DNA of 64,000 nt from Crossaster papposus. Lineage: Eukaryota > Echinodermata > Asteroidea > Velatida > Solasteridae. The notes beneath the pieces were generated by a model. The model was not told the origin of the DNA and did not search any database. It was given only the letters and a program-made list of their open reading frames with translations. Shown here in pieces: positions 1 through 64,000 of this stretch; the first letter of the stretch is position 1, and each line of letters starts with the position of its first letter. The stretch spans positions 1,364,001 through 1,428,000 of the forward strand of contig JBAIAA010000237.1 in NCBI GenBank assembly GCA_037893245.1. Reading direction: 5' to 3'. Position numbers and translations under genes: made by a program.

Positions 1-268
1 AAAGTAAACAAGTTTGGCAGTCTGCTTTAGAAATCGCATATTTGTTTGGTGAAAAAGTAACTTTGTATACAGAGTTAAGATAAGAGATTGACAATTGTAA
101 AGAACAATAAATTGGTGAATGAAAATCTACGCATTCAATGCCACAACGTGACCAGTGAAGGCGATTAAGTTGTGCCGTCGTGTGTCGCATTTTTGTTCAC
201 ACGTCTTGTCCCGATCTGCAGCGAAAAGGACTTTTTTGAAAAGTGAGGAAACAAGCGGATGGAGGTAA
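1..268. other. Upstream flank of CFAP52, no gene seen
   Basis: AT-rich sequence with no convincing coding exon or RNA gene. It lies upstream of the foldback repeat that precedes the CFAP52 start. It may contain promoter sequence, but no clear core promoter element could be assigned. Confidence 0.5.
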
Positions 269-624
269 GGCCAAAAAAAAAAAAAAAACATGTTTAGCGT
301 CACCGCCCGCTTCCTTTTTGGATGCCGCCTCCTTTTTTGTTTTTTTTTTTTTTTTTGAAAAAAATGATAAATTTGACCATTTTGGCCCCCCCCAAAAAAG
401 GTGTGACGTGTACGGTGCATACTTGATCGACCCACATGAATTTTAATTTGTAATCATGGGTGAACCATGTTTTAATTTTAAATTGGAAGATAGGGTGTGA
501 CATGTTTACTGCATGACTCGAATTAAATGTGTCGGGCTGCCATTTAAAAAAAAGATAAAAGGGCCTCCTCCTTCCTTTAAAAAAAAAGGCATGACGCTAA
601 ACATGTTTTTTTTAATATTTGGCC
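269..624. mobile_element. Foldback (MITE-like) element just upstream of CFAP52
   Basis: The left arm starts GGCC, then an A-run, then ACATGTTTAGCGTCA. The right arm has TGACGCTAAACATGT, a T-run, and ends GGCC at 621-624. The arms are inverted complements of about 40 bp with an AT-rich, partly poly-T centre. This is the structure of a nonautonomous inverted-repeat element. It ends about 80 bp before the CFAP52 ATG, so it may sit in the promoter or 5' UTR. No transposase is encoded. Confidence 0.6.
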
Positions 625-702
625 TAAAGCTATATTTATAAATCCAGATTTGTCGTATTTTTGTTTTTCTTTGATTTTGAAATCGATCCTTGATTTTGCA
701 AA

Positions 703-3700
703 ATGTCAAAAAACACGGCATCAATACAAATAGATGTGTCGCCTTTAATTTCTTTAAAACATGTAGGCAAAGTGTTTGCCGGCTTCAAGGTCCATCCGGA
801 CAAGGAGCACATCATCTATCCCCTGGGTAACACCGTCATCATAGAGCACCTCACCAAGCACACTCAGAGCTTCTTGCAGGGACACACGGACAATGTCTCC
901 TGCGTGGCGGTGTCCAAGAACGGCAAGTACATTGCCTCGGGTCAGGAGACCTACATGGGGTTTAAGGTGAGACACTTCAGCTGAGAATTTTTTTAATCTT
1001 CAATCTGCCTCGTCTTCAGCTTCGCCTCAGATTTCCGAATCACTGAGAAGCAAATAGAAGTGGAAACAAATTGAAATATTTGAACTTTTTTGTTCATATC
1101 GACCAATTGAATGTTTCTGAAGCACAACGGGCACCAGAATGTGGCTGGAGTTCCCGCAGTCCGGGAGCCTAAAATTGCCTTAAGCTTTCGAAGAAGACGA
1201 AGCCAGGAAATTTGCATTCAGCATGAAAACCAAAAAGGCACAAAAATACCCTTGAAAATGTCAAAAACAAATAATGTAACTTCGGAGAAATGGGACACAA
1301 AGGTAAACAAAAATTAGGATTGCTTTAAAAAAAATAATTGCGTGAGCCTATCTCAGTTCAAATAAAATTGATCAGCTACTAGATTGTAGTTTTGTACAAT
1401 TTTTACTCAGAGTTGTAATCGGGTCTTTGCAAGTTCTTAAACAAGTTCTTTAACAAGTCCTTTAACAAGTTCTTAAACAAGTTCTTTAACAAGTTCTTTA
1501 ACAAGTTCTTTAACAAGTCCTTTAACAAGTACTTTAACAAGTCCTTTAACAAGTCCTCTTACAAGTCCATTAACAATTCCTTTAACAATTCCAGTCACAA
1601 GTCCAGTCACAAGTCCAGTCACAAGTCCAGTCACAAGTCCATTAACAAGTCCAGTCACAAGTCCAGTCACAAGTCCAGTCGCAAGTCCAGTCGCAAGTCC
1701 AGTCACAAGTCCAGTCACAAGTCCAGTCGCAAGTCCAGTCGCAAGGCCAGTCGCAAGGCCAGTCGCAAGGCCAGTCGCAAGGCCAGTCGCAAGTCCAGTC
1801 GCAAGTCCAGTCGCAAGTCCAGTCGCAAGTCCAGTCGCAAGTCCAGTCGCAAGTCCAGTCACAAGTCCAGTCACAAGTCCAGTCACAAGTCCAGTCACAA
1901 GTCCAGTCACAAGTCCAGTCACAAGTCCAGTCACAAGTCCAGTCACAAGTCCAGTCACAAGTCCAGTCACTAAGTCCTTTCACTAAGTCCTTTCACTAAG
2001 TCCTTTTACTAAGTCCTTTCACTAAGTCCTTTCACTAAGTCCTTTCACTAAGTCCTTTCACTAAGTCCTTTCACTAAGTCCTTTCACTAAGTCCTTTCAC
2101 TAAGTCCTTTCACTAAGTCCTTTCACTAAGTCCTTTCACTAAGTCCTTTCACTAAGTCCTTTCACTAAGTCCTTTCACTAAGTCCTTTCACTAAGTCCTT
2201 TCACTAAGTCCTTTCACTAAGTCCTTTCACTAAGTCCTTTCACTAAGTCCTTTCACTAAGTCCTTTGACTTGAGACTGAAGGACTTGTGATGAACTTGCA
2301 GGGCTTGCAGGGACATGCAGGAATACAACTCTGTTGTAACTTGAGATTTGATCTTTAGTAAATAACTTTGGTCTCCGTGAATTTCTGACCACGTTCAGGC
2401 CAACATCATCATTTGGGACTACCAGGAGAAGGAGCAATACTGTAAGCTGGTGCTGCACAAGGTCAAGGTACAATCCCTGGCCTTCTCCCCGAGCTCCAAG
2501 TACCTGGTGTCCCTGGGCGGTAAAGACGACGGCAGCGTGGCGGTCTGGAATGTGGCCAAGAAGGAACCGGTCTGCGGGGCGCCGGCCGCAGTCATGAGCG
2601 CCGGCATGACGTCCTGCATCGCGTACTGCAACAACGACGATGACAAGTTTGTTACCGGTGGAGAGTGAGTAACTTGAAAACCTGTGCCAATTTGCTCTAA
2701 TTACACCAAGCTGCCAACTAGCACTGGGAGAGTAACTTGACTATGTCACTACTTGTGATCAGTTTTTACTACTCGTTACTACTCATGGTTTTTCAACTAG
2801 CCCGAGTAGCAATAGGTACTCGCGAGTAGAGATTGTTAGCGAGCGATGATTGTTGACACGTACCGAATAAGTTGTGGTAGTAAGATGCAACGACACAAAA
2901 TGAATTGACTTGCCGCTCTCCATAATTGCACGCCTACAATGGCACGTTTTTTAAAAAAAGAAATAAGGTTTAACAAACTAAATCCTTTGAGTGAGCCGAC
3001 ACAAATTGTAGAAAAATTCGGCGACCACAGATGTTCCTGGACAGCTCTCTGACCGCAAATACATGTAACTCTCCTGCAGATATCAGGTTTCAAAACCTCG
3101 TTCCAGGTTTGGGTCCGTGGGATCATAAATTAATTCAGCAGTGAGTTCAGTCAGTGATATAGTTTCTTTCCAGACAACATAAAGTTGACTTAATATACGG
3201 AAGGGATCTTTATCTTTGTGAATTGGAACTTGGGCGATAAAGAAAACCAAATTGCTGCCGAAGTCGCTGTGAAATTACTGTTGTGCTTTGAATGAAAACA
3301 CATGGTGATGAACATGTGTGTGACCGCCATTTTACCCCTTGCGAAAATTGTGACAACAACTCACGAGTACCCGACTACTTGCGAGTAATATTTTCGCGAG
3401 TACTCGAGTGGGAAAAATCACTACTCGCCCAGCACTACTGTCAACAATTGGATGATACCGAATATGAGACCAAACCAATTTATGCGTGTCGCTAAAACAA
3501 AGTTTTGAGAGACGCTTTATTAAACAACACATGCAGCACATAGATTCTTCGTGTACAAAATGTTCATTTAGTTTTTTTTAAATAGATCCATTTCAATGAA
3601 GTTGAAATGATGAAGTTTTGTGAATTTCCACCGTCGGATTGAACTCATTACAATTGCCCTAGGCTATTCCGCTATACAGCAATTGTAGATTTTATTGGTT

Positions 3701-6700
3701 TTTGAAATCTCTGCATGTTTATATTTGCCATTTTTTAAATGACCGTTGAATGTCGTTTTGTTTGGGTTTTTCCAGACGTACAATTCGCGTGTGGACGCTT
3801 GACATAGCCAATCGCAAGATTCGTCCCGTGGACTGCAACATGGGACAGCTCAAGCGTTACGTGAAATGCATTGAGGTAGGCGGCTCTCCTCAGTTTTACA
3901 AATTTTGACATTTTATGATTTAATTTTAAAGTTTATTTACTGCCTACGAATTGAATCTGTTGCTTATATATCAACCACAACCAAAAAGTACAGTGTTAGG
4001 GTTCAAGATTGGTATGGGTTGATTATTATTTAGTAGAGTCGACTCTCGTTAATAAGAACTCGGTTAGGACGAGATTCCGTTTAAGACAAGCTTTTTCTTG
4101 AGTCCCGACGAAAGTGTACACATTTCTATGTGAAACAAATGCTTAATACGATCACTGGTGATGTGACATTTCGGTTTAAGACAAGCGCTTTTTGCGGTCC
4201 GGTCGAGTAAACATCCATTGTTGTCTATTTTACAATTAGCGTTTTTGAAAACAAACCTGTCGATCAGTGAACCCATTCAATATTCTGTATTCAGAACGCA
4301 GTGCATTGCACCACAAAAAAGTTATATTCAAGGGTAATTGTATGCAACAATGAATAGAACTTCAATTGCACGGTCGCGCTCTGACCAATCAGATGGCGAG
4401 GATTTATTTAGGCATTGTATAAAACAAATAATGAATGTTTCACGTTCGTTAAATAAAAAGAATAATTTCATTCATTTAATTATTCTTACCATTGCACTCA
4501 CAAACATTCATTTGTTGTATTTGTACAACAGATAAAAACAAGTAAAATCAGTGCTCACCGGGATAATAGGGGTTGAATTTTCGGCCTGACTAGGCCTTTA
4601 TCAGAGCTGGACTGTTGATTTTAATACAGAGTATTCTATATTCAAACCACCTGGCGTGAGCGTTCCGAGCTTGTAGATGACGCGTTGTTCCATCTCCAAC
4701 TAAGCGCTGAGCGTTCGACGTTGTCTTGGTCGTAAATGTCGTAACACGTGTGCGGTGGCTTGGAGAAGTTGGTGCGCCGCAGGGTGTCCGGGGAGAATGC
4801 GTTCGACACTTCGTAGGTGCTCAGTGTATCTGTCAGCCAAATGATGCTTTGTTTTGCCGATGTAGTGGTGGAAATACAATACACAAGGTTGGAAGATATG
4901 CAGGCGAATTGGCTTCTGGGTGTATAACTGCCTTTGGGACCGTCGCTCTGGCGGGGATTGTGGATAGACCTGCACGTGGTACAGCGAGGGCGATTGCTGG
5001 CTGTAGTACCAGTATTTATGCCAGTGACACCGGATACTGGCGGAAGGATAGATCGAATTAAAGTCTGTCCGTAGACTGGTCACGTCGCAACAAGGGGAGT
5101 CTTCGTTGAAGATTTGGTTGATCAAACTACAACAGTCTAGTTTGTTTTTTTGCTGACAGGTGGCACCCAACGACGACTACTTCTGTTGTGGCACCACCAG
5201 CGGTGATGTCCTCAAGATCTCTATGGCCAATAACCTGCTGTCCTGCTACGGCCCCGAGAAGGACAAGTATAGCCAGGGTGTGACCTCACTGGCCCTGCTA
5301 TGGACCGAGGAGATCCTTGTGGGTGCTGGGGACGGCACATTGGCTGTCATCAAGGGAGATCAGTTCAAGAAGTTTAAGTAGGTGGAATCATTTTTTTTCT
5401 TCATGTTTTTTTTTTTCTAATTTTTTTTCTCGACTGAATGCCTAATATCGTCCAGCCACATACCTTTTCCCATTCATAAATATGTTTCGGTCAAACATTT
5501 GGAAAGCGATCGTGAAAAAAACACCAAGAACAACATAAGAACCACTGCCCAACGCTGGTTGAAATCGAACGCCATTTTTTCTTGCTTTCCTTGGCATCCA
5601 TGATTGTAAAATTTTGAACAGGTCAGTTAACTGATATTAACTATAAAATACAACACCCCCCCCAAATCCACCCATTCATGATAATTTAAGCAATTACAAT
5701 GGTGTATCCTACCTTTAGGTCAAAAATACTATTTTGTTCAACCATTTTTACTTCATGTTTGCAAAACACCCCTCTAGCTATTTTTATGGTGTGAACCCGC
5801 GTGAGCGAACTGAAATCATAGATGTGAAATCAAATCTTTCTAAACAAGCACGTGGCATACACAGAACACACTTGGGACAGTGTACCGGAAGTTTGAATTT
5901 TGGACTGTGAAATACGGTCTCGTTGGTAGTATTGCCAATGGAGGTTTCAGCCAATAAAAGGGTAAAAGATACATTTACCATATTTCACAGGCATCCAAAA
6001 AATGTTTCAAACCGGCTGCTAACCACAGAATTCCGTGCTTACCATCACCATTTTGCGTTAACTGTGCGAGCAGAAAAATTCTGCGCTAACCTTGTAAGCA
6101 CAGAATCCTTAGTTACAAGATATACAGAGGAACGCCGCTGTACTGAACACCGCTATACCGAACTTTCGGCAATACCGTCCTAGATCCCGTTTTGTGTATG
6201 AAAATACTGAAAACCGTAAAAATAAATTTAAAAATGTCAACGAATTAACAAAATCCACCGTCATTGGCTTCCAATTGTTGTGTCCAAACGTACCAAAGAT
6301 TGTTGTTGAAAAGATGTCGAAAGATTTGTGGGTCTGTCAAATGCTATTTGGGCCATTTTAAATTTCCGATCGTCATACGGCCGTTTTAAAGAGTGACAGG
6401 TGGCTACTAGGCTTGATGCCATCTTAAAAATAGGTACGTCCTGGTGGACTTGAAATATGTTTACCATAAGCACAACATTTTCGACTATCCAGGAATTTTT
6501 CGCTAAAAAGCAGAGTTATAAAATTGGAGCCCGATTTTTAAGCTTAGTTCATTCATCTTGCAGGAGCCACAAGATCCCCGGCTCTGGGGCCATCACATCG
6601 CTGGTCCTGAGAGGCAAGGGTCACCAGGTGAGTTGAAGGGAAAAACCAATAAATGGAGGTGTAAGCCCGGTAAAATAAGTGCCCCTTTTCTAGTTTGTTC

Positions 6701-9700
6701 TAATTTGCTGCATTCCTTCTGATTTTATTCAGTTCCTAGTTGGCACTGATAAGTCACAGATTCATCGCTTCAACCTGGCGGAGTTTACGCGGGAGCAGCT
6801 GAGAGATTGCCACTACAGCAGTGTGACAGACATCGCATTCCCCCAGTAAGTCTAAATTTAAACCTCCATTCTCTTGATCTGTTTACATTGGCTGGATTGT
6901 TTGTGCCTGGGTTATCTGGCGTCCCGAATTCGCTCCCATAGGAAAGCGCATATGTGACCGGCTCCACCCAAAAAAAAAAGGGTTTTAAGTCGCGTTGTGC
7001 AATTTATCATGTAATAACCCGCTCAACGTTGACGGGGTGAACATTTTGTCCAAATGTGATTTTCTTTTTTTGTCATCTTTAATATCTACAGTTTCAGGTT
7101 TCATTCAAAGAAACAATGATTTTAATTAACTAACTACCAAAGTAAAAAACTACCATTTTGTGTGCATCCTTCTGTTGTTCTACAACAGAGCCAGCTATTT
7201 CAATACCTGTTTTCTCAGTTGTGTATTTTGAACTCAAGGAAGTAATCAATATGCAAACATGCCATATGGCCAAAATGGGTGGGGCTCTAATAAATACCAA
7301 ATGGAAGCTGGTGTTGTGGGCTTTCCAACCATGTATATAACTCAATTTTTCGACATTATACCCATTTTTGTTGAGCGGGCACATATGTGACCTGTCGCCA
7401 CAAAATGTGAGTAAAGTCGGAAATATTGAAAATTAAGATATTGGTATTTTCAAATTCTTGAGAAAGAGAGCTTTCCAATGGTATATAACACTTGGGGGTT
7501 TTGCGATAAATACTTTTTACAGCGCTCTAGAAAGTCATGGGTTTCACAAAACGCATTTGTGAGAAAACTTACTTTAAACATCTTAAACAAAAACATGCAA
7601 CAGATTACAAAACATGACAAGTAAGGTTCGGTTTAGCATAGCAACGGCTATGGTGTGAAATACGGTACCCCCTGGAGACATGAACACAATGTGTACAATG
7701 GAGACAAAACGTCTCCGGAGGGTAAATTTCTATAGATGAATAGGTCTCCACTGGGAATTTCACGAATTAGATTTTTGGATTTTACTTAAATTACTCAAAA
7801 ACTAGGATTAGGATGTGGGTTAGGGTTAGTGTTTGGGTTAGGGTATAATATAGGGTATATTGGGTCGAAATTTCAACCCATGAAAAAAAATTCGGTTAAA
7901 ATGGGAGCATTTTGAAAAACGTGCTTGACTTTCTAACCATTTTGTACACGAGAACAAAGCCATGTCTCCACAGTGATACAAAAATGCGAATGGGTGTTCT
8001 ATTCATTATTTCTTCTTGAAATTTTCCACACATACAAACTATTGTATAAACAACAAAATATAAAAATTTCGAAAACGTGGAATACTTACGAGGACCTGAT
8101 TTGCATATTTAATTACTTGTTAATTAGACAAATAATGGACTTTAATCCAAACACCAACTACGCAAAATCACGTTATTTAAGAGGTTCTCGGTCATCTGAT
8201 CTCACCCAAAAAATGGGAATATGTAAAGGAGGACTTGGGCTTTCCAAATTACACAAAATCTTAAAATTTACCACCCCTTTATATTTTGACTTTGGATGGC
8301 CATATCTCTGAATCACATTGTGCGACTTTACTCTCATTTTGTGGTGACAGGTCACATATGTAAACAAAGCCATGACCTCATTAAGTCCTGGGACTATAAA
8401 CAGGTAATTTTAATTATAAAATAGGAAAACGAATTGAATCCTACTTCCAAGTTAAACTGTCAATTTGCTCGTGTCAATGTACACAACTTTTCCCTTCTTG
8501 CAGTGGCTGTTCAGACCTGTACGTGACCTGCTCGCAGAACGACATCCGTGTGTGGAACACCAAGACATCTAAGAACCTTCTGTCTATCACAGTCCCTAAC
8601 ATGACCTGTAATGCCATCGAGCTGTTGAGAGATGGCTCCGGCATTGTCAGTGGTAAGAACAGGCTTTCAAGTATTCCTACCAAGACATCTAAGAACCTTT
8701 TGTCTATCACAGTCCCTAACATGACCTGTAATGCCATTGAGCTGTTGAGAGATGGATCCGGCATTGTCAGTGGTAAGAACAGGCTTTCAAGTATTCCTAC
8801 CAAGACATCTAAGGACCTTCTGTCTATCACAGTCCCTAACATGACCTGTAATGCCATTGAGCTGTTGTGAGATGGCTCCGGCATTGTCAGTGGTAAGAAC
8901 AGGCTTTCAAGTATTCCTACCAAGACATCTAAGGAACTTCTGTTTATCACAGTCCCTAACATGACCTGTAATGCCATTGAGCTGTTGAGAGATGGATCCG
9001 GCATTGTCAGTGGTAAGAACAGGCTTTCAAGTATTCCTACCAAGACATCTAAGGACCTTTTGTCTATCACAGTCCCTAACATGACCTGTAATGCCATTGA
9101 GCTGTTGAGAGATGGATCCGGCATTGTCAGTGGTAAGAACAGGCTTTCAAGTATTCCTACCAAGACATCTAAGGACCTTCTGTCTATCACAGTCCCTAAC
9201 ATGACCTGTAATGCCATTGAGCTGTTGTGAGATGGATCCGGCATTGTCAGTGGTAAGAACAGGCTTTCAAGTATTCCTACCAAGACATCTAAGGACCTTC
9301 TGTCTATCACAGTCCCTAACATGACCTGTAATGCCATTGAGCTGTTGAGAGATGGCTCCGGCATTGTCAGTGGTAAGAACAGGCTTTTAAGTATTCTTAC
9401 CAAGACATCTAAGAACCTTCTGTCTATCACAGTCCCTAACATGACCTGTAATGCCATTGAGCTGTTGAGAGATGGCTCCGGCATTGTCAGTGGTAAGAAC
9501 AGGCTTTCAAGTATTCCACTGGTTTCAGTTCCAGTATTAAAGTATGGCAGACTGACGTGTCTTCTCAATCACCAAACTTGTCTTCTCCCTCTCTCTACCC
9601 ACCTCCTTCCTCCTTCCCTCCCCGCAACTCCCAGCCTGGGACGACAACAAGATCCGCGTCTTCTACCCGGAGTCCGGCAAGCTCAAGTTCCAGATCAACA

Positions 9701-12700
9701 GCGCCCACAACAAGAAGGTGACAGCCATCTCCACCACCTCGTGCTGCGGGTACATCATCAGCGGAGGCGGGGAGGGGCAGGTCCGCAAGTGGCGCATCTC
9801 GGACCAGGAGCTGGCGGGGACTATGAAGGAGCACAAGGGGGAGGTGACCTGCATCGTGGTGCGCAAGAACGACCGGGAGTGCATCAGCGCCAGCTTTGAC
9901 GGCTCCTGCATCATCTGGGATCTCTTGTAAGCTTGGCTTTAGCTTACTTATGCTTAGGCTTTCAATATGGTTAGGCCGTTTCCGTTTGGGTTTGAGTCTA
10001 ATTATTGTCAAATGGCGTGATGCTATAACTTCTGCAATAAAGTCGGCAAATTCTACTTTTATCATGGCAGGTCTTTTTCCCGTTTTATTTTATCCTTTTT
10101 TTTCTTCTTTTTTTGCCCCTTCTTTAGACGAGGTAATCGAAACCTTGTGATCTTCGCCAACACGCTGTTCAAATGTGTGAGCTACAGCCTGGACGAGTCC
10201 CAGGTCTTGACGAGCGGTACGGATCGGAAGGTAAGAACTACTGCTGTTTGGAGCTTCAACCGTGACGGATCAATCAAGCCGAGGAATGGGTTTATGAAAA
10301 GGTTTATGATTTTTACTGGATCTACAACGGGGTAAACTCAAAGTCTGGTTAGAGAGAAGCAAAGAGTGATAAAGTGTCTTGCCCAAGGACACACGCACCA
10401 TACCCCTCAGTGTAGGTCAGCTCGACTACCTTCCCTTCACTTCGCGTCGAAGGTAGTCGAGCTGACCTACACCTCGGGACCAGTAATTCCCACTACTTCC
10501 CCTCAAACCATGCTGTATTTGTATACTACACTATCGGTCATTTTGGGCAAATTTCTTAAAACGTGTAAGCACCAAAATTTGCTTAGCATGAAAATTCTTC
10601 CTTGGAAAAAACAGGGTTATAAACCAAAATGTCAGTTGATGTTTATTGTTTGTGACTGGTATTCAGCTGTTTTTTGGTTTGAATGTTTTTACTGAGCAAG
10701 ACATAATAATAATAATATCTTGGATTTATATAGCGCTTTTCACACCCGAAGGGCATCTCAAAGCGCTTCCAACATTATTACCCCTGGTCACTGGGCCATA
10801 TTCAATCCTTAAACCATCTCAGCTCCCTGGGGAGTATACAGCCTGTGCTGCAATATATGCGCTACTAGGCTAAATCAATCACAATAACCATCTCTGCCCT
10901 CACAGGTACCCATTTTACCCCTGGGTGGAGAGAAGCAATTATAGTTAAGTGTCTTGCTCAGGGACACAAGTGTCACGACCGGGACTCGAACCCACACTCT
11001 GCTGAACAGAAACACCAGAGCTTGAGTTCGGTGTTCTTATCCACTCGGCCACGACACCCTACGACATTTGTGTGCTTACATGTTTTATAAAATTGGCCCC
11101 AGGTGAAAAATTATCAGTAGGTTACTACATTATCAGTTGTCACATGTCTATTTACACTGATTCCTATTTGGTATTTGCAGATCGGCTGTTGGGAAACCTT
11201 TAGCGCCACTCAGATTCGCGAGACGGAGGGCGCCACCACGGGGGCCGTCAACGGCATGATGGTGTCTCCGGACGGAAATAACTTTGTGACCGGTGGGGAT
11301 GACAAACTCATCAAGGTAACCACAAAAAGAAATGCGTGCTTTGAGTAAACATTTGTTTTTTCTTTTTTATTCAATCTTGGTGGGTTCTTTTTTCCTCCCA
11401 AAACTGCATTTTTAGAGCTAACACTTCAACCGGTTAGTTATCAAGAACCCGTCTTTAGATGCACAAATACAAAAAATTGTCTCTTTTTACACCTTCAATT
11501 TAAAAAGTAGGTTTCACCGTCCGCCATCCTGCGAAATTGTCCCTAAAACCACCTAGGTAACCAGACTAGTAAATGTAAACAAGTGCAGTAAAGAGATATA
11601 ATAATAGGCAGTGTTCAAATAGCGCAAGTATCTACCAAGACTGGTACTCAAGGTGCTCTTTGCACCAATAGTGGTTAAGTGCCTTGCTTAAGGACACATG
11701 TGTCAAGACCAGGACTCGAACCCACACTCTGCTGATCGAAAACACTTGAGCTTTAGTCTGGTGCTCTTAACCGCTCGGCCATAACACGCTACATGTTTTT
11801 AGGTGTCCCCCATAAACTTTTATGTTGTGTGGTTTTTGTCTCACCTGAACGAAGTCCACACAAGGTTCTCCCTTGATCTCAGAAAAACGGATTTAGATGC
11901 ATTTTTGGATCGCAAATGTTTTTTATAAAATTCAATTTTTCAGAACAACTACAGGATATCTAGCGCAATCATTTACTTTCAAACAAGTAAAGTATTTCTC
12001 ACTAAATTCGGTAGTAATTTGTTTGCGATATCTGCCAATGATGTATTCTACCTTTAACCAGTTCGCGCCGGGATTATTTTAACATCACCGAGCCGATGCG
12101 CAGGATTATTTTTTTAACAAAACTCGATCCGAAGCGTGTTCAGGCTGATAGTACCGGGAAGCACACCCACGCATTTTCTGCCTTGCTCGCTGCTGACAGA
12201 CATTTCCGGCCTTGATTGTAGCGTGTTTATGCGTCATCCGTTTTGAATCTGGGGAAAACTTTGCGTTTATATACGTCATCCGGCGCGAACTGGTTAAAGG
12301 TAGGATACACTATTTGAAGATATCAAAACGTTTTACTACTGAATTACTAATAATAATAACAATAATAATAAAACGCCCAAATGGGTACTTTGGGAGACAA
12401 TCCCATAGAGTCGTGCAGAAAATGGATACTGCCCTAACTTTTTTACCCTAACCCTTTTTTCTATGATCTTCGAGATTTATGCTATTTAGACCCAAATCTG
12501 TCTTCTCCGAGCAAAAATAACTCTCAAATATCGTTTTGTGGGGTAGCTAGACACTTAGGGAGACATTGAAATGTCTCCCTAAGTGCCACTGTGAATCAAA
12601 ACTATCACTAATTTGTCTCCCAAAGTGCCCATTAAGTAAAATAATATTGTGAGGTGGTTATATAGCGCTTTATCACTAACGGTCTCAAAGCCTTTAACTC

Positions 12701-12950
12701 CTGGCCACGGCACTCCATTTTACTTACTTTGTTTAGTGGCTTTTGACCTTAGTGGTCTTAACTCTTGACATGTGTATCTCTCTTTCTGTTTTGACAGTTC
12801 TGGGACTACGACGACGCTCTGGTGACCCACGTCGGTATCGGCCACAGCGGCGCTATCAACCGACTGCGCATCTGCCCTAACCAGAAGTACATTGTCAGTG
12901 TCAGTCAGGACGGGGCAGTCATGCGCTGGAAATACCCACACTGTCACTGA
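703..12950 (+). CDS. CFAP52: CFAP52 (WDR16), cilia- and flagella-associated WD40 protein, 11 coding exons
   Basis: Coding exons by GT-AG boundaries and phase: 703-966, 2399-2664, 3776-3875, 5160-5377, 6564-6627, 6733-6845, 8504-8652, 9635-9926, 10128-10230, 11181-11315 and 12798-12950 (stop TGA). They join without a frame break to 618 aa; vertebrate CFAP52 is about 620 aa. Recognisable segments are YPLGNTVIIEHL and ASGQETYMGFK (exon 1), SLGGKDDGSVAVWNVAKK (exon 2), RTIRVWTLDIANRKI (exon 3), NDIRVWNTKTSKNLL (exon 7), SGGGEGQVRKWRI and CIIWDL (exon 8), SGTDRK (exon 9), GGDDKLIKFWDYD (exons 10-11) and MRWKYPH near the C terminus. The repeated xVWxx blade ends mark WD40 beta-propellers. In the known family the protein is a microtubule inner protein of ciliary doublets and acts in motile cilia. 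Start: the first ATG of the conserved frame. Introns carry many repeats: a minisatellite in intron 1, a Penelope fragment in intron 3 and SINEs in intron 9. Exon 7 is partly amplified in tandem (see 8559-9517). Confidence 0.97.
1430..2267. repeat. Minisatellite in CFAP52 intron 1 (12-bp and 13-bp units)
   Basis: Two adjoining tandem blocks. From about 1430 to 1970 the unit is 12 bp (ACAAGTCCAGTC and variants such as ACAAGTTCTTTA). From about 1970 to 2267 it is 13 bp (ACTAAGTCCTTTC), in near-perfect copies. Variants cluster in blocks (CAAGT, CAAGG, GCAAG), as expected from local slippage and unequal exchange. The reverse strand is open over about 500 bp as a (TGLV)n reading frame because 12 is divisible by 3; this is not a gene. 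Confidence 0.95.
4034..4330. mobile_element. Possible Tc1/mariner-pogo-like remnant in CFAP52 intron 3
   Basis: The stretch GACTCTCGTTAATAAGAAC, followed by a TCGG and GAGATTCCG run, resembles the ends of pogo/Tigger-type elements, which often begin with a CTCGTTAAT-like motif. No transposase frame is visible. The call rests on end similarity recalled from the family and is weak. Confidence 0.3.
4555..5085 (-). mobile_element. Decayed 3' end of a Penelope-like retroelement with GIY-YIG motif
   Basis: On the minus strand the reading shifts between frames but keeps the typical order. PRCTTCRS and NLVYCIS are followed by YIGKTKHHLADRYTEHLRSV (YIG at about 4864-4856), then CYDIYDQDNVERSA, then MEQRVIYKLGTLTPGGLN near 4690-4630. 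This matches the C-terminal GIY-YIG endonuclease region and tail of Penelope-like elements. At least two frameshifts break it, so it is a dead fragment. The reverse transcriptase part is absent. It lies in CFAP52 intron 3 and ends about 75 bp before exon 4. Confidence 0.75.
5500..5722 (-). mobile_element. Family A TTAA element, truncated copy (CFAP52 intron 4)
   Basis: It ends with GGTGTATCCTACCTTTA, the inverse of the family A start AGGTAGGATACACC. The inner motifs ATGATTGTAAAATTTTGAAC and AAATCCACCCATTCATGATA are shared with copies at 25460, 30138, 39887, 48161 and 57028. The left end is missing or too diverged to place. Confidence 0.6.
7380..8360. mobile_element. Long inverted-repeat element in CFAP52 intron 6
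   Basis: The left arm reads ACATATGTGACCTGTCGCC, then ACAAAATGTGAGTAAAGTCG, at 7380-7420. The same sequence appears inverted at about 8321-8360 with few mismatches. The 980-bp body has no coding capacity and carries a nested repeat at about 7655-7975. That repeat recurs at 32459-32776 and, in reverse orientation, near 41285, 49490 and 59757. It looks like a nonautonomous DNA element. Confidence 0.65.
8559..9517 (+). repeat. Eight tandem copies of a 120-bp unit spanning the CFAP52 exon 7 3' end and its donor site
   Basis: Units begin at 8559, 8679, 8799, 8919, 9039, 9159, 9279 and 9399, each exactly 120 bp. Each unit holds 94 bp of exon 7 (from ACCAAGACATCT to GTCAGTG), the donor GTAAGAAC and about 20 bp of intron. 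Unit 1 is the real exon 7 end; units 2-8 lie in intron 7. Since 120 is a multiple of 3, the coding frame reads through into later units as SGKNRLSSIPTKTSK. TGA codons at 8868-8870 (unit 3) and the same place in unit 6 (9228-9230) stop it. Units differ by only a few bases, so the expansion is recent or kept uniform by exchange. Confidence 0.97.
10703..11060 (-). mobile_element. SINE with tRNA-Leu-like head, full length (CFAP52 intron 9)
   Basis: On the minus strand it starts GGTGTCGTGGCCGAGTGG (A box) and has a Leu-CAA-like anticodon region (GAACTCAAGCTC). The B box GGTTCGAGTCCC is at about 10993-10982. An unrelated body and the tail AAAGCGCTATATAAATCC with (ATT)n at 10703-10716 follow. The tRNA-like part fused to a body and short-repeat tail marks a SINE, not a functional tRNA gene. 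Confidence 0.85.
11598..11790 (-). mobile_element. SINE with tRNA-Leu-like head, partial (CFAP52 intron 10)
   Basis: The minus strand shows AGCGTGTTATGGCCGAGCGG, then AGACTAAAGCTC (Leu-TAA-like anticodon loop), then the B box GGTTCGAGTCCT at about 11722-11711. The body is short and contains GACACATGTGTCC-like and GCACTTAACC motifs shared with the SINE at 10703-11060. Same family, internally shortened. Confidence 0.75.
11925..12057 (-). mobile_element. Family A TTAA element, end fragment
   Basis: Contains AGGATATCTAGCGCAATCAT and AATTCGGTAGTAA, and ends GATGTATTCTACCTTTAA, all family A motifs. A family B element (12054-12297) is inserted exactly at its terminal TTAA. A further family A start, AAAGGTAGGATACACTAT, follows on the other side to about 12355. 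Confidence 0.6.
12054..12297 (+). mobile_element. Family B TTAA element, 244 bp, complete (CFAP52 intron 10)
   Basis: It starts TTAACCAGTTCGCGCCGGG and ends CCGGCGCGAACTGGTTAA, giving inverted ends of about 14 bp with TTAA on both sides. TTAA target duplication is typical of piggyBac-type transposition. No protein is encoded. Related copies in this window are at 13348, 25116, 30475, 41802, 42703, 46005, 50686, 51968 and 63640. Confidence 0.85.
12645..12715. repeat. SINE tail fragment
   Basis: TTATATAGCGCTTTATCAC with CTCAAAGC and CTGGCCACGGCA resembles the 3' part of the SINE at 10703-11060, inverted. It is a short remnant in intron 10, just before the last CFAP52 exon. Confidence 0.4.
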
Positions 12951-13179
12951 ACCCTCTGCTGTTCGTGTTTAATTTGCTTTAGTGTTTGTTTTTGTTGGAG
13001 AATATGCTTTATTATTGATTTGGGGGAAGGGGGGGGGGGGTGAGGGGATCTACCTTGGGTATGGGATGATCAGTCAGAAAACGATCACTCGTTGATTATA
13101 TTCGAAATGCCGTTGACACAGTTGTCGTAATTCACCCTTTGCACGCTCCTAGAGACCCTCAAAACTGGTAGCTTGACAC

Positions 13180-13185
13180 AATAAA
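13180..13185 (+). terminator. Candidate CFAP52 polyadenylation signal
   Basis: AATAAA lies 230 bp after the CFAP52 stop, in GACACAATAAACAGCC. It is the first canonical hexamer downstream. Whether it is used cannot be judged from sequence alone. Confidence 0.4.
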
Positions 13186-13347
13186 CAGCCGGTTCAGTGA
13201 TTCCCGGCCGTGTTGGTTGCTTATAGTATTGTGGCTCCTGCCAAACTGAGGCCGTTTTGATGACCGTGCAAAGAGCACATTTCTAAACATGATTAGAGCG
13301 AAGTGAAGAAGCCGTAGAAAACAAATAATATGGGAGATTTTTACTGG

Positions 13348-13585
13348 TTAACCGGTTCGCGTCGGGATTATTTTGATATTGACCGGGCCCAGGCACGGGA
13401 TAGTTTTTCACAAAACTCGATCCGAGGCAGTTTCAGGCCAGAATATGTGGGTAGCACACCTGGCTCGGCTCGCTGCGAGAGCTGGTAGCTGACTCGTATT
13501 TCCGGCCTTGTTGATGATTTATTTGTCCGTCATCCGTTTTTATTCCTGGACAAACTTTGCATGTTTACACAGCATCCGATGTTAA
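13348..13585 (+). mobile_element. Family B TTAA element, diverged copy
   Basis: Begins TTAACCGGTTCGCGTCGGG and keeps inner landmarks of the family (CTCGATCCGAGGC, GGTAGCACACC, TTTCCGGCC, CATCCG). The right end is eroded near GATGTTAAC. Confidence 0.65.
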
Positions 13586-14083
13586 CAGGTACGTTAACAG
13601 GGACGTTCACAAAATTTGAATGAAATAAACTTCGCTCAGCAGCCCATGGGGGGTTGCAACCCCAGCAACCCCCCCCCCCCCCCCCAAATCCGCTTGTGCG
13701 TTTAAGAATATGCATATTGGATATGCATTTAGGAGGGAATAGATTGTATTGATAAAATCCGTCCGAATACTTCCGTCCAAATTGACAAGAAATTACGTCC
13801 AATTGTTTAACAATCCAAATGTTGTTCTTTTATTTTTAATGTTCGAGGTTGTGTACTGCGGTTTGTAAACAGTGAATGCAACATTATAAAAGTTACACTT
13901 TCAATTTATTTTTCAATTTTAGTAAAATATAGGAAATCCTGTCACATTTCAAGGGCATGTGCACAATAAAGACACGTTGTTAATTATTGTATTTATAAGA
14001 TTTGTTTTGTAAATAATTGCCATCTTATGTATTATAGTCATTGGCAAAAAATACCGACATTCTTCCTAGGTTTTGCATTCTTG

Positions 14084-14485
14084 TTAAAGGGATCGTTTAC
14101 GTTTGGTAATTACTCCAAAAATTAATGGCAATAAAAACTGACTTGGAAAGAAGTACAGCAGCTTTGGATAGTATAATACAATTTAAAAAACTTTTCACTT
14201 CGAAGTACTGCAGTTATTGAAAAAGATATCACTTTTTATCCCCCAAAAAATTGAATATGAGAAGCATTACTGCCGTGACGTTTCTCAGATTGTGTATTCC
14301 ATTTCCAATGCAGATTATTCTTCTTGCGTGGACATAACCGCTCCAGATCTTTGGCAACATCTCAAAATCGCTACCACCTTTTGAAATGAAATTGTTACAG
14401 GTTAGTTTTATGGTATATATCTATAACTATATAGGATTGAAACAAACAGTGGGTTCCAATTACCAAACGTATACGATCCCTTTAA
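14084..14485 (+). mobile_element. Family C TTAA element, 402 bp, complete
   Basis: Starts TTAAAGGGATCGTTTACG and ends CGTATACGATCCCTTTAA, with inverted ends of about 25 bp reading TTTGGTAAT / ATTACCAAA inward. Two more copies lie at 21873-22258 (opposite orientation) and 28608-29002. No coding capacity. Confidence 0.85.
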
Positions 14486-14700
14486 AGGGTTAGTGCTTGT
14501 ATGTTAACTTGAACAATTTCAGCCATCTTGGTCGCTGTAGAGACAACATACAATCTGTCCGCAAAGTAAATATTTATAACGTACTTCATTATAAATCCGT
14601 CCAGTATTGAAGGTATTATAGAACAATTCTATAAGCTTTTGCTGTAATTTTTATAAATAGATGTACTTTGTAGATTTTAAAACCATAAAAAAAAAATGCT

Positions 14701-15048
14701 GTTCATGTAGTCTGGTTCCTTTACCCTACTTCAGACGAAATGCAGGCATTTATAAATGTAGGCAATTGACAGGTCAGGGAACCAGACTAACTGGCTTGAA
14801 CCCTTACATAAATTCAATAACCAAATTTGACGAGTATCCCCCCCAAGGATGGTTGGCTGACCATCTTTGCAGATTTGCAGTTCATGTAGTCTGGTTCCTT
14901 TACCCTACTTCAGACGAAATGCAGGCATTTATAAATGTAGGCAATTGACAGGTCAGGGAACCAGACTAACTGGCTTGAACCCTTACATAAATTCAATAAC
15001 CAAATTTGACGAGTATCCCCCCCAAGGATGGTTGGCTGACCATCTTTG
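14701..15048. repeat. Tandem duplication, period 179 bp, holding a small palindromic element
   Basis: About 168 bp from 14701 repeats at 14880 with near identity (offset 179). Each unit contains TAGTCTGGTTCC and, about 90 bp later, GGGAACCAGACTAA, an inverted pair that forms a small foldback. The end TAGTCTGGTTCC with ACTTCAGA is also seen at about 34752, 42636 and 51558 within the duplicated array. Confidence 0.9.
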
Positions 15049-16630
15049 GAAATTTAATACAAACATTACACTGTTTACACAAACAACAAATACAGCACAC
15101 CGGGTGCCATGATTTCACTGGATTCGTGAGACTATTCCATAACAGTCAAGTCAAGTATTCCATAATAATTTGAAGTTTATGTACATTTAACAATTTCCAT
15201 GTTCATAAATGATGCACTTTCTGTGCATAAGTCTTTGAGAGCCATATTTTGAAATGTAAAGTTGGGATGTGCTTAGTGTGGTAGAATATGAATAAGCAAG
15301 AATTGTTTTCTTCTGATTTCACCTGTCAATTGATTGGACGATATTTGCTATAAATATGGAATTGTAATAAACTTAATTTGCCTTTGTGCCTTCAAGCCCT
15401 TTATATGTGCCAATTGGCTTTTGCGTAAAGTTCTAAGCTACGATTTGTTTTTATTCAGACTTATGAGAACTACAATTTCTTATTTTCAAGATTCTTTTTG
15501 CGTCGCCTAAACTAAGTTTTGGGAGACATCAGTACTACACTGTACATGTAATTCTGTATGTTAAAGTTTCAGGTTACGATTTGGACAAAAAAAAGGGGGG
15601 GGGGATTCAGATTAAGGTCATGTTAGGGGTCAAGTTTAAATATGCTTCAAATGTTGCTTTTTATCTACAGAATTTGATGATTTTTGATGGTTTTTAATGC
15701 AACTTGGATGGAGTGATTCTTGCATACCCAGCACGATACGAGACCAAGGGACTCCCCCCTTAGTCCCCCATACCTATACACTCTCTAGACTATTGTTACC
15801 TAACGCACCCCCCTCCTAATTTTTTTTTATATATATTATATTCCCGAGAAACCACAACATTCCACAAGCATAATGATCACCACAAAGGAGGGGGTCCCTC
15901 CATCTCATATCTTGATTCATATACATTTTCTTGGGTGGGGTTCATCACAACTCTTTTGAAATAGGAGGTCATTGTTTACACAATCAATTTGACTTAAGAA
16001 CACAAAACAGGGATAGACCACGGGAAAAGGCGACACTTGTGATCAGCAGATCACGTTTATTACACATGTACATAATTATATAAATTATAGTAATTTAAGA
16101 GTAAATATTTACAGATTTGCAGCCACGATTTCAAAAATCACGAAAGCATTTTGTTAATCTGAATAGAGACTATATGTCAAATGTACAGTTATGCATATCA
16201 TTACAAATGCAAATTATTATTTCTGAAAGATAAGCCGTTTTATCAACCATATTCATAAATACCTGAGACAGTTTAGCCATTTCTATTGGAATAGCCATTC
16301 CTAACTGCCTAACTCCCATTCCTAAATTCCTCACATAGGCTGTTCTAAACCGCTGATAAAACACCAGTCAGTGTTAAAACCCTTTTTCTGGTGTCGCACG
16401 GAATTCGGATGGATTGAAGTTCACATAACATGCGCAATACTACAAAGCAGTCAGTATTTTGTATAAGCGTAGTCCTTACCTCGCGCTGTACCGGAGTTTA
16501 CGTAGTGCGTTACATCGCAGGGGTCGCGCGCATCAATGTTCATATAAGGAGTTACTTGTTAACGTGTGGGACTGATCACGCGAGGCGGGGTAAGTGGGGA
16601 ACATACTATAAATATAGCTAGAGGGGTTAT

Positions 16631-16901
16631 TTAACCCTAACCCTGCCAGACGCATCACAATGCATCAGGAAATAAATATGTCTGGTGCACTTTGATGCAT
16701 TCGGTCGTCAACACCAATGCATAAACATCACAGTCTAAGACTATTGAGAGCTAGTTTCCATTGAACAATGCCAGAGATGGATCCTGCTGCGTTGGGTGAC
16801 CACAGACTCTGAGGCAGTTTGACCTTGAGAATTTTGACCTGATGGATCTGGCTGCACTGGGCAGGGCTTCTAGCCAAAATATCCTGGCGGGTTAGGGTTA
16901 A
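16631..16901. mobile_element. Family D element with telomere-like ends, 271 bp
   Basis: Left end TTAACCCTAACCCTGCCAG; right end CTGGCGGGTTAGGGTTAA. The inverted ends, counted with the flanking TTAA, look like vertebrate-type TTAGGG telomere repeats. The body contains GATGCATTCGG and GATCCTGCTGC-like stretches and no coding frame. A decayed relative lies at about 29001-29143. Confidence 0.7.
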
Positions 16902-17125
16902 CACAGTATGAAGTATATTCTGTCTTTTCGACTTGTTTTGACCCACTGGTAAACCCACTGCAGGATTTAGGATTCAGGCAGGGGTCACCAGTAATAAATA
17001 TTAAGAGGTTTTTTGCAGGATTCAGGTGACATTGAGTTTTAACACTTTGGAATTGCAGGATTTTGCAGGGTTCAGGTTTATGTGTAAAAAAAATAGGGTA
17101 GGGTGTAATAATAGGGTTAAACATC

Positions 17126-18933
17126 TCAGCCCCAAGCTTCCTTCATGCAGTAATGTAGCACCAGTTTGCCGTCACTACCATAGCACTGCAATCAAAGTAG
17201 AAATGAAATACATTCAATAAGGTAACATTTGAAGAGGCAATCGTTTCCTCTATGAGGTTTTGGAGGGGCAAGGACAAACACCTTTGAGGGATGTAATCGG
17301 TAAACATCTGGTTCAGACAGGCATTCCAGATTCGTACCAAACCGAAAAGAAGTTTAGGAGCGACCCGACTAGACCCAAGTAGATTTTTGGTTTTAGACGG
17401 GCGAACGTTATTCCATAGGTTTGTCTGAAGGGTATGGCTATGTGCCAGGCTATGTGCCAGGATCCATGACAAATTATTTAACTTTTTTTCAAGATATTCG
17501 TCAACACTGCTTTTTTAATTTTACCTCAAATAAGTTTCCAATTTCTTGGTCCGGAGCAGGGGCAAAGGCTTGGTTAACATAGAGAAACTTTAGAGAGAAA
17601 GTAAAAAAAACATGGTGCACAGATAAAGATTACTAGAACTAAAAATGAATTTTTTTGTGAATGCGTTTTTAATATCACAGGTCATAGAATAGCTAGCTAT
17701 TTTGACATGGGAATTTGATGGCTTGCAATTAATGGAATTGTGAAATTATTTGATGACTGGCGATGGTAGGGCTGACAAAAATGCTGCTGAAAGCGTTACA
17801 ATAAGAAGAATATAATGTGTTATCCTTTGGCAATTACTCACCAATGATTCGGTCTGTTCACATTTGAAGTACTTTCTGATGAACTCAATCACCCAGGAGA
17901 TCTTTCGCGTCCGGGGAACGGCCCACTTCTTCTTCGACATGATTGGAGCATCAGCGGTATTCTTGAGTAGTACATCAACTGGAAATACAAAAAGGCTTAA
18001 CTATAGAAATTAGAATGCAGGGCCCAGCAGGGCCCACTCACAACTCTCGGTTTTATTTACCCCTATGACATAGAATAGAGTGGCCCTTTATTATATTGGG
18101 GTATACAGGGTTAGGGTTAGGGTCAGTCCATTCTATGTCCTAGGGTAAATAAAGTTGAAAGTTGTCAGTGGGCCCTGCATTCTATAATTGCTCCATAAAT
18201 TAAAGTGCACCAATTGCATGGTAAAATGCAACTTTTTTAAAGGGACAAAAGACCAATTGTCAGATGTGCATTTTTATCGTTTGAAGCAACAAAAGCGCTC
18301 AAAATATATAAAAAAGGTGTTTGACATCTAACCTTGTAAATGATGATGCATATTCTTAGAAATATATTCCAAGACTTCAATTTCCATAAAAAAATTGTCG
18401 AGTCACAATTCGAATTGTGACCACAATCTGCGTGAAGGGCGCATTGCTGCATTCTCAGCCAGCGAATTGCAGCTACCTGCGACGTGCCAGGGTCGCGCAC
18501 TGAACTTATCTTACCTTAACGGATCAATCCTTGAAAAATATTACGAACTGTTCTTTTTACTGCGATTGTGAAATAAAATAAACACTTACTTTTTTTCACG
18601 GTAAAATAAACGATCACAAACTGGTAAAATAAACAAATTACTTTTATTCACGTGACAACGCACGCCCCCCACCCCCCCCCCCCCCCCCCCCCCCACCTCC
18701 CCCTTTCCCACTCCCCGGCCCCATCCCTTTCCCATTTGTCCGGAATCTGGGCACAGTCACTTGTGTCACGTCACATGCATAACGTTACCCTTATCATTCT
18801 TTTTCTTAGCTGGACTTGTAACGGTTGCGTCCTCTTTGGATTTTTCCGGCTGCTGCTGCTGCACGGGTTGGCCGTTTTCAGTGGTAACTTCAGACCTTTG
18901 GTGGGTTTTCGATTCGGATTCTGTTTCCGCCAT
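17126..18933 (-). CDS. ATG12: ATG12, ubiquitin-like autophagy protein, four coding exons
   Basis: Minus-strand exons in order: 18933-18789, 17978-17842, 17587-17525 and 17185-17126 (stop TGA), all with GT-AG boundaries and matching phases; 134 aa (human 140 aa). Exon 1 encodes a low-complexity polar N terminus beginning MAETESESKTHQ with a QQQQ run, ending AKKKNDKG. Exon 2 reads VDVLLKNTADAPIMSKKKWA, then VPRTRKISWVIEFIRKYF. Exon 3 reads FLYVNQAFAPAPDQEIGNLF. Exon 4 reads CYGSDGKLVLHYCMKEAWG. The C-terminal glycine is the residue conjugated to ATG5 in the known pathway. The ATG12-ATG5 conjugate then works with ATG16L as the E3 for LC3/ATG8 lipidation on the phagophore. The start is the first ATG in frame; upstream in-frame codons lack ATG. 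Intron 1 holds a foldback element (18011-18186). The gene is divergent from PITPNC1. Confidence 0.96.
18011..18186. mobile_element. Foldback element in ATG12 intron 1
   Basis: Arms of about 65 bp start TAGAATGCAGGGCCC and end GGGCCCTGCATTCTA. Inside, TTTATTTACCC and GGGTAAATAAA also pair. The short centre contains GGGTTAGGGTTAGGG. As RNA in the ATG12 intron it could form a long hairpin. Confidence 0.75.
18664..18700. repeat. Poly-C tract in ATG12 intron 1
   Basis: A C-run of roughly 30 bases broken by single A residues, followed by CT-rich sequence, about 90 bp downstream of the ATG12 exon 1 donor. It is a simple repeat and prone to length error. Confidence 0.8.
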
Positions 18934-19152
18934 ATTTTTAATGAGTTGTGTTTTCTTTTTCTTAAATGTGCGCAAGTGTATAGCGCCCCCGTGTGTTCTA
19001 ATTTGAAGCAGTCAATTAAATAGACCACCCGGTTGTGTGATCGCCACATTTCTTCTCCGTACTCGTCTCTCTCGCTGGTGGAAATACCGGTATATGAAAT
19101 TTCAGCCGCAGTGCCAGTGGACAACAGACACCAGTGATTTAATACCGTCACG
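18934..19152. promoter_or_regulatory. Divergent promoter interval between ATG12 and PITPNC1
   Basis: Only 219 bp separate the two start codons, which point away from each other, so both 5' UTRs and any shared promoter must fit here unless upstream noncoding exons exist. Next to the ATG12 start the minus strand reads AATATGGCGGAAAC, which overlaps a GCCAT core. No TATA box stands out in an expected position. Confidence 0.6.
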
Positions 19153-19200
19153 ATGTTGATCAAGGAGTACAGGATATGCATGCCGATCAGCATCGAAGAG
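19153..19200 (+). CDS. PITPNC1: PITPNC1 coding exon 1
   Basis: ATG plus 15 codons, MLIKEYRICMPISIEE, with donor GTAGGG at 19201. The exon ends at the same codon boundary at which 60869 begins. The matching human start is MLLKEYRICMPLTVDE. Confidence 0.92.
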
Positions 19201-22200
19201 GTAGGGATAATTTTCAAGAAAGTTTTGACCTCGAAAGTTAACCAAAATACCAAGGGCAAGGCTTTGAAACTTTCGACTTTGCGCACTGAAGCGTATGCGA
19301 CTTTCTTGTTCAGTACAGTACGTGCACATACAAATTCCTACCTCCATTCTCGGACACTGTTGAGTGTTGTTGATTGTTCACTTCCAGTTTTATTGTTTGT
19401 TCGGTTGAAACGGTTTTCCACATTGCATTTAACTGCTGCAGTTAACCACTGCTGAGGTTAAGTATTTATGGTAATTCATGCTTATCATCAGTACGGGTGG
19501 AATAGGGGGGTAGTAGTAAATATTGTTTAATAACCATGGTGGTTACCTGTCTGAAGTTTTTTAAATCATGGATGCCGATAAAAAAAGCAAACAACATTCG
19601 TTTTCAAACGGCTTCGGGCTGTTGTTCTTGTTCTTGTTATGCTAGAATTCAATTTTTCGGAAAAATTAGGCCACGAGAATAAAAGTTATAAATTTGCGTC
19701 CACCACCGGCATGCCCGAAAAACTACCGCACAAACAAATTCATTATTTAAAAAATTGCCATTATTAAAAAAGAAAAAAACAGAAAACAAGACAAAACAAA
19801 ATCACTTTATCACATAAATTCTGTTCCAAATCGTCCATAACGGAAAGACAATTTATGGACAGCTATGTATCATCAATTTGCCAGTGTCTCGCGGCGTCGT
19901 CAGGGTAATTTACAGGTCAAATTGCGCCAACCGACCAATGGGAAACATCGGATTCTCGCTCTGCTGTCTTCACAATGCGCGTGTCTTTCCTGATCTTTCG
20001 CATTTTTCTCGTGGAGCGAAGCATATTAAGTCATCCTGTAAATCATACCTGTAGTTTCAAGACTCAAATTTTTGAAATATTAGGGCTTAGCAATAAAGAA
20101 GTTTATTGACATTGCATGATATACTGATATTTATTGATGACATGATCAAAATGTGAAATTTTACAATTCACTGATCGATGTTCGGCGGTGTTTTTGATCG
20201 TCTCCTCTGTATTCCATATATACATACATACATGTAACTTGAGAATCATGTGCGTGCAAGTGTGTGTAAATTTACCTGTTCAGATTACTATACTATGGTT
20301 GTGTAATAAAACTACATACATGTACCCAGTGGGCATTTTACCCGATATTACCCGGGTTGTAACGAGTAATAACGCTAGTTATTACTGGGTAACATACCGA
20401 TATTACCCGGGTTGTAACGAGTAATAACGCGTTATTACGGGTAATATCACCGAGTAATAACGGGGAAATAGTAGACGAACATTTCCCCGTTATTACCAGC
20501 CGATATTACCACATTTACCCACTGTTACCCGGGAGAATGTTACCGATATTTCTGGCATTGCATTGTTATTACCACCCGATATTACCACCCGATATTACCC
20601 CATTTACCCGATATTTCTGGCATTGCATTGTTATTACCACCCGATATTATCCCATTTACCCGATATTTCTGGCATTGCATTGTTATTACCACCCGATTTT
20701 ACCTCTCTTACCCGATATTTCTGGCATTGCATTGTTATTACCACCCGATATTACCTCTTTTACCCGATATTTCTGGCATTGCATTGTTATTACTAGCCGA
20801 TATTACCCGATATTTCTGACATTGCATTGTTATTACCACCCGATATTACCTCTTTTGCCCGATATTTCTGGTATTGCATTGTTATTACCACCCGATATTA
20901 CCTATTTTACCCGATATTTCTGGCATTGCATTTTTATAGATGCAGAATTGATGTATCATCAATAGACATTATATTGTTCATAATGGGTTGTATACATGTA
21001 CTAAAACTCTGGCTACGCCACTGCTTGTATGTCATTAAAAAATAATGAATAATGAAAAAAAGCTTTATGAATGTGTTTTCGAAAAAGTCCGGACACAAAT
21101 CTGTAACTTTCTTTTTTGTGGCCTTACAGGATATCTAGCGCAATCATTTTGCTGGATACCTGGAATCATAAGCAAGATATATTTCTTAATAATTCGGCAG
21201 TAATTTTTTTTTTATATCTGCAAATGGTGTATCTGTATGTGTCACCCCATGTAAACTGTACTATAGTCCAATAATTTGGGACTCTAGATACTGCAGATGA
21301 GAGTCTGAAAACTGATGGTACAGTATAAAAAACATGCAACACAAGAAAATAGACTGGCACATGAAACAACCAGTCCAACGTGCCTTTAGTGCTGAGTCTG
21401 TCAACAGTGTCAAAAGAACCAGTGTACATGTAGTACCACCATCAGACCACTGAGGAGATCAGTCTGGTCAAACAGATGGACATGCACAAGTCTAGTTTTA
21501 GTCTTCAAAATGAAACTAATTAGTGACTTTACTCTCAGGTACAAAACGTTGAACAAAATTAATTGAGACTTTAAACTTAGCTGGTGAAAATACTGTACAG
21601 ATCTTGTTTTTGCTTACATTAAACGTTTGGAAGACTATTAGCTAGTGAGTATTATATGTTGGCCTAAATTGGTAAATGCATGGTTTTTTTAGCACGCAAG
21701 GAATCTGTTTGTAACTGTAATGGCCTACATGTTTTTATGCCCAATGTATGTTTCCGTGGATACTAATTGCCCAACACATTAGCAAATTATAATTTCCAAA
21801 TGCACATCTTTATTTATTGATGCATTCAGTGGAGCAACAGTCACAGAAAGATGCACATTAAAGACTTCAACTTTAAAGGGATCGTATACGTTTGGTAATT
21901 GGAACCCATTGTTTGTGTCAATCCTATAGATGTATACCATAAAACTAACCTGTAAAAATTTCATTTCAAAAAGTGGTAGCGATTTTGAGATATTGCTGAA
22001 ATTCTGGAGCGGTTTTGTCCACGCAGGAGGAATAATCTGCATTGGAATACACACTCTGAGAAACGTCACTGCAGTAACATTTCTCAGATTAAAATCTTGG
22101 GGGATAAAAAGTGATATCTTTTTCCATAACCGCAGTACTTCGAAGTGAAAAGTTTCTAAAAATGCATTATACTATCCAAAGCTGCTCTACTTCTTACCAA

Positions 22201-25200
22201 GTAGGTTTTTATTGCCATTAATTTTTGGAGTAATTACCTAACGTATACGATCCCTTTATAGGGACAGTATACTTTTGCAACTATCCAAAAAGGAACCAAC
22301 CAAATTAATGTTCAAAATGTACACGATGTAAAGATATTCATGACTCAAAACTCCCTGTGAAATAAAAGTAGTTGGTTCATAGTCGAAATCTTAGATTTAT
22401 TCTCAGAATGTTTTTTTTCTAGGAATATACAGAATTCACAGAGCTGACTTCGCCAGGATAGTTGTCAAGCTCCATTCTTTAGATTTTGAGAGCTTTTGCT
22501 GCACTTCAAACGATAAAAATGCACAACTGACGTGGTGTACTACATGTACAACTTTAATTTGCCCTTCACGATGTGATTACTTTTCCATACCCTTTTTAAC
22601 ATAGAACCTGACCTAGATTCTTCAATATTGATAATGGACAGGGGATTGTACTAAATACCCGTTAGTCATAGCATTATGCCGATGTCATGTGTAATTTAAC
22701 ATTTGGCTTCTCTCACTGTCCAGGATGTGAGTTGGCTTAAATAGTCTTTGATTTCGCAGAGTTGGGCACGACGATGGATTATGGATCATCGATGATTGAC
22801 TAAAACAACAAGTTTTGGAATTTTGTAGTTTCCTTTTTAAAGGATGGATTGTTTGGGTGTGAATTTCATCAGAATGTTGCATGTTGACTTTAACATTTTA
22901 CAAGAGTTTTATGAGTGAGGTGTGAAAATGTGATTTCACGATATGATTATATCGAGTATTTTTGCATGTCCCTCTTGTAAGTTCTGCCCCATTTGTAAAC
23001 ATCTGCAACCCTTTGAAAAAACTTTTTTTTTTCTTTTTTTTTTTTTGGGGGGGGGGGTGTATATGCTGTGAGTACCTTGGCTCCCCTGTCCCTACATTGT
23101 CAATAGAAAAATAGCAATTTAGCTAGGAATCTGTTATTTGGAATGAGACTAAAAAAAAAAAAAATGGGGAATGCCACAAAAGTGTTTAAAACTGACCCCG
23201 ATGTTTTATCGACCGTTTAATTTAATTAAAAAGACTACCAAATATCTTTCTTATTTGAAAGTAATAAAAGTGATTCTAAGCATCCAGCAAAATGATTGCG
23301 CTTGAGATATGTTGTAATTGTTCGGAAAAATTTAATTTTATAAAAAATGTAAACTGCCTTCTTGACATGCTCTCAAACAATAGAAATTAATAAACTGTCT
23401 CAAGTTTTATGTTTCAAGGATGGTAGCTTGTTTGAACTGCTTAGATGTGCCAACAGGTTTGAACATTCATGACTTTATTGTTTGATGTTCGTGATTGGTT
23501 ATGTAAAATGACAATCTGTAAACTGATATTTACACACTTCGACGAACTCTGCAATATCTCAGATTGTTTAACTTAACCCTAACCCCCTAGGCCTTACTTT
23601 GGGCTAAAGAACTGCGTACTACAGAATACTACTTAGTATTTTGTAGCATTGGGTCCTTCCATGACTGATGATTGGGTGTGTATTGACAGAGTACAGATAC
23701 TGCCAACCACAAAATACTAATAGTGGCAATACAGGTCAGTAATACTTACCTGGCAAAAAATGCATTAGTCCAGCCTTGACCCATTGCTGTGTCCCAAGTG
23801 ACAATTTTTGCTGTAGAGTTTAGAACACCTTACACAGCATACATGGGCCATGCACACTCAGCAAGCAGAGGGACCCAATGCTAAAACGTACTATGAGTAA
23901 AATTACTACAGGCATTGCACACAAGTCAGTGAGAGTAAGGCATACTACTTTTTACTACTAGTAGTAAAAAGTAGCATTAGGTAGGGTTAGGGTTAAGGCA
24001 CTACATTCTGTAATCCGATCCCAACACCACTCACTGATAATAAGATCAGTTTGTCAATGGAAACCCTTGAGCTGTGTGATGCACTTCAGCAAAATAAGGA
24101 AAAAGTCTAGAGAGTTATTTTGTGTGATCAGTGTTGATGTACATGTAGTGTACACACTGCCCTCAGATCTGTAGATGTATGCTCAGTATTGTTCCTTTTC
24201 CCACGAAGTGCACAAACAATTCCCTTAACAAAATCTTTCTTTTCATTTTTGATTTTTTTCTGCTTTTTAATTATACCGGCATTTGTCTCAAAGTGTGACT
24301 ATTTGATCAAGTCTTAAATCGAAAAAGTGGTAAATGTTCATTGGTAGATAGCTCCTTTCAAAACAAATTTATATATGGAAAATTATGCAAATTACGTGAA
24401 TTTTAACAGACCTACATTACATGTGTACATGTACATGTACCAAACACTAGGAAAGGGCATGATGTGATTTTGCATTCAAAGCAGACACGGTCATTAGCAG
24501 GATTTGATTTCAACAAAAGACTTCTAAAATCACTTCCAAATGCTTGAAATTCACAAATCACCTCCTCTTCTAAATTTACATCTTAGACGAAGTTTATTGA
24601 AAATCATAAAAACACATCCAATGGATAAGAATTTCAAGATTTTTACAACTAAAACCAGGATGTGAATTTGGAGCAATTGGATGGGATTTTAGAAATCCAA
24701 TATTCCTCATTTTGATGGGGTGTGATCTATCCTCAGATGCCTTCAATTTATAGTGTTATTGGACTAAAGGGGTCGCTGAACTGTTGGGGGGGGGGGGGGG
24801 GCCTTTCAATCTGCTGAAGAAACATCTGTATGGCACACAAACTTTGCAGAGGAATGCTTATTGGAAGAGGACGAAGCTTTAATATTGCGAAAAAAAGGGT
24901 TTTTGCCTGTTTTTTTTTCAAAGTCAGTCATTGCCCCATATTTCTTGGAAACTCAAAAATAGGAAAACATGAATGACTTGAGTTCAAGAGTTCCGGTACT
25001 TTCTAGACACTTTTTTAACAGAATAATTTCAAATGTATTTTTTAATTTGTTTTCTTCTTTCATTTTACCTTTTTTTTACATACATGTACACGTCTGACAA
25101 ACTTGTGTACTTTTATTAACCAGTTCGCGCCGGATGACGTATATAAATGCAAAAATTTTCCCAGATTCAAAACGGATGACGCATAAACACGCCAAGTTCA

Positions 25201-28200
25201 AGTTCGGAAATGTATGTCAGCAGCGGGCAAGGCCTGAAATGCGTGGGTGTGCTTCCCGGCACTATCAGCCTGAACACGCTTCGGGTTGAGTTTCGTTAAA
25301 AATAATCCCGCCCGTGGGCTCGGCGTTGTTAAAATAATCCAGGCGCGAACTGGTTAAAAACAAAAATACAACATTTGCAAACTTAAAAAACAAGACTACC
25401 CAATTACATCTATTATGAAATGCCTTTACTTGATATGACTGTGAAATCATGGCACCTGGTTAAAGGTAGGATACACCATTTGTAATTATCAGGAATGGGT
25501 GGATTTTGGGGTTGTATTTTATAGTAAATATCGTTTAACTGACCTGTCTGAAGTTTTACAAGTTTTACAATCATGGATGCTGAGAAAAGCACCAAAAACA
25601 GTGTTTGTTTTCAACCGGCGTCGAGCAGGTATTCTTATGTTATTTGTGTTTTTTCGCGATCGCCGTCCGACTTTCAGATGAGTAAGATATTTCTTAATAC
25701 CTGTAATTCGGTAGTAAATTATTTTTAATATGGTGTATCCTACCTTTAACTACTGTTATCAAGAAAAGTACATTTTGAGTTTGCAAAAGTGACCGGAAAT
25801 GAATTGAACTGTTAACTGGATGCGAACAATTTGCTGGCATTTTATTCTTTATTTGCAAAATATTATATAATAATAACTTGATTTTCAAAATAAGAATGTC
25901 CAAAATAGCCAACTGCACATTCAAGGCTTACAAGTACTTGTATGTAGACCAGTACATACCGGTACATAAGGCCAGATTTCTCTATGGCTCAAACCTAGAT
26001 TATTGAACAAAACATCTGTTCTATGGATGGATTTTCTCAGACCCTAGCGCCAATAATTGCCCCAAATTTTCTGAAATTGTACATACACGTACTGGTAGTT
26101 TGCAAACAGAAGCCTGGAAATTAGACCAACTACATACACTTTGTAATGTAAACAGTGCACTGATAACTTGAAAGATGCACACGCTGTGAAATTTAAGCTG
26201 TCAATGTTAATTAGAGCCTGGAAACTGACAACAGCTGCCCAGTGAAGTAAAGAGATAAATTTCTGACCAACTCCCAGAGACTAGAGTTAACACCAGAGAG
26301 GCAATTAATTTAGAAATTTTAATTAAGCATTCCACGCATGACTCTGAAAATGTGAAAAGAATGCTTAATTTACACATGACACGGTCGGACAATACATACC
26401 GCGCCGGTACCTTGTGTGTAAGGATGTAATACATTGTATTACAAAAATACAAAAAATACAACTTGTACTACCTGTACATGTAGTACATGTCTATACTGAA
26501 GATTTTCGCTGTTTAAATACCAGACTGACCAATTGACTAGACTGTTCGACTAATCGACTGACCGATAGCCTAGACTGACCGATTGAAAAGACTGACTGAT
26601 AAAAAAGACTGACCACTTACTGACTTAGGGGCCATCCAAAGTTGTCAACATTTTTAAGGTCGTACAGAGCGTACTACTTTTCAAGACCCCCCTCCCTCCC
26701 CCCAAAGTAGTACTTTTCAACATTTAGTCCAAACACCGGTAGGGCGCGGTGGGGCATTGCGTGCACGATGTCCATGCACAGCTGTGGGAACGAGTCGCAG
26801 TACAGTCGTGTCAAAGGTTATTCATTCACGTTTGGCACATTCGCGCGCTTATTCAGGGCTAGCTAGGGCATCAATGTGTGTATGTACACCGCATGGTTAA
26901 CGTTGCGCTATACGAAATCATTGACAACTCGGTCGCCGCGGCATGTAGTGCGGGCGGCGTCAAAAGTATCTCATCCTCGCAAGCTACATATAGCTCGGAG
27001 TTGCACAATAGCTGTTAACAAGGTATTTAACCATACCTGCCGAAGCAATCATTTTTGAACAGCGGACTTTGTATCGCTTCTGATTTTAACGTTGAAAATT
27101 CTTTAGAGATAAAAAAAGAAGGAAACAAAACCAATTATATAATTTTCCTTTGCTGATTGTACGGTACAAAATCAACATTTTATTCACAATTTAAAGTCGT
27201 ACGCGGCCTCCGACCCCCCTCCCCCCTGTCGTACGCTTTGTACGACCATTAAAATGTTGAAAACTTTGGACGGCCCCTTACTGACCGACAAAATGTAAAT
27301 GTTTATACATTGTGTAGTGTATACAGTAAATTAGGAAAATGATGGTGAGGAAATGTGTCCATTGTTTGGGAACAAACTTTTTTAATTTTTTTTAACGAAG
27401 ACACACTAGGTGCAACATTACATGTACAATTTCACAGGACTCCTAAGACTCCTATATTATTCACTTACAGTCAAATAAAGTATTTCATAAAAAAATTGGT
27501 TCCGGTAGTTTTTTTCTTCTGTTGTTTGCAAATTTTGCCACAACATAAACCTGTACTAGAACTGTAGCTTGTGTAGGTTGCACCGTGCAGTACGTACAGT
27601 TACATGTGTATGCATGAAAAAATAAAATCTGTAGAATTAAAAAAATAAAATCTGTATGTATACAGATTTTATTTTTTCAATTCTCTTTAGAATTTCTTAT
27701 TTTTTGGGGGGAAAAATTGGCAATTAATTCACATCATTACAAAAGGCACCACCACGCACTTCAATTGTGCATCTAGACATTGTATGAAATTTTCAAAAGT
27801 TATTTTTGTATTTGATTAATTTCCTTTCAGGTTTTTGGCTTTTCTCTGCAGTTCTTGAAAAGCCGCCCTCTCCATCAGGAGAGGCAGGTCTCTCAGTCTC
27901 ATGAATCGTTTGATTGAAATTGTCGCTGCAAATTTTAATTAAAACTTTTGTTCACTGACTTTTTTCCCCGTCCAGTCATTGTATGGCTGCCTAAACGGCT
28001 GTCAGAATCAGGTTCTAAATGGTTTGGTTTGCTGTGCGTGCGTCACTGCCTTTTGAAGTTGTGATAAATAAGAGTTGTTTATTATCGAAAGAACCGGCCG
28101 TACTCCCTGGGGCCACTGTTTTCTTTTCCCGGAACACGATTCGGTATGGAAAAAAAAGAGAAGATTGATTATTGAGATACCGGTACATGTACTGTGTTTG

Positions 28201-31200
28201 TAGCATTGTGAGTTAGGTTCAATTCTTGTTGTAAAGTAAAATGTACATCCTGCTGTTCATTCTGCTGTAAAGTTAACTGTACATTCTGCTAAGTTAACTG
28301 TGCATTCTGCTAAGTTAACTGTACATTCTGCTAAGTTAACTGTACATTCTGCTAAGTTAACCGTACATTCTGCTGTAAAGTTAACTGTACATTCTGCTAT
28401 TTTATTGTAAATTGCATTATTCTACCCCCTGTCCATCCCAGGTCTTCAAATAATATGGTGAAGTTTTGGTTGTTTTTGGCTAGATTGGAAAAAGTAGAAC
28501 GTGGCCGCAGTTAGTTTATGTACATGGAGCTGAGGCTGTCTAAAATATACCATTACCGAATATTCAAATAATCATCTACCACTATTGATAACTCAAAAAT
28601 AGAAATGTTAAAGGGATCGTGTACGTTTGGTAATAACTCCAAAAATTATTGGCAATAAAAATTTACTTGGTAAGAAGTAGAGCAGCTTTGGATAGTATAA
28701 TGCATTTTTAGAAACTGTTCACTTTGAAGCACTGCGGTTATGGAAACAAATATCACTTTTTATCCCCAAATATTTGAATCTGAGAAGCGTTACTGCCATG
28801 ACGTTTCTCAGACTGTGTATTCCAAAGCAGATTATTCTTCCTGCTTGGACATAACCGCTCTAGATTTTCGGCAATATCTCGAAATCGCTACCACCTTTTA
28901 AAATAAAATTGTTACAGGTTAGTTTTATGGTATATATCTATAACTATAAAGAATTGAAACAAACAGTGGGTTCCAATTACCAAACGTATACGATCCCTTT
29001 AAAACCCTGCCAGACCCAGCACAGTGCATCTGTGGTGACTGCTTGAACTTGCTGCACTCTGCCCACAAGTCAACGTGACAAAGCCTGCAATCTGATGCGC
29101 CTGGCAGGGTTTCAAGCCAAAATACCCTGGAGGGTTAGGGTTTTAACCAGAAATTTACAGCTATTACTTGCAAAACACTCCAGTACCCCTTATCGATTGC
29201 CACACGCAAATTTCAACTGGCGTGACGTGTTCTCCATGCAACTTTTGCAGGCTCACAGCACGCAGTTGCAGCTGGTCGTTTTTAAGATCCGAATATTCGG
29301 TCAAATGCAATCTTGAGTAATCAACATGCTAAATTAATTGAAAATGGACAGCCCTACACACAAAATTAAGTGGTCAGAGTTCTGTAGACGCACGTAAGTC
29401 TTTAAATACAACTTGAGGCATTTTAACAATTTCAGATACTGATGAAACGTTCTTTGATTATACCGATACGTCAACCGTCACATCGTGTATTCATGCGCAT
29501 GTATCTTGTACCAGTATCTTATTAAGCGTACCGTACCATTAAAGAGGCTCAGATTGGTGTGCCTCTGGGGAAACATTAGGGAGAGCCGTGATAGTATCGC
29601 GCACTCAGTCATTACGAACAACATACGAATATATTTAACTTGATTCGTGTCATCCATTGCCCCCCCCCCATATCTCCCCCCTCCTTACGTAAATAGACCT
29701 GGGGATGAGGTCGTTCACCCAAGGGCATATTTTTAATTTCCTTTCATCGTATCGATTTCTGACGTCTTGTTTGGTCACGGTGCGAAAAATATTTACGTCA
29801 ATCGACCGAGATTTGTCGGTTAGTTGAAATCAGGTTGATGACATGGCACATGGGATTGCAAAGCACACCGAACCGTATGACTTTATCAGACCCGTACATT
29901 GTACACTGTGTGAACATTGTGTAGACCTGAATGCAGTTGAATCTTTGCATGGAATCGATCATGTGCGTTCACTGCAAAATGCGGGAATTGCATAATTTAA
30001 TCAATATTTAAAGTGGGCATCAAGCGGAGACAGCTGGTGGTGTAGAATACAGATTGTGACTTCATGAACGTGATATTAAAGCTTTTGGTACAAACAAAGT
30101 GTATATGCCTGGGATGTTGTAAATTGGATGGAGTTTGATGGTAGGATACATCATTATATCAAAAATGTTTACTACCGAATTATTGAGAAATACTTTTTTT
30201 AATTATTTTGAAAGTGAATAACGATTGTAGGCATCCAGCAAAATGATTTTGCTAAATATCCTGTAAGTGAATTTTATTTTCAAAAATCACGATCCCCGGA
30301 TTGCGATCGCAAAAAAACCCAAGAACAACATAAAAACCACTGCCCGACGCCGGTTGAAACCGAATGCTGTTTTTCTTGCTTTTTTTCAGCATCTATGATT
30401 GTAAAACTTTGAACAGGTCAGTTTAACAATATTTACTATAAAATATAACCCCTAAATCCACCCATTCGTGACCATTAACCAGTTGCGTTTATATACGTCA
30501 TCCGGTGTGAACTGGTTATTTAAAGCAATTACATACCAATGGTGTCCCACAGTACCTTTAATAAAGTTGTAATCAGTTTAAAAGTTGTTCTGTCTTTAAT
30601 AACCAGTTTGCACTGGGATTATTTTGATTGGTTGTTTACCCTTTATCTTGCAATACACAGTGCCAAATACGCCAGACTATTTGGCCAATTCGGCCAACAA
30701 AATGTTTGATATCGCTTGAACAAAGCTTTGCCCAAAAATTTGTAATCGAAGACTTACAAAATTGTTTTCTCAGAATATGCAGCATTCATTCACAGAGCTA
30801 AAAACTTCATCAGGTTGTTGGTTAAGCACCTTTCTCTATATTTTGAGCACTTTTTCTGCAATTCAAACGATAAAAATGCACAACCGACAAATGGTCTATA
30901 TAAGAACTGTATAAATGCAACCCATTTAGAGAAGAAAAGCAAACTGGCACAACCAAACCTCTGTGGGTTCGGACAAAGGAGGAATCGTTGGACGCCGCGA
31001 GCAGCTCGGCATCTTGGAATTGATTTTCTTATTTACGCACACACGCACACTGTGAGATACGGTGTATCGCGGAAATGAGAATCTAGGTGACGAAGCAATT
31101 ACCGGTGATAATTTGGTTTTCTCCCGTGCAACACCTGAGTGATAAACCCTTCAGGTTGGTTGGGGCTGAATGTGTTGTATTGGGTATTGGGCAGGGAATA

Positions 31201-34200
31201 TTAAAGCACTTTAGGGAATTTGTATTTCATTGAAGTCTACCAGTAAGGTACATGTAGAAGGCATACATTGTAGTTCATCTAGTCTTGCTTTACCATAGCA
31301 ACCGACGATACCCTATTGTTTTTTCCTGTCGTCATTTGCAAAAATCTAATTATTAAGAAATATCCTATTTATTTGAAAGTAAATATTTAAAACCTTCTAC
31401 CGGTATGCCACAATTCATGTGCTGCATAAAGCGCCGGTCACAACCCACTGTGCGTGTTTTTAGTCCGTATGTTTTTGTGGAGGCCATGTTTTTCGGAAAA
31501 CGTGTGGAGGGAGTGGCAAGAGCAGGGAGGGAGTACGTCAACGCATGTCACCCGCACGGTTGTGCGAGGTGTAAGTACGTGGCCCACACGCCACGCCTGC
31601 CCGTGAGCGGTTGCGTACATCGTTTGTTGCGCAAGTGGTAAGTGAGTTGTAGGTGTTTACAACGTGCTTACAACAGACGATCTCCGTGCGATTGCCACAT
31701 TATTGTACGGAGGCCGTACTTACACGTGCTGCTCACGTACGGTGTCCTTACTCACTCGCATATAGTGCGTGCAAGTGCGCCGTCCGTAGAGCAACTGACT
31801 GTGGGAAAAATTTAAAAGACTCACACAGTCAGTGCGTTGTGCGCTCATTGGCTGTAGCACAAGTAGACAGCACGCACTTGCAAGTACGGCGGGTTGGAAC
31901 CACGGCTTTAGTCGGCACCACACAAATTCAGGAAATAAGAAATTGGTTAGCGATCATCCCGTCTAATATGCATTCATTGTCACTGAGTTAAATCACAGTG
32001 CATATGTACATGTACATGTACATAGATTAAGTCAGAATGCAAGTTGTAAATTGTAAAATTAGCCGGAGTCTGTCACGACCCACCCCACAACTAATGGTTT
32101 TTCATCCTCTGTAGACTTCTTCATCGTACGCCAATCTCCAATTTCACTAATAATGTTAATTACAAACCTCACGAAGGCCGATTGAAAAAAAAAGAAGTTT
32201 CTGTCGTTTGTATTATTTTCCAGGGGTGTACATGTACATGCGTTTGTATTGACCGGCAATCGTGGTCGTCGGACAAAAGAATTGGGAGGCAAACAATGGG
32301 TCCACGATTGACACAACGTCCACGATCTTTTCTCGTGTACAAATCCTATGGCGATCATCCGAAAACGTTAGAGTATAAACAAAAGAGGGAAGACGGTCGG
32401 ACAATACCCCGTCCACGATTGCCGGTCAAAACATAACTGTGTGTGTGTGTCTGTGTACCGGGTGCGAAATACGGTACCCTCTGGAGACTTGAACACAATG
32501 GGGACAATGGGAGGGAAAAGGTCTCCAAAGGGTAATTTCTATAGATGAATAGGTCTCCATTAGGAATTCCACGAATTAGATTTTTGGATTGTACTTAAAT
32601 TACTCAAAAACTAGGGTTAGAATGTGGGTTTGGGTTAGTGTTTGGGTTAGGGTTTGGGTTAGGGAAATTTCAACCCAGGAAAATAATTGTGGTTAAAATG
32701 GGAGCATTTTGAAAAACGTGCTCGACTTTTTAACCATTTTGTACACGAGAACAAAGCCATGTCTCCACAGTGATACAAAAACGCGAATGTGTGTACATAA
32801 ACGTGTACATGTTTTGCCATAAATGTAACTATATAGGATACCCTATTGTGTGTTCTTTTGTTCCTGTAATATAACCTAACCTCATAAACTTAGTGTACAC
32901 TTTAACGCCCGAGGACTGACAAATATTATTCGCCTATTGTGCTTCTGTCCTCCGGGGGTTATGTACCGGTAGTACATGCACAATGAATGAACATGTACTT
33001 AAATGGGACTCAGTGTCGCGACTTTTCATTAAGCTGATCTAATAATAAGGCTCACGACTTTATTGCCATAACTTAATACCAGCATCGTGCCCGATGATGG
33101 ATTGAGTGGGGACGAGAGTTCAAAACAGGCACGAATATTATCCGGCAATAAACATTATTTCATGGGGTTTGTGCTGGAGAATAATTTGTTTTCTTTAAAA
33201 TCTTGTAACAGGTTGCTATTTTAGATATTAACCCTAACTCCCTCACGGTTTTTACTAGAAAGTATCCTGAATCCGCCACAGTCCACCAATTTTGGTTTGC
33301 AAAAACTGCTGGTGTCCTGAGTCCATCAGACTCCACCAGTATGCATTCTGGAGAGATTCTGAGTCCATCATAATCCACCAGCAAAAGTTTGATGGACTGT
33401 GACGGATTCAGGATACCTACAGTAGGTGGCATACAAAAAATTGCAGTGCATTTCTCCATAGAGTCATCACAGTCCATCACCTGAATTTCTGTATCCTGAA
33501 TCCATCAAACTCCTGCAGTAACGCTAGGCTTAAAATCCTCAATCCATCACACTCCTCCAGTTGTTCAATATGGAGGTATCCTGAATCCGCTAAAATCCTC
33601 CAAAACAGGAAAGGGATTTTGATGGACTCAGGGTGGTTAGGGTTAAACAAATAAGAAGACATACATGTACATGTACACGTGTACCAACTGAAGAATTCCG
33701 GCTGATATAAATTTTGAAATTGCTTGAAAATATTGAAAGAACAAAGTGTACGGTATATTACTAGCCAAAGAAAACAAAATACAACTCCCTCATAAAAGTT
33801 TACATCAATTGTTTTTATTGTAATTTCAAAAATGAATGGACTCGGAGATTAGTGTTTCATAGCAAATATTTTTTTCACTCGCCTATTAGGCCTCTTAAAA
33901 TTAATAAAAAGTTTACATCGCCGTCCGTCCCGATTTTTCGCTCCGTCCCGATATTTTTTATATTTTATATTTTTTCTAAAACTGTCTTTTTCTACTTCTG
34001 TGCATGCAATTGATGGTCTAAAATCGTTGATAACAACTGCGCGCGCCATGCAGTGCTTGTAGGAAGACGTACGCGATCGCTTCATCAAAACCCGCCTTCA
34101 GAAAAGTCGCATCACGTGGCTGACGGCATGCAATAGCGTGCTCTGCAAAGATCGTCGGTCAACTGGGCAAGTCGCTGCACGCTGGACATGACAGGTGGCT

Positions 34201-37200
34201 AACGATGTCAGATGTAGGCCCTATTCCTTCCACTATGACTATCATTCCAATGTGTTCAAGCCACACTGTATTGATACTTTAAACAATGAACAGTAATCAA
34301 TCGCTACGTATACAATTCAATTCAATGTATTTTGGCGGGAAAAGCACCTTGCGGTTTCAGTCATTCTCAGGGTCTCAGGGTAGGCCGCTACCATAAAAAA
34401 ACATAAAATCTACTTTGTTCATGAACCAGATTATTTTGTTATGCCAACAGCAAACCTAGGCAAGTCACCGACATGACTGTTTAGGATCGTACATAGGCCT
34501 ACTGTATGTGCCAACCGCTAAATTGTCGCTCAAATGTATCTCATGTTTCTCCCTTCTATGCGCATGCGCGTTTCACCTTGGATAAGAAGGAAAGTAAAAA
34601 ACAAAAAATATAATATAAAATAGAAATTCCCCTCCCCACCAATTTTTTGAAATGTTAGTGATGTAAACCTATTTATTAATTTTAAGAGGCCTTAACAATT
34701 TTGGGTTCATAAATGCTGGAAAAACCTTACAAACCAATAACTGTTCTTTTAGTCTGGTTCCCAGACCCCACTTCAGATGGAACAAAGCAATTTAAGCCAA
34801 TTAATATAATTATTAAACAATTACGCATGAATACAAATCCATTAACATAATTTCTAACAGTAGTTTTTTTTTGTTTTTTTTTCTTTCATCCCGGCAAATA
34901 AATTCCGTTTTTCAATTGTAATGAGACACCTAACTTGAATGAGACACCTACCGAATTTTTTTTACACATGTTTAGGTACTGAATTAATATGTTACAATTC
35001 TTGTGTGCCAGACGATAATTCCGTCCTGCTTCGCAATCAGTATCAATAAACTAAAGAACCACTCGCAACCCTGCCTGTGTGTGTGTCCCGGCTCCCCTTA
35101 TTTTTGTTTCTTTAAATTAAACACTGTCATTTTGCCCCTGAAGAAGATCATGCCAAGACCGTAATATCAGGCCCTCTTAATTTATTTGATTTATTAATCT
35201 TGTGATATGTACATAAGGCTAAACAAAATAAATGGTGTGTTTACGGTATCGGCTTGATAAAACATCCCTGTACTGTATACTGTAGGGACATTTATTTTCA
35301 TTTCATTTCAGAGTTTTAAGTGTAGAAAATGATTATGTTCGTGGCAAATAATCGAAGCTAGTGTTCAGGTCCAATTATTAATTAGCAAAATTTCAATAAC
35401 AAGTTTGAGATCGGCAAATTTGATAAAAATCCTGAGAAGCCGTCACCAACTACTGGAGGGGCATAGCCAATCAATGGAAATTTTTTAAAAAGCATGGTAA
35501 AGATCAACGATAAGATCGTGGTCATCGAGTGTCTCTTCATTTGCTTTATGAAGGTTTTAAAGATTAAACTTTAATACCGGTATGATCAGGGGTGTTAACT
35601 ACATTTGTACCGTTACTTACAATACATCTAGATTAAACTTCTTTGAGGCACCTGGGCTGCACCAATTTTTCAAGGGTGCACTGAAGGCAACTGATTTGTG
35701 TGCAATTTGAGAATTCAAAGGAGGGAGGGCACCCTGTTCCCCCTACCCCCTCCCCATCCTCTACCCTCACCCCGTCCCCCTATCCCCACCCCGTCCCCCT
35801 ATCCCCACCCCGTCCCCTCTAGCCCACCTCGTCCCCCCTCTACCCCCACACTTATCTGTGCCACATGCCCCACTCAACTGTGTCTCCTACCCCCACCCGT
35901 CAGTTCCCCCTTCTCCCACCCATCAGGGACCCCTTCTCCCACCCATCAGTTCCCCCTTCTCCCACCCATCAGGGACCCCTTCTCCCACCCATCAGGGACC
36001 CCTTCTCCCACCCTTTTCCCCGCCCCCCACCCTGTTCCCCACACCCCCACCCCGTTCCCCTACCCAACCCCGTGTTCCCTTATGCTACTACTCCTGACAG
36101 CTTTATACAAGAGGAGGGGATACAGCCTAACACTGACTACATTGTATTTGGCAGCAACCACTCTACAGCCCTGTCTCCTGGACTTGGTGACGTGAGGCTT
36201 CTCACATTCAATCGATGCTGAAATGGAACAAGTTTGTTCAGTTCCTTGCGAAAGTCCCGCATACGCATGCCCTGGCACTTCTTCACGCTGTCGAACGACG
36301 GTACATCCTTCTGAGCCGGTATGCCAAGCCCGCCTGCCATTATGTCTGCACGGAGATACTGGAGAAAGCGATGGGTGCCATTGTAATATTCAATCATCTT
36401 GAACGTAGTTGATATTGGATCACCTATATCAACTGAGACTTTAAGCTTAATCGAGTCACGGGCGTAATCAACCATCATTTTTTGAAGTTGGGGTTCTAGA
36501 AGTTCCCCTGGGAGAGCTTCCGGAACATTTGCGTAGAATCCCATACTCTCCGTGACAAGGCCAGAGTAGCGGTTGCTGGAGTTAAGCAGCGGCTTGAAAG
36601 TCTGCAGGAGTTTAGCAAAGCCAACATAGTCGGCAATGTTCGACGTGAAGATGCGGTCATAGCTGGGCATCTGCAGGGCTTCGTGATGAGGAGGAAAGTT
36701 TAGGCAGTTGGTCAAAGAAACACAAATGAGAAGCCTTCCCTGATGGATGAAACTCAGGAATTTCTGAAGGAGATCGGTGACGTACTTGTGGTACATCACC
36801 ATCCAAGAGGAGCAGGATCCAGGAGTGTGCTCTTCAACTCTTAAGCAGTCCCATACTGTGAAAGGCATTCTTTTTTGGCTCATGAGGTACTTGTAATTTC
36901 TGTATGCACACAGGTCATCTTCGTTTGGAGATCCTGAAGCTTGTAGGCATGGACTACCAAATATTACTTTGTATTTGCTCGCCTCTGCTGCAGTAAGTGT
37001 AGGGTTGTCAAATGGTATGTCTCTTTGATCTGCATCACAGGGCAGGAACAGACCATGTTCAAACCACTTCTCCATCTGATTTTTATCACTTGCACTCAGG
37101 CGATTTAGGTATTCTGAAAAGTTATTCTTCAGACTTTGGTTGCTGTTCTCAAAACAATTCTTTCTTTGTTGTCTGAGATTGATAGAGGTTTGATTGTCTC

Positions 37201-40200
37201 GTTGACATTCCTGCAACTGCCATCCTTTCCAGACATGGCGCAGATGCCCAAGTTCTTTGTCCAGGACACTCGCCAGTCCTTTAGTGGCTTCGTTGAGTTG
37301 CTGGGCGCTCATCTGAAGGAGTTCACCCAAGCTCGTCTTGATCAAGGCGTACTCTCTTTTGGAAATGTGGAGCGAGTACCAGATGGTTGTCAAACTGGAA
37401 GCGATGTGGTCAGTGTCTGCGAATCGAACCAACATGAAGAGAAACAACACGTTTCTTGCCATCACAAATGGATCCTGATCATTAAGAGTAACGTGAAGTT
37501 TTCCCAAGTACTCGGTAGGCAGGGAAGCAGCCGTGAACACTGTGTTGCGGAGGTCTCCACAACCAGCAGATAAGACATGATAGTCCCTGTCCAGCTGTTT
37601 TTTTCCGACACTCGCACCCGACCATTCATTGTTTTCAAGTCGAAGGAAGTCTGTCGCCATTGTGTTCCCAAAGTATTCGGGGAAATCGCCATACGATAGT
37701 ATTTTCAATCTGATGAGATTCGTCGAGAGTTGCTTGATGAATGCCAGAATTTTCCGACATGCCTTTTTGTGTGCTGGGAAGTCGCGCCGTTGACATTCTG
37801 TATTGCAATACCATGCACTGTTGCATGCTGAACACTGCAGAGAGAAACAAAATTAATAATAATAATAATAGGCAATTTTTTAATTATAGCACACTTATCT
37901 ACCAAGAATGGTACTCAAGGCATTTTGTCCTTAATATCCCTGCTCATTGTGCCCACGTAACATTCCAAATACCACGTTAACTTTTGGGGAGTATACAGCT
38001 CAATAAATGCTGCCATCTTGGCACAAAATACATTGTGTAGCCAACAGTCTCCGCCCTCACTGTACCCATTTCACTCCTGAGTGGGGGAACAATGGGTGGG
38101 GAGAAGCAAGGTGACAAAGAGCTTGTCCAAGGGCATACACACCACGGTCCTTAGCGACTTTGACCAATCAAAGGTTGGTGAAGAGAACTGGGCAGTGCCA
38201 TTGGGCAAGGCAGTGGCTAGTAGGGTTGGATTTGTAAGGGGGGGGGGGGGGGGGGGACCCAGGGTGCAAATTGTTAAGGTGGGGCACTTGTTCCAACTTA
38301 TATACTGTTTGTGTGCACTTCAAGATTTCAAATCCCCCTTCCCCTCTGTTTATCGACTGGGGCAGGGTTACCTGACCTGACCCGACCTGACCTGACCTGA
38401 CCTAACCTGTCCAGTCCAGTCCAAGTTTAAGTCAACTTTCTTTAAAGATCTAACTCTAAAACTAAGACTAGTCCACCCTCCCGAGCCTATAGTTTAAACT
38501 TATCTTCAAGGAGATTTTACAATGTACCAGTACATGTACTGTACATTATCAACTACCCTGTAACACCAATGAACAGGCTAAACCTGGCTCACTATGCAGA
38601 CTGAGATGCATGAAAACACTTCCAATAAAGCCATTTTACATCAATTGAGTTTACAAGGAAAAGCCAGTGATAAACAAAATTATATTATGCGCTGTAAGAG
38701 ACCTGCCTTACTACTGGTACAGGTAGCTGTAACCAGTTCTTGTCGGATGCTGTGTATACACGCACAGTTTTTCCGGAGTAGGGCGCTCGCGTCGTGCAGA
38801 TGCAGCTGTGGCGAGTGCATTCTGAATTAGGGACCATGAAATACTGACTTACTTGTATAGTATTGCGCATGCGTATGTGAGGATTGTGAATGTTCAACCA
38901 ATAAAGCGATAAAAGGCACTAAATTTCATAGGAGTCCAAAATTTCAAAGTGTTTAAGATTAGTGTTTAAAACCAGCCAGCCGGACCCAACTGGTGTTTAC
39001 CATCCGATTAATACCAAGCCATGTGACGGGCTCTCGACCAATAGGAATGGGTAAACTGTCTAAGGTATATGAATGTATGTTTAAGGCATACCACCAGTGT
39101 TTTCCCAAGTTTGCCGCAAGCGCTGCACATTTTCTCCTTCGTTGCAAACATTTGGCACTCCACAGCACCATGTCTTATGCTGTCCTTTTCTCGGCACTGC
39201 GCTGAGCAGTACTTGGCCATCGGGCATCGGCTGCAAGGCAGAGTCTGCTTGGGGAGAATCTTCTCACAAAACCAGCAATGTCCAGGCTCCACATCCATGG
39301 TGATGTGTATTGGTAACTGCAAACAAATCTAAAACCCCCCCCCAGAAAATAACAATAATACGGTACCGTATGAACAAAGATCACCATAAACAAGTCAACA
39401 ATTAATAAATTAATTGACATTTTCATATGTTAACAATATCTATTTTGTTTTCTGATATTTCATTTCTTTGCTGGTCAACCGTAACCATAATATAAAAGGA
39501 ACCCATTTTTTTGCCTTGCCTGAACGAATTTTATGAAGAGACTACTGCGTACCGGTACATGTACATGTATGCAATCATTATTTGTGTGTTTTTTATGCAA
39601 AGTTGAAGTCCAATTCCAATGAAACTTGGGTCATGGATGCAATATTGTAACCTTCATATGGCATTTGAGTCAAAGGTCAAGTACTGAGGTCAAAGGTCTT
39701 TTAAGGTCAAGTTGTAAAACGGGCTGGAATTGTAAAAATTGTTTCGTTGAAAACGTGAGGTCCAATTGCAATCAAACTTGGGTCATGCATGCCAAAGTTT
39801 AACTTTTATAGGATGGTCATGTCAAAGGTCAAATACTGAGTTGAAAGGTCAAGTACTGAGGTGAAGAGTCATTTGAGGTTAAAGGTACCGGTACACCGAT
39901 ACACCATTTGCAGATATCGAAAATGTGTACTTCCGAATTATTAAGAAATATCTTACTTATTTGAAGGTAAAAAATGATTGTAGGCATCCGGGCAAAATGA
40001 TTGCGCTAGATATCCTGTAATTGTTCCGAAAAAATGAATTTTATTTAACAAAGTTTACGATCGCCGGACGACAATCGCGAAAAAAACAAGAACAACATAA
40101 AAACCACTGCCCGACGCCGGTTAAAAACGAGCGCCGTTTTTCTTGCTTTCCACGGCATTCATGATTATAAAACTTTGAGCAGGTCAGTTAAACGATATTT

Positions 40201-43200
40201 ACTATAAAATACAATCCCCCAAGTCCACCCATTCCTGATAATTTAGGCAATTACCAATGGATCCAAAGTTGTAAAATAGGATAATCGCAAAAGCAGGCGA
40301 GACACGTGGTTCGAGAACCATCCTTGTTTACGTACCGGTACTTAAGGCAAGTCAATACACCTTATTCACGAGTCGCCAATGTTAAATTAAAAGTGAGGTA
40401 CAGTGTACATGTACATTGTATATAACTCTTTAGTTTTAGAACTTGCGAGTGATTGCATTAAAATACAAGTTCCTTACAAATTAACACCAGTCTTTACTGT
40501 TAAACAATTGTACATACATGTAAACATATACGCCTATTAATATTTTCAACAACATAAAAACAACTTGAAAGCGAGGCTTGGAACACAAAATAGTCTGGCA
40601 CCATCGTATTCAACAGTTTACAATTTATATAATAAATTCAGGGAACATGATCGAAAATGGCGTCCTCGTGAATATTGTCTATTGGGTTTAAATTTTGACT
40701 GCCGCTGCACCCAATGCAGTTTTTATGCTTTTATTGTTTCAAACTGTTAACAAATGATGCAGATTTGTGCACCTGACAATGTTAGTCACGGTCGCACTGC
40801 AAATGATGGATCTTCAGATGTTATTCACTCACCTTTTTGTATGAAAAAAACCTGTATTTTGTTTGTCTTGCTGTGATGGTACTGTATTTCGGTTGCAAAA
40901 TGTACTTCTGGTTCTGATAAATCTCCAGATCCGACTATAATTTGCAGATTGCACATCATTCGCGTTTTGCACAATCATCGTATTGCACAATCTTCTGGGA
41001 AATCACAATGCAAGAACCAACAAAACCTTGTTCTCTGGACCCTGGACCAGCGAGTGGCCACAAAAAGTACATGTACAGCTGTTTGATCCGTCTCTGTATA
41101 GCATACTGGCACACTGCTGCGCACTCTAGCTTTTATGCTCGTACATACGTGTACGTACATGTACGTACATGTACGTACGTGTACGTACATGTACATACAT
41201 GTATGTACGTACATGTACGTACATGTACGTACATGTACGTACATGTATACACTACATGGACGTGTACAATCATTCTCATTTTTTGTATCCTTGTGGAGAC
41301 ATCTCTTTGTTCTTGTTGTACAAAATGGTTAGAAAGTCAACAACTTTTTCAAAATGTTCCTATTTCACCCACAATAAATTTCCTGGATTATACCCTATAC
41401 ACCCTAACCCAAACTAACCCACATCCTAACCCTATTTTTTGAGTACTTTGAGTAAAATCCAAAAATTTATTTCATGAAATTCTTCTACATGTACACAAAT
41501 GAATAGAAATTATCTCATGTATACGCATACAATGTAAAGAGTAGCCACCAATGTCACGTGACAAAAACAGGAGGAATTCTGCTCGTTTCTGAAAATGCCC
41601 TTATAAGTTTTTCCGATTACGTTCTATTGATGGTCTGGTATTATTGTTAACAATTGTAATGTTTGAGTCTTTTCAGGAGTTAAGTGGTCATAAGGTAAAC
41701 AACGTTAACAAAATAGTGCCCATGGATCCAGATTCTTTTTTTCTGGTTTCATACAATCAAAGTTCGCATATTGGCAAAAATTGACACCAGATAAAGTGCC
41801 TTTAACCAGTTCGCGCCGGGATTATTTTAACTTCGCCGAGCCGAGGGGCGGGATTATTTTTAACGAAAATCGATCCGAAGCGGGTTCAGGCTGATAGTGC
41901 CGGGAAGCACACCCACACATTTCCGGCCTTGCTCGCTGCTGACATACATTTCCGAACTTGAACTTGGCGTGTTTATGCGTCATCCGTTTTGAATTTGGGG
42001 AAATTTTTGCGTTTATATACGTCATCCGGCGCGAACTGGTTAAAGGTTTTAGGCAGGATACACCATTTGCAGATCTCGAAGGACTGCATTTATATTGTTT
42101 GCCTAATGTGCTTCTGTCCTCCGGGGTTATGTAGTACATGAACAAGTACTCAAATGAGACTCAGTGTCGCGGCTTTTCATTAAGCTGATCTAATAATAAG
42201 GCTCATGACTTTATTGCCATTTACCGTCATCGTGCCCGATGATGGATGGAGTTGGCGAGCGTTAAAAACAGGCACGAATATTATCTGACAAGGTATTTCA
42301 TGGGGATTTTTGGTGGAGAATATTTTATTTTTTACAAAATGTTGCCATTTCAGGAATTTAACAAATAAGAATACATACACACTAACTGAAGAATTCCCAT
42401 TTATTTAAATTTTGAAATTGCTTGAAAATATTGAAAGAACAAAGTGAGAATTAATATACATTGTAAAATAGCCACACAAAAAATATACAACTCTCAAATA
42501 GTAAAAGTACATGTAGTATACCATTTGTTTTTGTTGTAATTTTAAAAATAGATAGACTAGGGGATTAGTATTTCATAGCAAATTTTGGGGTTCATAGATT
42601 CTGGAAAAACCAGACAAAACAAAACTGTTCTTTTCGTCCGGTTCCCAGACCCCACTTCAGATGGAACAAAGCAATGTAAGCCAATTAATATAATTATTAA
42701 ACTTCCCGGTAGCATCGGCCTGAACCCGCCTCGGATCGAGTATTGTTAAAATAATCACGGCGCGAACTGGTTAAGAAGATCATGCCAAGACCGAAATAAC
42801 AGGCCCTCTTAATTTATTTGATTTATTAATCTTGTGATACAAAAGGTATGTACAGTATAATGCCAAACAAAATAAATGGTAGGTTGTTTTTTTTCCTCAT
42901 TTTTTTCATTATAGAGTTTTTAGTGTGGAAAATGATTATGTTCGTGGCAAATAATTGAAGCTAGTAATCATGTACAATTATTAATGAGCAAAATGACAAT
43001 ACAAAGTTTGAGATTGGCAATTTAGATGCTAAACATCCTGACGAGGCGTGACCAACAGGCCAGAAGAGCATAGCCAATCAAAGGAAAACTTAAAATACAT
43101 GTAGCATGGTAAAGATCAATGATGAGATCGTGGTCATCGAGTGTCCCTTCATTTGCTTTTTGAAGGTTTAAAAGGTTACTTATCTAATTAGGGATTTACT

Positions 43201-46200
43201 ACTTACAATGTACCGGTACATAAACTTCTTGGGGGCACCTGAGCTGCACCAATTTTTCAAGGGTGCACTAAAGGCAACTGATATGTTTGTGTGTAATCCT
43301 CTTCTCCCACCCATCAGTGCTCCCTTCTCCCCCCCCCCCCAAAAAAAAAAAATGTTCCCCCTTCTCCCACCCATCAGTGCCCCCTTCTCCCACCCATCAG
43401 TGCCCCCTTCTCCCACCCATCAGTGCCCCCTTCTCCCACCCAGCAGTGCCCCTTTATACCACCCATCAGTGCTCCCTTCTCCCACCCATCAGTGCCCCCT
43501 TCTCCCACCCAGCAGTTCCCCACACCCTACCTTGTTCCCCACATCCCCATCCTGTTCCCCTACCCCACCCCTGTCCCCTAAAAATGCTACTGCTCCTGAC
43601 AGCTTTATACAACAGGAGGGGACACAGCCTAACACTGACTACATTGTATTTGGCAGCAACCACTCTACAGCCCTGTCTCCTGGATTTGGTGACGTGAGGC
43701 TTCTCACATTCAGTCGATGCTGAAATGGAACAAGTTTGTTCAGTTCCTTGCGAAAGTCCCTCATTCGCATGCCCTGGCACTTCTTCACACTGTCGAACGA
43801 CGGTACATTCTTCTGAGCCGGTATGCCAAGCCCACCTGCCATTATTTCTGCACGGAGATAGTGGAGAAAGAAGAGGGTGTCGTTGCAATAATCGAACAGC
43901 TTGAACAAATTTGGCGTTACATCACCTGTTGTCTGATAGTCACGGGTGTAATAACCAGTCACTATTCGACGTTGGGGTTCTGGAAGGTACGAAGGGCTAG
44001 AGCCCAGAAAATTTTGGTAGAATAACATGATCTCCGTGACAAGGACAGAGGAGCGGTTGCTGGAATTGAGCAGTGGCTTGAAAGTCTGCAGGAGTTTAGC
44101 AAAGCCAACATAGTCGGCAATGTTCGATGTGAAGATGCGGTCATAGCTGGGCATCTGCAGGGCTTGGTGATGTTGAGGAAAGTTTAGGCAGCTGGTCAAA
44201 GAAACACAAATGAGGAGCCTTCCCTGATGGATGAAACTCAGGAATTTCTGAAGGAGATCGGTGACATACTTGTGGTACATCACCATCCAAGAGGAGCGGG
44301 ATCCAGGAGTGTGCTCTTTAACTCTCAAGCAGTCCCATACTCTAAAAGGCATTCTTTTTGGACTCATGAGGTACCGGTACCTGTAATTTCTGTATGCAAA
44401 CATGTCATCTTCGTTTGGAGATCCTGAAGCTTGTACCGGTAGGTGTGGACTACCAAATAATGCCACGTTTTTGCTTGCCTCAGTTGCAGTAAGTGTAGGG
44501 TTGTCAAATGGTATGTCTCGTTGATCTGCATCACGGGGCAGGAACAGACCATGCTCAAACCACTTTTCCATCTGATTTCTATCGCTTGCACTCAGGCACT
44601 TTAGGTATTCTGAACGGTCGTCCTTCATAATTTGGTTACTGTTTTCAAACCAATTCTTCCTTTGTTGTCTGAGATCGATAGAGGTTTGATTGTCTCGTTG
44701 ACATTCCTGCAACTGCCATCCTCTCCAGACATGGCGCAGATGCCCAAGTTCTTCATCCAGTACACTCACCAGTCCTTTGGTGGCATCGTTGAGTTGTCGG
44801 GCGCTCATCTGAAGGAGTTCACCCAAGCTCATCTCGATTAAGTCGTACTCTCTCTTGGAAATGTGGAGTGAGTACCAGATGGTTGTCAAACTGGAAGCGA
44901 TGTCGTCAGTGTCTGCGAATCGGACCGACATGAAGAGAAACAACACGTTCCTTGACATCACAAATGGATCCTGATCATTAAGAGTAACATGAAGTTTCCC
45001 CAGGTACTCGGTAGGCAGGGAAGCAGCCGTGAACACTGTGTTGCGGAGGTCTCCGCAACCAGCAGATAAGACATGATAGTCCCTGTCCAGCTGTTTTTCT
45101 CCGACACTCGCTCCCGACCATTCATTGTTTTCAAGTCGAAGGAAGTCTGTCGCCATGGTGTTCCCAAAGTATTCGGGGAAATCGCCATACGATAGTATTC
45201 TAAATTTGTTGAGATTCACCGAGACTTGCTTGATTACTGCCAGCGTTTCCTGACATGTCTTTTTGTGTGCTGGGAAGTTGCGCCGTTGACAGTCTTTATT
45301 GCAATACCATGCACAACAGCATGCTGAACACTGCAGAGAGAAACAAAATTAATAGTGATAATAATGGGCAATTTTTATATTATATACCAAGAATGGTACT
45401 CAAAGCGTTGTGTCATTATTATCCATGCTCATTGTGCCCACGTAACATTCCAACTACCATTTTAGCTCCCTGGGGAGTATACAGCTCAACGCTGCCATTT
45501 TGGCGCAAAATAGCTAATAACAATAGTCTCTGCCCTCACTGTACCCATTTCACTCCTGGGTGGGGGAAGCAATAAGTGGGAAGAAGCAATAAGTGACAAA
45601 GGGCCTTTTCCAAGGGTGCACACACACCACGGTCCCAGGCCGGACTAGAACCAACCACAATGTGCAGCTTTACCCACAGCTTTACCCACAGACTGCGGAG
45701 TCGATGCTCCAGACAGCTAGGCCACAGCATAGCCATTTATGCTCGTCCCATATTACCAAACATCCTTCCTAAAAACTGACTGACCTACTGACACTCACTT
45801 ACTACAATGACCAATCATAGGTTGGTGAAGAGAAATGGGCAGTGCTATCCTGCAGGGCAGTGGCTAGTAAGGTTTAATTTGTAAGAGAGGGAAAATCCAG
45901 AGTGCACCAATTTTTCAAGGTGGGGCACTGATTCCAACTTATATGTACATGTTCATTATATACTGATAGTGTGCAATTCAAGATTTCAAATGGATGCTGT
46001 GTGTACACACAAACTTGTTCCAGATTTCCAAACAGGCCGGAAATATCTGTCAGCGACTGGCTCACAGTGAGCGAAGCCGGGAAATATCAGGGTGTACTAC
46101 CCACAGATGCCGGCCTGAACCTGTCTAGGATTAAGTTTTCGTGAAAAACAATCCTGGGCCCAGTCAATGTCAAAATTATCCCGGCGCAAACTGGTTAAAT

Positions 46201-49200
46201 TAGCTTGCACGTTCTTTTTAATTGATTTAAAGTGAAGAAAACAAGGTGGTCTTAAAATGGCCCACAGGTTATGAAAGTAAGAAAAATGGTTGGCCGGTTT
46301 TAAACAGTTTGTTTGAAATCTGAATGCTGATAATGACCAAACCCGAAGGCTGGGATCATTATCAGTGCCAGACTCCAAACAGTTTGTTTAATACAGGCCA
46401 ACCACAATTTTATTTCCATTCATGAATACATGTACCTTTTTCGTTCAAATAAATCAAAACTTTTCAATCTAAAAATCAAAACAAGTCAAAAATGTAAACA
46501 ATTTTACTTTATTTTACTCATCTACATGTAGCTACATGTATATAATGGAGTGCCCAGCTCGCGAGTAAGACGTAAACAACTCCTAATAGGAAAATTGGCA
46601 CTTGCGTACTGCACGAGTTTGGCGCATTCTGAATTTATTACCATAATACCGACTTATTGGTATGGGATTGGGCATGCGTACGCGAGTATTGTGAAGGTTT
46701 AACCACTAAAACGGTAAAAGGCACTGAATTTCATACCCGAGTCCAAATTTCATGTAACACTGGAAAAGTGTTTAAAGTGTTTAAGACCAGCCAGACAGCC
46801 CGAACCGGTCTTTATCATTCGTTTATTACTGGCCCTGAGACAGGCTCTCGACCAATAGGAATGGCTAAACCATCTAAGGTATTTATGAATGTACATGTAC
46901 ATGTATGTACCGGTATGTTAAATTAAGGGCATACCGCTAGCGTTTTCCCAAGTTTGCCACAAGCGCTGCACATTTTGTCCTCTGGGGCAAACATTTGGCA
47001 CTCCACAGCACGATGTCTTATGCTGTCCTTTCCTCGGCACTGCACTGAGCAGTACACGGCCATCGGGCATCGGCTGCAAGGCAGAGTCTGCTTGGGGAGA
47101 ATCTTCTCACAGAGCCAGCAATGTCCAGGCTCCACATCCATGGTGATGTGTATTGGTAACTGCGAAAAAAAATACAAAAATACAAAACAAATTAGAACAA
47201 TATATGAACAAAGATTACCATAAACAAGTCAACGATTCATAAAGTAATTGACATTTTCGTATGTTAATATTTTTTTTCTTTTTCTGATATTTCATTTCTT
47301 TGCTGGCCAACCATAACCAAAACACAATATAAAAGGAACCCAATTGTTGTCTTGCCTGAACAAATTTTAGAAAGAGACTACTTCGTACCAATGAATGTAC
47401 ATGTGTTTGTATGCAATCACTATTTGCGTCATTTTAGTTTAAAAGTAAACAAAATTAAAAAATTATATGCAAAGTTGAAGTCTAATTCCAATGAAACTAA
47501 TTGGGTCATGGATGCAATAGTGTAACCTTCATATGACAGTTGTGTCAAAGGTTAGGTACTGAGGTCAAAGGTCATTTGAGGTCAAGTTGTAAAACCGGCT
47601 GGAATTGCAATTGTTTCATTTAAAAACTTGACGTCCAATAGGCCGTATTTTCGAAAATTTACATTTTTCAATATTCCATTTTTAGATAAAAGTAATGTTA
47701 ATAAACTACTTTTTTTAAACGTGGCTTTACCTGTGTTGGGTACCCAGACAATGGCGTCTTACAGCGCCATCATGCGACCTGGGGCCAATTTCACGGAGCT
47801 GCTAAGCACAAAAATTTGCTTAGCATGAAAATTTGTTCTTAGTAAAAACAAGGTTACAGACCAAATTTTCACGTGATCTTTATTGTTTTTGATTGATAAT
47901 CAGCTGTTTTTTTGCTTAGCATGAAAAACACGTAGAATTTTGGCTGATAACTTGCTTTTAATGAGCAAGACTTTTTTGTGCTAAGCAAATTTTTGTGCTT
48001 AGCAGCTCCGTGAAATTGGCCGCAGGAATACGGCGCATTGCAATCAAACTTGGGTCATGCATACAAAAGTGTAATCTTTATATGATGGTCATGTCAAAGG
48101 TCAAGTACTGAGGTGAAAGGTCAAGTACTGAGGTGAAGAGTCATTTGAGGTTAAAGGTACACCGATACACCATTTGCAGATATCGAAAATTTGTACTACC
48201 AAATTATTAAGAAATATCTTATATGAAGGTAAATAATTATTGTAGGCATCCGGCAAAATGTTTCCGCTAGATATCTTGTAATTGTTCCGAAAAATTGTAT
48301 TTAACAAAATTCACGATCGCCGGACGACGATCACGAATAAAACAAGAACAACATAAGAACCACTGCCCGACACCAATTGAAAACGAACGCCGTTTTTCTT
48401 GCTTTCCCTGGCATTCATAATTATAAAACTTCGAACAGGTCAGTTAAACGATATTTACTATAAAATACAAACCCCCAAATCCACCCATTCCTGATATTTG
48501 AAGCAATTACCAATGGATCCAAAGTTGTAAAATAGGATAATCGCAAAAGCAGGCGATACACGTGGTTCGAGAACCATCCTTGTTTACGTACCGGTACATT
48601 AAAGGCAAGTCAATACACTACCGTATGTATATTCACGAGTCGGCAATGTTAAATTAAAAGTGAGGTACGGTACCGGTACATTGTATAACTCCTCAGTTTT
48701 AGAACTTGCGAGTAGAAATGATTGCAATAAAATACAAGTTCCTTACAAATTAACACTAGTCTTTACTGTTGAATAATAAAAAAATTGTACCTAAACATAT
48801 AGGCCTATTATTATTTTCAACAACATAAAAACAACTTGAAAGCGTGGCTTGGAACACAAAGTAGTCTGGCACCATCGCATTCAACAGTTTACAATTTATA
48901 TAATAAATTCAGGGAACATGATCGAAAATGGCTACCTTGTGAATATTGTCTATTGGGTTTAAATTTTGACTGCCGCCGCGCCCAATGCAGTTTTTATGCT
49001 TTTATTGTTTCAAACTGTTAACAAATGATGCAGATTTCGGCACCCGACAATGTTATTCACGGTCCCACTGCAAATGATGGATCTTCATATGTTATTCACT
49101 CACCTTTTTGTATGGTAAAAAAAACCCTGTATTTTGTTTGTCTTGCTTTGATGGTACCGTATTTCGGTTGCAAAATGAACTTCTGGTTCTGATAAATCTC

Positions 49201-52200
49201 CAGATCCGACTAAAATTTGCTGATTGCACATCATTCGCATTTTGCACAATCATCGTATTGCACAATCTTCGTATTGCACATCCAGGGAATTCCCAGGCTC
49301 CAAAGAAACCTGTAAATCACAATGCAAGCACCAACAAAGCCTTGAACAAGACTATTACGTTTGTTCCCTAAACGAGCGAGCGGCCACGAAAAGTACATGT
49401 ACTGCACACTGCAGCGCATGCTAGATTTTATGCACTTGTACATGTATGTACTATGTACAATCATTTGCATTTGTGTATCCTTGTGTAGACATCTCTTTGT
49501 TATTGTGTACTCAGTGGTTAGAAAGTCGACAACTTTTTCAAAATATTCCTATTTCAACCAAAATAAATCTCCTGGATTACATTTTTGACCCGATATAGCC
49601 TATATTACACCCCAACCCAAACACTAACCCTAACCCACATCCTGACCCTAGTTTTTAAGTAAAATTCAAATATCTATAAACTTTCATGAAATTCCTTTAC
49701 ATACTGACATGTATAGAAGTTATCCTATGCAGACTAGTCATTCCCATTGTTCACATGCTCAGGTCTCCACAGGGTATTGTATTTTTCTTTCACAAGTTCT
49801 TTTTCTTGATTGATAGCCTTGAACATTCTGTTTACTTCCAGGTTTTTGTTTTTCTTTACTTTGCTTTGCAAATCCAAAACTCCCTTATAATTTTCATCCC
49901 AAAAGTAAATTATTAAAAAAACAAAAACTTACGTGGATTAAAGATCATATTGGCACTAATAACCACCCTGAGAAATTATTCTGTCTGGCTTGCTGTCATT
50001 TAGAAGAAATGAAAAAAATGTAGGTGATTTACAAGGACCAGTCAATTGGGGAAAAAAAAGGTCTAAATGGTCCTAATAATTATGCTTTAAATTAACCTTA
50101 ACTCCCTAGGGTGTGTGCACAATCATGTTGATTTTAGAGGATTTGGGAGGGTTGGGGTTACTTAGAGTGTTGACATGTACAAGACATCAATAGATTGACT
50201 GTAGTCCTCATAAAATTGATGTGGGTCAGCTGGAGTCATGTCTGGTGTGACTCTGGTGTTACTTTCGGTAAGACATAAGACCACTTTATTAATTTCTAGA
50301 TGATAAGAAATGAAGTGCTTGCAAAGCACACTGAATAAAAATACAGAAGATTTTTTTTATACAAAAATCAGATACATGTACCAATTGAAAACATTGAATG
50401 TATATATACATACAATGTAAATAGTAGCCACCAATGTCACGTGAAAAAAATAGGAGGAATTCTGCCCATTTCTGAAAATGCCCTTAGAAGTTTTTCTGAT
50501 TAGGTTCTATTGATGGTCTGGTATTATTGTTAACAATTGTGATGTTTGAGTGTTTCCAGGAGTTAAGTGGTAGCAAGGTAAACAACGTTAACAAAATAGT
50601 GCCCATCGATCCAGATTTTTTTCTTTCTGGTTTCATACAATCAAAGTTCGCAAATTGGCAAAAATTGACACCAGATAAAATGTTTCTAACCAGTTCGCGC
50701 CGGGATTATTTTAACATCGCCGAGCCGACGGGCGGGATTATTTTTAACGAAACTCGATCCGAAGCGTGTTCAGGCCGATAGTGCTGGGTAGCACACCCAC
50801 GCATTTCCGGCCTTGCGCGCTGCTGACATACATTTCCGAACTTGAACTTGGCGTGTTTATTCGTCATCCGTTTTGAATTTGGGGAAATTTTTGCGTTTAT
50901 ATACGTCATCCGGCGCGAACTGGTTAAAGGTAGGATACAACATTTGCAGATCTCAAAGGACTGTAAAGATATTGTTTGCCTATTGTGCTTCTGTCTTCGG
51001 TGGTTATGTAGTACATGAACATGTACGCAAACTAAACTCAGTGTCGCCGCTTTTCATTATACTGATCTAATAATAAGGCTCACGACTTTATTGCCATAAC
51101 TTAATACCGGCATTGTGCCCGATGATGGATCGAGGTGGCGAGCGTTCAAAACAGGCACGAATATTATCTGACAATGTACCGGTATTTCATTGGGATTGTG
51201 CTGAAGAATATATTTATTTTAAAAAATGTTGCCATTTCAGGAATTTAACAAATAAGAATACATACACACTAACTGAAGAATTCTGGTTTATTAAAATTTT
51301 GAAAATGCTTGGAAATATTGAAAGAACAAAGTGAGACTTGCACTGTAAATTAGCCAAAGAAAAAAACTACAACCTCCCATATAGTAAAAGTACATGTACA
51401 TGTAGTTAGTATACCATTTGCTTTTGTTGTAATTTAAAAAATGGATAGACTAGGGGATTAGTATAGGGGATTTCATAGCAAATATTGTTTCACTCACCTT
51501 TTGGGTTAATAGATGCTGGAAAAACCAGACAAAACAAAACTGTTCTTTTAGTCTGGTTCCCAGACCCCACTTCAGGTAGAACAAAGCAATTTAAGCCAAT
51601 TAATATAATTATTAAACAATTACGCATGAATACAAATCTATTCACATTTCTAACAGTTGTTTTATGTTTTTAATTTTTTCATCCCGGCAAATAAATTCCA
51701 TTTTTAAATTGTGATTTTGCAAAATTTCTAGCAATGGAAAAGTTTTTTACTTTTGAATAAGACACCCATTGAAAAACAATTTGACCCATGTTTAGGTACT
51801 GAATTAATATGTTACAATTCTTGTGTGCCAGACAATAATTCCTTCCTGCTTCGCAATCATTATCGATAATGTTCTAACTAAAGAACCAGTCTACACTAGC
51901 AACCCTGCCTGCTTGTGTGTCCTGGCCTCCCTCATGTTTGTTTCTTGTACCCCTGTCATTTTGCCTCTTAACCAGTTTGCGCTAGAGGACGTATACACGC
52001 AAAGTTTTCCCCAGATTCAAAACAGATGACGCATAAACACTGTCTGTCAGAAAAAAGCAAGGCCGGAAATGTGTGGGTGTGCTTCCCGGTACCATCGGCC
52101 TGAACCCGCCTCGGATCGTGTTTCGTTAAAAATAATCCCGCGCCTCTGCTCGGTGATGTTAAAATAATCCCGGCACGAACTGGTTAAGAAGATCATACCA

Positions 52201-55200
52201 AGACTGAAATATCAGGCCCTCCTAATTTTTTTGATTTATTAATCTTGTGATATGTACAGTATAAGGCCGAACAAAATAAATTGGAATGTTTTTGTTTTTT
52301 TCATTTGTTTCATTTTATAATTTTTAGTGTGGAAAATGATTATGTTCTTGGCAAATAATTGAAGCTAGTTATCATGTACAAGTATTAATTAGAAAAATGA
52401 CAATACAAATTTGAGGTCGGCAATTTAGATGCTAAAAATTCTGACGAGGCGTGACCAACAGGCCAGAGGGGCATAGCCAATCAAAGAAAAATTTAAAATA
52501 CATGTAGCATGGTAAAGATCAACTAGAAATATGTCTGTTCTATGAACAGAGCATATGGCTTTTTCGCATTTTTTGTTAATTGTTCATTACATTTATGATT
52601 TTCATTGTATACAAAATAGAAATTAAAAAAGAAAGTAATTGATCATACCTCTCGCGGTTGATTTTCAGGCACTTCCGGTTTAGACCGGAAGGAAGGGTCA
52701 AATTATTTTGCATGGTATACGAAATATGAAGACCATGGATTATTCTATCAATTACTGTAAAAATCAAAATCGGATCTCTTACAGTTGATTTTATATTGAT
52801 TTTTGAAGATTAAATCCAGTAATCATTGGTTTCTTGTAATTTGATACTGGATAAATACCAGTTATAAAGCGATTTGAGCAAACTTTGCCACACACATCAA
52901 CTGATTATTCATTTTAAACATTTGTCAACCTGCCACTAGAGGGCGCTATAACAATTTATGACGTCACCGGTAACTTCTGTGTGAGTGCAGCCTAGCCAGA
53001 GACTATCATCGTTGAAAGTAAGTTTATATCATTTTGAACTTTCAAATTATAAGGCACTTCCGGTTTGGACCGGAAGAAAGGGTCAAGTCATTTTGCATGT
53101 AATACGAAATATAAAGACCCTGGATTATTCTATCAATTCCCGTTAAAATCTAAATCAGGTCGGTTACAGTTGATTTTATATTGATTTTTAAAGATTAAAT
53201 CTAGAAATCATTAGTTGCTTGTAATCTGATACTTGATGACGTCATCGTGACGTCATTAACATAAAGTTCGAGAGCTGTCTGAACTTGTCTATTTAAAGCA
53301 AAAAAAAAGAATTATATCTATCGCGGTTGATTTTTCAGCAATTATTTAAGGTTTAAAGGTCTTTTCATTGTAACTTCCGGTCTAGTGACGTCATATTTTT
53401 TTCTCTCCGCCAACTTGTTCCTAACATGATGCCGATTATATACACCAGATATAAAGTGATTTGGGCAAACTTCGCCACACACATCAACTGATTATTCATT
53501 TTTAACAGTTTTCAACCTGCCGCTAGAGGGCGCTGTAACATGTTATGACGTCACCGGTAATTTTTTGAAAAGCACTATTAACCAGAGACTAACACTGTTG
53601 AAAGTAAGTTCGCATCATTTTCCACTTTCAAATTATAAGGCACTTCCGGTTTCGACCGGAAGGAAGGGTCACGTGATTTTACGCACACGAAATAAATTGA
53701 AGATCTTTCATTATTCTATCAATTCCCCTAAACTTCAAGTTCCGGTCTTTCGGGGTTGATTTTTTATTGATTTTCAAATATTAAATTATTACAACTTTAA
53801 GATGGCGTCACATGTCACGTGATGACGTCATCATGACATCCGAGTTTTAGGCACTAGCTCAGTGTGAGTTCTGACTCTGTGCAAAGTTTCATTGACATTG
53901 AAGTCTGTTTAATGACAAAAGTGACCTCCAGAATGAAACGTGTACAAAGTCTATGCGATGTAAGGCCGAATAACAAGAAGAAGAAGAAGCATTAAAACAA
54001 ACAGAAGAAACACAAAGGCTTTTTCGCTGAAAGCGAAAAAGCCAATAATGAGTGTCCCTTCATTTCCTTTAGAAGGTTTAAAAGGTTAGATTTATCTAAT
54101 TAGGGCTTTACTACTTACAATGTACCGGTACATAAACTTCTTGGGGGCACTTGAGCTGCACCAATTTTTCAAGGGTGCACTATTAAGGCAACTGATATGT
54201 TTGTGTGTAATCCTCTTCTTCCACCCATCAGTGCTCCCTTCTCCCACCCATCAGTGCCCCCTTCTCCCACCCAGCAGTTCCCCACACCCCACCTTGTTCC
54301 CCACATCCCCATCCTGTTCCCCTACCCCACCCCCTGTCCCCTAAAAATGCTACTGCTCCTGACAGATTTAGACAAGAGGATGGGATACAGCCTAACACTG
54401 ACTACATTGTATTTGGCAGCAACCACTCTACAGCCCTGTCTCCTGGATTTGGTGACGTGAGGCTTCTCACATTTAGTCGATGCTGAAATGGAACAAGTTT
54501 GTTCAGTTCCTTGCAAAAGTCTCGCATTCGCATGCCCTGGCACTTCTTCACACTTTCGAACGACGGTACATTCTTCTGAGCCGGTATGCCAAGCCCACCT
54601 GCCATTATGTCTGCACGGAGATACTGAAGAAATTGATGGGTGCTGTTAAAATATTCAAACATCTTGGACCCATTTGGCGTTACGTCACCTGTTGTCTGAA
54701 AGTCACGGGTGTAATTTTGAATCACTTTTCGACGTTGGGGTTCTGGAAGTTGCAAAGGGTTAGCGTACGAAAAATTTGCGTAGAATACCATACTCTCCGT
54801 GACAAGGACAGAGTAGCGATTGCTGGAGTTGAGCAGTGGCTTGAAAGTTTGCAGGAGTTTAGCAAAGCCAACATAGTCGGCAATGTTCGATGTGAAGATG
54901 CGGTCATAGCTGGGCTTCTGCAGGGCTTGGTGATGTTGAGGAAAGTTTAGGCAGCTGGTCAAAGAAACACAAATGAGGAGCCTTCCCTGATGGATGAAAC
55001 TCAGGAATTTCTGAAGGAGATCGGTGACATACTTGTGGTACATCACCATCCAAGAGGAGCAGGATCCAGGAGTATGCTCTTTAACTCTCAAGCAGTCCCA
55101 TACAGTGTAAGGCATTCTTTTTGGACTCAGGAGGTATTGGTACCCGTAATTTCGGGATGCAAACATGTCATTTTCGTTTGGAGATCCTGAAGCTTGTACT

Positions 55201-58200
55201 GGTAGGTACATGCACATAATACCAAATAATGCCACGTTTTTGCTTGCCTCAGTTGCAGTAAGTGTGGGGTTGTCGAATGGTATGTCTCGTTGATCTGCAT
55301 CACAGGGCAGGAACAGACCATGCTCAAACCACTTTTCCATCTGATTTCTATCACTTGCACTCTGGCGCTTTAGGTATTCTGAACGGTCAAACTTCATACT
55401 TTGGTCGCTGTTTTCAAACAAATTCTTCCTTTGTTGTCTGAGATCGATAGAGGTTTTATTGTCTCGTTGACATTCCTGCAACTGCCATCCTCTCCAGACA
55501 AGGCACAGATACCCAAGTTCTTTGTCCAGGACGCTCACCATTCCTGCTGTGGCATCATTGAGTTGTCGGGCGCTCATCCGAAGGAGTTCACCCAAGCTCG
55601 TCTCGATCAAGCCGTACTCTCTCTTGGGAATGTGGAGTGAGTACCAGATGGTTGTCAAACTGGAAGCGATGTTGTCAGTATCTGCGAAGCGAACCGACAT
55701 GAAGAGAAACAATACGTTCCTTGCCATCATAAATGGATCCTGATCATTAAGAGTCACGTGAAGTTTTCCTAAGTACTCGGTAGGCAGGGAGGCAGCCGTG
55801 AACACTGTGTTGCGGAGGTCTCCGCAACCAGCAGATAAGACATGATAGTCCCTGTCCAGCTGATTATCTCCGACACTCGCTCCCAACCATTCATTATTTT
55901 TAAGTCGAAGGAAGTCTGTCGCCATAGTGTTCCCAAAGTATTCGGGGTAACCGCAATACGCTAGTATGTTCAATCTGTTGAGATTCTGCGAGAGTTGCTT
56001 GATGAATGCCACAATTTCCTGACATGCCTTTTTGTGTGCTGGGAGGTCGCGCCGTTGACAGTCTGTATTGCAATACCATGCACTGTTGCACGCTGAACAC
56101 TGCAGAGAGAAACAAAAAATATGTGTATATTATAGCACCCGTATCTACCAAGAATAGTACATGTACTCGAGACGTTGGCTGGGGTCATTATCAGCGTCTA
56201 GACTCCAAATTGGTATTAAACAGTATAAGTATGTTTAATACCGGCCAACCACACTTTTATTCCCATTCATGAATACCTTTTCGATTTAAAAGTCAAAACA
56301 AGTCAAAGATTAAAACTTTGCAACAATTTTGTTTCACAATTTTACTTCATGTTTTTTAAAACACCTCTCTAGCTATATAATGGAGTGTCTAGCTCACGAG
56401 TAAGACATAAACAACTTATAATAAGGAGATTGGTGCGTGTCGCGCGTACTGCACGAGTTAGGCGCTTGCGCCGCGCGTATTGCACGATGTCATGCAGATG
56501 CAGATGCAGCTGTGGCGAGTGCATTCTGAATTTAGGACCATCAAATACCAACTTACATGTACTGCCAGCGTCAAAATTTCATGTAACACTGAAAAAAAAT
56601 GTTTAAGATACATACATGTAAGTGATTAAGACCAGCCAGCCGACCCGAACTGGTCTTTAGCATTCGTTTAATACCGGCCCATTGACCGGCTCTCGACCAA
56701 TAGGAATGGGTAAACTGTATTTATGAATGTATGTTACCATTACCCTACCGGCAGCGTTTTCCCAAGTTTGCCGCAAGCGCTGCACATTTTCTCCTCCGAG
56801 GCAAACATTTGGCACTCCACAGCACCATGTCTTATGCTGTCCTTTTCTCGGCACTGCGCTGAGCAGTACATGGCCATCGGGCATCGGCTGCAAGGCAGAG
56901 TCTGCTTGGGGAGAATCTTCTCACAGAGCCAGCAATGTCCAGGCTCCACATCCATGATGTGTATTGGTCACTGCAAAAAAATAATAATATGAACAATATA
57001 TGAACACAAAAATAACCATGAACAAGTTAAAGGTAGGATACACCATTGGTAATTGTTTGAGTTATCATGAATGTGTGGATTTGGGGGTTGTATTTTATAG
57101 TAAATATAGTTTAAATGTAGGATACACCATTTGCTAATTATTAAGAAATATCTTACTCATTTGAAAGTAAATAATGATTCTAGGCAATCAACAAAAGGAT
57201 TGCGCTAGATATCCTGTAAATATTCAAAAAAATTGAATTTTATTAAAATTTTATTAAATTTGCGATAAACAAAGATAACATAAGAATAACGGCTCGACCC
57301 CGGTTAAAAACAAACGCTGTTTTTCATGCTTTTCTCGGCATCCATGATTGTAAAACTTCGGAAAAGTCAGTTAAACGATATTTACTATGAAATACAACCC
57401 GCCAAATCTACCCATTCATGATAATTCAAGCAATTACCAATGGTGTATACTACATGTACCTTTAACTGACTTGTCCGAAGTTTTACAATCATGGATTCTG
57501 AGAAAAGCAAGAAAAACGGCGTCCGTCTGGCATTAGTGAATTATTTTTTTCAATTCAATTTTTTTGAACAATTACTCAATATCTAGCATAATCATTTTGC
57601 TAGTTGGCTAGAATCATTATCTAGTTTCAAATAAGTAAGATATTTCTTAATAATTCGGTAGTAAATTTGTTAGATATCTGCAAATGGTGAATCCTACTTT
57701 TAACAACTCATAAAGTAATTGGCATTTTCATATGTTAACAATATTTATTTTGTTTTCTGATATTACATTCTTTGCTGCCAACCGTAACCATAACACAAAG
57801 GAACCAATTTTGTTGTCTTTCCTGAACAAATTGTAGGAAGAAACTACTGCGTACCAGTGTGTGTCATTTGTAATATCGTAGTTAAAGTTTAAAAAAAGTG
57901 TTATTTGCAAAGTTAAAGTCCAATTCCAATGAAACTTGGGTCATGGATGCAGTAGTGTAACCTTTATATCGGGGTGCACTACACCAAGTACGCACCTGTA
58001 GAAAACAACCCAAAATCTGACAGAAACAGCGCCACCTAGTGACGTTTAGGGGTCGGATGGCAATGTATTTTTCACTGGAAATTAAAGATGAAGACTCCTA
58101 GGGCAATTTTCTTCTCAATTTTACTTTTTTTTATTTTTATATTCCCCTTCCCTATAAAAAAACTAAAATGGTTGTCAATATCCGGGCCAAGGTCTAAATG

Positions 58201-61200
58201 TAGCCCCTCCGCCTCTATGCCAAATAGACCCACACATTGGTCTTTTTTGTGAATAAAATCCCCCAGTTGGAAGACACAAGTCACAAATACTTTATCTCCA
58301 CCAAAATGTCTACAATCGGTCATATTTATAGGCCACAGAAACCTCTAATTCAAAATTATCTGAGGGTTCACAAAATATTAATGAGCTCGCGCCTAGTAAC
58401 TTACGTGAATTGGTGTGGTGCACCTATTGTGGTTGTGTTAAAGTTCAAGTACTGAGGTCAAAGGATAATTGAGATCAAGTTCGAAAATAGGCTTGAATTG
58501 TAAAATGTCTTACTTGAAAACTTGACATTCAATTGCAATCAAACTTGGGTCATGCATGCAATATTGTAAACTTCATAAGACGGTTGTCAAAGGTCAAGTA
58601 CTGAGGTCAAAGGTCATTTGAGATCAAGTTGTAAAACAGGCTAGAATTGTAAAAAAGGCTAGAATTGTAAAAATTGTTTCATTTGAAAGATGGTTGAAGG
58701 TCAAGTACTGAGGTGAAAGGTCAAGTACTGAGTTGAAGGGTCATTTGATGTTAAGTTGTAAAATACAATGTAGGATAATTGCAAAAGCAGAGACGCGTGG
58801 TTTGAGAACCATCCTTGTTTACGTATCGGTACATCAAAGGCAAGTCAATACACCTTATTCACGAGTCGGCCATGTTAAATTGAAAGCGAGGCATTTACTC
58901 TTCAGTTTTCGAACTTGCGAGTATAAATTATTGCAATAAAATACAAGTTCTTTACAAATTAACACCAGTCTTTTCTGTTGAATAATTAAAAAATTGTACC
59001 TAAACACGTGTCATGTATATCGGCCTTTTAATATTTTCAACAACATAACAAAAACTTAAAAGCGAGGCTTGGAACACAAAATATTCGCACCATCGCATTC
59101 AACAGTTTACAACAAAATGTTAACAGATGGTGCAGATTTTTGCACCCGACAATGTAAGTTATTCACAGTCCCACTGCAAATGATGGATCTATAGATGTTA
59201 TTCACTCACCGTTTTGTATGAGAAACGTCTGTATTCTGTTTGTCTTGCTGTGGTATTTCGGTTGCAAAGTGAACTTCTGGTTCTGATAAATCTCCAGATC
59301 CGACTGTAATTTGCAGATTGCACATCATTCGCATTGCACACTCATTGTATTGCACATCTAGGGAATTTCCAGGCTCCTACGACGTACGGTGGCAACCAGT
59401 GCTTGCCACGTGTTAGTTTATTACACGTTAACCAGGAAAATCCCAATGCGAGCACCAACATACCGGTAGCCTTGAACAAGACTATCACGCTTGTTCCCTG
59501 AATAAGCGAGCGGCCGCTAAAGGTGCATGTACTGTACAGCTGTCCGTCTTTGTATAATAATAATAATATAATAATAATAATGAGATTTGTAAAGCGCACA
59601 TATCCACACTGCAGGGTGCTCAAGGCGCTGTAGACAACAACAAGTAATTAATCCTTGAAAATTTGCGACATCAAGTAAGCACACTGCCGCTAACGCGAGC
59701 TTTATGCACACTATACATGTACACGTATTATATACAATCGATCGCGTTTTTGTATCCTTGTGGAGACATCTCTTTGTTCTTGTTGTATAAAATGGTTAGA
59801 AATTCAACAACCTTTTCAAAATGTTCCTATTTCAACCACAATAAATTTCCTGGATTATACCCTATATTACACCCTAACCCAAACTAACCCACATCCTAAC
59901 CCTAGTTTTTGAGTACTTTGAGTAAAATCCAAAAATGTATTTCATGAAATTCTTCTACCTGTACATGTACATACAAATAAATAGAAATTATCCTGAGTAG
60001 ACTATTCATTTCCATTGTTCCCATTGTTCACATTTTGCCCAAATATCCACAGGGTATCGTATTTTCCTTTCACAAGTTCTTGAGGCTGATTGAGAGCCTT
60101 GATTATTCTGTTTACTAGCAAGTTTATGTTTTTCTTTACTTTGCTTTGCAAATCCAAACCTCCCTTATAATTTTCATCCCCAAAACTAAATTATTATTAC
60201 TTGACAAAAAACTTACAGGGATTAATGAGAATGGAGGTGATTTACAACAATTGGTCAATTTGAAGAAAAAAACGTTATAAATGATCTTAATATGCCTATT
60301 GATGTTGCTGGTTGGCTGGAGTCACGTCTGGTGTGACCCCTTGATTTTTTTAAATGGCTGTACATGAATAGCATGGGTGGAAAGTGTGTAAAGCCACATT
60401 ATCTCTCACCAATGTGTCTCTGGTTCGATTCTGGCTCCGACCATTCTGGTATGTAAGTGGAGTTGATTTTCTCCTAATCTGTGACCAAAGTTACAAACGT
60501 TCTACCTGTACATTTATAGCACGCAGTATCAAGATTTGACGCGTCTTTGTTACAAGTTACCGTAGAACTGTTGCTTTTGGCCAATCATTAGCTTACATGA
60601 TGCTTGATTAATGCTGGTTCACAGGACATTTATTCGCCTCTTCTTGAAAGCCAGGTTATTACTACATGATAATGCCCTCCACGTGATCGAGTCTCGACCA
60701 ATCAGGAGCCATCAACTCTCCTAGGTATTTATTAATACAAAATAATGCCCTCCTTGGATCGAGTCTCGACCAATCAGAAGCTATATCAACTCTTCTAGGT
60801 ATTTATTAAATCAAGTTCATCTAACTCGTATTGCTTTCCTTTCCTCCATTTTTACCCTACATTTCCAGTACAGAATTGGTCAGCTCTACATGATAGCCAA
60901 GCACAGCAATGAGCAGTCACAAAGGGGAGAGGGCGTAGAGGTCATCAAAAACGAAGACTGCCACGATCCCGTGCACGGCAAAGGCAGGTACACCGAGAAA
61001 CGCATCTACCTCTCAAGGTACATTATATCATTTGTAATTTGGTAATGAGATTGTGTGCACAGGGAGATGTACATTTTAAAAGTTGAGTTAACTTTTGCCC
61101 TTGAATTATGCCATTTTTATGCGTACTTGGTGTTGCTTGAGAGCTGGGGCAGATTTCACGAAACGCTAAGATGCGTCTTAGGAAGAGTAACTCGTCCCAA

Positions 61201-64000
61201 CTCGCAACTCGTCCTAGGATCGATTTCACCAAAGTTGAGACGAGTTCAACGCGTCCTAACTTCCATAGTAACACGGCTGAACTCGTATTAACTTAAGATT
61301 GGTCCGAGGGTCGTCTTATCTCATTAATACTTGCGTTAATTGTCTGGAAACCATTCATTATCTTCTTGTTAAAGACAAAATGTCGGGGTAGAGTTATGAA
61401 GAACAAACAAATTTGAAAAGATTGTTGATATGTGTGTATAGCTTTAAAAACTAATTATTTAAACACCAACAACTAGTTGACTCTGTCTTTATAGAACGTG
61501 TAGAACTACCGTACGTGATTGTATTGCGCAGATTAGTTTGTGTGCTTTTTTTTCAACCACTGTTTACTCTAGCAGTAAAAACAAACATGAAACAGCCATC
61601 AAATTAGTACTCTTGTTGCTAAGCGTTTTTCAAAACATGAGTTCAGTGAAATCGATCTTAGGATACGTCTTAGCTAAGATCAATCTTTGAGCGGGGATTC
61701 GTCCTAAGTTCTAAGATGAGTCGTAAGATATGAAGAGTTTTGTGAAATCGGCCCATGGTGAGATGAAAAGGTTCAGAGTGTTTGCAATCCCAGAGCATAT
61801 AGTAGGGAATACTGCATACAAATTCCAAGCAACACTGAGAGCACATTGATAAATGTGAGGGGTTGGGCCAAAATGAGACAGAACTGGGCAGAGGTTTAAA
61901 TGAGGGTTCTCAGGTATTACAAAAAGGGACAAAATTCTCTCCACACTGGTGTTTGTTGCACTTCAATCAGACACTTTATTAACACGCTATGGATGTTGAA
62001 AGTTCGCATATTGTCGCAACAGTAAAATATTGAGAAAATAGTCTTTAAAGTTTTGAGTTTTGTACATGTACATGTACTGTTTGTGATATGAAAAAAAATG
62101 CTTTTAAGTTTGCCAGAACGTCTTACTGACAAATGTACAAATGTACGTACCAGTACACTGTTGGTACCAGTAGCCCCATTTGACATTCAATTAGTTGCCT
62201 ACTGTACTCTATGAAGTGGACCCTTATGACAACAAAGCATGCAGCCATTAGTTTTGGGGCAGTGCATGTACATGTACCTACACACAGTACTGTAAGTGGT
62301 TTATTAGGCATTCTGTTGTCCCAACCCTGCATACATGTACATGTAAGTGTACTACATAACCCTTGAGAACAGAAGCACAATAGACGAACAAGAGATCCTT
62401 TCAGTCCTCCAGCGTTTGTCTTTTGTTGAATTTTGTCCTCTGTCTTTAAAGTGTACGATAAGTGAATTGGGTTATGTTACAGTACAGGAACAAAGAAAAC
62501 ACAACAGGGAATCCTCAGTCGTTATGTAAAACACGACTGTACTGGTATGTAACACGATAAAGGAAGAATATTTGAAGCTAGTGTGTTGCCAATTGAGATC
62601 GCTGAGACAGTACGTGTATCTCTGCATTTTCCTCGGACACCGGCAGCCTGATCACAGCATTCATATTTGGCACGGAGACCGGCAGGGATCCCGAACAGAC
62701 AGTGACGGGTATGTAACACGATAAAGGAAGAATATTTGCAGCTAGTGTGTTGCCAATTGAGATCGCCGAGAGAGTACGTGTATCTCTGCATTTTCCTCGG
62801 ACACCGGCGGCCTGATCACAGCATTCATATTTGGCACGGATACCGGCAGGGATCTCGAGCAGAGAGTGACGGGACCGGATTTTAAAATTACGTAATTAAT
62901 TACGGGCGATTAAATGAAAAAAAATGACTGATTAACGTTTGTGATAGCCAGGCAGATCTGAACAAAGACGTTAGTGATAGCCTTGCAGATCTGAACAATG
63001 CGTAGTATTTGACTTGCACAAGATTTTTGATGACTGTACTCCAACTGTACTCCGACTGCCACATTTTGAATAGGCACTGCACTATATTCTGTGGTGTAAG
63101 AACTGTCTACGTACATGTACGTATACAACAATCGACGGGCGTCAACAGGCTCACAATAATAGGGAGAACAACTAATCATTGCAATCAATCACTACATGTA
63201 CATGTACAATGTACATCCATCAACTCTATGCGCCCCACAAACCACTAAAGACGGGTAAATAGTGATTACACTGTATAACATTGGTAGATTAAAAGCTTCA
63301 TATAAATGGGAACAGTTTCCTACAATGTAAAAGGAGTATGGTCCCCAACAGAAAGTTTTGGGTTTTGGGGGAACACAGTTGCATTTGTTTATGGTGTATT
63401 TATCAAGGACACCCCTGTGAAGCCATGTCAAAGTGTCTAATCGAGGACGTCCTCAATTAGAAAACGTGTACAAAACAAATTAGAGCTGTTGCAAAAAGGT
63501 ACATGTATACATGTACATGTAGTACAAATCGTTGATTAAAGGTATCCGGTAGTATTTATGTACACCATTTACATGGATGGGTTAAGGGATTCATATTTTA
63601 TAGTAAATGTTATGACACTGACCTTTAAACAAACGAGTGATGCTAAATCTTCGTGCCAAGATTATTTTGACATTGACCGGACTCAGGCAAGAGATTGTTT
63701 TTCAAGAACCTCGATTAGAGATGAGTTTGGGCTGGCATCTGTGGGTAGCACACTCTGATATTTCTGGCATGTTCATTTCGAGCTGGTCGCTATTACAGAT
63801 ACCTATATTTTCAGCCTTGTTTCGTTACGTGTTTATCTGTCATCCGTTTAGAATGCCAGAATTATTTTTTGGGTGTACATGTATAAACAACAACCGACGC
63901 GAACTATTTAAAAATTGAGACTTTAAATCTTTGCAGCTTCCAAATTATATCAGAGTGGAAGACCTTGTTCACCCCCCCCCCCCCCCCCCCCCCTTCCCCG
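19153..64000 (+). CDS. PITPNC1: PITPNC1 (RdgB-beta), phosphatidylinositol transfer protein, 5' part
   Basis: Two coding exons are visible, 19153-19200 and 60869-61017. Joined they read MLIKEYRICMPISIEE then YRIGQLYMIAKHSNEQSQ, RGEGVEVIKNEDCHDPVHGK and GRYTEKRIYLS. This is the N terminus of the PITP domain and is closest to PITPNC1 (EYRICMP, QLYMI-KHS-EQS-RGEGVEV, YTEKR-YL), rather than the PITPNA/B or PITPNM types. In the known family it binds and transfers phosphatidylinositol and phosphatidic acid between membranes. The second exon ends in phase 2, and the rest of the gene lies beyond the window. The first intron is 41,668 bp and holds the antisense MYND gene array. Confidence 0.92.
20330..20935. 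repeat. Tandem repeat rich in CCCGATATTACC, 40-65 bp period
   Basis: From about 20530 a unit containing CCCGATATTTCTGGCATTGC and TTGTTATTACCACCCGATAT repeats about eight times with spacing of 40-65 bp. The preceding part (20330-20530) has shorter related units (TTACCCGGGTTGTAACGAG), partly inverted. Several frames stay open through it, giving spurious repeated peptides; this is not a gene. Confidence 0.9.
21125..21235 (-). mobile_element. Family A TTAA element, fragment
   Basis: Contains AGGATATCTAGCGCAATCAT, AATAATTCGGCAGTAAT and ATCTGCAAATGGTGTATC in the family order, reverse orientation. The terminal TACCT is lost. Confidence 0.55.
21873..22258 (-). mobile_element. Family C TTAA element, 386 bp
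   Basis: Starts TTAAAGGGATCGTATACG and ends CGTATACGATCCCTTTAT. The body is the reverse complement of the copy at 14084-14485. The right TTAA is mutated to TTAT. Confidence 0.8.
23225..23345 (+). mobile_element. Family A TTAA element, inner fragment
   Basis: Shares AAATATCTTTCTTATTTGAAAG, the phrase CATCCAGCAAAATGATTGCG, and TTGTTCGGAAAAATT with the longer copies at 30138 and 39887. Neither terminus is preserved. Confidence 0.5.
23573..23996. mobile_element. Family D element with telomere-like ends, 424 bp
   Basis: Left end TTAACCCTAACCCCCTAGG; right end GGTAGGGTTAGGGTTAA. Inside are paired AGTACTAC-type motifs around ACTACTAGTAGT. No coding capacity. Confidence 0.65.
24785..24805. repeat. 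Poly-G tract
   Basis: A run of about 16 G residues at about 24785-24800. Similar homopolymer G or C runs occur near 13030, 23045, 29660, 38238 and 63975 and are simple repeats. Confidence 0.8.
25116..25357 (-). mobile_element. Family B TTAA element, 242 bp, complete
   Basis: Starts TTAACCAGTTCGCGCCGG and ends GGCGCGAACTGGTTAA. The body reads as the reverse complement of the copy at 12054-12297 (GACGCATAAACACGCCAAG, CACCCACGCATTT inverted). Confidence 0.85.
25460..25749 (+). mobile_element. Family A TTAA element, 290 bp, complete
   Basis: Starts TTAAAGGTAGGATACACCAT and ends ATGGTGTATCCTACCTTTAA, a near-perfect inverted pair of about 18 bp flanked by TTAA. The body carries the family motifs GGATTTTGGGGTTGTATTTT and ACTGACCTGTCTGAAGTTTT. 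It serves as a reference copy for the family. Confidence 0.85.
26627..27279. mobile_element. Foldback element, 653 bp, GGGGCC ends
   Basis: Left end AGGGGCCATCCAAAGTTGTC continues with AACATTTTTAAGGTCGTAC. The right end carries GTACGACCATTAAAATGTTG and ACTTTGGACGGCCCCT, its inverted complement, giving arms of about 40 bp. Flanking sequence on both sides is TTA. The centre is GC-richer than its surroundings and has no convincing gene. Confidence 0.75.
28236..28400. repeat. Tandem repeat, about 21-bp unit
   Basis: GTTAACTGTACATTCTGCTA repeats about seven times with small variants (some units carry CTGTAAA). Simple minisatellite in the PITPNC1 intron. Confidence 0.9.
28608..29002 (+). mobile_element. 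Family C TTAA element, 395 bp, complete
   Basis: Starts TTAAAGGGATCGTGTACG and ends CGTATACGATCCCTTTAA. Same orientation and body as 14084-14485. A decayed family D fragment (to about 29143, with CCAAAATACCCTGG and GGGTTAGGG) follows directly. Confidence 0.85.
29143..30137. other. PITPNC1 intron sequence, no gene seen
   Basis: Apart from a poly-C run near 29660 no repeat or exon could be recognised. Several short open frames exist but lack splice or composition support. Confidence 0.5.
30138..30563 (+). mobile_element. Family A TTAA element with a miniature family B copy inside
   Basis: Begins GGTAGGATACATCATTATAT and ends GGTGTCCCACAGTACCTTTAA, a mutated family A end. Near its right end, at about 30475-30521, sits TTAACCAGTTGCGTTTATAT with GTGTGAACTGGTTA, an internally deleted family B element of about 47 bp. 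Confidence 0.65.
31430..31910. repeat. Possible inverted-repeat element
   Basis: GCCGGTCACAACCCACTGTG and TTTTTAGTCCG near 31433-31468 are matched by GGCGGGTTGGAACCACGG and TTTAGTCGG near 31888-31915 in imperfect inverted form. GC content is higher than its surroundings. Two short open frames run through it but have no recognisable domain. Confidence 0.35.
32250..32430. mobile_element. Small foldback element
   Basis: GACCGGCAATCGTGGTCG at about 32250 is mirrored by CCACGATTGCCGGTC at about 32415-32428. Inner pairs CCACGATTG and CACGATC repeat the theme. No coding capacity. Confidence 0.55.
32459..32776 (+). mobile_element. Repeat shared with the nested element at 7655-7975
   Basis: GCGAAATACGGTACCCTCTG at 32464, GATGAATAGGTCTCC, a block of GGGTTTGGGTTAGGG, and CCATGTCTCCACAGTGATAC at the end are shared with 7655-7980. 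The ends contain the inverted pair CTGGAGAC / GTCTCCA, consistent with a nonautonomous element. Confidence 0.6.
33228..33646. mobile_element. Family D element with telomere-like ends, inserted only in unit 1
   Basis: Left end TTAACCCTAACTCCCTC; right end GGTGGTTAGGGTTAA. The body is made of imperfect copies of ATCCTGAATCCATCA and its inverse TGATGGACT. Units 2 and 3 have the uninterrupted site GAATTTAACAAATAAG (about 42355 and 51241), so this insertion came after the duplication and duplicated TTAA. Confidence 0.8.
33886..34696. mobile_element. Inverted-repeat element, about 810 bp, only in unit 1
   Basis: Left end TTAGGCCTCTTAAAATTAAT, then AAGTTTACATC. The right end, GATGTAAACC with ATTAATTTTAAGAGGCCTTAA, is its inverted complement over about 30 bp. 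Units 2 and 3 lack it between the matching CATAGCAAAT and TTGGGTT flanks. No transposase frame is visible. Confidence 0.75.
35740..36085. repeat. C-rich minisatellite just downstream of MYND gene copy 1
   Basis: Units of about 23 bp like CCCTTCTCCCACCCATCAG alternate with CCCCACCCCGTCC. Read on the gene strand it is G-rich with many GGG runs, and it begins about 50 bp after the stop codon, so it would lie in the 3' UTR. The same block with other copy numbers follows copies 2 (43300-43580) and 3 (54210-54345). Open frames over it are composition artefacts. Confidence 0.85.
36137..39298 (-). CDS. Tandem MYND zinc finger and DUF4470-like protein, copy 1
   Basis: Two coding exons on the minus strand: 39298-39092 (69 codons, donor GTATGC) and 37834-36137 (565 codons plus stop), in phase 0; 634 aa. 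MYND finger 1 uses Cys 8, 11, 22, 25, 31, 35, His 43 and Cys 48. MYND finger 2 uses Cys 58, 61, 70, 73, 79, 83, His 91 and Cys 95, with the intron between its first and second cysteine pair. Residues about 140-225 (YHVLSAGCGDLRNTVFTAAS, VTLNDQDPFVMARNVLFL) resemble DUF4470, known from the N terminus of the dynein assembly factor DNAAF3 and from MYND proteins of fungi and invertebrates. A conserved C-terminal part contains YDRIFTSNIADYVGFAKLLQ. MYND fingers normally bind proline-rich peptides. The biological role here is unknown, and MYND-DUF4470 is assigned from recalled similarity. The ATG is preceded by a conserved TTTGCAG, so an upstream noncoding exon is likely. Confidence 0.85.
37890..38200. 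repeat. SINE-like remnant in the intron of MYND copy 1
   Basis: TACCAAGAATGGTACTCAAG, GGGAGTATACAGCTC and GTGACAAAGAGCTTGTCCAA match the body of the SINE in copy 2 (45375-45736). The tRNA-like head is missing. Confidence 0.5.
38238..38260. repeat. Poly-G tract
   Basis: A run of about 20 G residues with few interruptions in the intron of MYND copy 1. Confidence 0.8.
39600..39880. repeat. GGTCAAAGG-rich tract upstream of MYND copy 1
   Basis: Repeated blocks TCAAAGGTCAAGTACTGAGG and CCAATTGCAATCAAACTTGG. At 39687-39699 it reads AGGTCAAAGGTCT, one base short of a perfect DR1 hormone-receptor half-site pair. Equivalent tracts lie upstream of copies 2 and 3. It is 300-600 bp upstream of the gene's ATG exon. 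Confidence 0.7.
39887..40262 (+). mobile_element. Family A TTAA element in unit 1
   Basis: GGTACACCGATACACCATTT leads into the family body (AATTATTAAGAAATATC, CATGATTATAAAACTTTGAG, AAGTCCACCCATTCCTGATA) and ends ATTACCAATGGATCC. Unit 2 has the same insertion at 48161-48520; unit 3 lacks it (GATGTTAAGTTGTAAAATAC at about 58750). Confidence 0.75.
41145..41252. repeat. GTACGTACAT microsatellite
   Basis: Alternating GTACGT, ACATGTAC and GTATGT units over about 100 bp. Open frames giving YVHVRTCTYMY-like peptides are artefacts of the repeat. Short ACATGTAC runs of the same kind are scattered through the window. Confidence 0.9.
41285..41490 (-). mobile_element. Reverse-oriented relative of the 7655-7975 repeat
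   Basis: CTTGTGGAGACATCTCTTTG, CAAAATGGTTAGAAAGTC, ACCCACATCCTAACCCTA and GAGTAAAATCCAAAAAT are the reverse complement of motifs at 7780-7975. Equivalent copies are at about 49490-49790 and 59757-60070 in units 2 and 3, so it was present before the duplication. Confidence 0.6.
41802..42043 (+). mobile_element. Family B TTAA element, 242 bp, end of unit 1
   Basis: TTAACCAGTTCGCGCCGGG at the left and CCGGCGCGAACTGGTTAA at the right. Its counterpart at the end of unit 2 is 50686-50927. It is followed by a family A start (CAGGATACACCATTTGCAGA). Confidence 0.85.
42703..42774 (-). mobile_element. Family B TTAA element, end fragment
   Basis: CTTCCCGGTAGCATCGGCC, CGCCTCGGATCGAGT and GGCGCGAACTGGTTAA at the right end. 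The left part is deleted relative to 51968-52187 in unit 3, which occupies the matching place. Confidence 0.7.
43300..43580. repeat. C-rich minisatellite downstream of MYND gene copy 2
   Basis: About nine units of CCCTTCTCCCACCCATCAGT, then CCCCAC-rich sequence. An A-run and C-run interrupt it at 43330-43353. On the gene strand it is a GGG-rich 3' UTR candidate. Confidence 0.85.
43639..47141 (-). CDS. Tandem MYND zinc finger and DUF4470-like protein, copy 2
   Basis: Exons 47141-46935 (69 codons, donor GTATGC) and 45330-43639 (563 codons plus stop); 632 aa. All 16 zinc-binding residues of the two MYND fingers are kept (exon 2 begins CSACCCAWYCNKDCQRRNF). The DUF4470-like part is nearly identical to copy 1. 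Differences cluster near the middle (LFGSPHLPVQASG, with an extra RYRYLM) and between SSVLVTEIM and LRAEIMAGG, where it reads PEPQRRIVTGYYTRDYQTTG. That stretch is closer to copy 3 than to copy 1. The intron (46934-45331) contains a complete SINE. Confidence 0.85.
45375..45736 (-). mobile_element. tRNA-derived SINE in the intron of MYND copy 2
   Basis: On the minus strand the head reads TGCTGTGGCCTAGCTGTCTG (A box like), with GGTTCTAGTCCGGCC as B box at about 45655-45641. The body (GTACAGTGAGGGCAGAG, GAGCTGTATACTCCCC inverted) is shared with the SINE at 10703-11060. Confidence 0.7.
46005..46198 (-). mobile_element. Family B TTAA element, diverged fragment
   Basis: GGCCGGAAATATCTGTCAG, CTACCCACAGATGCCGGCC and CCCGGCGCAAACTGGTTAA at the right end. 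The left terminus is not recognisable. Confidence 0.5.
47500..47640. repeat. GGTCAAAGG-rich tract upstream of MYND copy 2
   Basis: It contains AGGTCAAAGGTCA at 47562-47574, a perfect DR1 arrangement of two AGGTCA half sites. It continues after the foldback insertion at 48050-48160 with AAAGGTCAAGTACTGAGG. Confidence 0.7.
47781..48022. mobile_element. Foldback element, 242 bp, only in unit 2
   Basis: Left arm GGGGCCAATTTCACGGAGCT continues GCTAAGCACAAAAATTTGC. The right arm is its inverse and ends GCAGCTCCGTGAAATTGGCC. Arms are at least 40 bp, and the inner part repeats GCTTAGCATGAAAA. A related sequence lies at about 10550-10700. It sits inside a slightly larger insert (about 47640-48034) absent from units 1 and 3. 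Confidence 0.8.
48161..48520 (+). mobile_element. Family A TTAA element in unit 2
   Basis: Orthologous to 39887-40262: same left junction (GGTTAAAGGTACACCGATAC) and same right junction (ATTACCAATGGATCCAAAG). Its presence in units 1 and 2 but not 3 is a shared derived insertion. Confidence 0.75.
50686..50927 (+). mobile_element. Family B TTAA element, 242 bp, end of unit 2
   Basis: Left end CTAACCAGTTCGCGCCGGG (TTAA mutated to CTAA) and right end CCGGCGCGAACTGGTTAA. A family A start (AGGTAGGATACAACATTTG) follows. Confidence 0.85.
51968..52187 (-). mobile_element. Family B TTAA element, 220 bp
   Basis: TTAACCAGTTTGCGCTAGAG at the left and CCCGGCACGAACTGGTTAA at the right. Internal GACGCATAAACAC is in reverse orientation compared with 12054. 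Matching fragment in unit 2: 42703-42774. Confidence 0.75.
52521..54047. mobile_element. 1.5-kb insertion only in unit 3, internal repeats and terminal hairpin
   Basis: It interrupts GGTAAAGATCAA / TGATGAG, which is continuous in units 1 and 2. Three subrepeats start GGCACTTCCGGTTT with GACCGGAAG at about 52667, 53054 and 53638, each followed by an AGGGTCA block and TTATTCTATCAATT. Two copies of CTAGAGGGCGCT and of GACGTCACCGGTAA also occur. GGCTTTTTCGC at 52557-52567 is inverted at the right end, where 54016-54042 forms a perfect 12-bp-stem hairpin with a 3-base loop. An (AAG)n run precedes it. No transposase or replicase frame is seen. Confidence 0.75.
54210..54345. repeat. C-rich minisatellite downstream of MYND gene copy 3
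   Basis: Shortest version of the block: about three units of CCCTTCTCCCACCCATCAG, then CCCCAC-rich sequence. On the gene strand it is GGG-rich and begins about 55 bp after the stop codon. Confidence 0.85.
54402..56955 (-). CDS. Tandem MYND zinc finger and DUF4470-like protein, copy 3
   Basis: Exons 56955-56749 (69 codons, donor GTAGGG) and 56099-54402 (565 codons plus stop); 634 aa. Both MYND fingers are complete (second half CSACNSAWYCNTDCQRRDL, then HKKAC). The intron is only 649 bp because it lacks the SINE found in copy 2. The mid-protein segment reads NVALFGIMCMYLPVQASG. The variable C-terminal segment (PEPQRRKVIQNYTRDFQTTG) groups with copy 2. The same conserved TTTTTGCAG precedes the ATG exon. 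No frameshift or internal stop was found. Confidence 0.85.
57028..57702. mobile_element. Compound family A TTAA insertion, only in unit 3
   Basis: Begins AGTTAAAGGTAGGATACACC and ends GGTGAATCCTACTTTTAAC. Inside, a second family A copy runs from about 57115 (TGTAGGATACACCATTTGC) to about 57470 (ATGGTGTATACTACATGTAC). Units 1 and 2 show the short empty site AACAAGTCAAC at 39392 and 47224, so one element inserted here and another into it. Confidence 0.75.
57900..58770. repeat. GGTCAAAGG-rich tract upstream of MYND copy 3, split by an insertion
   Basis: Several TCAAGTACTGAGGTCAAAGG blocks. AGGTCAAAGGTCA at 58604-58616 is a perfect DR1. The tract is longer than in units 1 and 2 and is split by the element at 57973-58424. 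Confidence 0.7.
57973..58424. mobile_element. Inverted-repeat element, 452 bp, only in unit 3
   Basis: Left end GGTGCACTACACCAAG; right end TTGGTGTGGTGCACC, an inverted pair of about 15 bp with one mismatch. The body contains CAGCGCCACCTAGTGACG and no coding capacity. Units 1 and 2 lack it. Confidence 0.75.
59555..59645. repeat. SINE 3'-tail fragment
   Basis: (ATA)n followed by GAGATTTGTAAAGCGCACAT and GTGCTCAAGGCGCTGTAG, the typical 3' end of the tRNA-derived SINEs, inverted. No head is present. Confidence 0.55.
60668..60812. repeat. Short tandem duplication before PITPNC1 exon 2
   Basis: TAATGCCCTCC, GATCGAGTCTCGACCAATCA and CTAGGTATTTATTA occur twice with a period of about 79 bp, ending 57 bp before exon 2. 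A related CTCTCGACCAATAGGAATGG motif lies beside the first exon of each MYND copy. Confidence 0.75.
60869..61017 (+). CDS. PITPNC1: PITPNC1 coding exon 2
   Basis: Acceptor TTTCCAG at 60862-60868, donor GTACAT at 61018. 49 codons plus two bases: YRIGQLYMIAKHSNEQSQRG, then EGVEVIKNEDCHDPVHGK and GRYTEKRIYLS. The RGEGVEV segment and YTEKR-YL are hallmarks of the RdgB-beta PITP domain. Confidence 0.95.
61146..61754. mobile_element. Foldback element, about 609 bp (PITPNC1 intron 2)
   Basis: Left end GGGGCAGATTTCACGAAACG; right end TTTGTGAAATCGGCCCAT is the inverse. Inner motifs CTAAGATGCGTCTTAGGA, CGTCCTAAC and TCGTCCTAAGTTC repeat in both orientations. Its GATTTCAC ends resemble the AATTTCAC ends of 47781-48022, so the two may be distant relatives. 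Confidence 0.7.
61755..62543. other. PITPNC1 intron 2 sequence, no gene seen
   Basis: AT-rich with scattered ACATGTAC runs. No exon with splice support was recognised. The next PITPNC1 exon was not found up to 64000. Confidence 0.5.
62544..62872. repeat. Tandem duplication, period 164 bp
   Basis: GGTATGTAACACGATAAAGG starts at 62544 and again at 62708. The copies are about 95% identical by eye, covering GTTGCCAATTGAGATCG, CTCGGACACCGGC and AGTGACGGG. No coding signal. Confidence 0.9.
63640..63912 (+). mobile_element. Family B TTAA element, decayed copy
   Basis: Recognisable pieces: AAGATTATTTTGACATTGAC, CGATTAGAGATGAGTTTGGG, GTGGGTAGCACAC, GTCATCCGTTTAGAATG and CGACGCGAACTATTTAAA. Both termini are mutated. 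Confidence 0.5.
63975..63994. repeat. Poly-C tract at the window end
   Basis: A C-run of about 20 bases closes the window; its true length is uncertain. Confidence 0.8.

Follow-up and report, generated by a model that had tools for sequence, protein, structure and literature searches.

The window, which is the whole stretch of 64,000 nucleotides of Crossaster papposus DNA that was analysed, contains three separate intact protein-coding genes that arose by local tandem duplication inside an intron of a PITPNC1-type gene. With the caveats given below, most of the encoded protein is under purifying selection and codons of about 500-570 evolve at or above the neutral rate. All three genes are on the minus strand, they encode proteins of 634, 632, and 634 aa, and each has two coding exons joined in phase 0 with a GT donor and a CAG acceptor (GT-AG) and no stop inside the frame. 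In copy 1, coding exon 1 (39298-39092, minus strand) carries MYND finger 1 and the first ligand pair of finger 2, and coding exon 2 (37834-36137) carries the remainder of finger 2, DUF4470, the C-terminal region, and the stop. The coding exons of copy 2 are at 47141-46935 and 45330-43639 and those of copy 3 at 56955-56749 and 56099-54402, all from the gene models and, for coding exon 2 of both copies, also from Pfam. The introns between the coding exons are 1257 bp, 1604 bp, and 649 bp in copies 1, 2, and 3, respectively. Thus, the gene models and splice sites bear out the preliminary description of this DNA, which had claimed three intact two-exon genes of the same architecture. When the window proteins were searched with the Pfam MYND and DUF4470 models, as that description had suggested, DUF4470 (PF14737) was found in all three at 73-77 bits against a cut-off of 25 (E 1.2e-21 to 1.9e-20) and zf-MYND (PF01753) in two stretches of each, at 43-61 bits per protein against a cut-off of 22.7. 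In the three proteins Pfam at E up to 1 gave zf-MYND and DUF4470 only, with no SET domain among its matches; NCBIfam matched nothing in the one window protein searched and Rfam matched nothing across the window. The zinc ligands, which had also been described as intact in all three genes, are invariant at 16 of 16 positions, eight per finger, in a family alignment in which 21 of the 23 rows include exon 1, the Cys/His positions in both fingers being taken as ligands from the MYND pattern. By eye, 18 of 21 copies have an acceptor-like AG no more than about 25 bases ahead of the ATG and it is therefore likely that an untranslated first exon lies ahead of coding exon 1.

The host gene is on the plus strand and its exons 1 and 2 bracket the array. 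Its coding exon 1 (MLIKEYRICMPISIEE) is at 19153-19200 with a donor at 19201, and from the N-terminus we take this gene to be of the PITPNC1 type and not PITPNA. Exon 2, which encodes IP_trans, is at 60869-61017, with a 3' end that is taken from a GT at 61018 and is unconfirmed, and it is marked by an IP_trans match of 67 bits at C237:1424866-1425039. All coding exons of the trio are inside the one host intron of 41,668 bp (19201-60868, plus strand), on the strand opposite to the host, so that the antisense tandem placement in a PITPNC1 intron 1 of about 41.7 kb is as it had been described. In blastn the matches between units are roughly collinear over about 34.7-42.5, 42.5-51.4, and 51.4-60.2 kb, and from these matches and the repeats the duplicated units were placed at 34697-42500, 42514-51383, and 51407-60228, with approximate ends and with cut points that are our own choice. 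The exon-1 copies are 7843 and 9814 bp apart and the unit size is about 8-9 kb, in agreement with the units of about 9 kb reported earlier. Genes nested in other genes are common and the PITPNC1 position of the trio contributes little.

The mitochondrial code and mitochondrial gene order of the genome look like those of a sea star. When C. papposus's own genome was searched, the same architecture was found at no fewer than 23 loci on seven contigs. The layout throughout the family is two MYND fingers, then DUF4470, then a conserved C-terminal region, and in 20 of the 20 other copies a phase-0 acceptor precedes the same cysteine as in the trio. A full-length open exon 2 is present at 22 of the 23 loci and both coding exons are open at 20 of the 23, and all 25 DUF4470 matches in the genome (25/25) are above the PF14737 cut-off. 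Decay is also seen in the family: one exon 2 has a frameshift, one exon 1 apparently has one too, no exon 1 was found for one copy, and there are two fragments. Because the C306/C31 pairs are 93-96% identical, some alleles may have been counted among the 23 loci. The trio is monophyletic among this genome's copies with a support of 100. Of the nested expansion that had been proposed, it stands that the trio is nested and in tandem, but the expansion is not mainly nested, as 20 of the 23 loci are outside the PITPNC1-type intron. Between the trio copies the DNA difference is 8-10%, and their dS of 0.131-0.165 is close to the noncoding JC distance of 0.129-0.175, with a dN of 0.075-0.090; it is therefore unlikely, judged from the assembly only, that these three genes, which stand in a row on one contig, are haplotigs, alleles, or an assembly error. 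Genome searches found no further close copy of the trio genes.

Purifying selection had been proposed for the three copies together with a comparison of synonymous and nonsynonymous rates, and this comparison supports the proposal over most of the protein but not over all of it. The trio is constrained overall. Its unmasked whole-gene omega is 0.75 (p 0.052 vs 1), and outside codons 500-570 omega is 0.52-0.56, the value of 0.56 giving p 0.0004 vs 1. Inside codons 500-570, a segment that was picked after the data were seen and whose omega was estimated with the segment's own branch lengths, omega is 2.2-2.5, the value of 2.53 giving p 0.011 and, upon masking, p 0.057. M2a is favoured over M1a in the trio with a 2dl of 24.8 after masking near gaps, a value reached by none of 209 simulations under M1a, in which the largest was 9.82; the M2a signal was, however, abolished when codons that differ at two or more positions (36 of 579) were dropped. 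Three other clusters were tested and in one, the C237 distal trio, M2a was favoured with a 2dl of 19.9 (21.0 masked), the M2a signal being larger outside the corresponding segment (12.3) than inside it (9.1), with an omega in the segment of 1.07. In the other two, the C412 six and the C306/C31 four, M2a was non-significant.

There is a real possibility that the trio are ordinary tandem duplicates in which the core is constrained and the C-terminal loop is dispensable, poorly constrained, and without a recognition role, the omega above 1 having come from multi-nucleotide mutations, misalignment at indel edges, and uneven gene conversion. The loss of the signal upon removal of multi-nucleotide codons is what this explanation would lead one to expect, a 6-codon indel sits in the codon 500-570 segment, and in two other clusters the matching segments have omega values of 0.86 and 1.07, neither of which is significantly higher than 1. 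Two observations argue against it, namely that multi-nucleotide codons are not in excess (36 observed vs a simulated mean of 29.5 and maximum of 52) and that the segment taken by itself has the raised omega given above. Decay within the family and the whole-gene omega of the trio could also be taken to mean that the trio are decaying copies or pseudogenes that are still open through recency; this is very improbable, since frame, splice sites, and zinc ligands have been kept by all three copies at 13-18% neutral divergence and neutrality is rejected outside codons 500-570.

The pairing of MYND with DUF4470 occurs elsewhere in animals and fungi, and the window proteins resemble such proteins (PF01753 and PF14737) in having both domains above the Pfam cut-off, but the two fingers, the many copies, and the fast segment look less usual. 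MYND finger 2 resembles the finger of SMYD2 (E 7.5e-5); unlike the SMYD lysine methyltransferases, the window proteins have no SET domain among their Pfam matches, and the similarity is limited to the finger and a few residues after it. Sequence searches of PDB gave MYND fingers and one weak PHD-finger match (E 1.6) in the same finger region. There are weak matches to the MYND finger of ZMYND10/DNAAF7 (E 0.1 and 0.011), a protein that is not known to have DUF4470 and whose finger, unlike those of the family, is at the C-terminus. This position, and the finger itself in what is another dynein assembly factor, are given in passages of a review (PMC12633730). According to the same passages, DNAAF3 is a structural orthologue of arginine methyltransferases that depend on SAM (PMC12633730). 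DUF4470 also matches this genome's DNAAF3, at 75 bits in a hand-joined partial sequence, and DNAAF3 proper is a separate single locus on C650. The earlier statement that the MYND-DUF4470 combination has no established function thus holds for the combination, on whose function a literature search returned nothing and in which DUF4470 was rarely mentioned, but DUF4470 is shared with DNAAF3, a protein with a reported likeness to arginine methyltransferases.

Both DNAAF3 (PF22), which is an axonemal dynein assembly factor, and the family have DUF4470 with a GxGD loop, but DNAAF3 has DUF4471, several exons, and one locus here, and there is no significant similarity outside DUF4470. A collinear likeness to DNAAF3 beyond DUF4470 had been seen by eye, but hhalign aligned 34 columns of the family with DNAAF3 at a probability of 2.3, and with the family profile in HMMER 124 of 1539 hit-giving shuffles scored as high as or higher than the whole hand-joined DNAAF3 and 1513 of 1666 as high as or higher than its part after DUF4470; for this reason homology to DNAAF3 beyond DUF4470 is not claimed. 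DUF4471 (PF14740) gave no reported match in 22 family members at E up to 5, where the HMMER filters discard the majority of matches beyond about 0.1, and in the genome its matches above cut-off (5 of 6 matches) are only on C650. Exon-2 residues C92, G93, D119, and D121 are invariant in 22 of 22 copies, but at G91 (exon-2 numbering), where motif I would begin its GxG, two copies, L010 and L011, have E; these residues would correspond to the GxG motif I and the acidic residue after strand 2 of class I SAM-dependent methyltransferases. AlphaFold2 with window-only alignments (A2, 565 aa; A3, 213 aa) gave two models with pLDDT of 30 and 39, which are unusable for judging a seven-strand Rossmann fold.

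It is improbable that the family consists of diversified DNAAF3 paralogues, that is, factors for dynein pre-assembly with a possible specificity for dynein types or for sperm cilia. The common DUF4470 and the MYND finger of ZMYND10 speak for this, and the missing DUF4471 match, the non-significant similarity beyond DUF4470, and the separate DNAAF3 on C650 speak against it. Basidiomycete fungi of the sort that bears on this point are not known to have cilia. In one basidiomycete a DUF4470 gene group was gained (+2), according to the relevant part of a published report (PMC6396904), and this also argues against a dynein role. Somewhat less doubtful, although still unlikely, is that these are intracellular factors of innate immunity or of defence against pathogens whose diversity comes from tandem duplication. 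Diversification of this kind is seen in many immune families of echinoderms, and the family is a clustered multigene one in which two of the four clusters tested have sites that favour positive selection; however, no immune domain is among the Pfam matches, and tblastn confirmed no relative in viral contigs or in prokaryote genomes in the one scan made of each.

The reading that we tentatively prefer, with confidence well short of even, is that the sequences encode zinc-finger docking proteins whose core would be DNAAF3-like and whose contact patch evolves fast. The MYND fingers would bind short peptide motifs in a partner protein. The DUF4470 part may fold as a DNAAF3-like Rossmann domain, with the VLSAGCGDLRN loop and, after it, an acidic stretch that is conserved, and this domain would either bind SAM or some related cofactor or be a pseudo-enzyme by now. 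The C-terminal patch, which is variable, would touch a partner that itself changes and the tandem copies would thereby acquire different partner specificities. Their position in the intron would be incidental, a copy having landed there and multiplied. A bolder form of these proposals, which we consider distinctly unlikely, is that the family comprises tandem-duplicating methyltransferase-like zinc-finger proteins of a sea star, with a conserved core presenting a short positively selected recognition patch, and would be an animal intracellular recognition or antagonist system on a DNAAF3-type scaffold. If diversifying selection on the fast stretch is false, this is an ordinary tandem family; if it is true, a hitherto unrecognised role in conflict or recognition is indicated. 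The 20 copies open in both exons, the constrained core, and the mapped fast stretch together give a concrete place to seek the binding target of DUF4470.

The three tandem MYND-DUF4470 genes are all on the minus strand, with coding exons at 39298-39092 and 37834-36137 in copy 1 (634 aa, intron 1257 bp), at 47141-46935 and 45330-43639 in copy 2 (632 aa, intron 1604 bp), and at 56955-56749 and 56099-54402 in copy 3 (634 aa, intron 649 bp). Internal stops were absent, donors are GT, acceptors are CAG, and the introns, which are in phase 0, interrupt MYND finger 2 between ligand pairs 1 and 2. When searched against Pfam, each copy gave two stretches of zf-MYND and one DUF4470, above the curated cut-offs in all three. 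The preliminary description of three open two-exon genes with identical architecture and this domain content is thus borne out, and by all the sequence tests made the copies are real genes. Exon 1 of the PITPNC1-type host was read from the sequence at 19153-19200 on the plus strand (donor 19201) and exon 2, also on the plus strand, was located from 60869 by an IP_trans match of 67 bits; we take the host to be PITPNC1 rather than PITPNA from its N-terminus. Because these exons flank the array, all three genes lie, as had been proposed, antisense within a single host intron of 41,668 bp. The duplicated units span about 34.7-42.5, 42.5-51.4 and 51.4-60.2 kb, and the origin of the trio is ordinary, that is, tandem duplication in a nested location. 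Elsewhere in the window, at 8559-9517 (+), a 120-bp unit containing the 3' half of an exon of a WD40 gene, presumably CFAP52-like, and the exon's GTAAGA donor is repeated 8.0 times with 97% matches; the unit length is divisible by three, yet the array is not open throughout, the frame being interrupted near 8870 and near 9230, and the repeats are possibly tandem decoy 5' splice sites. A long 12/13-bp tandem array at 1430-2270 has several frames open on both strands.

When the 1.02-Gb assembly was searched with the DUF4470 profile, at least 25 matches were obtained, namely 23 family exons and two DNAAF3 exons on contig C650, and a protein search gave the identical 23 loci and two fragments on contig C412, both counts being lower bounds. 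These at least 23 loci comprise three in the window, three about 0.5 Mb off on the same contig, C237 (the distal trio), nine on C412, two each on C306, C31 and C893, and one each on C154 and C483. Exon 2 is open and full length in 22 of 23, the exception being the frameshifted C154 copy, and both exons are open in 20 of 23; exon 1 of C412_1073219 is apparently frameshifted and that of C306_666833 was not found within the 4.3 kb fetched upstream. Exon 2 starts after AG at the same cysteine in all 20 copies outside the window, and all 16 zinc ligands are invariant in the family alignment, where exon 1 is present in 21 of 23 rows. In 18 of 21 copies an acceptor-like AG, weaker in some, was seen by eye shortly before the ATG, at a distance of up to about 25 bases, which suggests that the family genes have an untranslated first exon. 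In the tree (LG+G4) the window trio groups together with support of 100, adjoining the C483 (82) and C154 (100) copies, and the distal trio is distant from it (45-49% identity). The pairs on C306 and C31 may represent alleles; in these four copies the intron before exon 2 is full of tandem repeat with many overlapping matches. Exon 2 of the C483 copy carries an insert of 24 columns, which by eye looks derived from a simple repeat. In the same assembly, COX1 matches at C8:5208663-5210009 and C8:2872001-2873343 lie inside long open frames of bacterial appearance; their contig, more than 5 Mb in length, is perhaps bacterial (symbiont or contaminant). The mitochondrial contig of 16,330 bp is sensible under the echinoderm code, with ND2, ND1 and the tRNA cluster inverted relative to COX1, which we take to be the sea-star order.

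DNAAF3 has DUF4470 at its N-terminus, and the DNAAF3 of this genome, hand-joined from some exons on C650, gave DUF4470 at 75 bits and DUF4471 also. A similar loop occurs in the family, reading VLSAGCGDLRN in the window trio, and acidic residues are invariant in the stretch after it. According to a 2025 review (PMC12633730, crediting Sakato-Antoku et al. 2024), DNAAF3 was identified as structurally orthologous to SAM-dependent arginine methyltransferases. DUF4471 gave no reported match in the 22 members searched with the Pfam profile, the comparison with DNAAF3 beyond the loop was not significant, and both structure models of family proteins were unusable; a methyltransferase-like fold for the DUF4470 part is therefore proposed through the shared Pfam domain. 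Two distal copies, L010 and L011, have SAECGD as motif I instead of SAGCGD, the first glycine being lost, and for this reason may be without the usual cofactor binding.

For pairs 1-2, 1-3 and 2-3 of the window trio, dS was 0.158, 0.165 and 0.131 and dN was 0.090, 0.088 and 0.075. The noncoding distances were 0.129, 0.175 and 0.143, possibly underestimates as they come from alignable, roughly collinear positions only (4754, 3510 and 3724). Since dS resembles noncoding distance, synonymous sites look near neutral. For the gene as a whole, pairwise dN/dS (NG86) was 0.53-0.57, compared with 1.05-1.28 for alignment codons 501-600. In codon models, run with our own code whose sole check was the null simulation, omega was 0.75 over 628 unmasked codons (p 0.052 against 1) and 0.66 over 579 codons (p 0.0075) when eight codons were masked on each side of gaps. 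M2a, the positive-selection model, was better than the null M1a (2dl 39.3 unmasked, 24.8 masked), and none of 209 M1a simulations attained 24.75 (maximum 9.82). With the two parts fitted separately, purifying selection, as had been claimed for these copies, holds outside codons 500-570 (omega 0.56, p 0.0004; masked 0.52, p 0.0001) and does not extend inside them, where omega was 2.53 (p 0.011; masked 2.19, p 0.057), though this segment was selected from the same data and includes an indel. When the 36 of 579 codons with at least two differences between any pair were removed, the M2a signal was gone and omega was 0.51; such codons are not in excess of simulation (mean 29.5, maximum 52). Some of the pattern might also be due to uneven gene conversion, and the signal of positive selection in the trio is suggestive, not proven.

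In the distal trio omega was 0.63 with an M2a 2dl of 19.9 (masked 0.66 and 21.0), whereas M2a was not significant in six C412 copies (omega 0.53), masked or unmasked, or in the four C306/C31 copies, where exon 2 only was used, unmasked (omega 0.44). We assumed codons 490-560 in each cluster's alignment to be the counterpart of the segment, and there omega was 1.07 in the distal trio and 0.86 in the C412 six. MYND fingers are docking modules for short peptide motifs, and our best explanation is that of zinc-finger docking proteins with a DNAAF3-like DUF4470 core and a fast-evolving contact patch, made by local tandem duplication. Our confidence in it, tentative and short of even, was lowered slightly because the distal trio signal lies mostly outside codons 490-560 (12.3 outside, 9.1 inside). 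MYND-DUF4470 is a poorly studied domain pair, and the one feature worth following, suggestive as it is, is a fast-evolving segment within an otherwise constrained protein.
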